Positions 1-64,000 of a stretch of 64,000 nt of DNA are shown piece after piece. The DNA is from Betaproteobacteria bacterium (GTDB lineage Bacteria > Bdellovibrionota_B > Oligoflexia > Silvanigrellales > Silvanigrellaceae). Positions within the stretch are counted from its first letter, which is position 1; each line of letters starts with the position of its first letter. The notes below the pieces were generated by a model. The model was not told the DNA's origin, made no database searches, and worked only from the letters and a program-made list of their open reading frames with translations. The translations under genes and the position numbers were made by a program. The DNA lies in assembly GCA_016868315.1 (NCBI GenBank), contig VGHE01000014.1:1-64000 (forward strand), written 5' to 3'.

Positions 1-3000
1 CTGTACAGCAACGATCACACCCGTTGGCAACGCATCCGGTTCTGCAACCTTGACGTTTACCATCAATGATGGCCTGGCAACGGCGACAGATTCCGTGAGC
101 ATCACGGTTGCTGCCGATGACGATGCTCCTATATTCACAGCAATCTCGGGGCAGAGTGTCAACGAAGATAATACCTTAAATGGTGTGATAGTTGCTTGGA
201 GTGATATCGACTCGAGCTACGACTGCCTGACAGATCTGACCAAATCATCGAGCTCCGAAAGCCTTCTTCCCAATGCCAATATCGTGAAGTCGGTGAGTGG
301 CAGCACCTGCCAGTTGAGCTTGCAGCCTGCAGCCAACCAAAACGGAACAGCGACAGTGAGTGTTAGTCTGCCTTATAAGGGAAGCTTTGTGACGACGAGC
401 TTCGCTCTCACCGTGACAGCACAGAACGATCCTCCGACCATCTCGGATGTGGGCAATCAGAGCAGCAGCGAAGACACCGCAGTGTCAGGCATTGCTGTGA
501 GCATTGCAGACATCGATTCCACTTTAACCTGCGGTTCTTCGATTCAGGTGAGCTCAAGCAACACCGACATGTTGCCTGCTGCCAACGTTACGTTTGCTGG
601 CACAGTACCCAGCTGTACGATGAACTTAACTCCAGTCGCTAACAAACACGGTAGTGCAACTGTGACTCTGACGCTGAGCGATGGCTCAGCGTCAGCCGTT
701 GACACCTTCACTTATACAGTGAATCCAACAAACGACGCTCCGACACTCGATGTGATTGCCAACCAGAGCACGGTGGAAGATACGCCCGTTGTTGTGACCT
801 TTACTCCAAATGATGTCGATGGCAACCTGACGTGTACAAGCACCCACTTGAGTTCATCGATCACGAGCAATGCGAGCCTGCTTGCCGGCACTAATGCTGT
901 CCGGTTCGGTGGTGTGTGGCCCAACTGCTATGCGATTCTCACTCCTGCTGCCAATGCCTTTGGCACATCGACCTTGAGCTTCACTCTCAGTGATGGAACG
1001 GCTTCAGTCGCGCGAAGTTTTTCATTGGTCATTGATGCCGAAAACGACACTCCAACCATCACAGCCATAGAGAATAAGACCACCAATGAAGACACCGTCA
1101 TCAACGTGCCAGTGACAATCACTGATGTTGAGGGTGTGCTGAGCTGTGCAACACGTCTCACTGTGCTCTCCGATAACCACGCAGTTCTTAATCCAGCGGG
1201 TATCACCCCGACGGGCTCTTCAACGGGCAACACATCGAACTGCACGGTTCCGTTGTTGCCTGTGAGCAATGCGTTTACCAGCGGCACAGCGGTAAATATC
1301 ACCTTCCGTGTGAGCGATGGAACCTTGACCGCAGACAGTCAATTTACACTGACAGTGACAGCCGTGAACGACAAACCGGAGGTCACGGGTATTGCAAATT
1401 TAAGTACCAGCGAAGATACGCCAACAAGCCTGAACACCCTGACGCTCTCGGACGTTGAGTCGAGCCTCTATTGCGCAACCTCGGGCACCACTACGGGTTC
1501 TCTTTCGGTTGTCTCATCGAGCGACACCACCTTGCTTCCGACATCGAATATCACCTTTGCGGTGGACTCGACCGACAGCAGCAAGTGCCAGATTAATCTC
1601 TCTCCCGCTGCAAATCGCAACGGCAGTTCAACGGTCGTTGTGCGGGTGACGGATCCCAGTAGTCTCTCCAACGACTATTCGTTTGTCTTGGAAGTCACTG
1701 CGGTCAACGACAAGCCCACTCTTGCAGGCACAGGCAATCTCTCAACCAGCGAAGACACGCCAACAAGCCTGAGCAACTTGACGCTCACAGATGAAGAATC
1801 GAACTTGGTGTGCGCAGGCGGTTCGAGTGCGCTTTCTGTGATTTCGTCGAGCAATACAACGGTTCTGCCTGTTGCTAACATCACCTTCGCCAATGACACA
1901 GTGAACAGCGGCAAGTGTAAGATTAATCTCTCACCTGCGGCAAATCAGTCAGGAACATCGACCGTTGTTGTGCGTATCACCGACCCTGTTCTCAACACAC
2001 TCTATAATGAATACAGCTTCGATCTGTCGGTCAGTGCAGTGAACGACGAACCAACAATCAGTGTGTCTTCAACCAGCAGCACGAACGAAGATACAGCCGT
2101 CGAGATTGCATTGTCGGTGGGTGATGTGGACGGTGCTCTTGCCTGTACAAGCACCTACTTGAGTATGACTTCGGCTGCGCCAGGGATTGTTGCGGATGCG
2201 AGTGTCACTTACTCAGGAACATGGCCATCGTGTAAGGCTATGGTCACTCCGACGGATGATGCCAACGGCACAGCGCTGTTGACATTCAAGGTGAGCGACA
2301 ACGTGTCGGGTGCCGTGGGAGCAACCGCAGCGACCAGCCTGAGTGTCGTTGCACAAGACGATGCACCGACCATCAGCACTGTGACAGATCAAACAACCGC
2401 AGAAGATACAGCGCTCAACGGCGTGACAGTGACGATCGGTGATATCGATTCGACGGTCACTTGTAACAACCTGACGGTGACCTCGAGCAACACGACCCTG
2501 TTGCCCAATGCGAATATCAGTAAGCCCACAACCGGAACAAGCTGTGCTCTGGGCTTCAGCCCAGCCTTGAATCAACACGGTGAATCGACCATCACCCTGT
2601 CGATGCCCTATAGCCCTTCGGCAGTGACCAAGACCTTCAAGCTGACAGTGAGCAGCGTGAACGACTCACCCACATTAGCCGTCATCAGCGCTCAATCGAC
2701 GAACGAAGACACACCTATCACCGTCGAGCTGACCGTGGGTGATGTTGATACCGAGCAAACAGTGAGCTGTACGAGCCATCTCTCTGTGACAAGCTCGAGC
2801 AACACGACGTTGGTTCCAAGCAATGCAGTGAGCTTTGCTGCCGGCTCATCCGCTGGCAAGTGCAACATGACAATCAACCCTGCTGCCAATCAGCCCGTGA
2901 CCGGTGCGAGCACAACAAGTGACATTACGGTCAAGGTGGTTGATGCCAGCAGCAATGCGCTCAGCGAATCGAGAACCTTCACCTTGACGGTGAATCCGGT
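1..3000 (+). repeat. Left copy of a 3-kb direct repeat inside the giant gene
   Basis: Bases 1-3000 match 4504-7503 with a constant offset of 4,503 bp (1,501 codons). The only difference I find is G2936 versus A7439, which changes Val to Met. The copy probably extends left of the window, because identity already holds at base 1. After base 3000 the two copies diverge abruptly, inside the NPVxD linker between two modules. Confidence 0.93.
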
Positions 3001-6000
3001 TGCCGATCGTCCAACCATCAGTGTCATTGATTCACAGGTGACCAACGAAGATACCGACATCGTCATTCCATTCACGGTGGGTGATGCGGATGCGAATCTA
3101 ACATGTACAACAACCCATTTGATGGCTATTTCACTCGATAGTTCAAAGGTTGCCAACACCGGTACGCCTGCGCCGGTGACCTTCGGTGGAACCTTTCCAA
3201 GTTGTACTGCTACGGTCCGCCCTGTGGCGAACGCGCAGGGTTTAACGTTTCTCACCTTTGTGGTGAGCGACGGCGCCCTGAATTCATCTTCAACCTTCTC
3301 TTTGAGTCTCACAGCGGTGAACGATGCACCGACACTGGTGAATCCAGGAGCTCAGAGCACGAATGAAGACACGGCCAAAACAATCAACGTCACGATGGCT
3401 GATGTTGATACAGGCCTAACATGCGCAAGCAATTTAACTGTCACCTCGGGAGATGCGAGTGTCATCGCGAACTCAGCTTCAGGAATAAGCAAAACCCAGC
3501 TCAGTTCTGAGAATGGTATGGTTGTATGTGCAGTGACATTCACACCTGCAGCGAATGTTTCAGGGACGTCAAACATCACCCTCACTGCAGCCGATGGAAG
3601 CTTGTCGGCAACACAATCATTTGACCTCACAGTGGATCCGATCAATGATCCACCGACCATGACAGGTGTTGCAAACCTAAACACCAACGAAGACACGGTG
3701 GCAAGCCTCAGCAATCTTGCGCTCAACGATGTGGAATCGCCTCTCTATTGTGTGACGTCGGGCAGCAGCGCGGGATCGCTCTCGGTTGTCTCGTCGAGCA
3801 ATTCAACTCTCTTACCGACGGCGAATATTACCTTTGCAAACGACACATCTGCAGCGGGTAAATGTAAGATTAATCTGACGCCTGCAGCAAATCAGTCCGG
3901 CAACTCAACGGTGGTTGTTCGGGTGACCGACCCTGCTAGTCCCGGTGTGACTTCTCAGTACTCATTTATTTTAACAGTGGGTGATGTGAACGATCCGCCG
4001 GTTGTTTCTTCAATCGGTGGCGTGAGCAAGAAGCAGGGAACGGGTGCAGCGTCAGCAGCATTTACCCTCACCGATGAGGAATCGTCACTTAGCTGTTCAT
4101 CAACACATCTGACAGTGACTTCTGGCAACGTGGCATTGTTGCCTGCGAGTGGTCTGTCGCTCAGTGGTACGGCTCCCAACTGTACTCTTTCGATGACTCC
4201 AGTAGTGACCCAAACGGGAAGCTCTCTTATTACTGTCACCCCAACCGACGGAAGCCTCTCAGGCGTGGCGCAAACTTTCACGCTCAACATCACAGCGCAA
4301 AGTGCGCCAACCATCGATGTTTCCGACAACGACTCGATGACTGAAGATACAGCCAAGACAATCAACTTGTCTGTGGGCGATGCAGATGGTGCACTGTCTT
4401 GTACTTCGACACACCTGAGTTACGTTTCAAACACGGCATCCGTGATTTCGAACTCAACCGTCCCAAATCCACTTCCTGTGGTGTTCGGTGGAACATGGCC
4501 CAGCTGTACAGCAACGATCACACCCGTTGGCAACGCATCCGGTTCTGCAACCTTGACGTTTACCATCAATGATGGCCTGGCAACGGCGACAGATTCCGTG
4601 AGCATCACGGTTGCTGCCGATGACGATGCTCCTATATTCACAGCAATCTCGGGGCAGAGTGTCAACGAAGATAATACCTTAAATGGTGTGATAGTTGCTT
4701 GGAGTGATATCGACTCGAGCTACGACTGCCTGACAGATCTGACCAAATCATCGAGCTCCGAAAGCCTTCTTCCCAATGCCAATATCGTGAAGTCGGTGAG
4801 TGGCAGCACCTGCCAGTTGAGCTTGCAGCCTGCAGCCAACCAAAACGGAACAGCGACAGTGAGTGTTAGTCTGCCTTATAAGGGAAGCTTTGTGACGACG
4901 AGCTTCGCTCTCACCGTGACAGCACAGAACGATCCTCCGACCATCTCGGATGTGGGCAATCAGAGCAGCAGCGAAGACACCGCAGTGTCAGGCATTGCTG
5001 TGAGCATTGCAGACATCGATTCCACTTTAACCTGCGGTTCTTCGATTCAGGTGAGCTCAAGCAACACCGACATGTTGCCTGCTGCCAACGTTACGTTTGC
5101 TGGCACAGTACCCAGCTGTACGATGAACTTAACTCCAGTCGCTAACAAACACGGTAGTGCAACTGTGACTCTGACGCTGAGCGATGGCTCAGCGTCAGCC
5201 GTTGACACCTTCACTTATACAGTGAATCCAACAAACGACGCTCCGACACTCGATGTGATTGCCAACCAGAGCACGGTGGAAGATACGCCCGTTGTTGTGA
5301 CCTTTACTCCAAATGATGTCGATGGCAACCTGACGTGTACAAGCACCCACTTGAGTTCATCGATCACGAGCAATGCGAGCCTGCTTGCCGGCACTAATGC
5401 TGTCCGGTTCGGTGGTGTGTGGCCCAACTGCTATGCGATTCTCACTCCTGCTGCCAATGCCTTTGGCACATCGACCTTGAGCTTCACTCTCAGTGATGGA
5501 ACGGCTTCAGTCGCGCGAAGTTTTTCATTGGTCATTGATGCCGAAAACGACACTCCAACCATCACAGCCATAGAGAATAAGACCACCAATGAAGACACCG
5601 TCATCAACGTGCCAGTGACAATCACTGATGTTGAGGGTGTGCTGAGCTGTGCAACACGTCTCACTGTGCTCTCCGATAACCACGCAGTTCTTAATCCAGC
5701 GGGTATCACCCCGACGGGCTCTTCAACGGGCAACACATCGAACTGCACGGTTCCGTTGTTGCCTGTGAGCAATGCGTTTACCAGCGGCACAGCGGTAAAT
5801 ATCACCTTCCGTGTGAGCGATGGAACCTTGACCGCAGACAGTCAATTTACACTGACAGTGACAGCCGTGAACGACAAACCGGAGGTCACGGGTATTGCAA
5901 ATTTAAGTACCAGCGAAGATACGCCAACAAGCCTGAACACCCTGACGCTCTCGGACGTTGAGTCGAGCCTCTATTGCGCAACCTCGGGCACCACTACGGG

Positions 6001-9000
6001 TTCTCTTTCGGTTGTCTCATCGAGCGACACCACCTTGCTTCCGACATCGAATATCACCTTTGCGGTGGACTCGACCGACAGCAGCAAGTGCCAGATTAAT
6101 CTCTCTCCCGCTGCAAATCGCAACGGCAGTTCAACGGTCGTTGTGCGGGTGACGGATCCCAGTAGTCTCTCCAACGACTATTCGTTTGTCTTGGAAGTCA
6201 CTGCGGTCAACGACAAGCCCACTCTTGCAGGCACAGGCAATCTCTCAACCAGCGAAGACACGCCAACAAGCCTGAGCAACTTGACGCTCACAGATGAAGA
6301 ATCGAACTTGGTGTGCGCAGGCGGTTCGAGTGCGCTTTCTGTGATTTCGTCGAGCAATACAACGGTTCTGCCTGTTGCTAACATCACCTTCGCCAATGAC
6401 ACAGTGAACAGCGGCAAGTGTAAGATTAATCTCTCACCTGCGGCAAATCAGTCAGGAACATCGACCGTTGTTGTGCGTATCACCGACCCTGTTCTCAACA
6501 CACTCTATAATGAATACAGCTTCGATCTGTCGGTCAGTGCAGTGAACGACGAACCAACAATCAGTGTGTCTTCAACCAGCAGCACGAACGAAGATACAGC
6601 CGTCGAGATTGCATTGTCGGTGGGTGATGTGGACGGTGCTCTTGCCTGTACAAGCACCTACTTGAGTATGACTTCGGCTGCGCCAGGGATTGTTGCGGAT
6701 GCGAGTGTCACTTACTCAGGAACATGGCCATCGTGTAAGGCTATGGTCACTCCGACGGATGATGCCAACGGCACAGCGCTGTTGACATTCAAGGTGAGCG
6801 ACAACGTGTCGGGTGCCGTGGGAGCAACCGCAGCGACCAGCCTGAGTGTCGTTGCACAAGACGATGCACCGACCATCAGCACTGTGACAGATCAAACAAC
6901 CGCAGAAGATACAGCGCTCAACGGCGTGACAGTGACGATCGGTGATATCGATTCGACGGTCACTTGTAACAACCTGACGGTGACCTCGAGCAACACGACC
7001 CTGTTGCCCAATGCGAATATCAGTAAGCCCACAACCGGAACAAGCTGTGCTCTGGGCTTCAGCCCAGCCTTGAATCAACACGGTGAATCGACCATCACCC
7101 TGTCGATGCCCTATAGCCCTTCGGCAGTGACCAAGACCTTCAAGCTGACAGTGAGCAGCGTGAACGACTCACCCACATTAGCCGTCATCAGCGCTCAATC
7201 GACGAACGAAGACACACCTATCACCGTCGAGCTGACCGTGGGTGATGTTGATACCGAGCAAACAGTGAGCTGTACGAGCCATCTCTCTGTGACAAGCTCG
7301 AGCAACACGACGTTGGTTCCAAGCAATGCAGTGAGCTTTGCTGCCGGCTCATCCGCTGGCAAGTGCAACATGACAATCAACCCTGCTGCCAATCAGCCCG
7401 TGACCGGTGCGAGCACAACAAGTGACATTACGGTCAAGATGGTTGATGCCAGCAGCAATGCGCTCAGCGAATCGAGAACCTTCACCTTGACGGTGAATCC
7501 GGTGAACGATGAGCCAACGATCAGTACAATTGCCTCGCAAGTCGCAACAGAGGATACTGCAAAAACAGTTAGCTTTACGATCAATGACGTCGATGGGCCT
7601 CTAGTCTGTAACTCAACCTACCTCCTAGCTCTTTCCACCGATTCAAGTAAGGTGACAACCGCAGGAAGTGGGGTTACTTTCGCAGGGACGTATCCCAATT
7701 GCGTTGCCACGATAAATCCAGTTGCCAACGCGAACGGCACAACATTCATGACGTTCCTTGTGCAAGATGGCACTGGCTCAGATGCTCTGTCTTCTTCACG
7801 AACATTTCAATTGGCAATTGCTCCCGTGAACGATGCGCCAACCGTCACAAGTCCTGGCGCACAGAGTACGAATGAAGACACGGCTCTAACGGTGAACATC
7901 ACAATGTACGATGTGGATAATACTCTTTTGTGTCCTGACACATCTCCAACGAATACATCTTCGATGACGATCACATCAAATAATACGACGGTGCTGCCAA
8001 ATGGAAATATAGCGAAGGAACATTCTGGAAGTACTGGTGGACATGTCACGTGTGCTGTGACATTGACTCCGTCTGCAAACGCATCCAACACGACGGCATT
8101 TAAGATTAATCTTGACGTCTATGATGGTCAGTACCACGCTACCACCGATTTCAATTTCACCGTCAACGCCACAAACGATTTGCCTACGATGTCAGCAATA
8201 GCGACCCAAACGACCAACGAAGATCAAGCAAAGGCAGTTACATTTACAATCAGCGATGTGGACCTCGCAGCCGGAAGCAGCCTCAGTTGCAGTTCGCCAA
8301 CACTTTCGTATACGTCGTCGAATGGAGACCTCGTTGCGGCGAGTGGTGCAGTTGTGTGGAGTGGTAGCCATGGTTCTTGCACAGCGACGGTGACTCCGAC
8401 TGCCAACGCGCACGGAAATACAAACCTCACCTTCACCGTAAATGATGGTGCAAACGGCGGAACAGGAGCCCTGACAGCATCTCAGCAATTCCAGCTGACT
8501 GTGAACTCCGTCAATGATGCGCCGACAATAACCTTAGGAACCTTGCCCAGCGTGAACGAGGATCCCGCGACTGCTCCCGTGGTTCCGTTCACAGTGAATG
8601 ACATTGACGGCGGCTTAACGTGTAACAGTGGAAGTCCGACTTACCTCACATACGAGAGCAGCGATATAACGAAGATCGCAAGCACAGGTGCAGTCACTTT
8701 TGCTGGTACATATCCAAACTGCACTGCCACTGTAACACTCCTAGCCAATGCCAACGGCACTTCTCCATTCAAAATTATCGTCAACGATAACGCGAATGGA
8801 GGAAGCGGTGCGCTTTCCGCTGAACAGAGTGTGAGCTTGAGCGTTACAGCTGTGAACGACACACCGACAGGCACTCCAACGTGTGATTCGTTAAGCTCTG
8901 GCAACGTCTTCCGCACGGGAAGCGCCAATGGTGCTGCGTGGAGTCTTGGAAGTTGCGCCGGCGTGAGCGATATCGATGGTGATCCATTAACCTATCGATT

Positions 9001-10984
9001 AGATTTGGTGGAAACAGGTTCGAGCAGCTCGAGCTCGTATCCCTGCCCGACACCGTTGTCTTCATCCGCTGGTGGCACGTCGATTTCCGGTAATTTCCCG
9101 AGTGGTGCGAATGTTTATGGTTCATGCCGATACTTGCTCAAAGCCTGCGATGGTTCAGCAAGTTGTACAGCACAAAGTTCCAACTCGGTGATCATTTCCT
9201 CGTACCAACTAACAGTCGGAACTCCAACCACACCGACACTCTCGTCAGCTTGTTTGGTGGGAAGCAGTGGAAGTATTACAGCCTCTGCGAACCTTTCGAG
9301 TGTCACTTGGTCTGCCTCAACATCGGCTCCGGGTGCAACTGCAAGCACAGGCTCGGTGAGCACCTTCCCGGGTACCGCCTCTTTTAGCACGGACATAACG
9401 AGCCAATTGCTCACAAACACGTTCTTGCCTGCAACGCCAACAAAATCGACGACTCTTTCGTCGTCACAGGCAACCCTTGCAATCACGCAAGGGACACTCT
9501 CAGGTGCCACGGCCAACCCGCCAGCCGCGCAGATCACGAGCCCAGCGTCTTCAAGTTCGAGTTACACAGTGACTCGCACTCTGGAAGCGCTTGCTGTGAG
9601 GCAGGGTGGAACCTCTGGTGCAGCGTCGACGAGTGGCGAAATGCACAGCGATGGTCAACAAGCAGATTTTACCAGCACTGCGGGCTGTCGCACTTGCACA
9701 ACCTCGAATCCAGTTGTCTCGCTTTCTGCAGGTGATTCGCATGCGTGTCTTGTCGAGTCGAACGGTAATACCAAGTGTTGGGGTAACTCCAACGAAGGAC
9801 GCTTGGGTATTGGCTCTTCTCCGAGCCATGCGCTGATGCCGACTTCAATCAACAAGACCAACATCTCTTCATTTACACACACACAGGTTGCTGCCGGAAA
9901 AGATTTCACCTGCCTTTTGGGATCGACAAGCAATGGTGTGACCTGCTGGGGTGGGAATAGCCTCTTCCAGCTCGGAAGAGGTGGCACGGCCACGTCCGAT
10001 ATCTACACGCCTTCCGCGACAGTCGTGCAGAATCTCTCGAACCCAGTTGCAATTGCAGCTAGTAAGTCTGGAGGGCATGCATGTGCGATCAATTCATCCG
10101 GAAACGTCTCCTGTTGGGGCTCCGGAACTCAGGGGCAATTGGGTAACAACTCAAATTCCGACAACAGCAGCTCTGCCGTTCAAGTCGTCTTGTCGAATGG
10201 CAGCACTGCTCTTCCCTACGTCCGTTCGGTTGCAGTGGGTGGTTCCCATACGTGTGCCGCACTCTCTTACCATGCAAGTTACACCGGAGGCATCTACTGC
10301 TGGGGCTCGAACTCGAATGGGCAACTGGGTGATAACACCACGACCTTGCGCACCACTGCGACTCCCGTGGCGATAACAAACCAGGGTGCCACAACATCGA
10401 GTGTTTGGTTCTCCCAGGTGGTTGCGGGTCAGTCGCATACCTGTGCGTTGCGTAACGATGGAGCTGTGTTCTGTTGGGGTCGCAATGTGAATGGTCAGTT
10501 GGGCGATAACTCGACAACTCAGCGCAACGTGCCAACGCAAGTCAATGGTTTGGGAGCATCATCGGGAGTTGTTTCTTTGAGTGCAGGTAATAATCACACA
10601 TGTGCACTCAAGAGCGACCACAGTGTTGTTTGCTGGGGCGCGAATGACTCGGGTCAGTTGGGTGATAGTTCGATCACACAGCGCACCACTCCAGCGACCG
10701 CGCTCAGTGCCGCGAGTTCTACAGCGGTTGCGTTGAGTGCGGGTGGCCGGCACACATGTGTGGCGAACTTTGATGGCACTGCGCAATGCTGGGGTGATGG
10801 TGCTTATGGCAAGCTCGGCAACAATGTCAATTCCACAACCGAGGGAGCATCCGATGACTGTGATTCCTCTTCCGAAATTGTTGCCTACTGCTTGAAGTCT
10901 CCAACGTCTGTAAATTGGAGCTCGGGCGTGACCAGTAATGCGACTTTGCGTCCACGGACCTGCCATCGATATGCAGTTCCTTGA
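1..10984 (+). CDS. Giant secreted Ig-like (tandem-95) repeat protein with C-terminal RCC1 propeller, 5' end cut off
   Basis: The frame is open at the left edge (codons start at base 2), so the N-terminus and any signal peptide lie outside. The visible 3,660 residues hold about 28 tandem modules of roughly 95-110 residues. Each opens with a variant of NDxPT followed by NEDT/SEDT, the signature of cadherin-like/tandem-95 adhesin repeats. Most modules carry one Cys after an S/T-L-x-C strand and a second in a PSCTA/NCTA-like strand, suggesting one disulfide per module. A Ser/Thr-rich stretch (about 8,860-9,700) leads to seven RCC1-type blades (about 9,710-10,850) with AGxxHTC and CWGxxxxGQLG cores. 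The last residues are TCHRYAVP. A long extracellular adhesin or matrix protein is inferred; the ligand is unknown. The stop overlaps the probable start of the next gene. A 3-kb internal duplication is listed separately. Confidence 0.9.
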   Translation, partial: CTATITPVGNASGSATLTFTINDGLATATDSVSITVAADDDAPIFTAISGQSVNEDNTLNGVIVAWSDIDSSYDCLTDLTKSSSSESLLPNANIVKSVSGSTCQLSLQPAANQNGTATVSVSLPYKGSFVTTSFALTVTAQNDPPTISDVGNQSSSEDTAVSGIAVSIADIDSTLTCGSSIQVSSSNTDMLPAANVTFAGTVPSCTMNLTPVANKHGSATVTLTLSDGSASAVDTFTYTVNPTNDAPTLDVIANQSTVEDTPVVVTFTPNDVDGNLTCTSTHLSSSITSNASLLAGTNAVRFGGVWPNCYAILTPAANAFGTSTLSFTLSDGTASVARSFSLVIDAENDTPTITAIENKTTNEDTVINVPVTITDVEGVLSCATRLTVLSDNHAVLNPAGITPTGSSTGNTSNCTVPLLPVSNAFTSGTAVNITFRVSDGTLTADSQFTLTVTAVNDKPEVTGIANLSTSEDTPTSLNTLTLSDVESSLYCATSGTTTGSLSVVSSSDTTLLPTSNITFAVDSTDSSKCQINLSPAANRNGSSTVVVRVTDPSSLSNDYSFVLEVTAVNDKPTLAGTGNLSTSEDTPTSLSNLTLTDEESNLVCAGGSSALSVISSSNTTVLPVANITFANDTVNSGKCKINLSPAANQSGTSTVVVRITDPVLNTLYNEYSFDLSVSAVNDEPTISVSSTSSTNEDTAVEIALSVGDVDGALACTSTYLSMTSAAPGIVADASVTYSGTWPSCKAMVTPTDDANGTALLTFKVSDNVSGAVGATAATSLSVVAQDDAPTISTVTDQTTAEDTALNGVTVTIGDIDSTVTCNNLTVTSSNTTLLPNANISKPTTGTSCALGFSPALNQHGESTITLSMPYSPSAVTKTFKLTVSSVNDSPTLAVISAQSTNEDTPITVELTVGDVDTEQTVSCTSHLSVTSSSNTTLVPSNAVSFAAGSSAGKCNMTINPAANQPVTGASTTSDITVKVVDASSNALSESRTFTLTVNPVADRPTISVIDSQVTNEDTDIVIPFTVGDADANLTCTTTHLMAISLDSSKVANTGTPAPVTFGGTFPSCTATVRPVANAQGLTFLTFVVSDGALNSSSTFSLSLTAVNDAPTLVNPGAQSTNEDTAKTINVTMADVDTGLTCASNLTVTSGDASVIANSASGISKTQLSSENGMVVCAVTFTPAANVSGTSNITLTAADGSLSATQSFDLTVDPINDPPTMTGVANLNTNEDTVASLSNLALNDVESPLYCVTSGSSAGSLSVVSSSNSTLLPTANITFANDTSAAGKCKINLTPAANQSGNSTVVVRVTDPASPGVTSQYSFILTVGDVNDPPVVSSIGGVSKKQGTGAASAAFTLTDEESSLSCSSTHLTVTSGNVALLPASGLSLSGTAPNCTLSMTPVVTQTGSSLITVTPTDGSLSGVAQTFTLNITAQSAPTIDVSDNDSMTEDTAKTINLSVGDADGALSCTSTHLSYVSNTASVISNSTVPNPLPVVFGGTWPSCTATITPVGNASGSATLTFTINDGLATATDSVSITVAADDDAPIFTAISGQSVNEDNTLNGVIVAWSDIDSSYDCLTDLTKSSSSESLLPNANIVKSVSGSTCQLSLQPAANQNGTATVSVSLPYKGSFVTTSFALTVTAQNDPPTISDVGNQSSSEDTAVSGIAVSIADIDSTLTCGSSIQVSSSNTDMLPAANVTFAGTVPSCTMNLTPVANKHGSATVTLTLSDGSASAVDTFTYTVNPTNDAPTLDVIANQSTVEDTPVVVTFTPNDVDGNLTCTSTHLSSSITSNASLLAGTNAVRFGGVWPNCYAILTPAANAFGTSTLSFTLSDGTASVARSFSLVIDAENDTPTITAIENKTTNEDTVINVPVTITDVEGVLSCATRLTVLSDNHAVLNPAGITPTGSSTGNTSNCTVPLLPVSNAFTSGTAVNITFRVSDGTLTADSQFTLTVTAVNDKPEVTGIANLSTSEDTPTSLNTLTLSDVESSLYCATSGTTTGSLSVVSSSDTTLLPTSNITFAVDSTDSSKCQINLSPAANRNGSSTVVVRVTDPSSLSNDYSFVLEVTAVNDKPTLAGTGNLSTSEDTPTSLSNLTLTDEESNLVCAGGSSALSVISSSNTTVLPVANITFANDTVNSGKCKINLSPAANQSGTSTVVVRITDPVLNTLYNEYSFDLSVSAVNDEPTISVSSTSSTNEDTAVEIALSVGDVDGALACTSTYLSMTSAAPGIVADASVTYSGTWPSCKAMVTPTDDANGTALLTFKVSDNVSGAVGATAATSLSVVAQDDAPTISTVTDQTTAEDTALNGVTVTIGDIDSTVTCNNLTVTSSNTTLLPNANISKPTTGTSCALGFSPALNQHGESTITLSMPYSPSAVTKTFKLTVSSVNDSPTLAVISAQSTNEDTPITVELTVGDVDTEQTVSCTSHLSVTSSSNTTLVPSNAVSFAAGSSAGKCNMTINPAANQPVTGASTTSDITVKMVDASSNALSESRTFTLTVNPVNDEPTISTIASQVATEDTAKTVSFTINDVDGPLVCNSTYLLALSTDSSKVTTAGSGVTFAGTYPNCVATINPVANANGTTFMTFLVQDGTGSDALSSSRTFQLAIAPVNDAPTVTSPGAQSTNEDTALTVNITMYDVDNTLLCPDTSPTNTSSMTITSNNTTVLPNGNIAKEHSGSTGGHVTCAVTLTPSANASNTTAFKINLDVYDGQYHATTDFNFTVNATNDLPTMSAIATQTTNEDQAKAVTFTISDVDLAAGSSLSCSSPTLSYTSSNGDLVAASGAVVWSGSHGSCTATVTPTANAHGNTNLTFTVNDGANGGTGALTASQQFQLTVNSVNDAPTITLGTLPSVNEDPATAPVVPFTVNDIDGGLTCNSGSPTYLTYESSDITKIASTGAVTFAGTYPNCTATVTLLANANGTSPFKIIVNDNANGGSGALSAEQSVSLSVTAVNDTPTGTPTCDSLSSGNVFRTGSANGAAWSLGSCAGVSDIDGDPLTYRLDLVETGSSSSSSYPCPTPLSSSAGGTSISGNFPSGANVYGSCRYLLKACDGSASCTAQSSNSVIISSYQLTVGTPTTPTLSSACLVGSSGSITASANLSSVTWSASTSAPGATASTGSVSTFPGTASFSTDITSQLLTNTFLPATPTKSTTLSSSQATLAITQGTLSGATANPPAAQITSPASSSSSYTVTRTLEALAVRQGGTSGAASTSGEMHSDGQQADFTSTAGCRTCTTSNPVVSLSAGDSHACLVESNGNTKCWGNSNEGRLGIGSSPSHALMPTSINKTNISSFTHTQVAAGKDFTCLLGSTSNGVTCWGGNSLFQLGRGGTATSDIYTPSATVVQNLSNPVAIAASKSGGHACAINSSGNVSCWGSGTQGQLGNNSNSDNSSSAVQVVLSNGSTALPYVRSVAVGGSHTCAALSYHASYTGGIYCWGSNSNGQLGDNTTTLRTTATPVAITNQGATTSSVWFSQVVAGQSHTCALRNDGAVFCWGRNVNGQLGDNSTTQRNVPTQVNGLGASSGVVSLSAGNNHTCALKSDHSVVCWGANDSGQLGDSSITQRTTPATALSAASSTAVALSAGGRHTCVANFDGTAQCWGDGAYGKLGNNVNSTTEGASDDCDSSSEIVAYCLKSPTSVNWSSGVTSNATLRPRTCHRYAVP
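4504..7503 (+). repeat. Right copy of the 3-kb direct repeat inside the giant gene
   Basis: Second copy of 1-3000, in frame and in the same orientation. It spans modules from the GTWPSCTATITP strand through the NPV linker. Synonymous sites are also identical, so this is a very recent duplication or a gene-converted pair, not protein-level conservation. Confidence 0.93.
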
Positions 10985-12385
10985 TCATCCGCTCGCTCCG
11001 CTTGAAGAGAAAAAAACAGGCTTGACCTATCCGCAACATGTTCGACTCATTTCTACGGTTGGATTCTATTCGCTCCTCCTTTGGACTCTCCGCTTAGGTC
11101 ATGAATCACTGGCCCCGCTCCCTGCAGCATTTGAAGTGCTCTGGCTCATTGCTGCACGCCCATTGATCCTTATTTTTTTGGATATCTTGTTGCCCGTTAC
11201 TATTTGCAAATTTTTTCTTTGCCTCGCCGCATGTTTTTCATTCATGCATTCGCTGCAGCTGCAGTGCTCTGCCTTCCCTATGTTCCGGACCTGTATGCAT
11301 CGTTCGTAAAAGCGGGTGAACAGAATCCCATTTCTCTCGCCCTAGCCTTTTTTGCTCTCGGCATCTTTACTTACGGTTGTCTGCGACTACCATTGACATT
11401 GCTCTTGGGGCGTTGGATTTTTCTCCGTAGATTCAGATCATCATATCGAATTACGGCACTCTATATTCTCTTCCTGTCCGGCGAATTTGTTTTTTTTCAC
11501 TCCTGGAATCCAATCACCTACTTTCCTGCTCTTCCTGCACCACTTCCTCAATCAACTTTTCATTTGGATGCGCCCGCAACCCATTCAAGCGAGCCTCGAT
11601 CGGTTCTTCTTGTCGAGTCATTTTTTAACAAGTCATCACGCGAAGAAATTCAAAAAGGAGGAAGCCTTGCTCTCTCCTTGCTTGCCGAAAAACTCGGTCG
11701 CCATTTCTCAGAACAATTGACTTCGGATCGCTTAGCAGCAGAGATCACGGTGATCTTGCCCGAAACATTTGTGAGTCTCGAGAGTTCGGAAGATGCGTTT
11801 GTTTTATCGCAGGCGGTGTATGCAAAATTACGCTTGTCGCATGGCGTCCAGAGGATGGCCTGGATTCAGGGAGCTTTTTGGCAGAATACGAATGTTGTTC
11901 TGGGTTGGGAGATCAAGGGAGAGAATGAATCTTTTCAGCTTGAGAGTGTCAGGCAAAAGATTCGTCTTTTGCGGGTAAAGTCTGAACACGTTCCTTTATT
12001 TGAGATCGCATCAAAAGGAATTTCCTATTCACAAGTCCAGAACGACAAAACATTGCGTGAGGAAGAGCCTCTCTCAGATCAGCCAATGCTCTCTGAATTT
12101 CTTTCAAGGCATCGTATTTTGGTCTGCTATGAATCTCTCTATCCGCACAATTGGAACTTTCAAAAAGAAACAGTCATCATGACTAATCACCATCTTTTCA
12201 CCGAGTATAAACTAATGAATTGGGTTTATCTGGGATTCATCCGACAACTCTCTTTTATTTATCGCTCGCCAGCTTATGTCGTTTCAAACTATAATTCTTC
12301 GGGTCGATTGGATCCCTGGTTGGGGCTCTTTCCCAATGAGAAAAAATCGTTTCGCGCAAGCTGGGAGGTGGTGAAGATCGATTGA
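10971..12385 (+). CDS. Lnt-like apolipoprotein N-acyltransferase (CN-hydrolase fold), reading frame broken at a T7 tract
   Basis: The catalytic part is one open frame (conceptually from the TTG at 11,204 to 12,385). It has membrane helices, then a nitrilase-like domain with the Lnt Glu-Lys-Cys pattern: VILPETF (Glu), RVKSEHVPLFE (Lys) and LVCYESLYP (Cys). Lnt adds the third acyl chain to lipoproteins in the inner membrane. The upstream N-terminus, MQFLDHPLAP onward, has two hydrophobic helices and sits in another frame, from ATG 10,971 to about 11,180. Both frames join smoothly (LILIF then FGYLVARYY) if the ribosome slips by -1 on the T tract 11,173-11,179. The zero-frame heptamer T-TTT-TTG fits the X-XXY-YYZ slippery pattern. 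A one-base deletion or a read error are the alternatives. The start overlaps the giant gene's stop by 14 bp. Sequence divergence makes a true Lnt role uncertain. Confidence 0.72.
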
Positions 12386-12421
12386 CGCCGCGCGCATGAA
12401 AGTTTATATTGTGACGAGCGA

Positions 12422-12958
12422 TCATGGTGATACTGAGTTGACATCCGACGTACATTTGCAACTGAGTTCAGAAGCCAAAGAGGATTGCTTCAGATTCTCA
12501 AGACCCTTCTCGGTGGCATCCGGCCAATGTCTTGTGGCGCGTAGGTAAATTTGAGAGTCGGCCGCATTTTTGCTGACCAGGTTCAGTGGGCCTTCACATT
12601 GGCAGGTCCGGCGCGTTTTCCTCGGGCAAGTGTCGGGCTTGCTTTTCGCGTAGAGCCCATTGTTTTGACACTTCGCGGCGAGGTTCGCGGCAATCCGATC
12701 CCGTTCGGCTGTGGAGAGCGTTTCCGAAATATAGAGTGAATCACAATTTTGCTCAGTTCCAGAATCAGTGCCGATGTGTTTCCATTCACACGAAACCGCA
12801 AATTGATAGCCGGGCACGGCACTGTTGGGTGCGAGGCTGGATTTTCCAAATTGTAAACTACTACATGCGTTCGCACACCAGAGAAGGGTCGCGAGCACTA
12901 AAAAAGACTTAATGAATGCCATCATCCCTCTTCCCAAGCCTGGGGTTTTGCGAGTCAT
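12422..12958 (-). CDS. Cys-rich small lipoprotein, unknown function
   Basis: The 178 residues begin with a basic n-region and the hydrophobic stretch AFIKSFLVLATLLWCANAC, which ends in a plausible lipobox (ANA-C). The ATG at 12,958 has a good ribosome site (AAGGAAG). An ATG-ATG pair 33 bp downstream also follows GAGGG and cannot be excluded. The mature part holds about eight Cys (CEW, QNCDS, AKCQNN, DTCPRK, TCQCEG, SCKCTS), implying several disulfides. No known domain recognised. It converges on the Lnt-like gene with only 36 bp between the stops. Confidence 0.72.
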   Translation of the reverse strand: MTRKTPGLGRGMMAFIKSFLVLATLLWCANACSSLQFGKSSLAPNSAVPGYQFAVSCEWKHIGTDSGTEQNCDSLYISETLSTAERDRIAANLAAKCQNNGLYAKSKPDTCPRKTRRTCQCEGPLNLVSKNAADSQIYLRATRHWPDATEKGLENLKQSSLASELSCKCTSDVNSVSP

Positions 12959-13125
12959 TCTTCCTTGAACAATGCGTGTGTCAGGAAATCAAAATTTTGA
13001 CCTCATATCTGTTTTATAAAGGTGCGATTTCACTGCTTTAAAGGTAAATCGCCACTGCCTAATTTCGCAGCTTACGGGAAATGAAAAAGTTATTTGGAGA
13101 CAGCAATTGTGCCAGAAATGGGAAA

Positions 13126-13160
13126 CCGCCCAGAGGAGATTTGGGGATTCTCCTGGGCGG
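13126..13160 (-). terminator. Stem-loop downstream of the S1 protease gene
   Basis: CCGCCCAG-AGGAGA and TTCTCCTGGGCGG form a long, slightly bulged GC-rich stem around a TTTGGGGA loop. It lies 37 bp past the protease stop. The T-run on the minus strand is short, so termination may be Rho-assisted. Confidence 0.6.
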
Positions 13161-13196
13161 CCCTGGTGGGCGAGTGGCGTGGTGGGGTTGGGGCGT

Positions 13197-14765
13197 TTAG
13201 CGGGGTCGAATGACGACGTTCAGAGTGTTGATCGTTTGGGCTCCTGCGTTGTCCTTCAGTGTGAGCTGTACTTTGACTGTTTTTGCCGCTTGGCTCGTGG
13301 CCGACATCGCATAGAACTCGATCTGGCAGTACGAAGCTCCACCTGACACCTTCAGATTCTCGGTATCGTTTTCCGCATTAAAGACGAGGAAGCTGTCAAG
13401 CGACTCTGCTTTGAGGTCGCGTGCGCATGAAAGGGTGCTGTCAACATCCTTAATGGTAGCCGAGATTAGATACTCGGTACCTGCCCACACACGAACCGAC
13501 GGTGCAACGACAAGCGTGGGTGCATCATTCACCGCTGTGAGAGTGAGCGAGAACGATTGTTGAGCTACAACCTCTGTGCGTCCACGTTTGAGCTGAACAT
13601 TGACCTTTGTCTGACCATTCGCGTTTGCGAGCGGGCTGCCTTCCAAGATACAACCGCGGATTGGGTCGGTGCGGAACTTGAGTCGACTTGCAGTGATCAG
13701 CGTGTTGCCTTGTGGAACCGCTGCAAGAGAGCTTTCGCATGTCATACCATCGCCTTTGAACTTGACGGGCACCGAGAAGGTTGCGTCTTCCTCAATTTTG
13801 ATGTTTCCGATAGGTGACAACTCCACCTGCGTTGTTGGTGGTTGTGGTGCAGGTGGTTGCGCCGCTGGAGGCTGAGGAGTTGGTGCGGGTGTCTGCGGCG
13901 TTGGTACGGGTGTTGCCGGCGGCTGCGGAATGACGCCGACTATCTTTCTGATCCATGGGAGTTGCTGGCGCACGTCGGTCACATGACTTCCTTCAGTGCA
14001 ACTCCTTTCACCATGCGAAGTCACACCCAATACAACCAATTGACCGCCTTTAAAGATGTAAGTTGGTCCACCGGAGTCACCGTGGCAATGCTGTTGTGGA
14101 TTTGGATCAAGACCTGGAAATAGAATACTTCTTTTGATCCTGAGAAAAACAAGTCCAATTGAGTCAGGATCGAACCCTGGGCTGACTCCTGCATAAGTGC
14201 CTTGCCCCTGTAAGACAACACCAGAGTTATTGTTGGCGATGTTTGAGCGGCCATACCCAGCAATCGTGACGGAGCTACCCTCGCCGAGTTGTTCGTTTTC
14301 CTGTGGTAATTTTGCAGGAACGTACCCTGGAGGAAGGCCCCCCACGAATTCAACAATCGCAATGTCTGGGAAGCTAATTCTACCACCCCTGTTTTCGTTG
14401 AAGATACGGACAACGGGGCGTGTGATCGGACGCACTGCCGATCCCGGTTTGTCTAAGTAGGTTTCGCCAAAGACGATCTGTCTTGGGCGGAAATCGTCAA
14501 CCACACAGTGAGAAGCCGTGAGAATGTGTCTCTCGCTCAAGATGGTACCGGAGCAAAGTGAATTCGAAGTCAACAGAGCAACCGTTGATGCTTTCACGGC
14601 CTCTGAAGGCGCACTTCCGTTAATGATTCCGATGCCGTTTTCATCTAGAACAGTTTCAGTCAAATCGTCAGGGGCGCTCATCAGCGATGCTTCGTTTGAG
14701 CAAGCCAAAACCAGCAAAGGCCACGTCAGCGGCAAAGAAAAACGCATCAAAGAACAAACTTTCAT
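13197..14765 (-). CDS. Secreted S1-family serine protease lipoprotein with two Ig-like repeat modules
   Basis: 522 residues. The start is fixed by AAGGAG 8 bp upstream of the ATG. The signal peptide ends in a lipobox (LVLA-C22), so the protein is probably surface-anchored. The chymotrypsin-fold domain covers about residues 47-275: IING-like mature N-terminus, catalytic His86 (TASHC), Asp134 (FPDIAIV) and Ser231 (CHGDSGGP). The residue six before the Ser is Gln, not Asp, so trypsin-like Arg/Lys specificity is not expected. A Pro/Gln/Thr-rich linker (280-312) leads to two C-terminal modules of the same Cys-paired Ig type as in the giant protein (IEEDA..., then AVNDAPTL...). This suggests the modules are a shared surface or matrix-binding unit. 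A hairpin terminator follows. Confidence 0.9.
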   Translation of the reverse strand: MKVCSLMRFSLPLTWPLLVLACSNEASLMSAPDDLTETVLDENGIGIINGSAPSEAVKASTVALLTSNSLCSGTILSERHILTASHCVVDDFRPRQIVFGETYLDKPGSAVRPITRPVVRIFNENRGGRISFPDIAIVEFVGGLPPGYVPAKLPQENEQLGEGSSVTIAGYGRSNIANNNSGVVLQGQGTYAGVSPGFDPDSIGLVFLRIKRSILFPGLDPNPQQHCHGDSGGPTYIFKGGQLVVLGVTSHGERSCTEGSHVTDVRQQLPWIRKIVGVIPQPPATPVPTPQTPAPTPQPPAAQPPAPQPPTTQVELSPIGNIKIEEDATFSVPVKFKGDGMTCESSLAAVPQGNTLITASRLKFRTDPIRGCILEGSPLANANGQTKVNVQLKRGRTEVVAQQSFSLTLTAVNDAPTLVVAPSVRVWAGTEYLISATIKDVDSTLSCARDLKAESLDSFLVFNAENDTENLKVSGGASYCQIEFYAMSATSQAAKTVKVQLTLKDNAGAQTINTLNVVIRPR

Positions 14766-15235
14766 CTTGTAACTCCTTCTGTTCGACGACGAGAACAGGC
14801 GGCAGCCCCGGTCGATGCACGAAAAAACGTTAATTTTTATAAAAACACCAATAAAAATATTAATTTGAGTTATTCTTTTTTTCCTATGATAGTTTCAGTG
14901 AAAATCCGACACCGAACGGCGTGTACCGGCCCGATTCTCGACTTGCCGGCCAGTTCGCCGAAATAGATGAGATATCTTTTATATTTACAGGATAAATTAT
15001 ACTTTTTTTGGAAAAGCCGACGTCGGCCCACATGTTGGCGGTCATTTCGCCGCCTTCATAGACGACCCTATTCCGGAGGGATTTATGTTTTCGATTGTGT
15101 TTTCGATCTTTCTTTTGCGACTTTTTATTTCTCGAGCACGTTCATTTTCTTGCCCATCGCCGCCACATTCTGAGTGGGTCGCGCGCAATCCCTGATGGAC
15201 TAAATCTATATTAAAATTTTTGAAGGAGTCTCATT
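14766..15235. other. 470-bp divergent intergenic region with GC-rich palindromes
   Basis: No convincing gene. The half next to the protease is very A/T-rich (14,820-14,890), as expected for promoters of the divergent genes. The middle has GC-rich inverted elements: CCGGCC-type repeats near 14,925-14,960 and a perfect 12-bp palindrome GCCGACGTCGGC at 15,016-15,027, a possible operator. A TATATT box near 15,208 lies shortly before the ribosome site of the downstream lipoprotein gene. Confidence 0.5.
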
Positions 15236-15679
15236 ATGAGAACGACGTCACATGTTGCCTTTGTTTTTGTTTTTGCGTGTCTCACAGCCTGTTCTACATA
15301 TGAGGGAGGAGTCAATAACCTCGCTCCCGCGCAACCAGCACCGAACAACGAAGATTCGAAAAGCCCGCCCTCGGAAGCAAAGCCAAGTACACCCGCAGCT
15401 GCAACGAGTTTTGGTTCGTGCAACTATGCCCCTCAGAAAATGTGTCTTGATTTTCACTCTGCTCAGGCAGCTGAGAGTCTGAAAGCTTCGTGTGCACAGG
15501 GCGGAGTTCATTCTGAAAAGGAAAGCTGCGCTGCGAAGGCTAAGACCCAAGGATGCCAGATGAGCGTTCAAGGTCTGAAATACATGACCACCTGGGCCTA
15601 TGATGAAAAGTCGAAAGGCCTCGTAGCATATTCCTGTACCAGCAGCGACGGCATGAATGCCGAGCTTGTTGCGCCATAG
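15236..15679 (+). CDS. Small Cys-rich lipoprotein, unknown function
   Basis: 147 residues. It starts at an ATG with GAAGGAG upstream. The signal peptide ends in a clear lipobox (CLTA-C). A Pro/Ala/Ser-rich spacer of about 35 residues (PAQPAPNNEDSKSPPSEAKP) probably extends the domain away from the membrane. The C-terminal 85 residues contain six Cys (GSCNY, KMCLDF, KASCAQG, ESCAAK, QGCQMS, YSCTSS), indicating a compact disulfide domain. No family recognised. It sits divergently from the S1 protease across a long regulatory region and ends at a strong hairpin. Confidence 0.8.
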   Translation: MRTTSHVAFVFVFACLTACSTYEGGVNNLAPAQPAPNNEDSKSPPSEAKPSTPAAATSFGSCNYAPQKMCLDFHSAQAAESLKASCAQGGVHSEKESCAAKAKTQGCQMSVQGLKYMTTWAYDEKSKGLVAYSCTSSDGMNAELVAP

Positions 15680-15688
15680 GAAAGTGCG

Positions 15689-15728
15689 GAGGTTCTGCGC
15701 AGTGGAGTGAATATCTGCGCAGAACCTC
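15689..15728 (+). terminator. Perfect hairpin between convergent genes
   Basis: AGGTTCTGCGCAG (15,690-15,702) and CTGCGCAGAACCT (15,715-15,727) are a perfect 13-bp inverted repeat with a 12-nt loop. It lies just past the small lipoprotein stop and touches the final stop codon of the opposing MBL gene, so it probably serves both strands. There is no long T-run. Confidence 0.65.
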
Positions 15729-16942
15729 TATAGACCTGTGGACTGCACTGGCGCTTGTTCAGCAGTTTCCCATGGAATATCCGGCCACCATTTCTTTTTC
15801 ATCTCGTCCTGGATTCCGTTGGGTTCAAAAGAATCCCCTGGCCGAGGAAGGACCAGATCGACCTTGAGCTTCTGCGCACCCGCAATCAATCTCTCACCGG
15901 GTTCCGTCCAACTGTGCGTTGCCAAACTGAATGTTGCCCAGTGAATGGGAAGAAAAGTCTAACCTTTGAGATCAAGGCATGCTTGTAGAGCTTGCTCGGG
16001 GCCAATGTGAACATCAGGCCATGCTGAATTGTACGCAGCTGATTCAATGGCAACGACATCGAATGGACCATACCGATCGCCAATCTCCTTAAATCCAGGA
16101 AAGTATGCCGTATCGCCGCTGAAATAAATCCGATGCTGTTGGCTCTGGAAAACCCATCCGCTCCAAAGGGTCGTGTTGCGATCCAAAAGTGCGCGGCCTG
16201 AAAAGTGACGCGCAGGAACACAGGCGAGCTTAACGCCGGCAATGTGTGTCTCTTCCCACCAATCAAACTCTTGAATCAGTGAATGATGCACGCCCATCTT
16301 TTCAAGGCGGTCACCCACTCCCAGTGTTGTGATGAAGGGCACCTTGAGCTTCGCAAGGTGTTCGATTGTATCTCGGCACAAGTGGTCATAGTGATCGTGT
16401 GAAACGATCACGGCATCAAGTTTTGGGAGCTCACCGAGAGAAAGGGGTGGTGCAAAAAATCGCCTTGGTCCTGCGAAAGAAACGGGTGAAGCTCGCTCTC
16501 CCCACACTGGATCTGTGAGAAAGCGCAGGCCAGCCATTTCAATCAGCATCGTTGAATGTCCCAGCCAGGTCACACGACTTCCTGAAACGGGAGCTGTCGC
16601 AAAATCTGCCTTGCTTCGTTTTCGAGTTGGAACTTCCCCATCGGGTGTGGTTTGTCGACGTGAGAAAATCATCTTGGTGAAGGCTTGGGCAAATCGGGTG
16701 ATCTCAGGTAGTTCATTTCGGAATTTGCCATCTTTCCATTGCGGTGAGGCCAATTTTCGCGCCAGTCGAGCCGCACGTGCGGCGTCGGCTGCGTCTTCTG
16801 TGGCGGACTGCATGTTCACCTGTGCGCTGGCCTTGCTCCGATTTGCGGGAAGGAAAGTGCCAAGGCTCAGTGCCGTAAATGAATTCAAAAAACGACGTCT
16901 AGAATTGTTCTCTCGGGAAAAATCGCTGTTGCTCACGCGCAC
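15728..16942 (-). pseudogene. MBL-fold metallohydrolase (UlaG/NAPE-PLD-like), interrupted by an in-frame amber codon
   Basis: Residues 1-327 form a zinc hydrolase of the UlaG/NAPE-PLD type. A Tat-like signal (NNSRRRFLNSFTALSLG) is followed by TWLGHSTMLIE, SHDHYDHL (His182, His184, Asp186, His187) and YFSGDTAYFPGF. The open frame stops at TAG 15,959-15,961, after LDLKG. The same frame continues without another stop for 76 codons to 15,728, starting TFLPIHWATFSLATHSW. This is the normal family C-terminus and carries the last metal-site His (PIHW). One base change (a Lys AAG would be typical here) explains the stop. The truncated product lacks a key ligand, so it is probably inactive unless the amber codon is suppressed. 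Predicted intact length is 404 residues, exported by Tat. Confidence 0.82.
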
Positions 16943-17119
16943 TCACCCCCGTTCAGTGCATCCAACCATTCAGATTGGTGCGCCTCCAGGTTACCGGGTT
17001 TTGCGAACAAGCAAAGGATTCTTCACTTCGAGCCCAGAAAATCTGTTTGGATTCTGCCATTTTTGGAATGGGTGGCATTATTTTGCCACATGCTGGCTCT
17101 TTAAAGAGGCTCAAGCAAC

Positions 17120-17335
17120 ATGACCGCAGCCATCTCGGCGGGTGGACTTCATACGTGTGCGCTTATGCTCGATGGCTCGATGTCCTGCTGGGGAGAAAAT
17201 GGCTCCTCCCAACTAGGTAGCAACGCCAGCTCGGGTTACAGCCCTACCCAAGTGAACTGGAGCACAAACGGCGGCACAACGCTCATCAACACCAAGATCA
17301 AACCCAACACCTGCCACCGCTATACAATCCCGTAA
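17120..17335 (+). pseudogene. Orphan C-terminal RCC1 blade, remnant of a giant-protein paralogue
   Basis: 71 codons encode a single RCC1 blade (ISAGGLHTCALMLDGSMSCW, then GENGSSQLGS) and a tail, SPTQVNWS...KPNTCHRYTIP. The tail matches the end of the giant protein (SPTSVNWS...RPRTCHRYAVP). The frame is closed by TAA at 17,102, only six codons upstream of the ATG, and no further RCC1 sequence is visible between there and the MBL gene. There is no signal peptide. It is best read as the 3' stump of a deleted second RCC1 gene, possibly left by recombination with the paralogue at the left of the window. It could instead be a template cassette for conversion, but nothing shows that. Confidence 0.75.
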
Positions 17336-17376
17336 GTCAGTTCGATATCCTCGAGTGACAGTTTGAACTCGACAGT

Positions 17377-17418
17377 GTCGAATCCTTGAACAGCTCAGCA
17401 CACGCTCTTGGATTCGAC
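17377..17418. other. 9-bp inverted repeat behind the RCC1 remnant
   Basis: GTCGAATCC (17,377-17,385) and GGATTCGAC (17,410-17,418) are perfect inverted repeats with a 24-nt spacer. No T-run follows. This could be the surviving terminator of the lost RCC1 gene or a protein-binding site upstream of rlpA. Confidence 0.35.
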
Positions 17419-17540
17419 TCCACTCCAAATTTTCTCATCATTTCTGTTATTTAAAAGAAAATCTAGCTCGCCACACCTCCTGGCACGAGCGTTGCTAAAA
17501 CCACTCCGTTCAACAAAAAAATGATGACCAGGAGTGAATT

Positions 17541-18347
17541 ATGAAACTCAACAACATCTTCGTGTTTGTTGCTGCGCTGGTGTTCTTTGCCACAGGCTGT
17601 GGTCAGCTCGATGTTGGCCTCGACCTCGAGGGCGGAGCGGACGCCGAGGTGAATTCTGTTGGCTTCACTCAGACCGGTATGGCTTCATATTATGGTGTGG
17701 GTGATGGTTTCCACGGCCGCCGCACGGCCAACGGCGAAACCTTCAACGCCTATGGCCTCACTGCAGCCCACAGAACGCTGCGCTTTGGAAGCTGCTTGCT
17801 CGTGACCAACCTCTACAATGGCAGGAAAGCAAAAGTGCGCGTGAACGACCGCGGACCCTATTCCGGCGGTCGAATTCTCGACCTGAGCTACGGTGCAGCT
17901 CAAGCTGTTGGCATGGTTTCTTCAGGAACGGCGCGTGTGAGCATTGAAGGAATCAGCTGCTCTGCGCCAGCAACCACATCCAACTCCGGTGGCGATGCCA
18001 GCGCAGCGAATCTCGCACCCGCAACCGACAACGTTCAGTGCAAGATTTTCTTAAGCACAGCTCCAGCTGCCAACAGTGAAATCTCTGTGACTATTCAATC
18101 GCGCGTGGGTGACACCACTCGCCCGTGCGGCAAGAAGCTCAAGCTGCTTGGATCAGGCAGTGCTGCTCAGGCAAAAGAAATTGCGGCCGTGGACATGACA
18201 TCCGGAGACGGCCGCAAAACTCTAAAAGTGAAAGCAAGTGAACTGGAAGGCCTCTCGCATATCTTTGCACAGGCTCTCGACAGTAAAGGCGAACGCATGG
18301 GTGAAAGCGCTGCCAAACAGCTGCAGCTTACTGCTGCGGGCTCCTAA
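17541..18347 (+). CDS. rlpA: RlpA-like septal ring lytic transglycosylase lipoprotein
   Basis: 268 residues. The ATG has AGGAG upstream and the lipobox is FATG-C20. Residues 45-135 match the RlpA double-psi beta-barrel closely: GMASYYG, FHGRRTANGE, LTAAHRTLRFG, VTNLYNGR, VRVNDRGPYSGGRILDLS. The His in TAAH and the Asp in NDRGP/RILDLS correspond to residues essential for cleaving denuded glycan strands in Pseudomonas RlpA. There is no SPOR domain. Instead a C-terminal domain of about 100 residues (NVQCKIFLSTAPA onward) is unrecognised, so septal targeting may work differently. The gene ends inside its own terminator and overlaps the 3' end of the convergent helicase gene by 20 bp. Confidence 0.9.
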   Translation: MKLNNIFVFVAALVFFATGCGQLDVGLDLEGGADAEVNSVGFTQTGMASYYGVGDGFHGRRTANGETFNAYGLTAAHRTLRFGSCLLVTNLYNGRKAKVRVNDRGPYSGGRILDLSYGAAQAVGMVSSGTARVSIEGISCSAPATTSNSGGDASAANLAPATDNVQCKIFLSTAPAANSEISVTIQSRVGDTTRPCGKKLKLLGSGSAAQAKEIAAVDMTSGDGRKTLKVKASELEGLSHIFAQALDSKGERMGESAAKQLQLTAAGS

Positions 18348-20022
18348 TTTCGGAGCCTTTCTTTTTCGGTTCTGAGAAAGGTTTGGCTTTGCCAAAATGA
18401 GGCTTGCCCTCTCCCTTGCTAAAGTGTGGCTTGCCTTCAGGCTTGCCAAACTGAGGCTTACCTTCGCCCTGACCAAACTTTGGCTTGCCTTGACCAAATG
18501 CTGGCTTGCCGCGCTTAGGTCCACCGAAAGACCGCTCTCCGCCACGGAAGCGGTCTCCGCCTTTTCCGCGCGGCGCATCACCGCGGCTCAGACGATCGCC
18601 CCACGATCTTTTCTCGCTGAAGTCTTGATCGAGGCGCACGAGTGGTTTGGTCATCTTGATGTCGTCGTTGTAATAAACATCCAACTTTTCCAAGCGACGA
18701 CCAACCATCTCCTGCAGAATCAAATCTTTTTCTTCTGCGCTGAGCTGGCCAACAGTTCTCTCCACAGCCTTTTGGATTGTTTTGCTGAAGGGCTTCTCGC
18801 GTGCCACCTTGAGCTCAGCAACCAAACCTTCTGCAGAGCGGTGAATCACTTCCGAAGCGGAAGGAACATCAACAGCCTCAGGCTTGATTTTGAGTTTGCG
18901 CATGATGAATTCATAGGAACGCACCGAAGAAGGAGTCACAATAGTCCAAGCTTCGCCGGCAGCGCCGTTGCGGCCTGTGCGACCCACGCGGTGCGTGTAA
19001 GACTCCGTATCAAAAGGCACGTTGAAGTTCACAACCAACGGCAGATCCTGCACGTCAATACCACGCGCGGCGACGTTGGTCGCAATCAAATACTTGAGCT
19101 TCTTCTCGCGGAATTTGTCCATTGTCTGGTTGCGCTCAACTTGGGTGAGGTCACCATGCAGAGCCGCAGCATCGAAGCCGCGTTGCATCAGGGCATCGGT
19201 GAGCTCAGCGCATTCCTGACGCGTTTTGCAGAAAACGATGGCCTGCACAGGGTTGTGGAATAGCAACGCATTGATGAGTGCCTTTTGCTCAGCGTAACCA
19301 CGCACTTCGAGATATTTGTGCTGAATTGTGGAGGGGGATTGTGCACCAGATGCAGCAATATTCACCTCAATTGGATCTTTGAGAGTCTTGCGGGCAATCG
19401 CGCGGATTTCCGGACTCAGCGTCGCCGAGAAGAACAGCGTTTGTGCTTTGGGAGAAAGCTGCGCACGAATTTTCTCGAGATCTTCGGCAAAGCCAAAGTC
19501 GAGCATTTGGTCGACTTCATCCAAGACAAAGCTTTCAATTTGGCTGAGCTCGAGCACGCCTTGATTAAGAAGGTCGTTCATACGGCCGGGCGTACCCACC
19601 ACAATATCCACGCCTTCCTGCAGAGCGCGTCTTTGCCGCGAGTAGCTGGAACCGCCCGTGATGGCGAGAGTGCGCAACTTCAACGCACTCACTGTGGAAT
19701 CGAGAACAGCAGCCACCTGTGTGGCGAGCTCGCGTGTCGGCGTGAGAATAAGCGCACGCAAACCACCATGCTTCTTCAAGCGCAGCGCAACGGGCAACGA
19801 AAATGCCAGGGTTTTGCCTGAGCCAGTGCTCGACTGAGCCAGAATATCGCGTCCTGTCAGAGCAGCGGGAATTGCGCGGGCCTGGATACTCGTTGGCTCC
19901 GTGATCCCCTGGGCGGCAAGCACATCACGCAAAACCTGTGGCAGGAAATCGAAATTTTCCATGACTTCAGGATTTGAAGAGGGCTGCGACTGCTCAGTGT
20001 GTGACAGTTCGTTGATATTCAA
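18328..20022 (-). CDS. DEAD-box ATP-dependent RNA helicase with basic GKPxFG tail
   Basis: 564 residues with all SF2 DEAD-box motifs: Q motif TSIQARAIP, motif I AQSSTGSGKT, Ia PTRELA, TPGR, II as DEVD (168-171) instead of DEAD, III SAT, IVFCKT, TNVAARGID and HRVGRTGR. A middle region (about 390-460) is followed by a low-complexity Arg/Gly/Lys tail of about 90 residues. The tail repeats GKPxFG and GEGKPxFG units, an RNA-binding or chaperoning tail as in RhlE/DeaD-like cold-shock helicases. The predicted start is TTG at 20,022 with a weak ribosome site. ATG at codon 21 (MENFDFLPQ) is where family homology begins and may be the real start. Likely role: RNA remodelling or ribosome assembly. Confidence 0.9.
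   Translation of the reverse strand: MNINELSHTEQSQPSSNPEVMENFDFLPQVLRDVLAAQGITEPTSIQARAIPAALTGRDILAQSSTGSGKTLAFSLPVALRLKKHGGLRALILTPTRELATQVAAVLDSTVSALKLRTLAITGGSSYSRQRRALQEGVDIVVGTPGRMNDLLNQGVLELSQIESFVLDEVDQMLDFGFAEDLEKIRAQLSPKAQTLFFSATLSPEIRAIARKTLKDPIEVNIAASGAQSPSTIQHKYLEVRGYAEQKALINALLFHNPVQAIVFCKTRQECAELTDALMQRGFDAAALHGDLTQVERNQTMDKFREKKLKYLIATNVAARGIDVQDLPLVVNFNVPFDTESYTHRVGRTGRNGAAGEAWTIVTPSSVRSYEFIMRKLKIKPEAVDVPSASEVIHRSAEGLVAELKVAREKPFSKTIQKAVERTVGQLSAEEKDLILQEMVGRRLEKLDVYYNDDIKMTKPLVRLDQDFSEKRSWGDRLSRGDAPRGKGGDRFRGGERSFGGPKRGKPAFGQGKPKFGQGEGKPQFGKPEGKPHFSKGEGKPHFGKAKPFSEPKKKGSEIRSPQQ
18339..18368 (+). terminator. Intrinsic terminator of rlpA
   Basis: GGCTCC (18,339-18,344) pairs with GGAGCC (18,352-18,357), followed by TTTCTTTTT. 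The hairpin includes the rlpA stop codon and lies within the 3' coding end of the opposing helicase gene. Confidence 0.75.
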
Positions 20023-20204
20023 GGTAGAGTCTTTCTGTGGGTTTCACTTCTAAAAGAGGCTTCAGAAGTAAAAAAGGTGAGTTCTTGCAGCAACTTTTGC
20101 CGCGGGAACAACTCAGTCGTTCCACAGAGTGCCCACAGGGTCAAGATGATTCTTGAATTTGAAGATTTTGCTCAAAAATAAAAAAGCTGAGACCCGCAGG
20201 GGGC

Positions 20205-20344
20205 TTATCTGCCGCAGTCGACCTTTTCCGCAAACGGAGCCCGAAAATCGAAGCTCTCAAGAACAGCGGTGTCGTTTTCCTGCATGTCCTTCAAATTGAA
20301 CGCCCAGCGTCCGCGCAGGCTCATAGGTTTTTCGAAGTTGAGCT
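20205..20344 (-). other. Frame-displaced C-terminus of the zinc peptidase
   Basis: The minus-strand frame -1 relative to the peptidase reads VKLNFEKPMSLRGRWAFN and ends ESFDF..FAEKVDCGR at a TAA (20,205-20,207). It begins exactly at the peptidase stop (its GTG overlaps the TGA). Composition and the in-register join (FEFL then VKLNFEK) suggest it was once fused. It has no ribosome site of its own. Confidence 0.5.
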
Positions 20345-21265
20345 TCACAAGAATTCAAAGTAGGGCTTGAACCAACAGCGCGGGCGCTGTGCATTGACCC
20401 AGCCATCGCGCGCCAAACACGATGTTTCACCAGCAGCACGCTCTGCTTCAAGACTGGAGCCACCTTGAGCCAGGCCTTTGCCTGGAATGACGCTTGGGTT
20501 GAAGGGAACCGTACACAACGCTCCTGCCACGTAAGTATCGAGGCGGCACTGCGCTTCGGGGTGTTCGTCGTTGGTTTGAGTCACGACCTTCTTGCTGGGA
20601 GTTTCAAACTTGGGAGTTTCGGAGCTGCGCAACGCCGCAAGCAGCGAGGCAAGCGACAAGCCGGCGTTTGACGTGCGATAGCAGAGGTCACGTTCGGGCT
20701 GCTGTGCGTGATTTGTATCACAGAGCGACTTGGCAAATGGCAGAACAGTTTCTCGGTGCTTCGCATTTTCGTTGAGATCGGCACGCCAAATCTCTTTTGC
20801 ACAAGATTCGGTGGCAAAGTAATCGGATTGTCCTTCATTCGATGCCCAGCCCATATCGGCATCGCGCGCCATCACATAGCCACCCAAATGGTGGCCGAGT
20901 TCATGGCACAACACCATCGCAAAACCGTCGGGAGTCACCTCAGGACGACGCGCAAGGCCTCCGTACATATTCACTTCCCAGAGATCGTCGGTTTGCACCG
21001 CCGTAGCATTGACCGTGTCGTCTTTCCAAAGCCTGTTGATCTTCAACTTGGCTCCATGACCTTTCACAATCGGTGTGTAAATTTTCTCGGCGCGGGCAAT
21101 GATCTCCGCAAACTGGCGTGCACTGATGTTCGACTTTTCCAGTGGTGAAGGGCGCAGATGCAACTTGTTGGGAGGAAAGCAGGTCGTTTTAGATGCCGCG
21201 CTCAATGAGGCCGGAAAAATTCCCAAAACAATGGCACTGCTCAAGACAAACTGCTTGAAGGCCAT
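20345..21265 (-). CDS. Secreted HExxH zinc metallopeptidase (gluzincin-like)
   Basis: 306 residues with a signal peptide (FVLSSAIVLGIFPASLSA). The zinc motif is LCHELGHHLGG (HELGH at 121-125), with a likely third ligand Glu in NEGQSDYFATESC (about 144-155). The HExxH...E-x-x-x-D layout is that of gluzincins such as M48-like enzymes, but no membrane helices are present, so a soluble periplasmic or extracellular enzyme is inferred. The C-terminal third is Cys-rich (AQCRLDTY, GALCTVPF, ETSCLAR, PRCWFKPY) and may be a separate substrate-binding domain. The stop at 20,345 appears premature, since a further 47 residues lie in the -1 frame. Transcribed towards the helicase gene; no clear promoter seen. 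Confidence 0.8.
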   Translation of the reverse strand: MAFKQFVLSSAIVLGIFPASLSAASKTTCFPPNKLHLRPSPLEKSNISARQFAEIIARAEKIYTPIVKGHGAKLKINRLWKDDTVNATAVQTDDLWEVNMYGGLARRPEVTPDGFAMVLCHELGHHLGGYVMARDADMGWASNEGQSDYFATESCAKEIWRADLNENAKHRETVLPFAKSLCDTNHAQQPERDLCYRTSNAGLSLASLLAALRSSETPKFETPSKKVVTQTNDEHPEAQCRLDTYVAGALCTVPFNPSVIPGKGLAQGGSSLEAERAAGETSCLARDGWVNAQRPRCWFKPYFEFL

Positions 21266-21346
21266 GAATCACCGAGGCTTTTAATTATTATTTTAACGCG
21301 CAAAGAATAGCAGAGGAAATGTTGCAGCAAAAATATTTCGAAGGAA

Positions 21347-21775
21347 TTATTTTGTGGTAACAGCTGCAAGAATCCGCACCGGCTCACAGATATCATTGTG
21401 ATACGCGAAGACTTCATCAATCGAATTCACCGCAATCCATGCCACGCCGCGGTGATATGCGGCGTCATTCACGACCCGTGCGTGTGGATTCAACAACCGG
21501 CCACAGAGAAATGTGGTGCGACAATCATTAATTTGCCCATCCCACTCAAAATCATAGGTGCGCTCGAGCACAGGTTCTGGAAGTATTTCTATTTGATAAC
21601 CGGTTTCTTCGAGTGTTTCGCGAACAGCTGCGTGTGCGGAGGATTCGCCCTCCTCAATTTTTCCACCAGGAATGAAGAAATACCGACGCTTGTTGTGTGG
21701 ATCTTCGGCATAAAACCCAAGCACACGATCCTCGTGCACAACCACAACACTCACCCTGCGACGAACTTGCTTCAT
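21347..21775 (-). CDS. Nudix hydrolase, third gene of the SbtA-SbtB operon
   Basis: 142 residues with a complete Nudix box GGKIEEGESSAHAAVRETLE followed by ETGY (pattern Gx5Ex7REUxEExGU). This implies Mg-dependent hydrolysis of a nucleoside diphosphate linked to another moiety. The substrate cannot be read from the sequence. Start ATG overlaps the stop of the SbtB-like gene by 4 bp (ATGA), so the two are translationally coupled. That coupling to a nucleotide-sensing PII-like protein suggests a link to adenine-nucleotide or cyclic-nucleotide turnover, which is inference. It could instead be a passenger housekeeping hydrolase. Confidence 0.9.
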   Translation of the reverse strand: MKQVRRRVSVVVVHEDRVLGFYAEDPHNKRRYFFIPGGKIEEGESSAHAAVRETLEETGYQIEILPEPVLERTYDFEWDGQINDCRTTFLCGRLLNPHARVVNDAAYHRGVAWIAVNSIDEVFAYHNDICEPVRILAAVTTK

Positions 21776-22101
21776 GCTTTAGCATTGCCCATCTCACAGA
21801 AGATTTCTGGGCGTAGAACCTGAGCATCGCTCACATAGAAGCCCACATCAAAGTGGTTGAAAAACATTTTCTGCAAATGTTCGAGGATAGCAGATACCAT
21901 TTCGGGCCGCACCAGGAACTCGATTTTCAGTTGTGACTCATGCAGGTCGACACTGGTTTCGTTGCCAAATTCCTCAACCCGAACGGCACTTGTGCGCACA
22001 CTTTTCACGCCCATAGATTGAAGCAAATTGATAGCTCTCTGCGCCACAGAGAGTTCACACGTCATGGAAATCAATTTCATCGGAGTGAGGGATTGGGTCA
22101 T
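21772..22101 (-). CDS. sbtB: PII-like SbtB-type regulator of the bicarbonate transporter
   Basis: 109 residues directly downstream of an SbtA-like permease with an ATGA overlap, the usual place for SbtB. Size and the pattern of a compact alpha/beta ferredoxin-like fold (VEEFGNETSVDLHESQLKIE as T-loop region, FLVRPEMVSAILEHLQKMFF as second helix) fit PII-like proteins. In cyanobacteria SbtB is a trimer that binds AMP, ADP or cAMP and controls SbtA. Pairwise similarity is weak, so the call rests partly on context. Confidence 0.72.
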   Translation of the reverse strand: MTQSLTPMKLISMTCELSVAQRAINLLQSMGVKSVRTSAVRVEEFGNETSVDLHESQLKIEFLVRPEMVSAILEHLQKMFFNHFDVGFYVSDAQVLRPEIFCEMGNAKA

Positions 22102-23135
22102 GGGAAAATCTCCGTGAGGTACTGCACGATTTTAAGATACAGAGGGATTCCCACAACCAGGTTAAACGGAAATGTGACTGTCAAAGCCGCTGTCAGATAG
22201 ATTCCGGGATTTGCTTCGGGCAAGGCAATACGAACCGCAGCAGGTGCTGCAATATACGAGGCACTGGCAGCCAATGCACTCAGAATTGCTGTGCCACCCA
22301 AGCTGAGACCCGACATGTGTCCAAGCACTGCTCCGAGCATCGCATTCAGGAGGGGAACGAGCGTGCCGAAGAGCACCACAAAAACGCCGACCTTTCTGAG
22401 ATCCCGAAAGCGCTTCGATGCCACAATTCCCATTTCAAGAAGAAAGAGCGCCACCACACCCTGAAATGGAGCACCAAACAGAGGTTCAACCCGCGCGTAA
22501 CCCGAACTTCCACTAAGCGCACCAATCACAAGGCCACCCATGAGCAAGAGTAGGCTTCTGCCCGAAACGATTTCGTGCAGCGCTGTGCGCAGGGTTGTCC
22601 AGTCGGTTGAAGAATGGGCAGAACCTGAGCCAACACTCGAATCTAGGCCTGAAGCAGGAGATGGCTTGAGCCGTGCCAGCATAAGACCCACAACGATGGC
22701 AGGAGCCTCCAGGATAACCACAAGCGTGGAAATAAACCCCTCATAGGCAATCCCAATGGATGAGAGAAAGCTCTGGGCCGCAATGAATGTCACAACAGAA
22801 ACGGAACCGTAGTGCGCCGCAAGAGCTGCGGAATCGGTCACACTCAACTTTCCGAAAATCCGGGAGACGGTATAAGCAACGAGCGGCGTAATGACGCCTA
22901 TGGCAAGTGTTGCAAGTGCTGGCTTCCAGAGCTCAGCGACATTTGAATGCGAGAGCTCCACCCCACCTTTGAGTCCCAGGGCAAAAAGCAGATAAATGGT
23001 GAGCAGCGAATAAATAGACTCCGGAATGCGCAGATCGCTTTTCACCCAGGTGGCAATACAGCCAAGCAGAAAACAAAGCACAACTGGTGACAGCAGGTTT
23101 GTTTGCACGGCACTTAGGGTGTCGAAACCGGACAT
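22098..23135 (-). CDS. sbtA: SbtA-like sodium-dependent bicarbonate permease
   Basis: 345 residues and about ten hydrophobic helices in two inverted halves separated by a polar loop (PSPASGLDSSVGSGSAHSST). Motifs such as YLLFALGLKGGVEL, AAHYGSVSVVTF, LLEMGIVASKR and AASASYIAAPAAVR are characteristic of the SbtA/DUF897 (Sbt_1) family, which imports bicarbonate with sodium across the inner membrane. First gene of a three-gene coupled operon (SbtA, SbtB-like, Nudix). The host shows no sign of carbon fixation in this window, so bicarbonate may feed carboxylases or pH balance; transport of another anion is possible. Confidence 0.88.
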   Translation of the reverse strand: MSGFDTLSAVQTNLLSPVVLCFLLGCIATWVKSDLRIPESIYSLLTIYLLFALGLKGGVELSHSNVAELWKPALATLAIGVITPLVAYTVSRIFGKLSVTDSAALAAHYGSVSVVTFIAAQSFLSSIGIAYEGFISTLVVILEAPAIVVGLMLARLKPSPASGLDSSVGSGSAHSSTDWTTLRTALHEIVSGRSLLLLMGGLVIGALSGSSGYARVEPLFGAPFQGVVALFLLEMGIVASKRFRDLRKVGVFVVLFGTLVPLLNAMLGAVLGHMSGLSLGGTAILSALAASASYIAAPAAVRIALPEANPGIYLTAALTVTFPFNLVVGIPLYLKIVQYLTEIFP

Positions 23136-23277
23136 TCAGCAACCTCATGAAAAAAGCACCGACGGCTGTTCCACAGCAGCGACCTCACAGGGATAAAGAA
23201 TTCTTGGTTGTTAATCAAATCCGGGCACGGTAGAAATATTCATTGATGGCTCATGAATACGCACCGAGGACGCGACC

Positions 23278-24375
23278 TTGACCAACATCCACCCGGCACT
23301 TCTCAAACGCAAAATCATCCATGTCGACATGGATGCATTTTATGCGGCTGTTGAAATGCGAGATAATCCGGCATTGGTGGGGCGCGCTGTCGTCATTGGC
23401 GGATCACCACAATCGCGAGCTGTGGTTTGCACGGCAAACTACGAAGCGCGCAAATTTGGAATCCGTTCTGCTATGGCATGTGCAAAGGCTTACCGCCTGT
23501 GTCCCGAAGCGGTTTTTCTCTACCCCAATTTTGAAAAGTATTATCAGGTCTCGGAACAGATCCGTGCGATCTTCGCACGCTTCACTTCAGTCATTGAGCC
23601 TCTCTCACTCGATGAAGCGTATCTCGATGTAACGGAGAACACCTCAGGGCTCTATGCCGTGCAGATTGGCAAGGCTATCCAGGAAGCGGTTGCGCGCGAA
23701 TTGCAGCTGTCGTGTTCTGTTGGAGTGGCACCTAACAAGCTCGTTGCCAAAATAGCATCCGACTTCCGCAAACCCGCGGGTCTGACTGTCGTTCCTCCCG
23801 AGAAAGTCGCAGATTTTATGCATGGACTGGAAGTACGAAAGATCTTCGGTGTGGGTCCTGCTACAGAAAAACGCTTACATGCCCTGGGCATCAAAACCTG
23901 TGCTGATGTCCTCAACACACCCCTCATCCATCTCGAAAATCACTTGGGTTCTTTTGCGCACTGGATTCACTCTGCGGCGCAGGGGATTGATGAGCGCCGT
24001 GTGCACACGAGCCGCGAGCGCAAATCGCTCGGCCGCGAAGACACCTTTTCCAAAGACATCCTGAGTCTTCCGCAGCTGCTTCAAGAGTTACAGACCCTAT
24101 CCGAGAAAACCGCGAGCGACTTGCACAAACGCGACCTCACGGGAAAAACAGTGACCCTCAAGGTCAAGTATGGTGATTTCCAACAAATCACCCGCAGCCA
24201 AACGTTGCGCAGAGCAACCAACAGTGCAGCTGAAATATTTGAATCGACACGAAGACTGCTTCTCGAGCGTTCAGAGGCGGGTCAGCGCCCAATTCGACTC
24301 TTGGGACTCAGCGTCTCTAACCTAGAAAAGGCAGACGCAACGGCGTGGGAGTTTTCATCCACCCTGACGGACTGA
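23278..24375 (+). CDS. dinB: DNA polymerase IV (Y-family translesion polymerase)
   Basis: 365 residues. The start is a TTG preceded by GAGG at good spacing, with a TGA in frame a few codons upstream. Catalytic motifs: HVDMDAFYAAVE (Asp17, Asp19) and the SLDEAYLD loop (Asp112, Glu113). The thumb helix-hairpin-helix region is KIFGVGPATEKRLHALGI, and the little-finger domain runs from about residue 235. The protein stops shortly after the little finger, with no clear beta-clamp-binding peptide of the QLxLF type at the end, so clamp contact may be weak. No LexA-like box was identified upstream. The 3' end overlaps a small convergent gene by 21 bp. Confidence 0.95.
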   Translation: MTNIHPALLKRKIIHVDMDAFYAAVEMRDNPALVGRAVVIGGSPQSRAVVCTANYEARKFGIRSAMACAKAYRLCPEAVFLYPNFEKYYQVSEQIRAIFARFTSVIEPLSLDEAYLDVTENTSGLYAVQIGKAIQEAVARELQLSCSVGVAPNKLVAKIASDFRKPAGLTVVPPEKVADFMHGLEVRKIFGVGPATEKRLHALGIKTCADVLNTPLIHLENHLGSFAHWIHSAAQGIDERRVHTSRERKSLGREDTFSKDILSLPQLLQELQTLSEKTASDLHKRDLTGKTVTLKVKYGDFQQITRSQTLRRATNSAAEIFESTRRLLLERSEAGQRPIRLLGLSVSNLEKADATAWEFSSTLTD

Positions 24376-24615
24376 AATGCTGACGGTATCGAGCGTAATG
24401 CCATCGGCCGCTGGAAAACGTGATTCACTCCACGTTTTGGTTTCAGGATTGTAAGTCTTAATTACAATCTGACCGTCGACCAGCGAAATATTCTGAACCG
24501 TGCCGTCCGAACAAACAAACTTCCGAATATTTCCTTCGTTCAAACCGCGGCAGCTTGCTTCCGCATAAGCCGACCCGAGTGACACAACGGCAACCATAAA
24601 AAGCTTCATCCACAT
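24355..24615 (-). CDS. Small secreted protein, unknown function
   Basis: 86 residues with a cleavable signal peptide (MKLFMVAVVSLGSAYA then EASC). The mature chain of about 65 residues has two Cys (ASCRG, FVCSDG), probably one disulfide, and a repetitive beta-strand look (ISLVDGQIVIKTYNPETKTW). GAGGG lies about 9 bp before the ATG. The 3' end overlaps dinB. Codon pattern and signal peptide support a real gene, but no family is recognised. Confidence 0.65.
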   Translation of the reverse strand: MWMKLFMVAVVSLGSAYAEASCRGLNEGNIRKFVCSDGTVQNISLVDGQIVIKTYNPETKTWSESRFPAADGITLDTVSISVRQGG

Positions 24616-24802
24616 GACACAAAACCCTCGAAAAAAGATTGTCTTCCCGTTGGGAGCGTTATCGGAACAAATCCGAATCGCCTTTAATCTCTTTGATAAC
24701 CCATTGAAGCAGCGTCAAAAAATCTGAAATGCACATTTTTCTTGCAGGCGCCTGGATTTGAGCCTACTTGACCTCGTTGACGCCAATCCGGAGGGATGAA
24801 GG

Positions 24803-27800
24803 GTGGTTAGATTCAAGTTTCTAATTTTAATAGCCTTTCTTGCTGCGCTCAGCCCCTGGAGCACCGCTCTGGCACAGGGTGTTGGACCACTTTTTCGAAG
24901 CGAAATTGAAGCAACCTTCTTCGAGGGTGGAAAAGTCTCACCTCAAAAAATCGACCGCTTCCGCGCGAATGTGGAAACAACTCAAAACGAAATTCAAAAG
25001 TCACTCACAGACTATTACATCAATGTGGGGCAAAAGAGCCCCGAAGAGGCTGCAAAAAAAGCCGCTTCCACATCTCTTGTCAGTGCATATGAACGCCTGA
25101 ACAAAATTATTGCCAAACTAAAAACAGCCCAAGGGCAGGCCGCCTATGACTTGGGAGCAGCAGCGCTGCAGCTTGGTTATGGCGTGCGCTCGGAAGGGCG
25201 CTGGATGGACTACGAAGAAATCGCCGGTTACGCGAAAGGTCTATTCAAACGCTATCAAGTCAAGCGCCGCAACAACCACCAGAGCGAGGCTTCGAACCTC
25301 TGGAATGCGGCTCAATCGCGCTACTACACTCAGGCAGAGCTGCTGGCACTCAAAGCCAAAGGCGGCGATGTGTCGGCTCTCAACCCGATGGGCGACGGAT
25401 CCTATTGGACTAACGTGGAGCAATCTCGCCAAGCCATGATGGGTACCTTCCAGCGTGCGGCGGGTTTGTATCAGAACGTGAATTTCGAGTTTCCGATGGA
25501 TGGTGCAACCGTTAACTTTGATGAGGTCAAACGTTCCCAAAGCCGCCCAAAATTCGACGTCACATGGACGGTGAATGGCAAGAAGAAAAAGTTCAAACTC
25601 AAATTCCTTTCTGAAACCAACAGCGAAGTCACAGCAGCAACCCTCCTCTCCGCCCTTGGATTTAACACCGATGCATCGCAGCGCATCAACCGAGTGAAAG
25701 TGCGATTCAAGGACGGTGAGAAAGCCATCTTTCATCGCGATTTGGAAAGCTACTATGCCTACTGGGAACTACAGAACGCGGTATTGGAAGATGGTCGCGA
25801 TGCCCAGGGTGACTATCTGATTTTACGCGAAGCGCTTCTTGAAGGACGCTCGGAAGAACTCACCCGTGTTGGTGCCTGGTCGTACACAAAGACAGGTCAT
25901 CCTGAAACACGTGAGGTGCGTGCCCTTCCTGTCTTTATGGCTTGGATTGCCAACAACGACATGAAGGAATCAGGTCAAAACAAAGTGATTCTGAACCGCA
26001 ACTTTCCCGCCGAGAAACTTTTCTTCACCAATGGCGACCTCGGCTGGTCTTTCGGAAACTTCCTGTTCCCTGAGTCAGTTGGATGGTTCAAGTGGAACGT
26101 TATCAAGGATATTCGCGAAGATTCCGTGTCGTTCAACTACCTCACGTGGCACTATACAGAACTCTTCCAGCACACAACGTGGGATGATGCCCGCTGGATG
26201 GTACGCCTCATTGCACGCCTGAGCCGTGATCAAATTCGTGCCGCTGTCCTTGCAGGGCAGTGGAATCCCAAGGTGGAAAATGTTCTCATCGAAAAGCTCG
26301 TGGCACGGCGCAATCAGCTCGTAAAAACATTTGAACTCGACAAAGAGTTTGAACTGCTGAGTGTTGATGGAAGCGTTGCACCCTCCGACAAAGAGACTGA
26401 ACTCGGATGGCAGACCGATGGTGGCGCAGTGGGCGGAGCACCCACGCAGTCAAATGAAAAACTGCTCGCCATGATCGAGGCCATGAGCCGGCCGGTGTTT
26501 GAATATCTGAGTCCATCACTTATGAGCATCCAAGTGGGACTGATGAACTCAGCCGTCAACCGTGCGCTCAAACCAATCACAGAAATACGCTTAACAGGTG
26601 ATGATCTAGCAGGCCTCGGACTCCCCTTTGCAGCAGGTATAATTCTGCGCGTGAACCGCTCCATAGTGCGCAACGAACAACCACGCAGCATGAATGAACG
26701 CTTCCTTGTGCACGACCAAATGGTTGTAGGTTGGACACTCGGTGCCAATGTTGTGAATGTCGGTAGCTCAATCACCTACTACCGCAGCTTCAATCTTGTT
26801 TATCCCGTGCGCAGCCAAAGCGAAGGTGCCTACAAAGCAGCCTACTTGCCTGCACTGCTCATGCCCTTTGCGCCCGGGCAATTCAAACTTCCAAACAAAC
26901 ATTCGCTTATGTTCGAAGACTACGTTGAGGGTCGGGGCTCACTCAATGTTGCTGGCCACACGCCCGTGGAACTCAATGCAGGCGCGAGCCTTGCACGGGT
27001 CTATTTGAAACGCACCTTGATGAGCGACCGTGCCGACAAAAAGGTCGATATTCTTATCGACAATTCTCACTACACCGAGCTCAGTGCACGTGTGACAGCC
27101 GCTCTGCGCGCGGGTTTTGTTGGAATCAGCTTTCCCTTCTTCGATGGAAGTATCAAGAAAGGCTCGCTCGACAGAGAACTCTGGACAATTCCGACTGATT
27201 CGCCCGAATCTCGCTTCCGAGCGCGGCAGGCACTGAGCCTGATTGCCACGGCCATGCGCACAGATTCCCTGCCAAGTATTGCACGGCGCAAAGAGATCGA
27301 TGCGGAATTCCTCTCGCGCAAATGGGGCTTCAATCTCTTTAATCTAGTGACCTCACTCGATACGCGTATCACATCGAACTTTGAGGAACGCGACTCAGCC
27401 GCACCCGGTGTTGTCGAAAAGAAATTCCAAATTGAAAACGTGAGCGAGGAATACTGGAAGGCTCCGATTCTCGATATTCAAGAACGCGACACTGTAAAGA
27501 GCTTCTTCATGGGCATAAAATCCGAATCAGGCGAACTCAAGGATACAATCCTGGGTTTGAACATTCGCCAGTGGGATTCCGCAACCACCTCGCGCGAACT
27601 CAAGGACGATTCTGTTGTGCTTGCGCAAAAAGCAGCCGCAGACCCGAACTTCATTATATTCTCGCCAGAAATTCACACCAATAAAGACCAATGGGGGGCT
27701 GTGGTCACATTGCTCGACCTGTTGATTTATCAAGACGGTGTTGAAAAACTCCTGGCCATCAGCGACGAGCAATGGTGGGCGCAATTCACACGCCTTACAA

Positions 27801-28246
27801 AAATTGTTCCAGTACAGCGGCGCGACGATACCGCCACAGCCACAGAAAAAGCTCTCGTAGAAAACTTCCGTGGGTTTCTTGCCAATGTTTCAAAAGCACG
27901 AAGAATCCAAGACGAGCGCAGCCGTGCTCAGGCGCTCACACAAGCACTCGGCCAAACGGCTGTGTTCACCAGTCTCACAGCGGGTATTAAGGGGGACATT
28001 ATTGGTGTGGTGATCTCTCAGCTCCCCGAAGATAGTTATTACCTTTCGGTTAAGATTTCTTCGCCATTATTTAAGCAAAACATTTTTCCGACCGAGAAAC
28101 CTCTCGTGAACCGCAAAGGCCTCTTGAAATTCAAAGATGCACGCCTGCACGACTTCTCGCTCAATACTATTTCGGTGATTTACAACTTCTTCGACTCAGT
28201 CATACCTGTAGGCAGCATCGTGCCAAGTATTGACTACGGTTACTGA
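24803..28246 (+). CDS. Large secreted protein of unknown function, possible kinase-like core
   Basis: 1,147 residues starting at GTG with GGAGGG upstream. Signal peptide FLILIAFLAALSPWSTALAQ. The N-terminal 100 residues are helical. Around residues 370-420 the pattern VFMAWIANNDMKESGQNKVI followed by KLFFTNGDLGWSFGN resembles the catalytic and metal loops of HipA/Fam20-type atypical kinases (N-x-D-x-K-x-x-N and a later DLGxS). This is a motif-level guess only. The C-terminal 600 residues include many alternating hydrophobic strands (AGIILRVNRSIV, VVGWTLGANVVNVG, DILIDNSHYTELSARVTAAL) that could be beta-barrel or beta-sandwich. It is monocistronic and converges on a metallophosphoesterase gene. 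No homologue recognised. Confidence 0.78.
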   Translation: MVRFKFLILIAFLAALSPWSTALAQGVGPLFRSEIEATFFEGGKVSPQKIDRFRANVETTQNEIQKSLTDYYINVGQKSPEEAAKKAASTSLVSAYERLNKIIAKLKTAQGQAAYDLGAAALQLGYGVRSEGRWMDYEEIAGYAKGLFKRYQVKRRNNHQSEASNLWNAAQSRYYTQAELLALKAKGGDVSALNPMGDGSYWTNVEQSRQAMMGTFQRAAGLYQNVNFEFPMDGATVNFDEVKRSQSRPKFDVTWTVNGKKKKFKLKFLSETNSEVTAATLLSALGFNTDASQRINRVKVRFKDGEKAIFHRDLESYYAYWELQNAVLEDGRDAQGDYLILREALLEGRSEELTRVGAWSYTKTGHPETREVRALPVFMAWIANNDMKESGQNKVILNRNFPAEKLFFTNGDLGWSFGNFLFPESVGWFKWNVIKDIREDSVSFNYLTWHYTELFQHTTWDDARWMVRLIARLSRDQIRAAVLAGQWNPKVENVLIEKLVARRNQLVKTFELDKEFELLSVDGSVAPSDKETELGWQTDGGAVGGAPTQSNEKLLAMIEAMSRPVFEYLSPSLMSIQVGLMNSAVNRALKPITEIRLTGDDLAGLGLPFAAGIILRVNRSIVRNEQPRSMNERFLVHDQMVVGWTLGANVVNVGSSITYYRSFNLVYPVRSQSEGAYKAAYLPALLMPFAPGQFKLPNKHSLMFEDYVEGRGSLNVAGHTPVELNAGASLARVYLKRTLMSDRADKKVDILIDNSHYTELSARVTAALRAGFVGISFPFFDGSIKKGSLDRELWTIPTDSPESRFRARQALSLIATAMRTDSLPSIARRKEIDAEFLSRKWGFNLFNLVTSLDTRITSNFEERDSAAPGVVEKKFQIENVSEEYWKAPILDIQERDTVKSFFMGIKSESGELKDTILGLNIRQWDSATTSRELKDDSVVLAQKAAADPNFIIFSPEIHTNKDQWGAVVTLLDLLIYQDGVEKLLAISDEQWWAQFTRLTKIVPVQRRDDTATATEKALVENFRGFLANVSKARRIQDERSRAQALTQALGQTAVFTSLTAGIKGDIIGVVISQLPEDSYYLSVKISSPLFKQNIFPTEKPLVNRKGLLKFKDARLHDFSLNTISVIYNFFDSVIPVGSIVPSIDYGY

Positions 28247-28249
28247 GCC

Positions 28250-28269
28250 TTCCCCCCACATCAGGGGAA
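28250..28269. terminator. Small hairpin between convergent stops
   Basis: TTCCCC (28,250-28,255) and GGGGAA (28,264-28,269) flank an 8-nt loop between the two convergent genes. Short stem without a T-run, so weak support. Confidence 0.3.
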
Positions 28270-29343
28270 CGGAAAAATGGAATTGAAATCGAAACGCTTA
28301 AGCCAGATAGGCTTGCCTGTGCCATCGAGGCTCGGGAGGCCCCCAGGCAGTTCGCGCGGCGATAGAGTCTCTCCACTGTAGGGCGAAAGTGTTTGCAGCG
28401 AAAATCGACTCTCCATCACGCTCATGGATTCGTTGATATCCAGGAAACTGATGCTCTGCTGAGGACTCACTGCGTGCTCGCCCAACAGGCGGCGCGGGCC
28501 ATCTCCCACCGCTCCCAGGGCGATTTGCACTGTACCATGCACACGGCTCCACTCGGGGACGCGCCCGGGGAAGAAGGCATGGTGATGACCGCTCACATAG
28601 AAATCGACTTTGTTCCTGTCGAACAATTCGTAGAGTTCACGTGAATCTGCAAGAACTTCACCCGCGCGATCGCGCCCCCGGGCAACGGCAACCAGAGGCA
28701 AGTGACCAACCACAATGCGCGTTGAAATTGATGGGTGAGAAGCAATGGTACTGAGCTGATTCTCAAGCCAGACGCGTTTGCGGCGCACTTCAGTTGCGGA
28801 TGAACCATCGATGAATACCAGCGCTGTGGTACCAAACCGCACTGCGTAGAAAAACGGATACTCTTCCTGACTCAACCATTCCACAGCACCAGAAACAGAA
28901 CCCATCAAGCGCTTCATCCACACTTCGGCTGCGGCGTTGCGTTCGCGCTGATAAATATAGCCGCCACTGCTTCCACGCGCTGCTGAAGCATCGTGATTCC
29001 CGAGTGCGGTGAGCATGGGCACGCCCGCCAGGTCGAGGGGCATGAGAACTGCTCTTTGAAATTCATCCCACATCGAACGCAGGTGAGATTCCGTGAGAGA
29101 AGGGTCTTGCCCTGCGACCAAATCCCCCGCACCAATAACGAGTCCACAGTTAAGCTTTGTGAGCTGCGACACTCCGGCGTGCACTGAGGAAGGCATTGAA
29201 ATACTGCCATAGCTGCCATTGAAGTCGCTTATGAAACACAGGCGCGTGCTTGCAGGGTTCGTGCGTGAATTGGCAGATGCAACGGAAATCATCGCAGCAC
29301 TCGAAAGCAAAACGCTCAAAAAATTCTGGATTGCACGCTTCAT
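28261..29343 (-). CDS. Secreted calcineurin-like metallophosphoesterase
   Basis: 360 residues with a signal peptide (FLSVLLSSAAMISVASA). Metallophosphoesterase motifs in order: SDFNGSYG (the usual DxH is DxN here), GAGDLVAG, GNHDAS, VVGHLPLVA and GHHHAF. These coordinate a binuclear metal centre that hydrolyses phosphoesters. The Asn in place of His in the first motif may change metal affinity. Periplasmic or secreted location suggests phosphate scavenging, nucleotide hydrolysis or purple-acid-phosphatase-like activity. C-terminal 80 residues are a separate tail. Stands alone between convergent and divergent neighbours. Confidence 0.9.
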   Translation of the reverse strand: MKRAIQNFLSVLLSSAAMISVASANSRTNPASTRLCFISDFNGSYGSISMPSSVHAGVSQLTKLNCGLVIGAGDLVAGQDPSLTESHLRSMWDEFQRAVLMPLDLAGVPMLTALGNHDASAARGSSGGYIYQRERNAAAEVWMKRLMGSVSGAVEWLSQEEYPFFYAVRFGTTALVFIDGSSATEVRRKRVWLENQLSTIASHPSISTRIVVGHLPLVAVARGRDRAGEVLADSRELYELFDRNKVDFYVSGHHHAFFPGRVPEWSRVHGTVQIALGAVGDGPRRLLGEHAVSPQQSISFLDINESMSVMESRFSLQTLSPYSGETLSPRELPGGLPSLDGTGKPIWLKRFDFNSIFPFP

Positions 29344-29489
29344 GAAGAAAACCTCGGCTGCGGAAAACGGAAACCTTCCGAAGTGGAAAGGAGACAGGCC
29401 ACAGTCTCTTCGTTTTCGATGGAATTATCAAATGGGTGGGCTTGGCTCGAGAATAAGCTAAAATAACTCAATCATTTGAGATTAAAAAA

Positions 29490-31769
29490 TCAATCCTTCC
29501 AACACAGTGCAGCGGGAGTCACCGGACAGCGCGGAATTGTATACTTGGTCACAGCAGAGAGCTGACCCGAAGCATCCATAACGCGCAGGAAGAACTCAGC
29601 ATCACCTGTATTTCCCGCAGGGAAAGAAATATGCTCAGCCGTGAGGGTTGTTTCAACGGGAACAACTTCTTCGTTAACCAACTTTCGGCATGCGCTGAAC
29701 TCAGCAATGGGTTTTGCAGCGACGGGAGCTTCGGTAGCACCGATGGCGTATTTTACGAATTGGAGGCCAGGCTCGTAGTAGTTTTGATTTCGAGCCCAAG
29801 TTCTATCGAGCTCATCCCTGTAGAGAAATCCGCTAAACGACTTCAACTCGGCATTCACACCCAATTCACCGTTTGCATTCTCATATCCAGAAAAAGCCAA
29901 TTGATTGCAAATTTGCTCTTGGTTCTCAAAACTCTTGAAACGAAAATTTAGCTCACCTGCCTCAAAGTCAGCTTTGCTCAGCTCGCCAAGAGCAGTTGTT
30001 TCTCCTGTTTTTAAAAACTCGAGTTGGTCAAGCGGATGTGCTGTTCCAAGCAGCGGTCCAGAGGTGTCAATGACGACGGTCATCTCGTTCAGATTTCCCT
30101 GCGCCAACGTGCTTGAAAGCGCCTCACTTTCGTTGCCGTATTCATTTTTAATAAATATTTGCCAGGGCCGACGACCACCGTTCAAAGCGATTTGCTGGGC
30201 CACATCAACCAAACCTGCCTCCTCCGCCGTAAAGGTTGCGGTGTTATTCACGCAGGGTTTGAATCGTTTGCGAATACTCAAAGAGCTGATACCAAATCCA
30301 AGCTCCCAGCCTTCCTTGCACAGCGGAGAAGAAATGGTGAAAACTCCACCAGGGTTTCCGTTCACAACATTTTCAAAACCACCCGGGCTTTTGACACTCA
30401 CATTTTTCCAGTAATCAATTGAATCAGGAATTCCAGTTCCCGCCTCTTGAAATTCAGTGATGACCGCGGGTGTAGTTGAGTTGCTTAAGGTCTTAAGAGA
30501 CATCAAATTATCCCGCGATGGCAATGAAATACTTCTTTTCCCAAACACCACCAAATCTGGAAACTGCTCTGGATTCAGCTGAGCACCATCCAGCGCGCCT
30601 GGGAGTCGAGTCACTTTAATTACAAAGCGACCCTCAAAATCCTTGGGAATCGCCAAATCAAATTCACCCTGATACTGGCTCACCTCACGCACTTCACTGA
30701 GTGGCTCTGCCTTTGGCTCATAATTCAAATTCGTTTCGTAAATGCCAACCCGCACACCACGGTATTTAAAAGTTGTGGAATCAAGACGCAGGAATACGCT
30801 TGTGTCTTTGGTGTGCACCACCGAACGATTCACACCCTCATCAGCAACATTGAAATATTTAAGTCCCGTAGGGAAGCTCGGCACAAGGGAATTCTTTGCC
30901 TCGGAGTCTTTGCTACAGGTTCGCATTGTCAACACAGGACTCTTCGACTCAGTGAGCGAAAAGCGGTTCGAGGGTGCAGAGAGAAAGTGGCAATAGCCCT
31001 CGGCCCGGGCAAGAATCTGGTAGGGTGCAAGTTCCGAGGCATCGATAGGACCAATATATGCAATGCCATTGGCATCGGTTTTAGTGAAAACGGGGCGCAG
31101 CATTTGCTCGTGCCACAGAGGCACCTCACCATAGGCCGATGCAATTTTTCCATCGGACACGGCAGCCACGCTGACACCACTGATGGGCGCACCAGACTCA
31201 TTCACAACACTGAGTTTAACAAAACCTGCTTTGCCCAACTCTAAACCCGCACCCAGCCCAAGCTCATCGTTGCCTGAATAGAGATTACGGCGCGTGAGAG
31301 GCACTGCAATCTGCAGATAAGGCACAATTTGGAATCTTTCTTCGGAAAGTTTCTTTGGGCGCACTTCGAGCCGCACATACTTTTCAACTTTGCTCACCAC
31401 ACCTGCGTCGCCCAATCCAAGCATAGGAAGACTCTTGCCCATGCTGAGAATCTGCTCGATCAGGGTTGCAGTTTGCGTTTTGTAGAAAACGTCATCGGTG
31501 AGGTTCAAACTAAATTTGTTGGTCGCAGGGTCGAAGGTCAGCGACTCGGGAGTCTTCCGGAAGCCCGTTGGTTCAATAATAGAGAATGAAACATTGTTGG
31601 GGTCGAAACCGTTCTTGGTCACAAGACTTCCAGCAACAGATCGCGTTTCGTCAATTAAATAAACGCGCTTCTGCTTTCCCGAACCGCACGCAACGGCAAG
31701 AGCCAGGGAGGCCACAAAAGCTCCCCAGCTTATCCATTTTCCCGCGCTTTCTCGTAACCAGAGTCCCAT
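29490..31769 (-). CDS. Large lipoprotein with carboxypeptidase-regulatory-like beta domains
   Basis: About 759 residues from the ATG at 31,769, which has AAGGAAGG at proper spacing; an in-frame GTG 18 bp upstream is less likely. Signal peptide WGAFVASLALAVAC with lipobox AVA-C. The chain is beta-rich. A segment near residues 190-290 (VVNESGAPISGVSVAAVSDG, then TKTDANGIAYIGPIDAS) resembles carboxypeptidase-regulatory or Big-type folds. The remainder holds several Ig-like stretches (IDTSGPLLG, FFLRVMDASGQLSAVTKY). Ends in Cys-containing RCPVTPAALCWKD. Lies 24 bp downstream of the giant coiled-coil lipoprotein gene, so the two are almost certainly co-transcribed and may act together at the cell surface. 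Confidence 0.82.
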   Translation of the reverse strand: MGLWLRESAGKWISWGAFVASLALAVACGSGKQKRVYLIDETRSVAGSLVTKNGFDPNNVSFSIIEPTGFRKTPESLTFDPATNKFSLNLTDDVFYKTQTATLIEQILSMGKSLPMLGLGDAGVVSKVEKYVRLEVRPKKLSEERFQIVPYLQIAVPLTRRNLYSGNDELGLGAGLELGKAGFVKLSVVNESGAPISGVSVAAVSDGKIASAYGEVPLWHEQMLRPVFTKTDANGIAYIGPIDASELAPYQILARAEGYCHFLSAPSNRFSLTESKSPVLTMRTCSKDSEAKNSLVPSFPTGLKYFNVADEGVNRSVVHTKDTSVFLRLDSTTFKYRGVRVGIYETNLNYEPKAEPLSEVREVSQYQGEFDLAIPKDFEGRFVIKVTRLPGALDGAQLNPEQFPDLVVFGKRSISLPSRDNLMSLKTLSNSTTPAVITEFQEAGTGIPDSIDYWKNVSVKSPGGFENVVNGNPGGVFTISSPLCKEGWELGFGISSLSIRKRFKPCVNNTATFTAEEAGLVDVAQQIALNGGRRPWQIFIKNEYGNESEALSSTLAQGNLNEMTVVIDTSGPLLGTAHPLDQLEFLKTGETTALGELSKADFEAGELNFRFKSFENQEQICNQLAFSGYENANGELGVNAELKSFSGFLYRDELDRTWARNQNYYEPGLQFVKYAIGATEAPVAAKPIAEFSACRKLVNEEVVPVETTLTAEHISFPAGNTGDAEFFLRVMDASGQLSAVTKYTIPRCPVTPAALCWKD

Positions 31770-31793
31770 CCTTGGACCTTCCTTCACATCGTC

Positions 31794-34700
31794 TTACTTC
31801 TTCTGCGACACCATGAATGCCGTGCTGAAGTAAACGTCATAGCTATTGCAACCCGAGCTTCCGCACTGCGCTGGACCCCAGAACTTCGCCGTGGTGCGCA
31901 TTTCGTTGCCGTTTTCGAAGCGCTCAGCATCTTTCAAGCGCGTGTGCTTGAGGGCAATGCGGGTCACTTCAGACTGCGCCAAAGACACAACTTCGTCTGA
32001 GTTGGTCTTGCCATCGTGGTTGCGGTCGAACCAAACCACAAGCTTGCTGTAGATGGCATCCTTGCTGTCGATGAAGCCGTCTTTATTTGAGTCGTATTGA
32101 GCGAGTGCGGCATAGCCATCTTTGGCCTTCTTGCCGGTCTTGTTCACAATGGTCGCTTCACCGAACAACTCTTTACCACTGTCGATAGAACCGTTGCCGT
32201 CGAGGTCAAGAGCGAGCAGACCCACATCACGGTAGCCCGCGAGCCAACCGGTGCGTTCTGGGCGACCGTCGCCGTTGAGGTCAAAACGCACCTTGCTCGC
32301 TTCAACCGAGCTGAATTGAGGACGACCCACGGTCATGAAATCGAGCACAATTGGTGAGTAAAGCTGCACGGTGTAATCTGCACTCACACTGCCTTGGCCA
32401 TCAGAGCCGAAAGCTGTAAAGCGGACACGTTCGCCATGCCAGCTGAGTGAGCGCTGCATGTAGGGATCCATGATGTTTGGAATGCGCACATCAAAGACAC
32501 CCTCGTTCGGCTGACCCACAATTTTAGAACTCACGTTGCTTGTGCCGCTCATGACGCTTGACGTACCGGCCTGATAACGGAAAGTCGCGTTACAGGAGGC
32601 GGGGCCATTGCTCCCGCAGTGGTGTGACCAAACCTGCATGCGCTGTGCCGCACCAAACACGCGGAACCAAATTGTTTGCGCCGCGCTCGACCAACGGTTC
32701 CAGGAAAGACCGCGGAAGTTCACCCAGCACTGGCCGCCTTGGGTCCAGAACTTCACACCTGCACCACGCTTGATTGTGCTACCCGTGCAGGTGTTTGATC
32801 CGTTGGCGAGTGCTGGCGATGCGAAGAAGTGCTGAATCTCAAGAATCTTCGGCTTGACGAGGCCGATTTCCTTCGGACTGTAACCAATCAGCTGTCCTGC
32901 TTCCTTGGTTGCAGCCACCAGATCTGGGTGACCTGCGCGAATCGCGAGGCTCATGACCACATCGAGAGCCTTGCTCAGCGAAGCATTCAGGTTATCGACT
33001 TTACCCTTCAGTGCATCCACATCTTTGGCGGTCTTGTCGAACGACGCGAGTTTGCCTTCAAGACTCGCGATGCGATTGTTCATTGCTTTTTCACGTTTCT
33101 CCGCCGCAGCAATGACAGCAGCATCCTCCTTGTTCTCCTCTTTCAGAGCCTGAACAAACTGCTTCTGAACTGCAACCATTTTGTCGAATTCTTCTTGGCG
33201 CGCAATAGCATCGTAAGTGGAATCGGCACCATCGGAGATTGTATTGGCCATCTTGCCAAGTAGATCCACGGCAACGTATTCGGGCTTGGTCTGGCCGAAG
33301 ATCGCAACAGGGTTGGGCACCTTACCAAAGGCCACGGCAATCTTCTTTTGACCGCGAGCAATGCGGTTTGCGACGCGCTGCTCGAGCCTGTCAGCACCAG
33401 CCTTCAAGTCGCCAGCAGCCTTTACGAACTCTGCAACGCGCGCCTGGAACTGGGCACTCGATGCAATTCTATCGCGGTGCGTTTTGAACTCGGGACTGTT
33501 GAGAACGTTATTTGCCCAGGCTTTGATTTGACTCATGCACTTAGGATCATCTGAGCCACCTTCAAGGTTTCTGAGTGCCTCGAGCATGATGTAGTGGTGC
33601 AAGCTGTCACCATCGGAAAGTTTACCGTTCTTCAGATAAAGTGCATCCACTGCAGAGCCACGCGAACCGGAAATCAGCCCAGCAATGAATTCATCAGCAA
33701 GGAAGTCAAACGAGTCACGGCCGAAAGCGTTGGCGAAAGTTGCCTCTGCGTTACCACCGCATTGGGTCATAATAGGAACGAAGGACTTGTCGTAGAATTC
33801 AATGCGCTCGCCGCCATCAGAACGCTGCTTGGGTTGCAGTGCTGCGAGGAACGCTTTGCGCACCTCCCCGAAGGTTTCAAGAGTGCTCACCAGTGGTCCC
33901 TTGCCCACCACCACAGGCTTACCGTTTTTGAAATCCTTTTTGGTTAACATCAAAGACTGATCTTCAGCTACAAGCTGAGCAAATTCTTCGAGGTCAGAAT
34001 CCCACTCAAGCTTGAAGAGGTCTACGTAGTGGTTAGTCAGTTTTGCTTCCAGAGCCTTTTGAGCTGAGCGCAACTTGGCCATATCGGTTGCGGTCTTTTT
34101 GAAGTTTGCACGAACTTCGTCGCCGAGATTCTCGACCATCTCTTCAGCCTGAGCAGCGACCTCAGCAATACGCTTGTTGAAGTCCTCCTTCATCTTATCA
34201 ACAGACTCATTGAGCTTCGCAATCTGGTCGCCTTGCAGCTTAAATTTCTTCGCCACATGAGCTTCGTGCGCATTGAGCTGCGCCTTCACGCCATTAATGG
34301 TTGTTTCCTGGCGCTTCAGGTCGGCCTTCACGAGCTTGATTTCCTCGGCATTTGCCTCGCCCAGCTTCAGTGCCTGGTTGGCAACCTTGGCAACGTCCTT
34401 GATTTCATCTTTGAGCGAAGCGAGCTCTCTGGTCATGCGGTCTTTGAGCGCCTGCTCTTGCTTCACGACCTCAGCGAATTTGGCTTGAACAGCCTCATGC
34501 TCGGCCTTCACAGCTGCATTGGTTTTATCGATGGAACCTTCAAGCTGAACGAGCTTATCGCTGAGTTCCTTCTTAACGTTCTGGCTCATGCTTTCAAAGT
34601 TGGCAGCCTGCTGCTTCACTGACATCATGATGTCGGCATTGACTTTATCTTGCAGAGTCTTCTGATCCGAGAGCGCTGCATAGAGCGCATCGTCTTGCTT

Positions 34701-37253
34701 CTTCATGTCTGTTTTGACATTGGCAATTTCAGAGGACATTTTCGCGCTTAAGGAAGCCAGCTGGGATTGGTAATCGGTGATGGCAGATCCAAGTTTATTC
34801 TTAATCCCGTCTACATTGGCTTCAACGGAACCAATGCGCTTGCTGAGTGCATCTTTGGCATCAGCAACTTCTTTTGAAATGAGTGCCTTCATTTCTGCGT
34901 TTGCACGGGTCATGTCAGCATTCATCACCTTGGTGATGAACTCAAGACCTTCCACGCGGAGCTGAAGCGCCTCGAGCTCACCTTTAGTTGCATAGTTCTT
35001 GGCAACGTGCGCCTTGAATTCCTCTTGGGCCTGGTTAACAGCCTCAACACGTGCGGCAACTTTTTGCGTTTCTAGTGCGGCTTCCTCGAGTTTTGTTTCG
35101 ATCTTCGCCACAGCAGCGCCAATCTGCGCTTCTGTCTTTTTGCGCTCCTCAGAAAGTGCGTCTTTCAAGTTGCTTACAGTAACAAATGTATCATCTTCAA
35201 GCTTTGTGAGAGCTCCATTAAGTGCTTTTATTTGGTCTTGCAAAACTGCTTTTTCTGCCTCGCTCTTTCCAGCCAGAGCAGCGACCTTCGCCTGCATCTC
35301 GGTTTCCAGCTTTGCACGGGCCTGATCCTGTGCACTCTTCAGAGTGCTCATGTCGTTGCCCAGTTTGAGCAGCTCAGCAGCACGCGCCTGACGCTCCGCC
35401 TGCAATGCATCGAGCATCGCTTGTCTTTCGGCAGCTGCTGCAGCATCCTGGGCCGCATTGGCAGCCGCTTGTTGATCCTTGAGAGCTTGAAGTTGAGTAT
35501 TGTATCCGGCTTCAGAGGCCAGCATGGCTGCCTGTTGCTCTGCAAGCATTTTTGAGAGTGCCGAAGCAGTTTCCTGATTGCGGAGAACCTCGGCTTGGTG
35601 CTTGTTGAGGAGCTCCTGAACGGAAGCATCCACAGTAGATTTTAGCGCATCCATATCGGACTTGAGCTTGGCATTCTGTTCCTGCATCTTTGTTTCAAAA
35701 TTCTTTTCTGCGGCAGCGAGGCCAAGCTTCAAACCCTCCATTTCAAGTCGCTGAGCTGCCACTTCCTTCTGCAGATCTGCACTCAACTGCTTCTCCGCAG
35801 CAATCAGTTTTTCTGAGAATTCAGAGCTCAAACCCGAGAGTCCGTTTGAAATTTTTTCACTGAGTTCGGCGCGTGTCGCTGAAAGTGCTGAATTTAGATC
35901 CGCAACCTTCGAAATCATTTCGCCGCGCACATTCTCAATGCTGCTGAGCATCCTCTTCTCAAGATCTTCTCTGTCCTTGCGTCCCTCTGCCGCCACACTG
36001 GCAATTTTGTTGGTCAAGCCCAAAAGTGAAATACGCGTATCTGCGTCTTGCTTGGCGAGCTTGTCCATGAGCTGTTTCTGGACTGCTTCCACATTCGAAG
36101 CCGATGCCTGCTCGACCTGGGAAATGAGTGAGCGCAATTCTGCTTGAGTTTTTGAATCTGTTTTCTTGATGAGCGCTTCTGTTTCACCCTTAAGAGCCGA
36201 AATTGCCTCCTGTCGAGCTTTGACTTCCGCCTCAAGCCGACTGTCGAGCGATGTAATCTTCCTATCTGACTCTGCCTGCTTCGCAGCGAGAGCGGCATTT
36301 TCTCGGCTCAGCTGATCGTTCATATCGGCCATCTTGCCTTCAAGCAGCTTCACATTCGCTTCCATGGCCAAGCGTTGAGACACACTGGCCGTGTTGAGCT
36401 GCTCCTTAAAATCTTTCCTGGCCTGGGTGAGCTGCTGACTTACGCCGCTGATCTGCGACTCCAGAGATTTCCGCGCTTCGTCGAGATCGGCCACTGTTTT
36501 ATCCAAACGAGCCTTCTCAGCTGCAGCTGCCTTTTCTACCAAGGAGATTCGCGCACTGATTTCTTCTTTCTCTTTTTTCAGCGCTTCCTGCTGCTCAGCT
36601 GCGCTCTCTGCAATTCTCCTTACAAGATCCGCCTCTTTCGCTTTTAGATCTGAACTTACCGAGCTAATTGCACTCTCAAGTGACTTCTTCTGATCATCTA
36701 ATTTCTGTTGGAAGCTTTGCTCAACAGCATCAAATTTCTTTGTTACTTTTGTTTCAAGTGCAGCCTGCTCACTGCGAACCTTTGCAAACTCTTCCGTGCG
36801 AGCCTTTGCCTCTGCTTCAATCTGTGCCGCAAGTTCTTTGTCGACTTTCCGCAGCTCTTCGAAATTGCTTGTCATCTCACCACGCAGAGCCGCGTCGCGT
36901 TTGTCGACCTCAGCAAATTTCGCATTGACCTGGTCTCTAAATGCCCGCAATTCAAGTTCGAGTGCATCGATACGATCGCTGAGGAGCTTGTCGGCAGCAA
37001 TGCGCTCTTCGCGTTCCTTGTCGATGAGTCCGCGCAACAGGCGCTCTGTTGCTTCCGCGTTTCGTTTCGTGAGAGAGTCAGCCACACCACCGTTTTGTGC
37101 CTTAAGGCGGGTGCTCGCCTTAGCTGCCAAGTCGAGCAACTGTTGATCGTTGCTACCCGCCGTGCGACCGCAAGCTCCCACTGTTGCAAGCAACGTGACC
37201 GTTGAAAAAGCCATAAGAGCCATTTGGACGTTGTTCTTGTACGATCTCTTCAT
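31794..37253 (-). CDS. Giant coiled-coil lipoprotein with EF-hand-like C-terminus
   Basis: 1,819 residues from the ATG at 37,253 (GGGGAG upstream); the frame extends 26 codons further without a ribosome site. Lipobox ATVGA-C28. Residues about 40-1,070 are almost unbroken heptad-like Ala/Glu/Lys/Leu coiled coil, long enough for a stalk of roughly 150 nm if continuous. A globular part (about 1,075-1,340, with CGGNAEATFANAFGRDSFDF) and a second short coil (to about 1,440) follow. The C-terminus is a Cys-rich beta domain (TCTGSTIKRGAGVKFWTQGG) and four calcium-type loops: DLNGDGRPE, DLDGNGSIDSGKELFG, DSNKDGFIDSKD and DRNHDGKTNSDE. Inferred role: long Ca-binding surface or periplasmic spacer. First gene of a two-gene operon. 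Confidence 0.85.
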   Translation of the reverse strand: MKRSYKNNVQMALMAFSTVTLLATVGACGRTAGSNDQQLLDLAAKASTRLKAQNGGVADSLTKRNAEATERLLRGLIDKEREERIAADKLLSDRIDALELELRAFRDQVNAKFAEVDKRDAALRGEMTSNFEELRKVDKELAAQIEAEAKARTEEFAKVRSEQAALETKVTKKFDAVEQSFQQKLDDQKKSLESAISSVSSDLKAKEADLVRRIAESAAEQQEALKKEKEEISARISLVEKAAAAEKARLDKTVADLDEARKSLESQISGVSQQLTQARKDFKEQLNTASVSQRLAMEANVKLLEGKMADMNDQLSRENAALAAKQAESDRKITSLDSRLEAEVKARQEAISALKGETEALIKKTDSKTQAELRSLISQVEQASASNVEAVQKQLMDKLAKQDADTRISLLGLTNKIASVAAEGRKDREDLEKRMLSSIENVRGEMISKVADLNSALSATRAELSEKISNGLSGLSSEFSEKLIAAEKQLSADLQKEVAAQRLEMEGLKLGLAAAEKNFETKMQEQNAKLKSDMDALKSTVDASVQELLNKHQAEVLRNQETASALSKMLAEQQAAMLASEAGYNTQLQALKDQQAAANAAQDAAAAAERQAMLDALQAERQARAAELLKLGNDMSTLKSAQDQARAKLETEMQAKVAALAGKSEAEKAVLQDQIKALNGALTKLEDDTFVTVSNLKDALSEERKKTEAQIGAAVAKIETKLEEAALETQKVAARVEAVNQAQEEFKAHVAKNYATKGELEALQLRVEGLEFITKVMNADMTRANAEMKALISKEVADAKDALSKRIGSVEANVDGIKNKLGSAITDYQSQLASLSAKMSSEIANVKTDMKKQDDALYAALSDQKTLQDKVNADIMMSVKQQAANFESMSQNVKKELSDKLVQLEGSIDKTNAAVKAEHEAVQAKFAEVVKQEQALKDRMTRELASLKDEIKDVAKVANQALKLGEANAEEIKLVKADLKRQETTINGVKAQLNAHEAHVAKKFKLQGDQIAKLNESVDKMKEDFNKRIAEVAAQAEEMVENLGDEVRANFKKTATDMAKLRSAQKALEAKLTNHYVDLFKLEWDSDLEEFAQLVAEDQSLMLTKKDFKNGKPVVVGKGPLVSTLETFGEVRKAFLAALQPKQRSDGGERIEFYDKSFVPIMTQCGGNAEATFANAFGRDSFDFLADEFIAGLISGSRGSAVDALYLKNGKLSDGDSLHHYIMLEALRNLEGGSDDPKCMSQIKAWANNVLNSPEFKTHRDRIASSAQFQARVAEFVKAAGDLKAGADRLEQRVANRIARGQKKIAVAFGKVPNPVAIFGQTKPEYVAVDLLGKMANTISDGADSTYDAIARQEEFDKMVAVQKQFVQALKEENKEDAAVIAAAEKREKAMNNRIASLEGKLASFDKTAKDVDALKGKVDNLNASLSKALDVVMSLAIRAGHPDLVAATKEAGQLIGYSPKEIGLVKPKILEIQHFFASPALANGSNTCTGSTIKRGAGVKFWTQGGQCWVNFRGLSWNRWSSAAQTIWFRVFGAAQRMQVWSHHCGSNGPASCNATFRYQAGTSSVMSGTSNVSSKIVGQPNEGVFDVRIPNIMDPYMQRSLSWHGERVRFTAFGSDGQGSVSADYTVQLYSPIVLDFMTVGRPQFSSVEASKVRFDLNGDGRPERTGWLAGYRDVGLLALDLDGNGSIDSGKELFGEATIVNKTGKKAKDGYAALAQYDSNKDGFIDSKDAIYSKLVVWFDRNHDGKTNSDEVVSLAQSEVTRIALKHTRLKDAERFENGNEMRTTAKFWGPAQCGSSGCNSYDVYFSTAFMVSQKK

Positions 37254-37480
37254 AGCCGGACTCCCCTGAATAAGAACGCGGCAAAGTTTGCACCTAGACT
37301 TCCAGACCACTGAGTCGGCAATTTTTTTCAAAGCTTGATACGATCAAACAAGATCCTGAAGTAACTGAATTTTTACTGAGTCTCTTGAGTCCTTTTTCGA
37401 GTCCTGGAAAAGCGCGACTCGCACATGAAAAGTATTTAGATTCGGCATGTTAGGTTAAGCGAGGGCGATGGGATAATTTC

Positions 37481-38596
37481 ATGAAGAACTCCGGCTTTTT
37501 TTCAAGCAGAAAGTCTACACCCTGGCACTCATGGTGCTGGGGGTCGGCCTCCACCCTTCTGGCTCTGCTTGCCATGCCGACGGTCTTTGGCTGTAAGCAG
37601 CGGGAGTTCAACACTCCCTCGCACTCCGAGGTAGCACAAGCTGCAAAGATCACGAGCCTAACTCCCTTTTGCCGCGTGACTGACACAAGTACAGACCTCT
37701 GGAGTGCTGCGCGGGTTCAGACCGAAATCTCAAATCTTCTCGGCGAACCTGGCTACAAGCAAAGTGGACTTTCGGCCTTCTCTGAAGCCTACCTCGCCAT
37801 GACCGCACAACGCGATTCCGTCCGTTGCGCCGACAAGGGCTCGATGGTTCCCAAAAGTGAACTCGCGCGCAGACTCAATGATGCCTTGGCGGACATGATG
37901 AGCAAAGGGCTGGTTTTCAGCCAACGCGCTTGCCTCAAGTCACTCACGCAGCCCCAAACACCTATCCCGGATATTGGCCGCCAGATGTGCGATACAAGCA
38001 AACAGGCTCTCATGGAGCGGTGGTCAGCTCTCGAACTGGCAATGGGCTCAACGGCTGTGTACCTCACAAGCCTCATGGGGATCTCGATTTCTGCGCTGCC
38101 ACATGCAGAGACGCTCTGGGTCGATACGCCTCACAGAACACTCGAACAGCGCATCGCAGCCTTGGCTGAATTCAGGCCGACCTACGATGCCTTTAATCTA
38201 TTTCTCTCCAACAACCTTCATACGGTTGCGCGCGCGCTCATGAAAGAGAAGCGCGTTGACTGCAAACTCTTCGAAGCAGCAGCGCGTGCAGCGCAAATCA
38301 CACGCGCCCCGGCTTTGGTTTTTAAGGATATCCGCGACACGACTTTTGAGCTTGGAGCTGAGTTGGCAAAATCCTGGCCTAAAGGTCTCCATCCACTCAC
38401 AGCAGGCGAGAATACCTGGAATGTAGAGAGAGTGTTCGGAGCGTTTGCAAGAACTCCTCCGGCACTCATAGCACTCTGGGAGCATGGTACGAAGTCCACC
38501 CAATTGCTCCGTAACCCCTTACTCAAGGCGTTCAACGGGCAGGATGCCGCCACCTACGTGACCTTTGAGGGGTTGACCTGCGAAATGCCAAAGTGA
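37481..38596 (+). CDS. Lipoprotein, unknown function
   Basis: 371 residues. The N-terminal signal contains SASTLLALLAMPTVFG followed by C38, an acceptable lipobox (VFG-C). The mature protein is predominantly helical and includes seven further Cys (TPFCRV, VRCADK, RACLKS, QMCDTS, VDCKLF, LTCEMP), several of which could pair. No domain recognised. Divergent from the giant coiled-coil operon; the roughly 230-bp gap between them must hold both promoters. Base composition is like its neighbours. Confidence 0.8.
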   Translation: MKNSGFFSSRKSTPWHSWCWGSASTLLALLAMPTVFGCKQREFNTPSHSEVAQAAKITSLTPFCRVTDTSTDLWSAARVQTEISNLLGEPGYKQSGLSAFSEAYLAMTAQRDSVRCADKGSMVPKSELARRLNDALADMMSKGLVFSQRACLKSLTQPQTPIPDIGRQMCDTSKQALMERWSALELAMGSTAVYLTSLMGISISALPHAETLWVDTPHRTLEQRIAALAEFRPTYDAFNLFLSNNLHTVARALMKEKRVDCKLFEAAARAAQITRAPALVFKDIRDTTFELGAELAKSWPKGLHPLTAGENTWNVERVFGAFARTPPALIALWEHGTKSTQLLRNPLLKAFNGQDAATYVTFEGLTCEMPK

Positions 38597-38760
38597 GAAG
38601 AAACTCTCGCGGCTACCTCTGTGTTTTTGCGCCGCACCAGCTACGCTTGAATCGCCTCTTACGCATTTCACAATCAAAAGATTTGCCCTGCGACCCGCTC
38701 CTAAAATTTATTTAACCTCCTTGAGTTCATGTCTGATCACTCCTACGCGAGGTCACCCAC

Positions 38761-39417
38761 ATGAAACTCTCACCTAGGTCTGCAGCTCTTCTTGCCGGTT
38801 TCGTTTTGCCTGCGACTTTGTCTGCAGCGAATGCAGCCGAACAAAACGCACGCTGGAAAATTGAAGGCTTGGTTGCCAATGGAAATGGCTGCCAGATGAG
38901 CGACAACATGGCAGCGATTATTGCGGGCGATGAAATCCAGCTCGTCTTTTGGAACATGGGTATTCATTTACCAGCAAACTCCGGACTTCCGCTGGCACAA
39001 CGCAAAGCCTGTGCTGTTGCGATTGCTGCAGAAATCTCCCCAGGATTCTATGTCAAGGGATTGAAGCAACAGCTCCGCTTCGGAGGAATGAAGTCGACAA
39101 ATGCATCTGCTGCAATTGCAGCGCAGGGATCACTCTTCGGACTACCGCTCAAACCTCTCAGTGTGGCTCTCGAGAGCGGGAGTGTCTTCAATGAACTCTC
39201 AGCAACAATAGAAACAGAAGATGCCTTTCCTGCACGGATGGCCAATGCAGCACCGTGGTGCGCGAGCGCAGCGAACCCCAATGGTTTGCTCAGCACGCGC
39301 GTGGTCACGCAAGGGCTACGTGAGAGCGATGCAGACGACCTTCTCCTGAGCTCCCACATGTACGACCTGAAGTATAACGCCAAACTTCTCTGGGAGCCTT
39401 GCCCAGCGACAAACTGA
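38761..39417 (+). CDS. Secreted protein resembling DUF4360
   Basis: 218 residues, ATG with GAGGT upstream. Signal peptide ends LPATLSAANA-A. The mature N-terminus GLVANGNGCQMSDNMAAIIA, then ...KACAVAIAAEISPGFYVK, has the GxGC and later Cys spacing of the secreted DUF4360 family, where two Cys pairs brace a beta-sandwich. A third and fourth Cys (APWCAS, WEPCPATN) complete the set. Biochemical role is unknown in the family. Monocistronic as far as can be seen. Confidence 0.7.
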   Translation: MKLSPRSAALLAGFVLPATLSAANAAEQNARWKIEGLVANGNGCQMSDNMAAIIAGDEIQLVFWNMGIHLPANSGLPLAQRKACAVAIAAEISPGFYVKGLKQQLRFGGMKSTNASAAIAAQGSLFGLPLKPLSVALESGSVFNELSATIETEDAFPARMANAAPWCASAANPNGLLSTRVVTQGLRESDADDLLLSSHMYDLKYNAKLLWEPCPATN

Positions 39418-39516
39418 ACAACTGCGCTCCTTGATTAAAGATCCAGTAGCCCCTAATACTTTTCAAACAGGTTCTATGGTTTTTTAATCAATTGCATCGA
39501 CCGCAAGGAGCTGAGT

Positions 39517-39903
39517 GTGAGCAAACTGACTTTGGTGATCAGAATTATCTTTGGCCTGACTTTCTTTGTTTTTGGACTCAACGGTTTTCTGAACTTTCTG
39601 CCGCAGCAACCCTTTCCCGAGGGAGTGGCAGGAGAATACATCAAGATTCTTCTCAATACCGGTTATTTCTTTCCATTGCTGAAACTGGTTGAGGTAGTCT
39701 GTGGACTTGCGATCCTGGCGGGCTTCTTTGTGCCACTGGCATTGGTTATCATTGCGCCCGTTGTCATACATATTAATTTTTTCCACATCTTCCTCACACC
39801 ACCTATTGGGCTTGGCCTAATTCTCTTGGCCATGAACGTCTATCTCGGTTGGGCATATAGGAAGAGCTTCACCGAAGTCCTGAAAATGAAAACGGCACTG
39901 TGA
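39517..39903 (+). CDS. DoxX-family membrane protein
   Basis: 128 residues starting at GTG with AAGGAG 6 bp upstream. Four hydrophobic helices with typical DoxX features: RIIFGLTFFVFGLNGFLNFL in helix 1, a polar loop, KLVEVVCGLAILAGFFVPLA in helices 2-3, and a C-terminal helix LGLILLAMNVYLGWAYR. DoxX proteins are small inner-membrane proteins linked to quinone-related redox or detoxification. Encoded just upstream of the copper/redox island but separated by its own strong terminator. Confidence 0.88.
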   Translation: MSKLTLVIRIIFGLTFFVFGLNGFLNFLPQQPFPEGVAGEYIKILLNTGYFFPLLKLVEVVCGLAILAGFFVPLALVIIAPVVIHINFFHIFLTPPIGLGLILLAMNVYLGWAYRKSFTEVLKMKTAL

Positions 39904-39918
39904 GTGCCGTTTTTTTTT
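39891..39918 (+). terminator. Strong intrinsic terminator of the DoxX gene
   Basis: AACGGCAC (39,891-39,898) pairs with GTGCCGTT (39,904-39,911) around a 5-nt loop holding the stop codon, followed by a run of eight or nine T. It separates the DoxX gene from the downstream operon. Confidence 0.92.
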
Positions 39919-40026
39919 ACTTGCATCTGGCTTGACTCTCGGGCTGCGATGAGATGATTGTCATAGGCCTGAAGATTTTCTGCGCGAAACAGAAACGCAG
40001 ACTGATTGTTTGGGAGACTGTCGAAA

Positions 40027-40482
40027 ATGAAAACTTCATTGTGGTTTCTGGCCGTATTTTTACTCAGCCCCATGGTCGCTGCTTGTGATGAAAATTCTTC
40101 CCACAAATCCACACATGCTGAGCATGGCACTACTCAGAATCAGGAAGCTCGCGGAAAATTCTTTAAAGCCAAAATCACAAGTTGGACAGCCGGACCAGAG
40201 GTGAGTGGCGATTCCATCGATGAAATCAAAAACGCATGCCAAATTGAAATCACAACGCCTGATGGACAAGTTCCAGCAAGCCTAAGTGTACAGGATATTT
40301 TTCCATACATGAAAGTTCATGGCCATGGTGCCCCCGACGAGCAAATTACCTTTACCATTGAGGGAAATAAGGTCAGCGTGAATAGAATCGCCTTCACCAT
40401 GAGCGGCCCTTGGGAGCTGCACATCAAGGCAACTGTTAACGGACAAAGCGAAGAATTAGAAATCCCCGTTGTCGTGCCCTGA
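40027..40482 (+). CDS. FixH/YtkA-like lipoprotein
   Basis: 151 residues from ATG 40,027 (GGAG upstream; the frame is open a few codons further). Lipobox MVAA-C followed by a His-rich spacer (SSHKSTHAEHGTTQ) suited to metal binding. The domain (about 50-151) has the Ig-like FixH/YtkA pattern: IEITTPDGQVPASLSVQDIF, YMKVHGHGAPDEQI, FTMSGPWELHIKATVNG. Such domains occur with copper handling and cbb3 oxidase assembly. First gene of a tight run with the CxxC barrel and thioredoxin-like genes, upstream of RegBA and MbnPH. A role in periplasmic copper delivery is inferred from this context. Confidence 0.75.
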   Translation: MKTSLWFLAVFLLSPMVAACDENSSHKSTHAEHGTTQNQEARGKFFKAKITSWTAGPEVSGDSIDEIKNACQIEITTPDGQVPASLSVQDIFPYMKVHGHGAPDEQITFTIEGNKVSVNRIAFTMSGPWELHIKATVNGQSEELEIPVVVP

Positions 40483-40497
40483 GAGAAAGGAAGACGC

Positions 40498-41406
40498 ATG
40501 CGAACCCAAGCACTCACTTCGCACGCCTTGCGCGCTTTGGCAGTCCTCAGTTTATGTGCTTTTCAATTCGGTGAAGCAAAAGCATGCGCTTCTTGTGGAA
40601 GTGGAAGCGACGACCCACTCGTACTCTGGCCTAACGAACAGCTTAAAACCTATGTGGGCGTCTCAACCAGCGGGAACTTTGAAACCGTCGATACGAGAGG
40701 AACGACGGGGAAGGAGTCTGGGCCGAAATCACGCGATGCGATGACGTTTGCAGTGGGCAAAGCGCTCCGCAACGACCTGTTCTTCACGCTTACCGTTCCT
40801 GTACAGCAGAATCGCCTAGGAAGGGACTCGCTCCGCAGCGTTGGCGATCCGATGGTCGCAGGGCGCTGGTCGTGGCTCTTGCCCGACTTCACCGAGCCGC
40901 TTCAACCGCAAATCCAGCTGATGGCTTATTACAAGTTTGCGCACGCAAAGGCTCTGCAGGAATCCGAACGCCTCGATCTCCTCGATGCATTTGGCACGGG
41001 AATACCCGAAACCAAATTGGGCATCGACACGTTCTGGGGACAATCTAAACTCAAAGGGGGCTTTGCCATCGCAGCCCTGTTTCCAGCGGAAAGAATGCTC
41101 GGGAGAGCGCAGGTGTTTCCTGGAAATTGCTTGAAGACGACCTCAACTTTGGGGATGTCTCTGGGTGGTGACAACAAGTTGCTGGCAGGAATGGTGCGTG
41201 AAATGCGCGAGAAACGGCGCAACAATGGCACACGTGTTTCCGACAGCGAAATTCTCGCTCACTCCGTTTTCATGACACTCGACTGGTCGCCCGCCGCACG
41301 ACACATGGTACGATTCACAGTATCTGACAAGGGCAGGATTTTCGCGAACCGCAACATGATTGCAGCTACGTCAGCAAGCGTGGCCTGGTTGGCGACCTGG
41401 GAGTAA
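40498..41406 (+). CDS. Outer-membrane barrel protein with N-terminal CxxC
   Basis: 302 residues, ATG with AAAGGAAG upstream, 15 bp behind the FixH-like gene. Signal peptide ends in FQFGEAKA, and the mature N-terminus begins CASCGSGSDDPLVLWPNEQL, a CxxC next to an acidic patch. The remainder alternates amphipathic strands (LKTYVGVSTSGNF, DLFFTLTVPVQQNRL, RWSWLLPDF, IQLMAYYKFAHA, KLKGGFAIAALF, HMVRFTVSDKGRI), as expected for a beta-barrel porin or transporter. The CxxC may bind copper or be a thioredoxin substrate. Substrate unknown. Confidence 0.75.
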   Translation: MRTQALTSHALRALAVLSLCAFQFGEAKACASCGSGSDDPLVLWPNEQLKTYVGVSTSGNFETVDTRGTTGKESGPKSRDAMTFAVGKALRNDLFFTLTVPVQQNRLGRDSLRSVGDPMVAGRWSWLLPDFTEPLQPQIQLMAYYKFAHAKALQESERLDLLDAFGTGIPETKLGIDTFWGQSKLKGGFAIAALFPAERMLGRAQVFPGNCLKTTSTLGMSLGGDNKLLAGMVREMREKRRNNGTRVSDSEILAHSVFMTLDWSPAARHMVRFTVSDKGRIFANRNMIAATSASVAWLATWE

Positions 41407-41417
41407 AAACAACTCAA

Positions 41418-41828
41418 ATGATGCCCATAAGAGCGATCATAGTGTGGACGGATGTCATATTGCTGCTGGCAGTAGCGGCTCCGCACGCGTCTGCGAATAC
41501 TCAAGCTCCGGCTCAACACATCACGTGCCCCCCACTCGACCGCGCGGGGCTGTTGAATTTGGTTCAGGCTTCACCCAACAAGGAATTGCAACTTGTCTTC
41601 TTCTCGGGCTGGTGCAGCGAATGCGCTGTTCATCTCAACAACTTAAACAATCAAACAGCTGTCCTGGTGGGTATTTTCGACAAACAGCCCCGCATCGAGA
41701 AGGTGGTTGGCAAATTGAAACTTGCAAATCCCTGTTACACAGACTCAGGCATCGGAAAAATTCTTGACGTAAAAACCGTTCCCACAGAGCGCCGTGTAAC
41801 TTTGGAAATGCTGCTGAAACTGAAGTAA
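41418..41828 (+). CDS. Thioredoxin-fold periplasmic protein
   Basis: 136 residues, 11 bp after the barrel gene. Signal peptide (VILLLAVAAPHASA). A thioredoxin-like motif LQLVFFSGWCSECAVHL places the CxxC pair at Cys66 and Cys69. VLVGIFDKQPRIEKVV and KTVPTERRVTLEMLLKL resemble the later strand and the cis-Pro region (TVPT) of the fold. Two extra Cys (HITCPPL, ANPCYTD) may pair. Probable thiol-disulfide oxidoreductase serving neighbouring Cys/heme proteins. TlpA- or Sco-like function is possible but no metal-ligand His is obvious. Confidence 0.8.
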   Translation: MMPIRAIIVWTDVILLLAVAAPHASANTQAPAQHITCPPLDRAGLLNLVQASPNKELQLVFFSGWCSECAVHLNNLNNQTAVLVGIFDKQPRIEKVVGKLKLANPCYTDSGIGKILDVKTVPTERRVTLEMLLKLK

Positions 41829-41854
41829 TGCACAAAAATAAAGCCAAACATAGG

Positions 41855-41919
41855 CTCGCCGCAACAATCTGCTGCGTTACCTAAATTTCACGATTGTTGT
41901 AGCTTTCCGTAAAGGCGAG
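41855..41919 (+). promoter_or_regulatory. Nested hairpin in the leader of the regB gene
   Basis: CTCGCC (41,855-41,860) pairs with GGCGAG (41,914-41,919), and inside it CAACAATC (41,862-41,869) pairs perfectly with GATTGTTG (41,892-41,899). The structure lies 35 bp before the regB start, in the 125-bp gap after the thioredoxin-like gene. It may be a transcript end, a leader regulator or a dyad operator. Confidence 0.5.
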
Positions 41920-41953
41920 TCCTCACGGACTCTCATGCTACACCGGAGAGCCC

Positions 41954-43189
41954 ATGACCAACGACCAACGGCATCTGAAATTCATTCTATCTCTCCGCTG
42001 GATTGCTGTTCTGACGCAAATTCTCATCTTGTTTCCGGCACTCAAACTCGGATGGCTGCAAGAACACACACGCCTCCCTGCAGTTCTCATTGTTGCCACT
42101 CTGGCTGCGCTTAACGCTGCAAGCACCTTGGCTGAGCGCACCCGCTTGATTCGTCCAACTCAGGGATATTTGCTGACACAACTCAGTCTGGATCTTTTCT
42201 CATTCTGCGGTCTGCTGTGGTTGAGTGGCGGTGCTTGGAATCCATTCGTTGTCATGATTTTCTTTCACGCCGCACTCGGAGCTTTGCTGCTCCAGGGACT
42301 TTATCTTATCTTTTTCGTCTTGATGATGCTGTGGTCAACAACCGCACTCTATTCTAATCCACTGCTTCCCCCTCCCGTTCTTGGAAACAGTCTGCAGAGC
42401 GTTATCCTCTACCCGGTTCATATGAGTGTCATGCTCGGACTCGTGGGGCTTATTTCCTGGATTTCAACAAGGCTTGAACGAAAACGCAGAGAATTTGAAA
42501 TAGCACAGTCCGAACTGCAGCAGCGCGACCACCTGCGTGCATTCGGAGTTATCGCAACAGGATTCTCGCACGAATTCGCGACACCATTATCAACACTCAA
42601 GATCCGCCTGAATCGATTAGCGCGATTCCATCCGGAGCTCGAAGACAATGAGGATCTCAATGAGGCACTACATGCAGCGGACAAATGCGAAGAAAGGCTG
42701 CGTGCACTGCTCAATCGGAGGGGCGATCTTTCCGATTGCAAATTCGAAAAAATCGACCTGCGCCATGAACTGATGGAACTGCAAAAGACCTGGCCGTCTT
42801 CGCAATCACAACTGAGCGTCGAGTTCCCCAACTCACCACTTGAGGTAAAGACTCCATTGCCAGCATTTCGCCAAGTGATTGCCGATCTCTTGGAGAATGC
42901 TCAACAAGCCAATCCCGGGGGACCAATCAGACTCGTAGCAACTGAAATCCCAGGCACGGGGCTGGCAGAAGTACGGGTCGAAGATCACGGCTCTGGAGTG
43001 CCTTCATTTATCAGAGAGCACCTCGGGGAACCGTTCTTCACAGCCCGTGAAAATGGGAACGGCCTGGGACTCTTTAATGCCTTCACCTTTGCAAAGGCCA
43101 TGGGAGGAAGACTGGAAATCAGTGACCGCTCGGAGGGTGGAGCCAAAATATCCCTTCAAATTCCGATGCTCGTTCCGCAAATCAATTGA
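41954..43189 (+). CDS. regB: RegB/PrrB-type redox-sensing histidine kinase
   Basis: 411 residues: six membrane helices (about 10-172), HisKA with SHEFATPLSTLKIRLNRL (phospho-acceptor His206), and an ATPase domain with LLENAQQAN, VEDHGSGV and NGLGLFNAF. Two hallmarks of RegB are conserved: the quinone-sensing heptad GGAWNPF (GGxxNPF, 92-98) and a Cys in the dimer helix (DKCEERL, Cys245), equivalent to the redox-active Cys of RegB. It therefore probably senses ubiquinol pool or oxygen status and phosphorylates the RegA encoded 11 bp downstream. Start ATG follows GGAGAG. Placement next to MbnPH and thiol/copper proteins suggests the island is redox-regulated. Confidence 0.93.
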   Translation: MTNDQRHLKFILSLRWIAVLTQILILFPALKLGWLQEHTRLPAVLIVATLAALNAASTLAERTRLIRPTQGYLLTQLSLDLFSFCGLLWLSGGAWNPFVVMIFFHAALGALLLQGLYLIFFVLMMLWSTTALYSNPLLPPPVLGNSLQSVILYPVHMSVMLGLVGLISWISTRLERKRREFEIAQSELQQRDHLRAFGVIATGFSHEFATPLSTLKIRLNRLARFHPELEDNEDLNEALHAADKCEERLRALLNRRGDLSDCKFEKIDLRHELMELQKTWPSSQSQLSVEFPNSPLEVKTPLPAFRQVIADLLENAQQANPGGPIRLVATEIPGTGLAEVRVEDHGSGVPSFIREHLGEPFFTARENGNGLGLFNAFTFAKAMGGRLEISDRSEGGAKISLQIPMLVPQIN

Positions 43190-43200
43190 GCGAATAACAA

Positions 43201-43743
43201 ATGCAAAAGCGACTTCTCATTCTCGATGATGATCCCGACTTCAGAAAGGCTTTGGGACTTGAATTCAGCGAACGGGGCTACAGTGTCACTCTAGCGGATA
43301 CCGTTAGCACTGCACGTGCTCTTCTCGACAGCGGTGAGATTTTCGACTTTGCCATACTCGATCTTCGCGTTAAATCTGAGCTAAGTCTTGACTTATTGAA
43401 GGAAATCATTGCAACAAATCGTTGCTGTCGGACAGTCATTCTGACAGGCTACCCCTCGACAGCGACCACAGTTCAGGCGATCAAGAATGGCGCGGTCAAC
43501 TACCTTCTGAAGCCATCTTCAATTGAATTGATTGAACAGGCGCTTTGGCTTGAGGGCGTAGGTACAGATTTCAATTTCGAAGCATCTGATACCCAATCGA
43601 TGACGCTTGCGCATTATGAGTTTGAACTGATCGAATTTGTGCTCGGGCAATGCAATGGAAATATCACACACGCTGCGCAGCGACTCGGATTGCACAGGCA
43701 AAGTCTGCAAAGGAAGATTAAAAAAGGTTCGCCAAGAAACTGA
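43201..43743 (+). CDS. regA: RegA/PrrA/ActR-type response regulator
   Basis: 180 residues, 11 bp after regB. Receiver domain with acidic pocket LILDDDPDF, phospho-acceptor Asp54 (FAILDLRVKSELSLDLL), ILTGYPSTATTVQAIKNGA and Lys in YLLKPSS. The C-terminus is a Fis-type helix-turn-helix (NITHAAQRLGLHRQSLQRKI) with the LGxHRxxLQRK core typical of RegA. In proteobacteria RegA controls oxidases, hydrogenases and cytochromes in response to redox. Followed 11 bp later by the MbnP gene with its own AAGGA site, so regBA-mbnPH look like one transcript. Confidence 0.93.
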   Translation: MQKRLLILDDDPDFRKALGLEFSERGYSVTLADTVSTARALLDSGEIFDFAILDLRVKSELSLDLLKEIIATNRCCRTVILTGYPSTATTVQAIKNGAVNYLLKPSSIELIEQALWLEGVGTDFNFEASDTQSMTLAHYEFELIEFVLGQCNGNITHAAQRLGLHRQSLQRKIKKGSPRN

Positions 43744-43754
43744 AAGGAACTCGG

Positions 43755-45227
43755 ATGCTAAAGTTCAATAGAATATCAGAATTACTCGCATACTGCGCAC
43801 TAACGCTGCTTAGTGTAGCACTCTCTTGCGGAAAAAAGGAAAGCCCATCCTCGGCAACAACCGACAAACAGCTGATTGAGATTCCCTTCCGTGCAACGGT
43901 GGGTGATGAAGATTTTGATTGCAATAAGAACTACACACTCGGCACCGACAACACCCAGGTTCAACCCAAAGATTTCCGCTATTTCGTGAGCGACATCAGA
44001 TTTATTAGAGCAGACGGCAGCAAAGAAACACTCGAACTCGAACAAGACGGCAAATGGCAAACTGGAAACGTTGCCTTGCTCGACTATGCAACAACTGACG
44101 CCAATTGTGCAAAGTCAACTTCACCGGACAGTGAAACACGCAAAGTTGTGCGAGGAGTCATCAAAAGAGGCGAATACACCGGAATTGAGTTTGCACTAGG
44201 ACTCGACGACAAAACCAACCATCTCGATTCAGCAACAGCACAGCCACCGCTTAACAATCCGGGCATGTGGTGGTCTTGGAAGGGCGGCTACAAAGAGGTT
44301 CGGCTTGAGCTCACTATCCTTTCTGATGGAGCAGCGAAAAATAAAGATTACTTGGTGCATCATGGTGCCACAAATTGTTCGGGCAATTCACCCGAGACAT
44401 ACAAGTGCACACATGAAAACAACCTCACAGTGACCCTTTCCGGGAACCCTCTGGCATCGGGCGTGAAGTTCGACATTGCCAAATATTTTGAGGGCGAGAA
44501 AGTGCAAGAGGAGCTGACCCAAAATCTCACCACAAGGCAACTCGGAGTGGTCAGCAACCCAAGCATTAGGGGTTGCATGGCGTTTGTCTTAGATGGTGAC
44601 TGCGAAATCCTGTTCGCAAACCTCGGTCTCACCTTCAAGGATGCGGTTGGCGGATTCACACCGAGCCAGAAGGCATTCACGCTGTTCGCAAGCACAACCA
44701 CAACACAAAATGGTGATCCCTCGAGCATCAAAACAGATGCCAACACTTGCACCGATGAGAAGAAAAGGTCTGTGGGCGACAACTGTTACTTGCGCGACAC
44801 TGCGCTGAATGTGAACCTTGAGGTTGGAGATAGCAATCATGCTTCTGGAGCAAATGGATTTGTAAGCCACAATGCTGGCCAAGCCTGTATCAGCTGCCAC
44901 CAGAGCAAAGGCCCCGGAAAGGGCCTGCACACCTTTTCTGGTACCGTCTACAAAGCCGACCAGAGCACTCCTGTTGCGGGCGCGAAGGTTCGGATTTACA
45001 ACGATTCTGCGCGAACAAACCTCGTCAAAGAGTTTGTGACCGACAAGAGCGGAAACTTCTATTCCACCTCCGACTATCTCGCTCAACTGACAAATGCAAA
45101 CAAGGAATACTGGGTCAGTGTTGTTGATTCTGATGGCACCGGCGAGAAAAAAATGATGTCTCCAAAAATCACGGGACAATGTAGCCAGTGTCATGTGGGC
45201 GGACAGAGAATTTGGATAAACAAGTAA
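43755..45227 (+). CDS. MbnP-like copper-binding lipoprotein with fused C-terminal CxxCH segment
   Basis: 490 residues. Lipobox VALS-C25. Residues 40-300 match the MbnP family (metallo-mystery pair, four-Cys type): RYFVSDIRFIRADG, WQTGNVALLDYA, RGVIKRGEYTGIEFALGL, NHLDSATAQPPLNNPG and the WxW site MWWSWKGGYK (Trp173, Trp175). The four Cys are at 56, 118, 208 and 218. In the characterised pair, MbnH oxidises an MbnP Trp to kynurenine, which helps bind copper. Unusually, the protein continues for about 120 residues with CISCH (378-382), a carboxypeptidase-regulatory-like beta domain (HTFSGTVYKADQSTPVAGAK) and CSQCH (476-480), two potential c-heme sites. Its neighbour encodes MbnH. Substrate metal is inferred. 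Confidence 0.92.
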   Translation: MLKFNRISELLAYCALTLLSVALSCGKKESPSSATTDKQLIEIPFRATVGDEDFDCNKNYTLGTDNTQVQPKDFRYFVSDIRFIRADGSKETLELEQDGKWQTGNVALLDYATTDANCAKSTSPDSETRKVVRGVIKRGEYTGIEFALGLDDKTNHLDSATAQPPLNNPGMWWSWKGGYKEVRLELTILSDGAAKNKDYLVHHGATNCSGNSPETYKCTHENNLTVTLSGNPLASGVKFDIAKYFEGEKVQEELTQNLTTRQLGVVSNPSIRGCMAFVLDGDCEILFANLGLTFKDAVGGFTPSQKAFTLFASTTTTQNGDPSSIKTDANTCTDEKKRSVGDNCYLRDTALNVNLEVGDSNHASGANGFVSHNAGQACISCHQSKGPGKGLHTFSGTVYKADQSTPVAGAKVRIYNDSARTNLVKEFVTDKSGNFYSTSDYLAQLTNANKEYWVSVVDSDGTGEKKMMSPKITGQCSQCHVGGQRIWINK

Positions 45228-45286
45228 TTGCCAATACTGAGTCGAGACTAAATATTTGCAAGCGAAAACATTTGAGAGGCGCTGTC

Positions 45287-46354
45287 TTGCAGCGTTCCCT
45301 TCTTTGTTTTGCCGTATTTATTTTTGGACTGACCTGCTCAAAACAAGTGTTTGCCCAGCCTCTGTCGAAGAAGGCTGAGTGGGGTAAAGCCCTGTTTTTT
45401 GAACCACGGCTTTCAGCGAATGGGAAGATTTCCTGTGCCACCTGTCACGAAACGCAACGGGCATTCACCGAAAGCAGAGCCACATCCAAAGACATTGAAG
45501 GTCACTCCGTTCATAGAAATTCTCCGACACTCATCAATTCAGCTCACATGGATATCTTGACTTGGTCGAATCCTGTGCTTCGCAAGCTTGAGAACCAGAT
45601 CATTGTGCCATTGTTTCTCGACACTCCCGGCGAAATGGCACTCATCCGTGTTTGGCCAAAAGTACGCTCAGAAGTTCTGGAGAAGTCACCACACATTGAG
45701 ATGTTCCGTAACGCGTTTCCCGAGGAAAGAGGAACACCCGACACGCGCCATTTGTTTTCTGCACTGGCTGAATTTGTACGGACACTCGAGGCATTCGACA
45801 GCCCCTATGATCGTTTTCTCGCAGGCGAAAAAAATGCACTGAGTTCCGGTGCTCTTCGGGGGCGGGAGTTATTCTTCTCTCAGCGCACAAACTGTGGTTC
45901 CTGCCACTCGGGAGTCCTGCTCAGCAATGCCGCAAAAAAAGAGTTTCTCATTGCCAAAGATCCACTGGCTCTGCCTGCCGTAAAGGACGAAGAAGGAAAC
46001 GTTCTGCAGTTTGCTCACAATGGACTTTTCAACTGGGATGGCAAAGGCGGTGTTCCTGAAAAGCATGAAGGCCTTTATGAGTTCTCTTTGAAACTGGGAG
46101 ACCGAGGTAAGTTCAGAATCCCCCCGTTGCGCAACGTAGCCCGCACGCCTCCCTACATGCACGATGGTAGCATCTCGACCCTCGAGGCAGTTGTTGAGCA
46201 TTACAACCTCGGCGGAACACACCGCTGTATGAAGAAAAGGGGCTGCGTTCCGGCACCACAGAAACACGCTCTCATTCGTCCCTTGTTCCTATCAGCCAGC
46301 GAAAAACAGGCTTTGGTCGAATTTCTAAAGTCGCTATCTACCCGGAAATTCTGA
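45287..46354 (+). CDS. MbnH-like diheme MauG/cytochrome c peroxidase-family enzyme
   Basis: 355 residues from TTG 45,287, chosen because GAGAGG precedes it by 7 bp and a signal peptide (SLLCFAVFIFGLTCSKQVFA) follows. The frame is open upstream to a GTG that would overlap mbnP by 40 bp. Two c-heme sites, CATCH (50-54) and CGSCH (203-207), and the family C-terminus PPYMHDGSISTLEAVVEHYN define a bacterial diheme peroxidase/MauG fold; pairing with MbnP identifies the MbnH branch. Expected reaction: formation of a high-valent diheme state that oxidises a Trp of MbnP to kynurenine in the periplasm. Last gene of the regBA-mbnPH run. Confidence 0.92.
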   Translation: MQRSLLCFAVFIFGLTCSKQVFAQPLSKKAEWGKALFFEPRLSANGKISCATCHETQRAFTESRATSKDIEGHSVHRNSPTLINSAHMDILTWSNPVLRKLENQIIVPLFLDTPGEMALIRVWPKVRSEVLEKSPHIEMFRNAFPEERGTPDTRHLFSALAEFVRTLEAFDSPYDRFLAGEKNALSSGALRGRELFFSQRTNCGSCHSGVLLSNAAKKEFLIAKDPLALPAVKDEEGNVLQFAHNGLFNWDGKGGVPEKHEGLYEFSLKLGDRGKFRIPPLRNVARTPPYMHDGSISTLEAVVEHYNLGGTHRCMKKRGCVPAPQKHALIRPLFLSASEKQALVEFLKSLSTRKF

Positions 46355-46688
46355 ACTTCAACTCCGACGGAGAGAGAAAACTCTGAAATTTAAAATATTC
46401 TCTGTTTGCTTCTTAAGAACTACAATTTACTAATTTCGTCGGCACACCGTTTCGGAAGCAGATCGGATGTTTTCTTGTATTGAGTCTCGTAAGAAATTCC
46501 CTTTTCCTCGCCTTTAACAACTCAATGATCTCCTTAAGCTCAAGGAAGGTTCACCCTCAGAGCAGACCTAATCGCTTGGGAGATAACCCCTGACATTTTC
46601 GATTGGTAATTACACTTAAGTCTGAATTGCCTCAACTTTCAGAGCGAAAGATCCGATTGGAGTTTAAAAAAAACTGAGGAAAAGCCTG
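46355..46688. other. Intergenic region of 334 bp
   Basis: No gene, RNA or strong terminator recognised. Contains a short CTCCGACGGAG dyad right after mbnH and A/T-rich sequence toward the next gene, where a promoter is expected. Confidence 0.4.
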
Positions 46689-47930
46689 ATGCGAAGCAAT
46701 AAGGTGTTTGATGCAGGCTCCAACGCACGACGTCGTGCGGTTCATGCACGATCGACTGCCTGGTGGAAGTCGCTGCTCCTTGCGAACGGCGCCTTTCTTA
46801 TTGCAGTTTCGTGTTCCAATGCTTCTCAGAGTCTGACCGTTCCGGGCAGTTTCGATGGCAAGAATTCAAAGAGTATTGCCGGTGCCGGAGCAGATGCATC
46901 ACAAGTGTCGGGCTCGGTTGAACTTGGCCTCACACCGCTCGACGTGGCAGGCAGTCCGCTGGACTTAATTAAAGGCTTCAATCATATTGCGTTTGTCGAA
47001 CGCGAACTGCTCGTGGGCAGCAGCACCATTGCAGCAGGTGCCATTCCCCTTGCGAAGGGTCTATTCGGTGCTCCTGCTCCGCTCCCGTTGCCACCCTTTG
47101 CTTCTGGAAAAGCCTACCTTCCATTGCGTGCAGATGGTTCAGAGTTTTGGCTCGTGGAATCTCCCGAGGGCAGAACAATTCTCACACGCTCGTTGGAGGC
47201 CGCGGTTCTGCCGCTCGGACAAACGTTGCCGAAAAACGTAAAAATAACCATAGATAGCCCGACTTCTTTGATTGGATTCGGTAAAAATTTTGTAATGTTT
47301 GTTTCGAGCAACTCCCTTTGGATTGCTGAATTTGCAGCAGGTAAACTCAAGGCCTCGTCCGTTCCGCTCCCGAACTCGGATTTCAAGCCCGTTTCAGCCG
47401 GAGCGCTTGGCGAAGCTGCGCGCTCTTTTTGGATTGCAGAGTCCGACACAATTTGGACCGTTGTTGGAAGCGCTGATGAATGGAAAGCGAAGAAGTTCGA
47501 ATTGAACGGAAAAGCAGGTTCCTTTGCACTTGAGAAATTCGCGGCACTTGTTGAACTATCGCAGGGAAGTCCAAAGCTGGCTGGCGCTGCCGTTGCAGTC
47601 ATGAATGCAAAGATTTATTCCGCTGGTGTGACTCTGCCACAAACGCCCAGCACCCTTCCTTCTCCCGTTGCAAGCGCTCCACCGATGCCAAATGTGGGAG
47701 CCATGACTTTTGCCGAGGCACGTGCCCTGTGTGACTCATGTCACGCGACATCCTCAAGCAACACACCCGCCAAGGCGAAGCTGACCGGAACAGAAAATAT
47801 TACGACTTGGGTCAACAGAAAAGAGGCTATCATCAACTCCGTGCGCGATGATGTCATGCCGCTTGGGACGCGCCTCACAGAACCCAACAAAACGCGTTTC
47901 TTAAATTTTGCACAAGATCCCAAACTATGA
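46689..47930 (+). CDS. Lipoprotein with C-terminal monoheme cytochrome c domain
   Basis: 413 residues; ATG with GAGGA upstream. Arg-rich n-region then LLLANGAFLIAVS-C, a lipobox. The central part (about 70-310) is made of repeated beta-strand segments such as FNHIAFVERELLVGSS, GSEFWLVESPEG and RSFWIAESDTIWTVVGS, suggesting a propeller or beta-sandwich. A Pro-rich linker (TLPSPVASAPPMPN) joins a compact heme domain with ARALCDSCHAT (heme site 348-352) and DVMPLGTRL, whose Met is a likely axial ligand. Probably a membrane-tethered periplasmic electron carrier or partner for the diheme enzyme encoded upstream. Confidence 0.8.
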   Translation: MRSNKVFDAGSNARRRAVHARSTAWWKSLLLANGAFLIAVSCSNASQSLTVPGSFDGKNSKSIAGAGADASQVSGSVELGLTPLDVAGSPLDLIKGFNHIAFVERELLVGSSTIAAGAIPLAKGLFGAPAPLPLPPFASGKAYLPLRADGSEFWLVESPEGRTILTRSLEAAVLPLGQTLPKNVKITIDSPTSLIGFGKNFVMFVSSNSLWIAEFAAGKLKASSVPLPNSDFKPVSAGALGEAARSFWIAESDTIWTVVGSADEWKAKKFELNGKAGSFALEKFAALVELSQGSPKLAGAAVAVMNAKIYSAGVTLPQTPSTLPSPVASAPPMPNVGAMTFAEARALCDSCHATSSSNTPAKAKLTGTENITTWVNRKEAIINSVRDDVMPLGTRLTEPNKTRFLNFAQDPKL

Positions 47931-47973
47931 ATTTGAATGAGTCGATCTGATAAAGGATCTGTTCGGGGGAAAA

Positions 47974-48918
47974 ATGAAAAACAAGATTCACATGATTTAC
48001 ACGGTTCTAGGTATCGTTGTGGCTTGTGGACCAGCTCAGCTTTCCTCTGAAACAAGCAACGCCAGCACAAAGAAAAGTGGAACAAAGGGAAGCGCCGATG
48101 GCAGCGCGACGGACGGTCAGATTTTGAAGGCTGAAAAAACAATTGAATCGTCGACCTCATCTGGCGAATCCGATGGGTCAGCTGGCGACTCTGCACCAAG
48201 CGTGACGCTCTCGTTTGCATCGCCAGAGCTCAGCCTACATCAAGGCGAAAGCAAAGAAATTGAAGTCAAAGTGAGAAGCTCAAAACCAAACGGATCTGTA
48301 AGCATCACTCCGCCTTCAATTCAAGGTTTACAATTCGAGTTGCTCACGGCCATGGGCTCAACAATGGCTGCAGCACTTCCTTTGGATGCATCGGGCAACG
48401 GCACATTTAAATTAAAAGTCACATCACCCTTTCGCATCGCAGCAGGGCTCGTCACTGCACCAGGATCACTCAACGCAAACCTGGATTTGCGCGGCAGTAG
48501 CGATGCAGGTGCATTCTCGGCAGTACTTCCCATCAAGGTCTCCAACGTTGCTGTGTACGTGATGTCTGGAGTGACGAATGTGCGAGAATTGCCGGCTCGG
48601 TTCGAGTTTCCCGCAGGAACCATCCCCGTCTTTGCAAACCCGAGCAACAGACAAGTCGTTAGTGTGATGCACTTCCAGGGTGGCAGCCAAGCCAACCCGT
48701 TCAGACACCAAGCCGTGATGGGTGATATGCCCATGGGCTCGGGTTACTGCCCGTTGAATACCTCAACCAGTGCTCTCGTTCCCCTGGGGGGAGCCATAAA
48801 CGCAGCGTGCTTGTCCTGCCCCGCAGAGGCGACCGCTGACATCACAGGAACATTTTACAACCACGAAACCGAGAATAACACCCAATCACGAACCATTGTC
48901 TGTAAGCGGAAGATTTAG
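47974..48918 (+). CDS. Lipoprotein, possible cupredoxin-like C-terminus
   Basis: 314 residues with lipobox IVVA-C. A Ser/Thr/Gly-rich spacer of about 60 residues leads to an Ig-like beta domain (VTLSFASPELSLHQGESKEI). The C-terminal 110 residues contain a Met/His-rich stretch, VVSVMHFQGG and NPFRHQAVMGDMPMGSGYCP, plus CLSCP, reminiscent of copper-binding loops in cupredoxins, though the strict His-Cys-His-Met order is not convincing. Lies 43 bp after the cytochrome lipoprotein and 15 bp before another lipoprotein, so probably part of the same operon. Function unknown; copper binding is a guess from residues and neighbours. Confidence 0.72.
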   Translation: MKNKIHMIYTVLGIVVACGPAQLSSETSNASTKKSGTKGSADGSATDGQILKAEKTIESSTSSGESDGSAGDSAPSVTLSFASPELSLHQGESKEIEVKVRSSKPNGSVSITPPSIQGLQFELLTAMGSTMAAALPLDASGNGTFKLKVTSPFRIAAGLVTAPGSLNANLDLRGSSDAGAFSAVLPIKVSNVAVYVMSGVTNVRELPARFEFPAGTIPVFANPSNRQVVSVMHFQGGSQANPFRHQAVMGDMPMGSGYCPLNTSTSALVPLGGAINAACLSCPAEATADITGTFYNHETENNTQSRTIVCKRKI

Positions 48919-48933
48919 GAAAAGGGTGAACAG

Positions 48934-49629
48934 ATGGTGCACCTGCTTCAACATAAGCGAATCGGCTTAGTGTTGCAGTTGTCTGCAATGGCCTGCATTG
49001 CAGTTGCCTGTAAGTCAAAGTTTCATGAGACAAACACAAGTAGCGACTTTCAGTCTACCAGGCCAACTGACCCGAAAAGCTCCACGCAATCTGATGCCCC
49101 TCTGCCAACAGGTTTAGTGCGCCTTGACGAAATCAGGAATTTTGTCGAGCAGCGGCAACGTATTAATTCCTCACCACTTAAAAAAATGTATTCCTTCGAG
49201 TCTTATTGTCTCGACTATTCGGCTCTCTGGCTCAAAGAGCTGCAGCAGAGCCCATTTAAGGGCTATCTTCAACAGACTCAGGGCGTGCATTTCTTCACAA
49301 TCGACCGCAAGAAGGTCATGCGTTCACCAACTCATTTCTTCATTGCATTCAATCCAAAAACAACCGACGAGATTATCCTCGATGTAACCTACGGTCAGTT
49401 TATTTTGGGTGCTGAAAGTCTTGCTCTTGATCCAATTCTGCTTGCAAAGACTTCCGAAATCGAAAACATCTTCTCAAAATACAAAAGCCGTATCAGGATT
49501 AAGACGTCCAGCGACGACTTCATTGGACGGTATGATCCTCAGGAAGCTACAGAACTCATTTATTCAACAGGCCGTTTCTCGAAGAACCGCACTTCTTTCG
49601 ATTCAGATACCAAGACCACACTTGAGTAG
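48934..49629 (+). CDS. Lipoprotein with possible Cys-His-Asp hydrolase fold
   Basis: 231 residues. Lipobox IAVA-C. After a Ser/Thr/Pro-rich spacer, SYCLDYSALWLKELQQ places a Cys at the start of a helix. THFFIAFNPKTTDEIILDVT then places a His on a strand and an Asp on the next, the order seen in papain/transglutaminase-like enzymes. This is motif-level inference; no family was recognised. Starts 15 bp downstream of the previous lipoprotein gene. Confidence 0.7.
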   Translation: MVHLLQHKRIGLVLQLSAMACIAVACKSKFHETNTSSDFQSTRPTDPKSSTQSDAPLPTGLVRLDEIRNFVEQRQRINSSPLKKMYSFESYCLDYSALWLKELQQSPFKGYLQQTQGVHFFTIDRKKVMRSPTHFFIAFNPKTTDEIILDVTYGQFILGAESLALDPILLAKTSEIENIFSKYKSRIRIKTSSDDFIGRYDPQEATELIYSTGRFSKNRTSFDSDTKTTLE

Positions 49630-49720
49630 AATCACATCCATTGCGCAGCGCGGCTGAGTGAGCTATTTTTCCCCTCAAACAGCACTCGTCTCACAAACCT
49701 CTATCAAGGTGGATATAGAT

Positions 49721-50269
49721 ATGATGACTCGTTTAATGGTTTCCGCATTGATCTCCGTTGCAGCGGTTTCAAGTCCTGTGGCATTTGCAGAAGACGGGCA
49801 CCAGCTCGCAAACATCAAGGGCGATCTCAACATCGACCTTAAGGCCTACGACCATGCAATGGCGGGATCAGTTAAGGACTTTGTCATTTGGGGCAGCGTA
49901 AACGAAGCCAAGGGGATGAGCGAGCTCATCATGCGCCGCGACGGGCAGGACGTAAAAGCCATCTTCAAACAGGTCGACAAAAACTTTGGTGGCACGGTTG
50001 AGCACCGCACCGATTATGGCCCACGCTCGACCTCTGTTCAGTTTGCTGGGCTCGATCGCCAGAAGAACGAATACAGCTTTCTCGTGAATGGTGACATGAT
50101 CAAAGCGCGTGTCACGTCGGAAGACTTCCAGAACAACCACTTCATCAAGCCGACCTACACAATTGTGAACAGAGATGGCAGCCAGACCACCTTCAAGTTC
50201 GAAGGCCAGGCCTGCTACAAGTACTCCATGCACATTCTCACCATGATGATTGCCGCGACCACGCACTGA
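49721..50269 (+). CDS. Secreted protein, unknown function
   Basis: 182 residues from ATG 49,721, which has AAGGTGG upstream; the frame is open 63 bp further without a ribosome site. Signal peptide LMVSALISVAAVSSPVAFA-E. Mature part is beta-rich (DFVIWGSVNEAKGMSELIMR, GTVEHRTDYGPRSTSVQFAG, YSFLVNGDMIKARV) with a single Cys. No domain recognised. Ends at a shared hairpin with the convergent vitellogenin-like gene. Confidence 0.75.
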   Translation: MMTRLMVSALISVAAVSSPVAFAEDGHQLANIKGDLNIDLKAYDHAMAGSVKDFVIWGSVNEAKGMSELIMRRDGQDVKAIFKQVDKNFGGTVEHRTDYGPRSTSVQFAGLDRQKNEYSFLVNGDMIKARVTSEDFQNNHFIKPTYTIVNRDGSQTTFKFEGQACYKYSMHILTMMIAATTH

Positions 50270-50280
50270 GGTGCGGTTTT
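50262..50280. terminator. Short hairpin terminator between convergent genes
   Basis: CGCAC (50,262-50,266) pairs with GTGCG (50,271-50,275) around TGAG, with TTTT following on the plus strand. It includes the stop codon of the secreted protein gene. Confidence 0.5.
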
Positions 50281-50322
50281 CTCATTTCACACCGCTTGCA
50301 GCTGTCCAAATTGAAACAGAAA

Positions 50323-52314
50323 CTATTGATTCGATTTGGGCAGCTTCGCAAGCAGCTGCTGCGCCTGGCGGCCGATCTGAGGATTGGTATCGCGGCTGAA
50401 TTCACTCAAAGTTGTATTTACCTCTTGCGGATTCAAAACCACTTGGTGCGCGATCGTGTGCAGGGCTTCAACCCGAACTGTCGCACGTGAATCGGAGGTA
50501 CGGGCAACTGCAGTCGCAGCTTCAAGATTGCCGCGTGCAGGTGCACGCATGCGCATAACGCGCAGTGATTGAATCACGAGGTCACCATCGCTGCCTTTGT
50601 CGGTGCTGATTTTTTGCAACCAGACATCAACTGATGGGTCGGAAACAAAGCGCAAATCATAGATAGCCGAGCGCTGCAGAGCAGGCTCCTGTGTGGAAGT
50701 CATGAGAGTCTTCACACTCGCCAAGGTCTCCTGCGCACCGGCATTTCCCAGTGCTCCAGAGAGAGTGACCTTGCGCGCTGTGGACGGGGCAGCATCGAAA
50801 TCACGCGCCAGCCTTGAAACGGCCTCCTGATTCAAATCAGGACGATTTTTTTGTGCACGCTGTGCAAAGGTTCCAAGTGCGAGAGTTGAAGTTGATTTCA
50901 CCTCATCTGTAATACCATTCTCATATTGCTGCAGCAGTGCATCGCGGGTCTTCTCGCCTGGGCGGCGGTGTGCAGCCATGGCTGGAATGATTTGCATCAA
51001 AGCATCGGTGTCGTTGCTCATGCGCTGTGCCAGGGCAACAATTGCTGCTTCGGCCTCTGGTGTTTCCTGATTCGAGAAAGCGCCAGCAAGCAATGACAAC
51101 TTGCTCGCATAATGAGGGTCATCTTTCTTGAGCTGTGCCATTTCCTCGGCGACAGCCGTACAGATTTCAGGCTGCAAAAACATGAGCGCAGAGAGCTGTT
51201 CAAGAAACTGGAAACGCGCAGCTCCGTCTTTGTGAAAGTCAGCGCTCTGCAGCCGTTGCCGCAAAGATTCCCAAGTTTCACCACCCAGTTTTTGCGCAGC
51301 CACCTTCTTCTTCAGACCCTCTTCACTGGCCGCCTCCAATTCAGCTTCACTCATGAGATCTTGTGTGGTCGGCTGCTCGGGAGAAGATTCTACTTCACCC
51401 TCGTTCTGAGCAACAGAACGCTTTCCGACAAACTCCATGCGGGTAAAAATGTTCGTGGTGGCATAAACGCCCGCCGCCTGGAAACGCAGGGTCCAACGTT
51501 GTTCAGCTTTCAGAACATGGCCGGCCTGGGCATCGAAGGTGAGGCGCGTCAGGGAGCTTGGCAAAACTGCGAGTGCATCGCTTTCTGCATTCAGTGCACG
51601 TGAACCCGAATGAGCCTGCACAGACTTAGGCTCTTTCTCAATTTCCGCGACTCCATTCTTCAATGAGACAAGACGATTGGTGAGCGTGAAAACACCCGTG
51701 GAGTCGGACTCCTGAGAGATCCACTCGGAGAGTTGCTGCTGCGCTGGAAGAAAAAGAGAGCCGGCAAGGACTATGGAACGAATGAGGTTCAAGCTCTCGA
51801 GACTCGTGCCACGCGATGCACTGAAGCGCAGGTCTCGGCGGAGTTCATCGGTTCGCACAACAACAAAAGCTGTGGATAGAGATTTCTTAACTGCATCGAT
51901 ATCTTGGGGCGCCATTGCAGGCTGCCCCTGTGCATTGGTGCTCTGGAAGTCGACCTCTTTCAGGTGATAGCGATAAAGACGCTTGCCCTGCGAAGCCTCA
52001 AGGAGCTGCTCGTCGAGCTGTGAGCGCAGCTGAATCTGCGATACAGCCGGTTTGCCCTCGGAGGACTGCAGTTCAATGGATACATCTTGCAGAACCGACC
52101 AAGTGCGCACTTCATTCAAAGTTGCGCTGTGACTCAATAGCCCTAAAGCAGTTGTTGCTGTTTCACTTGTTTGCACACCACTCAGGGCAGACGATGTTGA
52201 AGGAGCAGAGGCCTCGCGGCTGCGGGCGAAATACACACCCGCAGCGAGCAAAAAAATGACAAGCGCACCCGTGAGAATCTTTCCGCGAGAGACGAGGAGA
52301 TTTTTACGAGTCAC
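50323..52314 (-). CDS. Membrane-anchored HEAT/vitellogenin-N (MTP)-like lipid-transfer-type protein
   Basis: 663 residues starting at GTG, which overlaps the upstream LGFP gene's TGA by 4 bp. One N-terminal helix (ILTGALVIFLLAAGVYFA) anchors it. Residues about 60-330 are beta-rich (LDEQLLEASQGKRLYRYHLK, LKAEQRWTLRFQAAGVY). Residues 350-660 are an alpha-alpha superhelix with HEAT spacing. Signatures of the vitellogenin-N/microsomal transfer protein fold are visible: STLALGTFAQRA, TLSGALGNAGAQETLASVK and LQRSAIYDLRF (compare LGNAG and R-x-A-I-x-x-LR). This large lipid-transfer fold is best known in animals. The sequence supports homology only at motif level. Confidence 0.72.
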   Translation of the reverse strand: MTRKNLLVSRGKILTGALVIFLLAAGVYFARSREASAPSTSSALSGVQTSETATTALGLLSHSATLNEVRTWSVLQDVSIELQSSEGKPAVSQIQLRSQLDEQLLEASQGKRLYRYHLKEVDFQSTNAQGQPAMAPQDIDAVKKSLSTAFVVVRTDELRRDLRFSASRGTSLESLNLIRSIVLAGSLFLPAQQQLSEWISQESDSTGVFTLTNRLVSLKNGVAEIEKEPKSVQAHSGSRALNAESDALAVLPSSLTRLTFDAQAGHVLKAEQRWTLRFQAAGVYATTNIFTRMEFVGKRSVAQNEGEVESSPEQPTTQDLMSEAELEAASEEGLKKKVAAQKLGGETWESLRQRLQSADFHKDGAARFQFLEQLSALMFLQPEICTAVAEEMAQLKKDDPHYASKLSLLAGAFSNQETPEAEAAIVALAQRMSNDTDALMQIIPAMAAHRRPGEKTRDALLQQYENGITDEVKSTSTLALGTFAQRAQKNRPDLNQEAVSRLARDFDAAPSTARKVTLSGALGNAGAQETLASVKTLMTSTQEPALQRSAIYDLRFVSDPSVDVWLQKISTDKGSDGDLVIQSLRVMRMRAPARGNLEAATAVARTSDSRATVRVEALHTIAHQVVLNPQEVNTTLSEFSRDTNPQIGRQAQQLLAKLPKSNQ

Positions 52315-54686
52315 TCGGCATCCTCAACCAGAAGAGCGTTAGCATCGTTGTCTGAGTCTATGCCATTAGGATTCACCGGTGGCATAGGGCGTGGAAGTGG
52401 CATTGGCAGCGGCATTGGAACGCGCCCGATGGGCAAATTCACACGCGGTGGCAATTTGATAGGTGTCAGCGAGCACTGGTGCACGATGCCAACATTACGG
52501 CAAATGCCTGGTCCACATTCTTGTTTGTGGGTCACGGAACCGCCTTCGAAGTCCTGCACGTACGTATTGACAACACCAGGCACATTGCCCAATCCGGGCA
52601 TGTTAACGGTTGTAGAACGTGATTCGGTTATGCGCTGATCATTCTTTGGATAACCCAAGCATCCACGTTCCCAATTGAGAGATTCCCAACGGTCGCGGAT
52701 GGCTCCGCGCACGATCCATGTGCCGAATTCAGGATGGTAGTAAACCGAGCCACCTTCAAAGTGGTTGAACCGACCAACGCCATCTGGAGTTTGCCACTCA
52801 TCGGTAACAGGAAATCCAAGCACACCACGTTCCCACTGTGCATCAGCCCATTTGTTACGAATCAGGCCACGCACTTCAAAAGCACCATGCTCAGGGGTCC
52901 AATATATGGAGCCATTCTGGAAGTGGTTGTAACGACCGCGTCCATTTGGAGTCGTGAGTTCATCGGTCGTTGGGTATCCCAGAAGCCCCATGCCACGACG
53001 CAACGCAGCCCACTTCTGATAAATTTTGCCCTTCACGAGGAACGCATTCCCGGTAGAAGGATGATACCAAAGCGAACCACCTTGGAAGTGACTGTATTTG
53101 CCTTGACCATCGCCCGCCGTGAGCTCGTCGCTCGTTGGAAATCCGAGTTCACCCTGCTCCCAACCTTTAGCACCCCACTTGCTGCGGATGAGGCCAAGAA
53201 CAACGTGTGCGCCGGTGTTTTCAGACCAGTAGATGGATCCACCGTTGTAATGCCGAAAGAGACCCGGACGCGCTGCAGGTGTTTGCGATTCAGGACTCGT
53301 CGGCGCACCAAGGAAGCCTGAGGCTCCGTTGAGCTGACGATATTTCCAACCAATATAGTCGCGCAGTGGGAGGCTTTCGCGTTGATTGAAGATTGCGAGA
53401 TTCTCTTGGAATCCGGCCCATGAGAAAAGTGTTTTCTCCCATCGCTCGCTATCGAGCCAGTAGTCGATTTCCGCAAAGAGACCAACACGCCCGCTCAGCG
53501 CATCGAAGTTGGCGTTCACGCCGAGTTCAGCCGTGAGTTTTGGATCGGCAGACACCATGTCGTATTTCACGTTGGCATCAACCGGGATACTCACACCAAC
53601 GAATTTTATCGAACCAAAAACACCCGCCGATGCAATGTAGGCATCAACAGCTGCGTCTACATTTCCGTAGGTGTCGAGATAAGGACGCACGAGGCCGGTG
53701 ACGAGCTTTTCGCCCACAAGACCACGGATGTCGTACTGGGCACCCAAACGGCCACCCACGCTGCCACCCACCGAAAGAGGAACGGGTCCAAGCCAAAAGC
53801 GCGCACGCGCACCTTCGGAACGGTCAAAACCCTTGTCGCCTGAGAAGGTCGGCGAGGTTGCATCCCACACTTTCTGACCAAACACGGAAACATATGCGTA
53901 GGAATTCTCTCCCGTGGCATTGTGCGCCTGCGCATCGAACACGGAGATGTTTTCTTTAAGCAGCGCGCCCTTCACCGTGAGGCTGGCATCGGCACGCTGG
54001 TTGTCTTTGTTGACCTTCACGCCGAATCCCGCGTTTGCATCAACACCGAAATACTCGTTGCCCATGGCGCGCGCGTAGCCACCCGAAAACTCTGCCGAGC
54101 GATCTTTGAACTGAGGAGTGTCTTCCACCTGACCAGGATTTTTAAATGCGTCGCCCTGATATTTCAGAGCCTGCAGATGGGCGAGATCCATTGGAATCTG
54201 ACCCACACGCACGTTGCGGTTCTTGGTGGGGCTCTGCTGATTGAATTCTTTGAAAAGCATGTTCGCAAAAATTGGGCTGCGACCAGCAAAGATTTGATAT
54301 TCGTTGCGTTGCTCCGCTGCCCAGGTGTTCATCGCATTCTGAACTTCCGAGAGCGACATGTTCTTCGCGCCGTCAACATCGCCTTTATCGGTGAAGTTAC
54401 CAATGGTCACGAGCGTTTCAGGGCGAAGTTGCGAGAGTGGCAATCTCGGCAATCGCGTTTGGATAGGCGTAACGATTTTAATAGGTATAGTTTTGAGCAA
54501 GTACGAGTGCCGAATGACCGGCAACTTGGCTGGATCAATCAAGATAGGCGGACGCGCTGGGAGATTGGGGTTAGGGAGAGGCCGCGGGATGTTGTCGGCG
54601 ACCGCCCGACCCACGCACACAGATAGCCCCGCAACGGCGAGCACAGACCAGACCGCTGCTCCATTGAAGCTCCCAGAATTTTTCAT
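52311..54686 (-). CDS. Secreted LGFP-repeat protein
   Basis: About 791 residues from ATG 54,686 (GGGGA upstream); the frame is open 65 codons more but a signal peptide (WSVLAVAGLSVCVGRAVA) only follows this ATG. A Pro-rich segment and a beta-rich central domain (about 150-440, with GYARAMGNEYFGVDANAGFG and VPLSVGGSVGGRLGAQYDIR) precede five LGFP repeats. Each has a W...LG(F/Y/A)P core, then hFxgGSIYW and a GAhxVxGxI strand. LGFP repeats bind cell-wall or surface glycans in other bacteria. The Cys-rich end finishes with a Pro/Met tail (PMPLPMPLPRPMPP). Translationally coupled to the vitellogenin-like protein, suggesting a joint envelope function. Confidence 0.88.
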   Translation of the reverse strand: MKNSGSFNGAAVWSVLAVAGLSVCVGRAVADNIPRPLPNPNLPARPPILIDPAKLPVIRHSYLLKTIPIKIVTPIQTRLPRLPLSQLRPETLVTIGNFTDKGDVDGAKNMSLSEVQNAMNTWAAEQRNEYQIFAGRSPIFANMLFKEFNQQSPTKNRNVRVGQIPMDLAHLQALKYQGDAFKNPGQVEDTPQFKDRSAEFSGGYARAMGNEYFGVDANAGFGVKVNKDNQRADASLTVKGALLKENISVFDAQAHNATGENSYAYVSVFGQKVWDATSPTFSGDKGFDRSEGARARFWLGPVPLSVGGSVGGRLGAQYDIRGLVGEKLVTGLVRPYLDTYGNVDAAVDAYIASAGVFGSIKFVGVSIPVDANVKYDMVSADPKLTAELGVNANFDALSGRVGLFAEIDYWLDSERWEKTLFSWAGFQENLAIFNQRESLPLRDYIGWKYRQLNGASGFLGAPTSPESQTPAARPGLFRHYNGGSIYWSENTGAHVVLGLIRSKWGAKGWEQGELGFPTSDELTAGDGQGKYSHFQGGSLWYHPSTGNAFLVKGKIYQKWAALRRGMGLLGYPTTDELTTPNGRGRYNHFQNGSIYWTPEHGAFEVRGLIRNKWADAQWERGVLGFPVTDEWQTPDGVGRFNHFEGGSVYYHPEFGTWIVRGAIRDRWESLNWERGCLGYPKNDQRITESRSTTVNMPGLGNVPGVVNTYVQDFEGGSVTHKQECGPGICRNVGIVHQCSLTPIKLPPRVNLPIGRVPMPLPMPLPRPMPPVNPNGIDSDNDANALLVEDAE

Positions 54687-54838
54687 TTTTCCCCAGTGTT
54701 TACGCGAAGTACATAATGTATCCGTTCTCGGATACAACAACACTGGCCGATTGGTCAAACTTTCTCGGCGAACTTTTTTAATCAATTTTTTCAGCAGTTT
54801 GCTTGTGCATCCAGACGACCGAAAAAGGAACAAGATTC

Positions 54839-56062
54839 TCAAAACGGTCCAGCAACAAAACCAAGGTGATCTGAAGGCCAAAGAATCGACGCATCCGCGG
54901 GTGCAGCTGAAGCTGTTTCCGGAAACAGCTGCGCCTCGCGCGGTGTCATGCCTTTAAGAAAAAGATAGTCGATGCGCGATGAAGCGGTCTTTTGTTGTGC
55001 GGTGGTGCTTTGCCCTCCGGTATGACCAGGCTGCCCTGGATTCACGGTGCTCCAGGCATCCGCGAACCCCCATTTCAAAAACTCTGCACGCACAGCACCA
55101 TCTTCCGGAGAATTGCAGTCACAGGACACCGCGACGGGTGCATTCTTTTTCTCAACCACCTGATTGATGTACTCGTTGATTTGTGTGGCTTGCCTGACCT
55201 GTGATTTCACCGATTCGCTGGTGATGTTCGTATAGAAGTGAGAGTTGAAGAAATGAAAAGAGCGACCCTGTAGAAGCATTTCAGCGCGCATCACAATACG
55301 CGATTCGCCAGCAGCCCAGCTTCGACACCGATCGGATGTGCACAACGGCAATTCACTCAAAACACGCGCACTCACCCGCCGCGCACCCACAGAACCAAAA
55401 GGCAAACGCGAAACAATCGCATCGCCCATGAACCATGTTGTTTGTGCGAGCTTCTTGGTATTTGCATCTTGAGTGGAATAGGCCGCAGACAACGGTCCTC
55501 CACCACCCACACTCACATCCGGTTCTATCGCCGCATGGGGGTTGGATCGAAAGAAACACCAATACCAGTTCTCGCCCGTAAGTTCCGACAAACGGCGCGC
55601 GAGAACATCCGCACTGTTCCCCCAGGGAACCATATCTTCAGCTTCTTGAATTCCAATCACATCCGCCTGCACCTTTTGAATGTTTGAGGCGATCTGCTCA
55701 ATGCGTGCATTCAAAGATGGGAGTGATGTAGCGAACGCACCCAGCATGTTGAAGGTTGCAAAGCGCACCTGCTTGTTTGTGGAAGCATCAGCAACCGACT
55801 TTCCCAGCTGCGTTCCACACAGAGGCTGCTTTTCATTTACACCTTGAATAACAACGGGGTTATGTGATGGTACAGTCGTTGAACCAGTTCCATCAGATTG
55901 TCCCGGCACAGGCGCAGCCGTTGCAGGCAGGGGCATTGCAGCTTCCGGACTCGTGGAAGATTTCGCGCTGCCACTCAAAGAATTCTTTCTCTGAAGCATT
56001 TGACAGGAAATCGAAAGCAAACCAGCAAAGAGCGGTATGGAAAAAAGAACAACTCGATGCAT
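54839..56062 (-). CDS. DNase I-fold endonuclease/exonuclease/phosphatase lipoprotein
   Basis: About 407 residues from ATG 56,062 (GTG 6 bp earlier possible). Lipobox LLSIS-C. After a Ser/Thr/Pro spacer, motifs of the EEP superfamily appear in order: RFATFNMLGAF (Asn), DVIGIQEAEDM (catalytic Glu), HFFNSHFYTN (His), AVSCDCNSPEDG (where Asp-x-Asn is expected), SSRIDYLFLKG and WPSDHLGFVAGPF (terminal Asp-His pair). Members cleave DNA, RNA or phosphoesters with Mg. Secreted placement suggests extracellular nuclease or phosphatase. The 153 bp to the LGFP gene start is enough for independent transcription. Confidence 0.88.
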   Translation of the reverse strand: MHRVVLFSIPLFAGLLSISCQMLQRKNSLSGSAKSSTSPEAAMPLPATAAPVPGQSDGTGSTTVPSHNPVVIQGVNEKQPLCGTQLGKSVADASTNKQVRFATFNMLGAFATSLPSLNARIEQIASNIQKVQADVIGIQEAEDMVPWGNSADVLARRLSELTGENWYWCFFRSNPHAAIEPDVSVGGGGPLSAAYSTQDANTKKLAQTTWFMGDAIVSRLPFGSVGARRVSARVLSELPLCTSDRCRSWAAGESRIVMRAEMLLQGRSFHFFNSHFYTNITSESVKSQVRQATQINEYINQVVEKKNAPVAVSCDCNSPEDGAVRAEFLKWGFADAWSTVNPGQPGHTGGQSTTAQQKTASSRIDYLFLKGMTPREAQLFPETASAAPADASILWPSDHLGFVAGPF

Positions 56063-56211
56063 GATCACATCCTATCTCTCATCGGTCTTAAGGAAACATA
56101 TACCCTCTACGAACCTACCTCATCAGAGCGTACCGCTGGTGCAGGCAACTGAAAACCGAACAAGTGATGAATCGCTGACGGGATTAATTTGCTCAATATA
56201 TTCATAATTTT

Positions 56212-58135
<1,924 letters not shown>

Positions 58136-58290
58136 GTAGGTAAAATTTGCCTGCCTGCGAGGTAAAACTGAAGATTCGCGATATTTGGTGAAAATCTCGG
58201 ATTTACCCCAAACTTTTGACTCTCTTCAAAGTAAACTCGACAGACGCTTGGCCGAAAATAGAACGTCTGTGCCAGGGAAGAGGAAAAAGT

Positions 58291-59079
58291 ATGAAGTCCG
58301 CCAGCGTTAAGACCATCGCTCTGTTTGCAACTCTAGGAAGCTCGACAGCCTTCCCCTTGGGGCTTGAACTCGAATTCGGAAGTGGAATTGGGAAGGACAA
58401 ATTAGAGGCACGCAATTCAACAACGACAACCAAGGAAGACGCTGACTTTAAGAAATTCAGGGATGAACTTAGTAGTTTTCTGGCCTTTGGATTCCGCCTG
58501 GATCCCCGACTTCTTGTCGTGCACAACCGCTCCGTGCACTTGTCGGGAGGAGCAGGATTCGGCTGGGAACGCGCTAGCACAGAGGCATCTCTCCAAGAAA
58601 CTACGGAAGAATATACGTTCTACCGCTTCATTCTTGAACCTAATGCGCGTGTTGTCTATTTTCCAGCACGAAATTTTGGAATAGGACTGGGGCTGGGCTA
58701 TTACTTTACGCTGACAGGTAGTATTGATGCAAAGCAGACCGAAGCGAGTACGGTTTATGAAGAAAAAAGCGATATAGATGAGAACAGCGGTTTTAGAATG
58801 CGCCTTTTCAGTTCCTTCGTAATGCCAGGCAGCAATCAGCCTCAACTCACAGCCGGATATCAACTCACAGCTGCCGGAAGCTTCAAAAGAGAAAAGGCGA
58901 CGGAGAAAGCAGATCTCTCTGGTCACTCATTTGTACTCAGCTATGTGCACCCCATCATTTTTTCAAATTCAAATACAGATAGCAACGACGAATACGACGA
59001 CAGGGATTCTCGCGGACGCCGGAGAACCTCGGATCAGGATGACCGAAACCAACGCCGACGCAAACAACGTCCCCGGTGA
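58291..59079 (+). CDS. Outer-membrane beta-barrel protein with basic tail (paralogue 1)
   Basis: 262 residues from ATG 58,291 (GAAGAGG upstream; the frame is open 75 bp more). Signal peptide TIALFATLGSSTA-FPLGLELE. Alternating strands such as LAFGFRLDPRLLVV, VHLSGGAGFGW and GIGLGLGYYFTLTGS, plus the final FVLSYVHPIIF with a terminal aromatic strand end, indicate an 8-10-stranded barrel. A hydrophilic C-terminal tail follows (DRDSRGRRRTSDQDDRNQRR), unusual after a barrel. Similar in sequence, length and layout to the next gene. Confidence 0.8.
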   Translation: MKSASVKTIALFATLGSSTAFPLGLELEFGSGIGKDKLEARNSTTTTKEDADFKKFRDELSSFLAFGFRLDPRLLVVHNRSVHLSGGAGFGWERASTEASLQETTEEYTFYRFILEPNARVVYFPARNFGIGLGLGYYFTLTGSIDAKQTEASTVYEEKSDIDENSGFRMRLFSSFVMPGSNQPQLTAGYQLTAAGSFKREKATEKADLSGHSFVLSYVHPIIFSNSNTDSNDEYDDRDSRGRRRTSDQDDRNQRRRKQRPR

Positions 59080-59154
59080 ATTTCGCAAGATTTTGACGTA
59101 CTGAAAGGAAACTCCCGAAATAATTCGCCGATACTCCTCACGGGAATAACAAAC

Positions 59155-60018
59155 GTGAGGATAAGTGCCTTGAGAAATATTATTTTACTATTCACGCTCC
59201 TGCCTTCGCTTTTCCTGAGCTCAATAGCCTACCCTCTGGGACTTGAACTTGAAGTCGGTGCTTCGGTGGGAACCGAGAAACAGGAGTTCGAAACAAAACC
59301 TGAGGGATGGGACGAACTCGGTTCAACAGTGCAAAAATTTACGGAAAAAGTCTTAAACCCATTTACATTCGGGTTTCGGATGGATGGCCGCTTGCTTGTT
59401 TTGCACAGCCCCAAAATGCACCTAGGAGTGGGAGCCGGATTTGGGTATGATCGGGCAAGCACGAGTGCAACACTCAAAATTGAAAAAATGAACCTTGAAC
59501 GAACAGTTGACCGCTCGTATCTTCGAATTTCTTGTGAACCGAACATTAAATTTGTATACTTCGTGACCCAAAAAATTGGGCTGGGACTCGGTGCGGGATA
59601 CTATCTTGGACTATCCGGGGACGAGGAAACAAAATCCTCCGGAGGAATGAAAATCGAAATCCCTGATGGATCCACTCCGGAGAACAAACAAGAGACCGTA
59701 AAAGTGAAATTGAAGAGCGACAATGGACTCCGCATCCGCGCGGCAGCATCCTATGTTCTCTCCAGCAAGAACCAATCGCAAATTCAGGCGGGGTATCAGC
59801 TCACAACAGCTGGCAAGTTTGAAGCTGAGGCGAGCGAACCCGACGACAAATCTGAAAAATTAAAACAATCTGGGCATGCCTTCGTATTGAGTTACATTCA
59901 CCCAATTATTTTTGGTGGTGCGCCACAGACCGATGAGAGCGCTGCTCAAAACAAAGGTAAACAAAAGCCGGGTGAGAATAAAAACCAACGCAGAAAAAAG
60001 CAGCAACCACAGAACTGA
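59155..60018 (+). CDS. Outer-membrane beta-barrel protein with basic tail (paralogue 2)
   Basis: 287 residues from GTG 59,155; the TTG at 59,170 with GAGG 9 bp upstream is an equally good start. Same layout as the preceding gene: signal peptide, YPLGLELEVGASVGTEK, FTFGFRMDGRLLVLHSPK, GVGAGFGYDRAS, GLGLGAGYYLGLSG, SQIQAGYQLTTAG and FVLSYIHPIIFGG, then a Lys/Gln/Asn-rich tail. A tandem duplicate with clear divergence, not a recent copy. Function unknown; surface structural or adhesive role inferred. Confidence 0.8.
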   Translation: MRISALRNIILLFTLLPSLFLSSIAYPLGLELEVGASVGTEKQEFETKPEGWDELGSTVQKFTEKVLNPFTFGFRMDGRLLVLHSPKMHLGVGAGFGYDRASTSATLKIEKMNLERTVDRSYLRISCEPNIKFVYFVTQKIGLGLGAGYYLGLSGDEETKSSGGMKIEIPDGSTPENKQETVKVKLKSDNGLRIRAAASYVLSSKNQSQIQAGYQLTTAGKFEAEASEPDDKSEKLKQSGHAFVLSYIHPIIFGGAPQTDESAAQNKGKQKPGENKNQRRKKQQPQN

Positions 60019-60034
60019 TTCACGGGAGTTTTGA

Positions 60035-60820
60035 ATGACCGGCAACATGCTTATATGCCTCAGCGCAACCTTTGCACCAATACTCGCCCATGCTTCCGTT
60101 GCAGATACTCAGGGGATCTTGTCATCGGAATATACCCTCGGCCAAAAAATCACAGTGGCACAGAGCAACCGCAAGAGCGCGAGCCGAGAGGACAGCAGTC
60201 GGGAAGACGAAGAGAAACCGAAGCGGGAATCAGAATACCTTCAGTACAAGATCAAATCGAAACCTGTTTTCGGCGTCGGTGCAGGTGTTGGGCTAAACCC
60301 GTACCCCACAACCCGGCTTGAGCTCGGTTGGCATTCACGCTGGGATTCAGGGTTCCTCTCGCTTGCCTATGAAGCAAGCTGGTTCAGCAAACAACACATG
60401 CTCGCACGTGCCTTACTGCTCGATACCTACGAGCGCGATCTCAACTACAGGCGGCTGATGCTCAACTGGCGGGGCACCGGATCTGTTTATGCGATGACTT
60501 CCATCGGATATGAAAACCAGGCTGTGCAATTATTCAAGCCTGTGAGCGATGAAAGTAAAGAGCTCAGGAGAATCATTAACGGCTCGCGCCAGGGATACTT
60601 GTTCGGTCTTGGCCTTGGAAGCACCATAAGCTACGACACTGTGCGTATAAACATGGAGTGGTTGGGATTTACCCTACTCAAGGAATTGCGTTCTCCGACG
60701 TTTACGGATCGGGGCACCAACGTCAGCGATGAACAGGCAGAAAAATCGAAAAATGAGTTCAAAGATGAAAGCAGGTTTGGCATTCGCTTTTTGAACTTCT
60801 CTCTCTTCTTCGACCTCTAA
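60035..60820 (+). CDS. Outer-membrane beta-barrel protein
   Basis: 261 residues, 16 bp after paralogue 2, so co-transcribed. Weak signal peptide (MLICLSATFAPILAHASVA). A charged Ser/Arg/Glu segment (NRKSASREDSSREDEEKPKR) near the N-terminus echoes the polar tails of the two barrels upstream, but at the other end. Barrel-type strands follow: FGVGAGVGLNPYPTTRLELG, GFLSLAYEASW, GSVYAMTSIGYEN, YLFGLGLGSTI, with a C-terminal Phe-rich strand ending FFDL, a common BAM signal pattern. Confidence 0.78.
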   Translation: MTGNMLICLSATFAPILAHASVADTQGILSSEYTLGQKITVAQSNRKSASREDSSREDEEKPKRESEYLQYKIKSKPVFGVGAGVGLNPYPTTRLELGWHSRWDSGFLSLAYEASWFSKQHMLARALLLDTYERDLNYRRLMLNWRGTGSVYAMTSIGYENQAVQLFKPVSDESKELRRIINGSRQGYLFGLGLGSTISYDTVRINMEWLGFTLLKELRSPTFTDRGTNVSDEQAEKSKNEFKDESRFGIRFLNFSLFFDL

Positions 60821-60902
60821 TTTGGCGTCTCTTCAATCATCATCTCCTTCACTTTCGTCGGGCTCAATCAGCTGAAGCTGATCGAGTATATCTCATGAAC
60901 CT

Positions 60903-61637
60903 CTACAACGCTGACTGCATAAGGAAATCTTCCCAAATCTTGATGATGCGCCCCAGAGCTTGCTCGCGGGGTATAATCCCCTTTCCGCACATCCATTCAA
61001 CCAAAGTCATTTTCTTCATGCGCACAAAATCTGAATGCCCCAAATCGTCGAGAAGAACTCTGTTTAGAAATTCAGGATCAACGTGCAGGTAAAAGTGCTT
61101 AGGCCCCATGTCCTCCGGCACACAAGAATAACCCAGCCGTTTGAATTGAGACCCCAACTCACTCTCAAGAATTGTTGTCGGAACCCTCAGGGGAGGAAAG
61201 CTGCCATCAAGAAAAACAGGAAATCGGCGAGGCGATGAAAACGGTGGTGTTCCATCAACAGGATCCATGAGAAACAGAGCGCGAACGTTTGAATCCAGAC
61301 TTGCGAGCTTTACCGCGAATTTGCCAGCCTCACTGTAAGCGAAAACCACCAGCCCGCGGGAGGAAGTCTTTGCCGCTTCACGAGCGACGGTAACGATAGT
61401 TTGCAGATCTCTGATCTGATTAGCTGTAACCGGATTGTAATCGACCTCTGCGAAGAACAGGTTCGCCTCACGAAGACAATCATTTTGAAGATAAGGCTCG
61501 TAGACCTCTGCATTAACAGCCGAGCTTCGCAAAACCAGAACACCGATTCCGCGACAATCCGCGAAACCGGTGTTTGAAAAAAAACAAAAGACAAAAAAAG
61601 AAATGAGTAGAATCAGCATCCGCAGTAACATCAGCAC
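60903..61637 (-). CDS. Chlorophyllase-like alpha/beta hydrolase, secreted
   Basis: 244 residues starting at GTG 61,637 or the ATG two codons on (GGAG upstream). Signal peptide (LILLISFFVFCFFSNTGFA). The nucleophile elbow is VVFAYSEAGKFAVKLAS, with Ser in an A-x-S-x-x-G context where GxSxG is usual. LFLMDPVDGTPPF and a late DLGHSDFVRM follow the chlorophyllase-like layout of acid and His. Several Cys suggest a periplasmic or secreted hydrolase of esters. Substrate unknown. Confidence 0.75.
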   Translation of the reverse strand: MLMLLRMLILLISFFVFCFFSNTGFADCRGIGVLVLRSSAVNAEVYEPYLQNDCLREANLFFAEVDYNPVTANQIRDLQTIVTVAREAAKTSSRGLVVFAYSEAGKFAVKLASLDSNVRALFLMDPVDGTPPFSSPRRFPVFLDGSFPPLRVPTTILESELGSQFKRLGYSCVPEDMGPKHFYLHVDPEFLNRVLLDDLGHSDFVRMKKMTLVEWMCGKGIIPREQALGRIIKIWEDFLMQSAL

Positions 61638-61681
61638 CCCATCTCCGTTGCAACACTCGATGGCAAAGTCGACAAGAAACG

Positions 61682-62149
61682 TTAGCCTTGGCTTGCTGAA
61701 TTTCGCAGCATCATGTTGGTCGAAACGAGCCGATCGGCCATGATGAGAGCCAAGTTTTTGAAGACGCGGTATCCAATTTTCGGTTGCGATTCAAAAACTC
61801 CAATCAATTTTTCTGAATCAACCACGTAACAGCGACAATCAACCTCAGCCTTCGCCGAGGCTGCCCTGCGGGCGATTTTCGCCAACGACAATTCACCAAC
61901 ACACTCGCCAGGGCCAAATTTTGCAATGGATGCATTTCCTCTTTCGCCGATGAGCGGCAGGCAGACCTCGGCAATTCCAGCAACAATGAGATAGAGCTGA
62001 GCAGAAAGTTCGTCCTGCTTAATAAATGTTGTTCCGGCAGGCAAAACAATCTCTTTGAAGAGTGGAGCAACGACCGCCACCTCCTCTGAACTCAAATGCA
62101 AAAACAGAGGAAAGCGGTTGAGCGTGTTTTCAATTTGGCCATCGAACAT
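61682..62149 (-). CDS. Stand-alone cyclic nucleotide-binding domain protein
   Basis: 155 residues; ATG with AAAGGAG upstream. A single CRP-like nucleotide-binding beta-roll: FPLFLHLSSEEVAVVAPLFK, VLPAGTTFIKQDELSAQLYL, phosphate-binding cassette FGPGECVGELSLAKIARRAA, then AKAEVDCRCYVVDSEKL. The RxA(S/T) part is present as RRAAS, compatible with cAMP or a similar ligand. The C-terminal helices lack a DNA-binding domain, so it probably acts by protein contact. Confidence 0.88.
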   Translation of the reverse strand: MFDGQIENTLNRFPLFLHLSSEEVAVVAPLFKEIVLPAGTTFIKQDELSAQLYLIVAGIAEVCLPLIGERGNASIAKFGPGECVGELSLAKIARRAASAKAEVDCRCYVVDSEKLIGVFESQPKIGYRVFKNLALIMADRLVSTNMMLRNSASQG

Positions 62150-62440
62150 CGCATTGACTCCTTTACGGTGCAGTCGTCGCTAGAGGTTAGAAGATATCAA
62201 TCCAGACAGGCCAAAAAAATCATTGGTGTCAGAAATATTTGAAGCGAGAGAGCAAACGAGAGCTAAAGTACCTATCGCAAGTGCGCCCTAGAACCTGCCA
62301 CAGATGAAGTGTTCGACTTCCAAGACGGTCGATCAATTCACTGAAATTACTGGATAAAGAATTGCCTAATAAGAAGAATCGGTTGTTGAATGCATGGCTC
62401 GAAAAAAACATGCTGCCAGGAATGACCCCATGAGGACACA

Positions 62441-62782
62441 ATGACTTCAAAAGCCGATCTCGATGCTCTCCCCTTCGGCAAAATCCTGAGCAAGCTGATG
62501 AAGGAACGTCAGCTGACCATTCAGGCCATTGCCAACCTGGCAGGAGTCAACAAGAGCGTGGTTCATGGATGGATGACCGGTACAACGCCTCATGACCTCT
62601 TTGCGATTGGAAAGCTCTCGAGGGCACTGGGGATTGGCTTCCGTGAACTCCTCCTCGGAGAGCCTGAACTGCCCGTCTCGATGACCACTCTTGATCTTCA
62701 ATTCGACAAAGAAGACGTCTTTGATGGACTCTGTGAAGTCCGCATTCGACGCATCGTGCCCAAGGCACCGCCACAAGAGTGA
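62441..62782 (+). CDS. XRE-family helix-turn-helix regulator
   Basis: 113 residues, ATG with GAGG 8 bp upstream. HTH: LTIQAIANLAGVNKSVVHGW (helix-turn-helix with recognition helix NKSVVHGWMTG), followed by LFAIGKLSRALGIGFRELLL, a standard XRE layout. The last 35 residues (TTLDLQFDKEDVFDGLCEVR) are a short extension that may dimerise or bind a partner. The 291-bp region upstream separates it from the cyclic nucleotide-binding gene and holds no other supported gene. Confidence 0.88.
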   Translation: MTSKADLDALPFGKILSKLMKERQLTIQAIANLAGVNKSVVHGWMTGTTPHDLFAIGKLSRALGIGFRELLLGEPELPVSMTTLDLQFDKEDVFDGLCEVRIRRIVPKAPPQE

Positions 62783-62807
62783 GAACAATATCAGAGCACA
62801 ACTTCAT

Positions 62808-63692
62808 TCAATCCGAAGAAGCTCCAATCAGCGCAACATCGGCAGCCAACGATTGAGTCTCACGTTTGAAGTGTGCTCTCTGTTCATTCGTTATGCTCAG
62901 AGACAGATCAGATATAAGTTTTGCCCACTGCGCCCGCCGTTCGCGCCTGAGGGCAGCATGTTCGGGATCAAGCTGTGAAAAGGGCAATGTCTGCTGCTGT
63001 AAAAATAACTCAGCAAGTTTTTGTGCACTTTGCCTTTCCTGCAGAGCATTTGTGAATTTTTCATGAGAACGCTCACGGGCAACGACCTCGCGCTTCCGCC
63101 AGCCAAATTCTTGCTGTGCAAAACCAGAAACTGCGGCGAGCTGCTTTTCATTCAGAGTGCCAATCCAAACTGAGACTTGTTTGGCAGTCTTCTTCCTGCT
63201 CCTACTTGCAAATTCGACTTCACCCACGGAAAGTGATTCCGAAATCTCTCTGCGACGCTCGAGTTGAACATCCTTAAACTGGCTGACCTGTTCGGGGTTC
63301 AAATCTGCAAGAAAAGCACCAATTGGTGCGCTTGCACGCGTCAGTGCACCGGAATAAAGGGTATCCCAACGAACAAAAAAACTCTCGACCTCATCCATGG
63401 TCGCGCCTTGCTTCAGCTGCTTTGAGGAATCAATGAGCAGCTCCTGCACCGCGAGAACCTCACGCCTGTTCAAATCAGTTAGGAAAACATCAAGCTCACG
63501 GCGCAAGGTAGCCCTTTGAAGGCTGCTTAATTTGAAGATTGAATCAATTTTGAGCTGCAACAAAAAGCTGGCACGTCGAAAAGCCGCTGCACGAAAAACG
63601 CAGCTCGAGGCAATGAACGTAATTGCCACCAAGAAGAAAGTTAAGGTGAGCCTCGCTCGCCTTTTTAACTCGTAAAATCCCATTGAAACCAT
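62808..63692 (-). CDS. DUF6279-like helical lipoprotein
   Basis: 294 residues (an in-frame Met three codons later is also possible). Lipobox FIASS-C. The helical mature part contains FKLSSLQRATLRRELDVFLT, ADLNPEQVSQFKDVQLERRR and WIGTLNEKQLAAVSGFAQQE, repeated Leu-x-x-x-Gln blocks typical of DUF6279 envelope lipoproteins. Function of the family is unknown. Convergent with the XRE gene. Confidence 0.82.
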   Translation of the reverse strand: MVSMGFYELKRRARLTLTFFLVAITFIASSCVFRAAAFRRASFLLQLKIDSIFKLSSLQRATLRRELDVFLTDLNRREVLAVQELLIDSSKQLKQGATMDEVESFFVRWDTLYSGALTRASAPIGAFLADLNPEQVSQFKDVQLERRREISESLSVGEVEFASRSRKKTAKQVSVWIGTLNEKQLAAVSGFAQQEFGWRKREVVARERSHEKFTNALQERQSAQKLAELFLQQQTLPFSQLDPEHAALRRERRAQWAKLISDLSLSITNEQRAHFKRETQSLAADVALIGASSD

Positions 63693-63894
63693 TTACTGAA
63701 AGGGTCGAAATAATCGAAAGAGCTCCAAGCTTAGCACGTGGTTGTCAACGGCGAGGGCTAGACATCACCCCCAAGAAAATGACTCTTGAATCGCCCACCA
63801 AGACCAGAGGGTGCCTCCATTTCTCAAATAAATGGTATACTCAACCAGCTCCCCTTTTGCGCTAACTCAAATATCCATTGACACGGAGTTTCAG

Positions 63895-64000
63895 ATGAAA
63901 ACTACCCAACACGCCATGCTTTTGCTTCTCATTGCCTCAGCTGGATGTACGCAAAGAGCCTTCAACACTTCCGAGAACAAGGATAAATCGACAAAAACTG
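63895..64000 (+). CDS. Lipoprotein, N-terminal part only (runs off window)
   Basis: ATG with GGAG 6 bp upstream. The 35 visible residues read a signal peptide (MLLLLIASAG) ending in lipobox SAG-C and then TQRAFNTSENKD. Cut by the right edge, so product unknown beyond being a lipoprotein. Confidence 0.75.
   Translation, partial: MKTTQHAMLLLLIASAGCTQRAFNTSENKDKSTKT

Follow-up and report, generated by a model that had tools for sequence, protein, structure and literature searches.

A candidate copper-buffering island of the Oligoflexia joins RegB/RegA-like regulators to an MbnP/MbnH pair

An Oligoflexia (Bdellovibrionota) genome contains a run of genes predicted to encode a YtkA/FixH-like lipoprotein, a CxxC outer-membrane barrel, a thioredoxin-like protein, RegB, RegA, MbnP, and MbnH (positions 40027 to 46354 of the window, i.e., the whole stretch of 64,000 nucleotides that was analyzed). 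We give roughly even chances to the reading that this is an Oligoflexia island for copper buffering and that RegBA controls its regBA-mbnPH half. MbnP/MbnH pairs are widespread. The combination of RegBA with MbnPH was not found described in the open-access literature searched.

All of the open reading frames in an earlier note on this DNA were recovered at their coordinates (Table 1). The same gene order was found in two congeners, and a rearranged order was found in another genus and another family. Because the run is kept in relatives, it is not a chance assortment. The earlier note had placed RegB and MbnP/MbnH in one transcript-like run. The grouping of regBA with mbnPH held, with the genes for RegA, MbnP, and the diheme protein following regB at short gaps, but the upstream genes are probably a separate unit. 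Two transcription units are thus probable (40027 to 41828 and 41954 to 46354), separated by a 125-bp gap that holds a putative regulatory box. The run ends at 46354 and is followed by a 334-bp gap. Scans for sigma-70 promoters and terminators gave no excess over shuffled sequences, and a search against Rfam gave no match. The most likely start of mbnH, as predicted from its signal peptide and Shine-Dalgarno sequence, is the TTG at 45287 rather than the overlapping GTG at 45188.

Table 1. Coordinates of the island genes and of the proposed RegA box in the window
Feature	Coordinates	Strand	Basis
YtkA/FixH-like secreted lipoprotein	40027..40482	+	PxMxxHGHG and MSGPWE motifs; adjoins barrel gene across Oligoflexia
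Outer-membrane beta-barrel, invariant N-terminal CASCG segment	40498..41406	+	AlphaFold; 21-sequence alignment
Thioredoxin-like secreted protein, WCSEC	41418..41828	+	CxxC; third gene of cassette, conserved
Proposed RegA box, GCAACAATCTGCTGC	41861..41875	.	Palindrome common to regB/fixH/mbnP/bufA upstream regions of relatives
RegB-like histidine kinase	41954..43189	+	GGAWNPF, His206 (phospho-acceptor), Cys245; profile match and alignment
RegA-like response regulator	43201..43743	+	Fis-type HTH, conserved Cys before HTH; profile match, alignment
MbnP lipoprotein with fused C-terminal two-CxxCH domain	43755..45227	+	TIGR04052; PDB 7l6g match
MbnH-type diheme protein (CATCH, CGSCH)	45287..46354	+	CCP_MauG 7.5e-38; PDB 6e1c; directly follows mbnP

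The kinase was matched best by the RegB model among kinase models (NF033792, 133.6 bits, residues 7 to 404; equivalog cutoff of 350 bits not reached), and the response regulator was matched over its full length by the RegA model (NF033791, 117 bits; cutoff of 250 bits not reached); the genome encodes no other full-length RegA-like protein. The quinone motif and redox cysteine attributed to RegB in the earlier note were both found. The motif is GGAWNPF here and in G001 and G002, and GGPWNPF in G003, and Cys245 aligns with the redox cysteine of Sinorhizobium meliloti ActS/RegB (equivalent to Cys265) and is invariant in 12 homologues. Like the known RegB/RegA systems (PrrB/PrrA, ActS/ActR, and RegS/RegR), the pair here combines whole-length profile matches with an H-box and a cysteine before the Fis-type HTH (LGQCNGN, aligned with YEMCERN of ActR; Cys156 in Rhodobacter capsulatus). 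As judged solely from such conserved residues, RegB may sense quinone and oxygen. Copper is as plausible a signal by analogy, because R. capsulatus RegA binds copper and undergoes a Cu/O2-driven disulfide formation at the cysteine that is also conserved here (PMC9147068). Alphaproteobacterial RegBA is likewise linked to copper genes, through senC (PMC9147068), whereas the local partners here are MbnPH.

Upstream of regB lies the palindrome GCAAC-N5-G(C/T)TGC, which recurs before regB, fixH, mbnP, or bufA in related islands and precedes mbnP itself in two relatives. When 11,264 palindromes were ranked in the regions upstream of regB, it came in the top three and, together with its overlapping form, was the only one of those three that contained G/C. 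In G003, 5 of the 41 sites in the genome fell within 10 kb of one another, in a stretch that also holds the promoters of mbnP, bufA, and cytochrome genes; in G054, 2 of 17 sites lay between divergent mbnP genes. Comparative DNA evidence thus supports the proposal of the earlier note that the adjacent RegBA controls mbnPH. Of the two RegA sites it had suggested, upstream of 40,027 and of 41,954, a sequence search returned the box at the second, whereas the first gave no hit even when up to 2 mismatches were allowed. Within the window, no box accompanies the fixH-barrel-trx unit, which therefore may be regulated differently from regBA-mbnPH.

It is very improbable that RegBA and MbnPH are neighbors by descent without regulatory meaning and that the palindrome is a chance motif or the target of another regulator. 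Each half-site of the box does depart by one base from that of the published RegR box (GCAAC here, not GNGRC), and the box was absent within 300 bp upstream of regB in G007, G012, G034, and G045. Nevertheless, it accompanies RegBA-chelator islands in two families with the 5-N5-5 layout of the RegR box, which in sequence layout also matches the spacing of PrrA sites, and the RegA recognition helix is altered to fit the changed half-site (LHRQSLQR versus MHRRTLQR). Other candidate sites were discarded. A box-like site inside regA (43411), which G002 also has at the same codons, is coding, as is a strict box at C2:401613, and a single GCARC-type site in the cox stretch lies ~3 kb from the operon. 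The stretches examined around the MNIO genes of this genome contained no exact box.

The MbnP protein exceeded the cutoff of its family model (TIGR04052, 202 bits; cutoff, 140 bits), and its WSW, NH, and HxGATxC regions align with PDB 7l6g. The MbnH-type protein matched PDB 6e1c over its whole length (5e-54) and scored 294.7 bits against TIGR04039, a hypothetical equivalog with an unreached cutoff of 362.85 bits; its two CxxCH motifs, this match, and its adjacency to mbnP are those of a MauG-like partner of MbnP. The pair resembles described MbnP/MbnH systems (the metallo-mystery pair; MopE/SACCP and CorA/CorB) in its WxW region, His motifs, and Cys and in the diheme partner directly downstream. 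It differs from them in the run shared with RegBA and the barrel cassette, in the lack of methanobactin or TonB genes, and in the two-CxxCH domain fused to MbnP, which is encoded by a separate gene in another family (L023/L024). The AlphaFold model of full-length MbnP was of low confidence (pLDDT 66), and no fold is claimed for the C-terminal domain. Among five records of plasmids of other phyla, RegBA was not seen beside MbnPH.

The earlier note had described a dedicated set of accessory genes on both sides of these regulators. Upstream, such a set is supported for the YtkA/FixH-like, barrel, and thioredoxin-like genes, a cassette that many Oligoflexia retain, and the CASC and WCSEC motifs were found, but the FixH label lacks Pfam support: neither the 40027 to 40482 protein nor the proteins of two relatives matched Pfam FixH, and relatives of this protein matched YtkA (PF13115) weakly, below the cutoff. 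A Thioredoxin_2 match was likewise weak, below the cutoff, and limited to a relative. The barrel was predicted to have 12 strands (AlphaFold pLDDT 82), with FapF and the COG4313 channel as the nearest folds (TM about 0.65); barrel identity to these channels is about 9 to 12%, and the CASCG segment and the gene company differ. Next to the L044 and L052 cassettes, a candidate NrsF anti-sigma gene was rejected because it had no Pfam match. Downstream, the proposed lipoprotein members (46689 to 49629) have no syntenic counterpart in relatives; G001 gave no more than a partial match at another locus, and these genes were excluded from the island. The one described as Met/His-rich (47974 to 48918) is of ordinary composition (2.9% Met and 1.6% His).

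In three relatives (G021, G028, and G003), the RegBA unit is joined instead to a bufferin-type RiPP cluster with MNIO and DUF2063 in the same slot beside RegBA-FixH-barrel, and the islands of G021 and G028 also contain the copper store Csp1. The BufA assignment in these relatives comes from a weak match. Neither a precursor nor MNIO is present in the island here; the MNIO genes of this genome lie outside it, and a gene for DoxX, another component of bufferin clusters, lies immediately upstream within the window. The chelator thus varies while the RegBA regulator remains, with MbnPH replaced by bufferin-type clusters. These islands are about equally likely to be, or not to be, versions of one modular Oligoflexia island, in which RegBA, its own operator (GCAAC-N5-GYTGC), and the YtkA/barrel/thioredoxin cassette are largely constant and the chelator alternates between MbnP/MbnH, whose two-CxxCH partner is either fused or encoded separately, and a bufferin made by MNIO, such that two unrelated copper-binding chemistries would share one redox/copper switch. 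In the RegB tree, the genus of this genome grouped with G003 (91/99); because the tree leaves deeper branching unsettled, it does not prove that every RegBA-chelator island descends from one ancestor.

The contents of this slot bear on two other readings. A purely redox or respiratory island, with RegBA sensing quinone and oxygen only, MbnPH and the cytochrome-like parts serving electron transfer or peroxide handling, and copper secondary, is improbable. It would account for the quinone motif and Cys of RegB, the box that precedes a membrane cytochrome c pair in G003, the location of RegB next to that pair in G020 and close to a cbb3 oxidase in G034, and the cyoABCD-SURF1 genes that adjoin the closest plasmid RegB homologues. 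However, the modules that these islands join to RegBA chelate or store copper, and RegB of the second-family islands has a degraded form of the strict quinone motif. Copper acquisition is possible but doubtful. The island would then be switched on at copper scarcity and MbnP would scavenge copper for the oxidase of the cell. Such a role has been proposed for CorA/MopE of methanotrophs, which share kynurenine-copper chemistry and a cotranscribed diheme protein and are copper repressed (PMC3912023). A COX1 oxidase operon with SCO is present in this genome, and MbnP/MbnH in other phyla adjoin TonB receptors, PCuAC/SCO, or methanobactin genes (five records examined). Against acquisition, the island has no TonB receptor, and the same slot in relatives holds bufferin-type clusters and Csp1, which are tied to copper excess and storage.

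For copper buffering under RegBA control, we infer the biochemical steps, RegA-box binding, the signal that is sensed, and the direction in which copper flows as follows. RegB, through its quinone motif and redox Cys, would phosphorylate RegA, which would bind the box upstream of regB and control regBA-mbnPH, its own genes included. We predict that MbnH turns a Trp residue of MbnP into kynurenine, which would yield a secreted Cu(I)-binding lipoprotein, and the fused two-CxxCH domain may be a built-in electron-transfer partner of MbnH. The YtkA/FixH-like lipoprotein, CxxC barrel, and thioredoxin-like protein may transfer copper, or reduce thiols, between periplasm and outer membrane. The membership of MbnP and MbnH in families with solved relatives favors this model; the scores of RegB, RegA, and MbnH below curated equivalog cutoffs, the regB genes and the fixH-barrel-trx unit without a box, the weak match behind BufA, and the copper repression and proposed uptake role of the related MopE/CorA count against it. 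The island would probably serve to buffer extracytoplasmic copper according to the state of the respiratory chain.

Because several genomes have a RegA-type box in front of mbnP, the regulation of mbnPH can be tested directly, and the published copper binding of RegA suggests a specific way in which redox and copper signals could meet in one regulator. The interchange with bufferin-type clusters points to a common function of two different copper-binding chemistries and suggests modular, redox-gated copper handling.

All ORFs named in the earlier note were present at the positions claimed, in a window that forms part of contig 14 of a 3.24-Mb genome. Gaps of 15 and 11 bp separate the genes for the FixH-like, barrel, and thioredoxin (Trx)-like proteins, 125 bp precede regB, gaps of 11, 11, and about 60 bp separate regB, regA, mbnP, and mbnH, and 334 bp follow mbnH. 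From these distances we read the island as two putative transcription units (table). Two downstream lipoproteins previously counted as members lie outside the conserved island, and the composition of the second does not fit its description as Met/His rich. A DoxX-family gene directly upstream, ending in a strong terminator-like hairpin, was not kept upstream of the island in the congeners G001 or G002; DoxX is a recognized component of bufferin clusters. A large secreted LGFP-repeat protein (PF08310, 1e-82) is also encoded in the window.

Coordinates of features in the window and in loci (L) of relatives or plasmid records
Feature	Location	Strand
DoxX-family gene	window 39517-39903	
Terminator-like hairpin	window 39888-39914	
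Putative first transcription unit	window 40027-41828	
Candidate RegA box	window 41861-41875	
Putative second transcription unit	window 41954-46354	
LGFP-repeat protein	window 52311-54881	-
Bufferin-like precursors with cytochrome c domain	L039:10844-11566; L018:15338-16186	
Small MPDMGHG protein	L081:10809-11300; L078:11207-11737	
Membrane cytochrome c pair	L075:12940-15653 (G003); L083:828-3234 (G020)	
ZrgA, CobW/COG0523 GTPase, Fur-family regulator (G002)	L016:1727-4458	
"MbnM"-labeled gene after mbnP	L124:8012-9163; L125:7855-9024; L127:7888-9048	

In a neighborhood survey of relatives' genomes, G002 keeps the full order from the FixH-like gene to mbnH, and G001 keeps the window order as far as a contig end inside mbnP, with its two-CxxCH domain (CTD) and mbnH on a different contig. 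The G020 regBA pair is oriented away from fixH-barrel-mbnP-CTD-mbnH. RegBA adjoins MbnP in 5 of 10 MbnP-bearing genomes (contig ends truncate the loci of G049 and G005). In G003, two divergent mbnPH pairs are followed by fixH, a bufferin-type set, and regBA, and in G021 and G028 regBA adjoins fixH-barrel-bufA-MNIO-DUF2063-Csp1, with MbnPH absent from these two regBA loci. Relatives' MNIO (PF05114, 1e-80 to 1e-95), DUF2063 (1e-16), and Csp1 (TIGR04401, above cutoff) proteins were matched by profile; their BufA proteins, Cys-rich cytochrome-tailed precursors, matched BufA2 only weakly. Since regBA adjoins bufferin-type genes in G021, G028, and G003, gene order indicates that the chelator module is exchanged while the regulator is constant. 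The bufferin-like Cys-rich precursors of L039 and L018 are fused to a C-terminal cytochrome c domain, which is atypical of RiPP precursors.

Each part of the island belongs to a known kind. No prior description of RegBA combined with MbnPH was found in the open-access literature searched, where three papers name both MbnP and MbnH and where absence is no proof; the bufferin survey makes no mention of MbnP/MbnH or two-component systems in its text. At five plasmid MbnPH loci of other phyla, neighbors were copper, TonB, or methanobactin genes, and RegBA was not seen beside MbnPH. In three plasmid records (L124, L125, and L127), the gene immediately 3' of mbnP, in the expected mbnH slot, is labeled "methanobactin export MATE transporter MbnM," probably a naming error.

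Families were assigned with Pfam and NCBIfam profiles. MbnP scored above cutoff (TIGR04052, 202 bits; cutoff, 140), and its closest PDB sequence was 7l6g ("metallo-mystery pair" protein). MbnH, of the CCP_MauG/MbnH type (TIGR04039, 295 bits; cutoff, 363) and closest to 6e1c (di-heme enzyme), RegB (best kinase model NF033792, 134 bits; cutoff, 350), and RegA (NF033791, 117 bits; cutoff, 250) fell below cutoffs and, by these scores, are clear but divergent relatives of those families. The 490-residue MbnP joins an MbnP domain to the CTD, as in G002, G045, and G005; in G020 and G049 (another family), a lipoprotein gene of its own, placed between mbnP and mbnH, encodes the CTD. Judging from this arrangement and from the fusion, the CTD may work with MbnH, e.g., in electron transfer; the full-length MbnP model was too poor in quality to back this reading.

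RegB retains, as proposed, the quinone motif (GGAWNPF) and the redox Cys (Cys245, aligned with that of Sinorhizobium meliloti ActS and invariant among 12 aligned homologues), from which direct quinone/oxygen control of MbnPH is predicted; RegB of second-family islands has a degraded version of the strict motif. No other full-length RegA-like protein is encoded in the genome. RegA carries a Cys directly before its HTH, the counterpart of Cys156 in copper-binding Rhodobacter capsulatus RegA, whose Cys156 disulfide is driven by Cu2+ and O2 (PMC9147068). Silvanigrella-like genomes carry, divergent to regB, a gene for a small MPDMGHG protein resembling FixH/YtkA-like lipoproteins, and in L081 a near-consensus RegA-type box lies between the two genes. 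A pair of membrane proteins whose only Pfam matches are C-terminal cytochrome c domains adjoins RegBA in G003 and G020; in G003, two adjacent RegA-type boxes lie upstream of the pair.

A palindrome, first noticed by reading regB upstream regions, is a candidate RegA operator. When 11,264 palindromic 5-mer/spacer combinations were scored on 17 such regions, GCAAC-N5-GTTGC occurred in 7 at ≤1 mismatch (mean, 0.21), one of three top counts; the others were an overlapping form and an A/T-only motif. GCARC-N5-GYTGC was found in 11/11 promoter regions (0.02 sites expected from shuffles), some picked once the motif was known, so the ranking and the following site counts are fairer tests. In G003, 5 of 41 genome-wide sites fall within one 10-kb stretch (mbnP divergon, bufA, and membrane cytochrome c pair), and a distance of 78 bp separates 2 of the 17 sites of G054 (4.7 Mb), both located between divergently oriented mbnP genes. 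The window genome has two copies of the strict form, GCAACANNNTGYTGC, one at regB and one within an unrelated coding frame. Of RegA sites anticipated upstream of both units, a candidate was present before regB and none before 40,027. The layout matches that of the published RegR box, GNGRCRTTNNGNCGC, with one base per half-site differing, and the 5-bp spacing is that of PrrA sites (PMC5506826).

The product of the first island gene is a lipoprotein in which the motifs PxMxxHGHG and MSGPWE are conserved; despite its FixH-like label it gave no FixH match, and relatives match YtkA just weakly. The barrel, modeled at pLDDT 82 with FapF and a COG4313 channel as nearest solved folds, is by this model an outer-membrane channel, and its N-terminal CASCG segment is invariant across 21 relatives. 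Found in 39 of the 58 genomes of the phylum that were surveyed, it is more widespread than the island. FixH-like and Trx-like genes usually accompany it, whereas RegBA is often absent. Such RegBA-free barrels can adjoin Fur-family regulators (L041 and L042), ECF sigma factors (L044 and L052), or a bufferin-type cluster (L053), settings that point to a putative metal stress context. A Fur-family regulator also lies upstream of the G002 island, which is directly 3' of ZrgA, CobW/COG0523 GTPase, and regulator genes, suggesting a possible zinc- or metal-limitation context there.

Copper demand exists, since the genome encodes a COX1-type oxidase in an operon that includes an SCO-like gene. The main rival role, copper acquisition, draws on MopE and CorA, which share the kynurenine-copper chemistry, bind Cu(I), are co-transcribed with a diheme protein, and are copper repressed (PMC3912023). 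Bufferins and Csp1, however, occupy the same slot in relatives and are linked to protection or buffering (PMC12452194). We prefer a role in which the island would buffer extracytoplasmic copper in a manner coupled to respiratory state.
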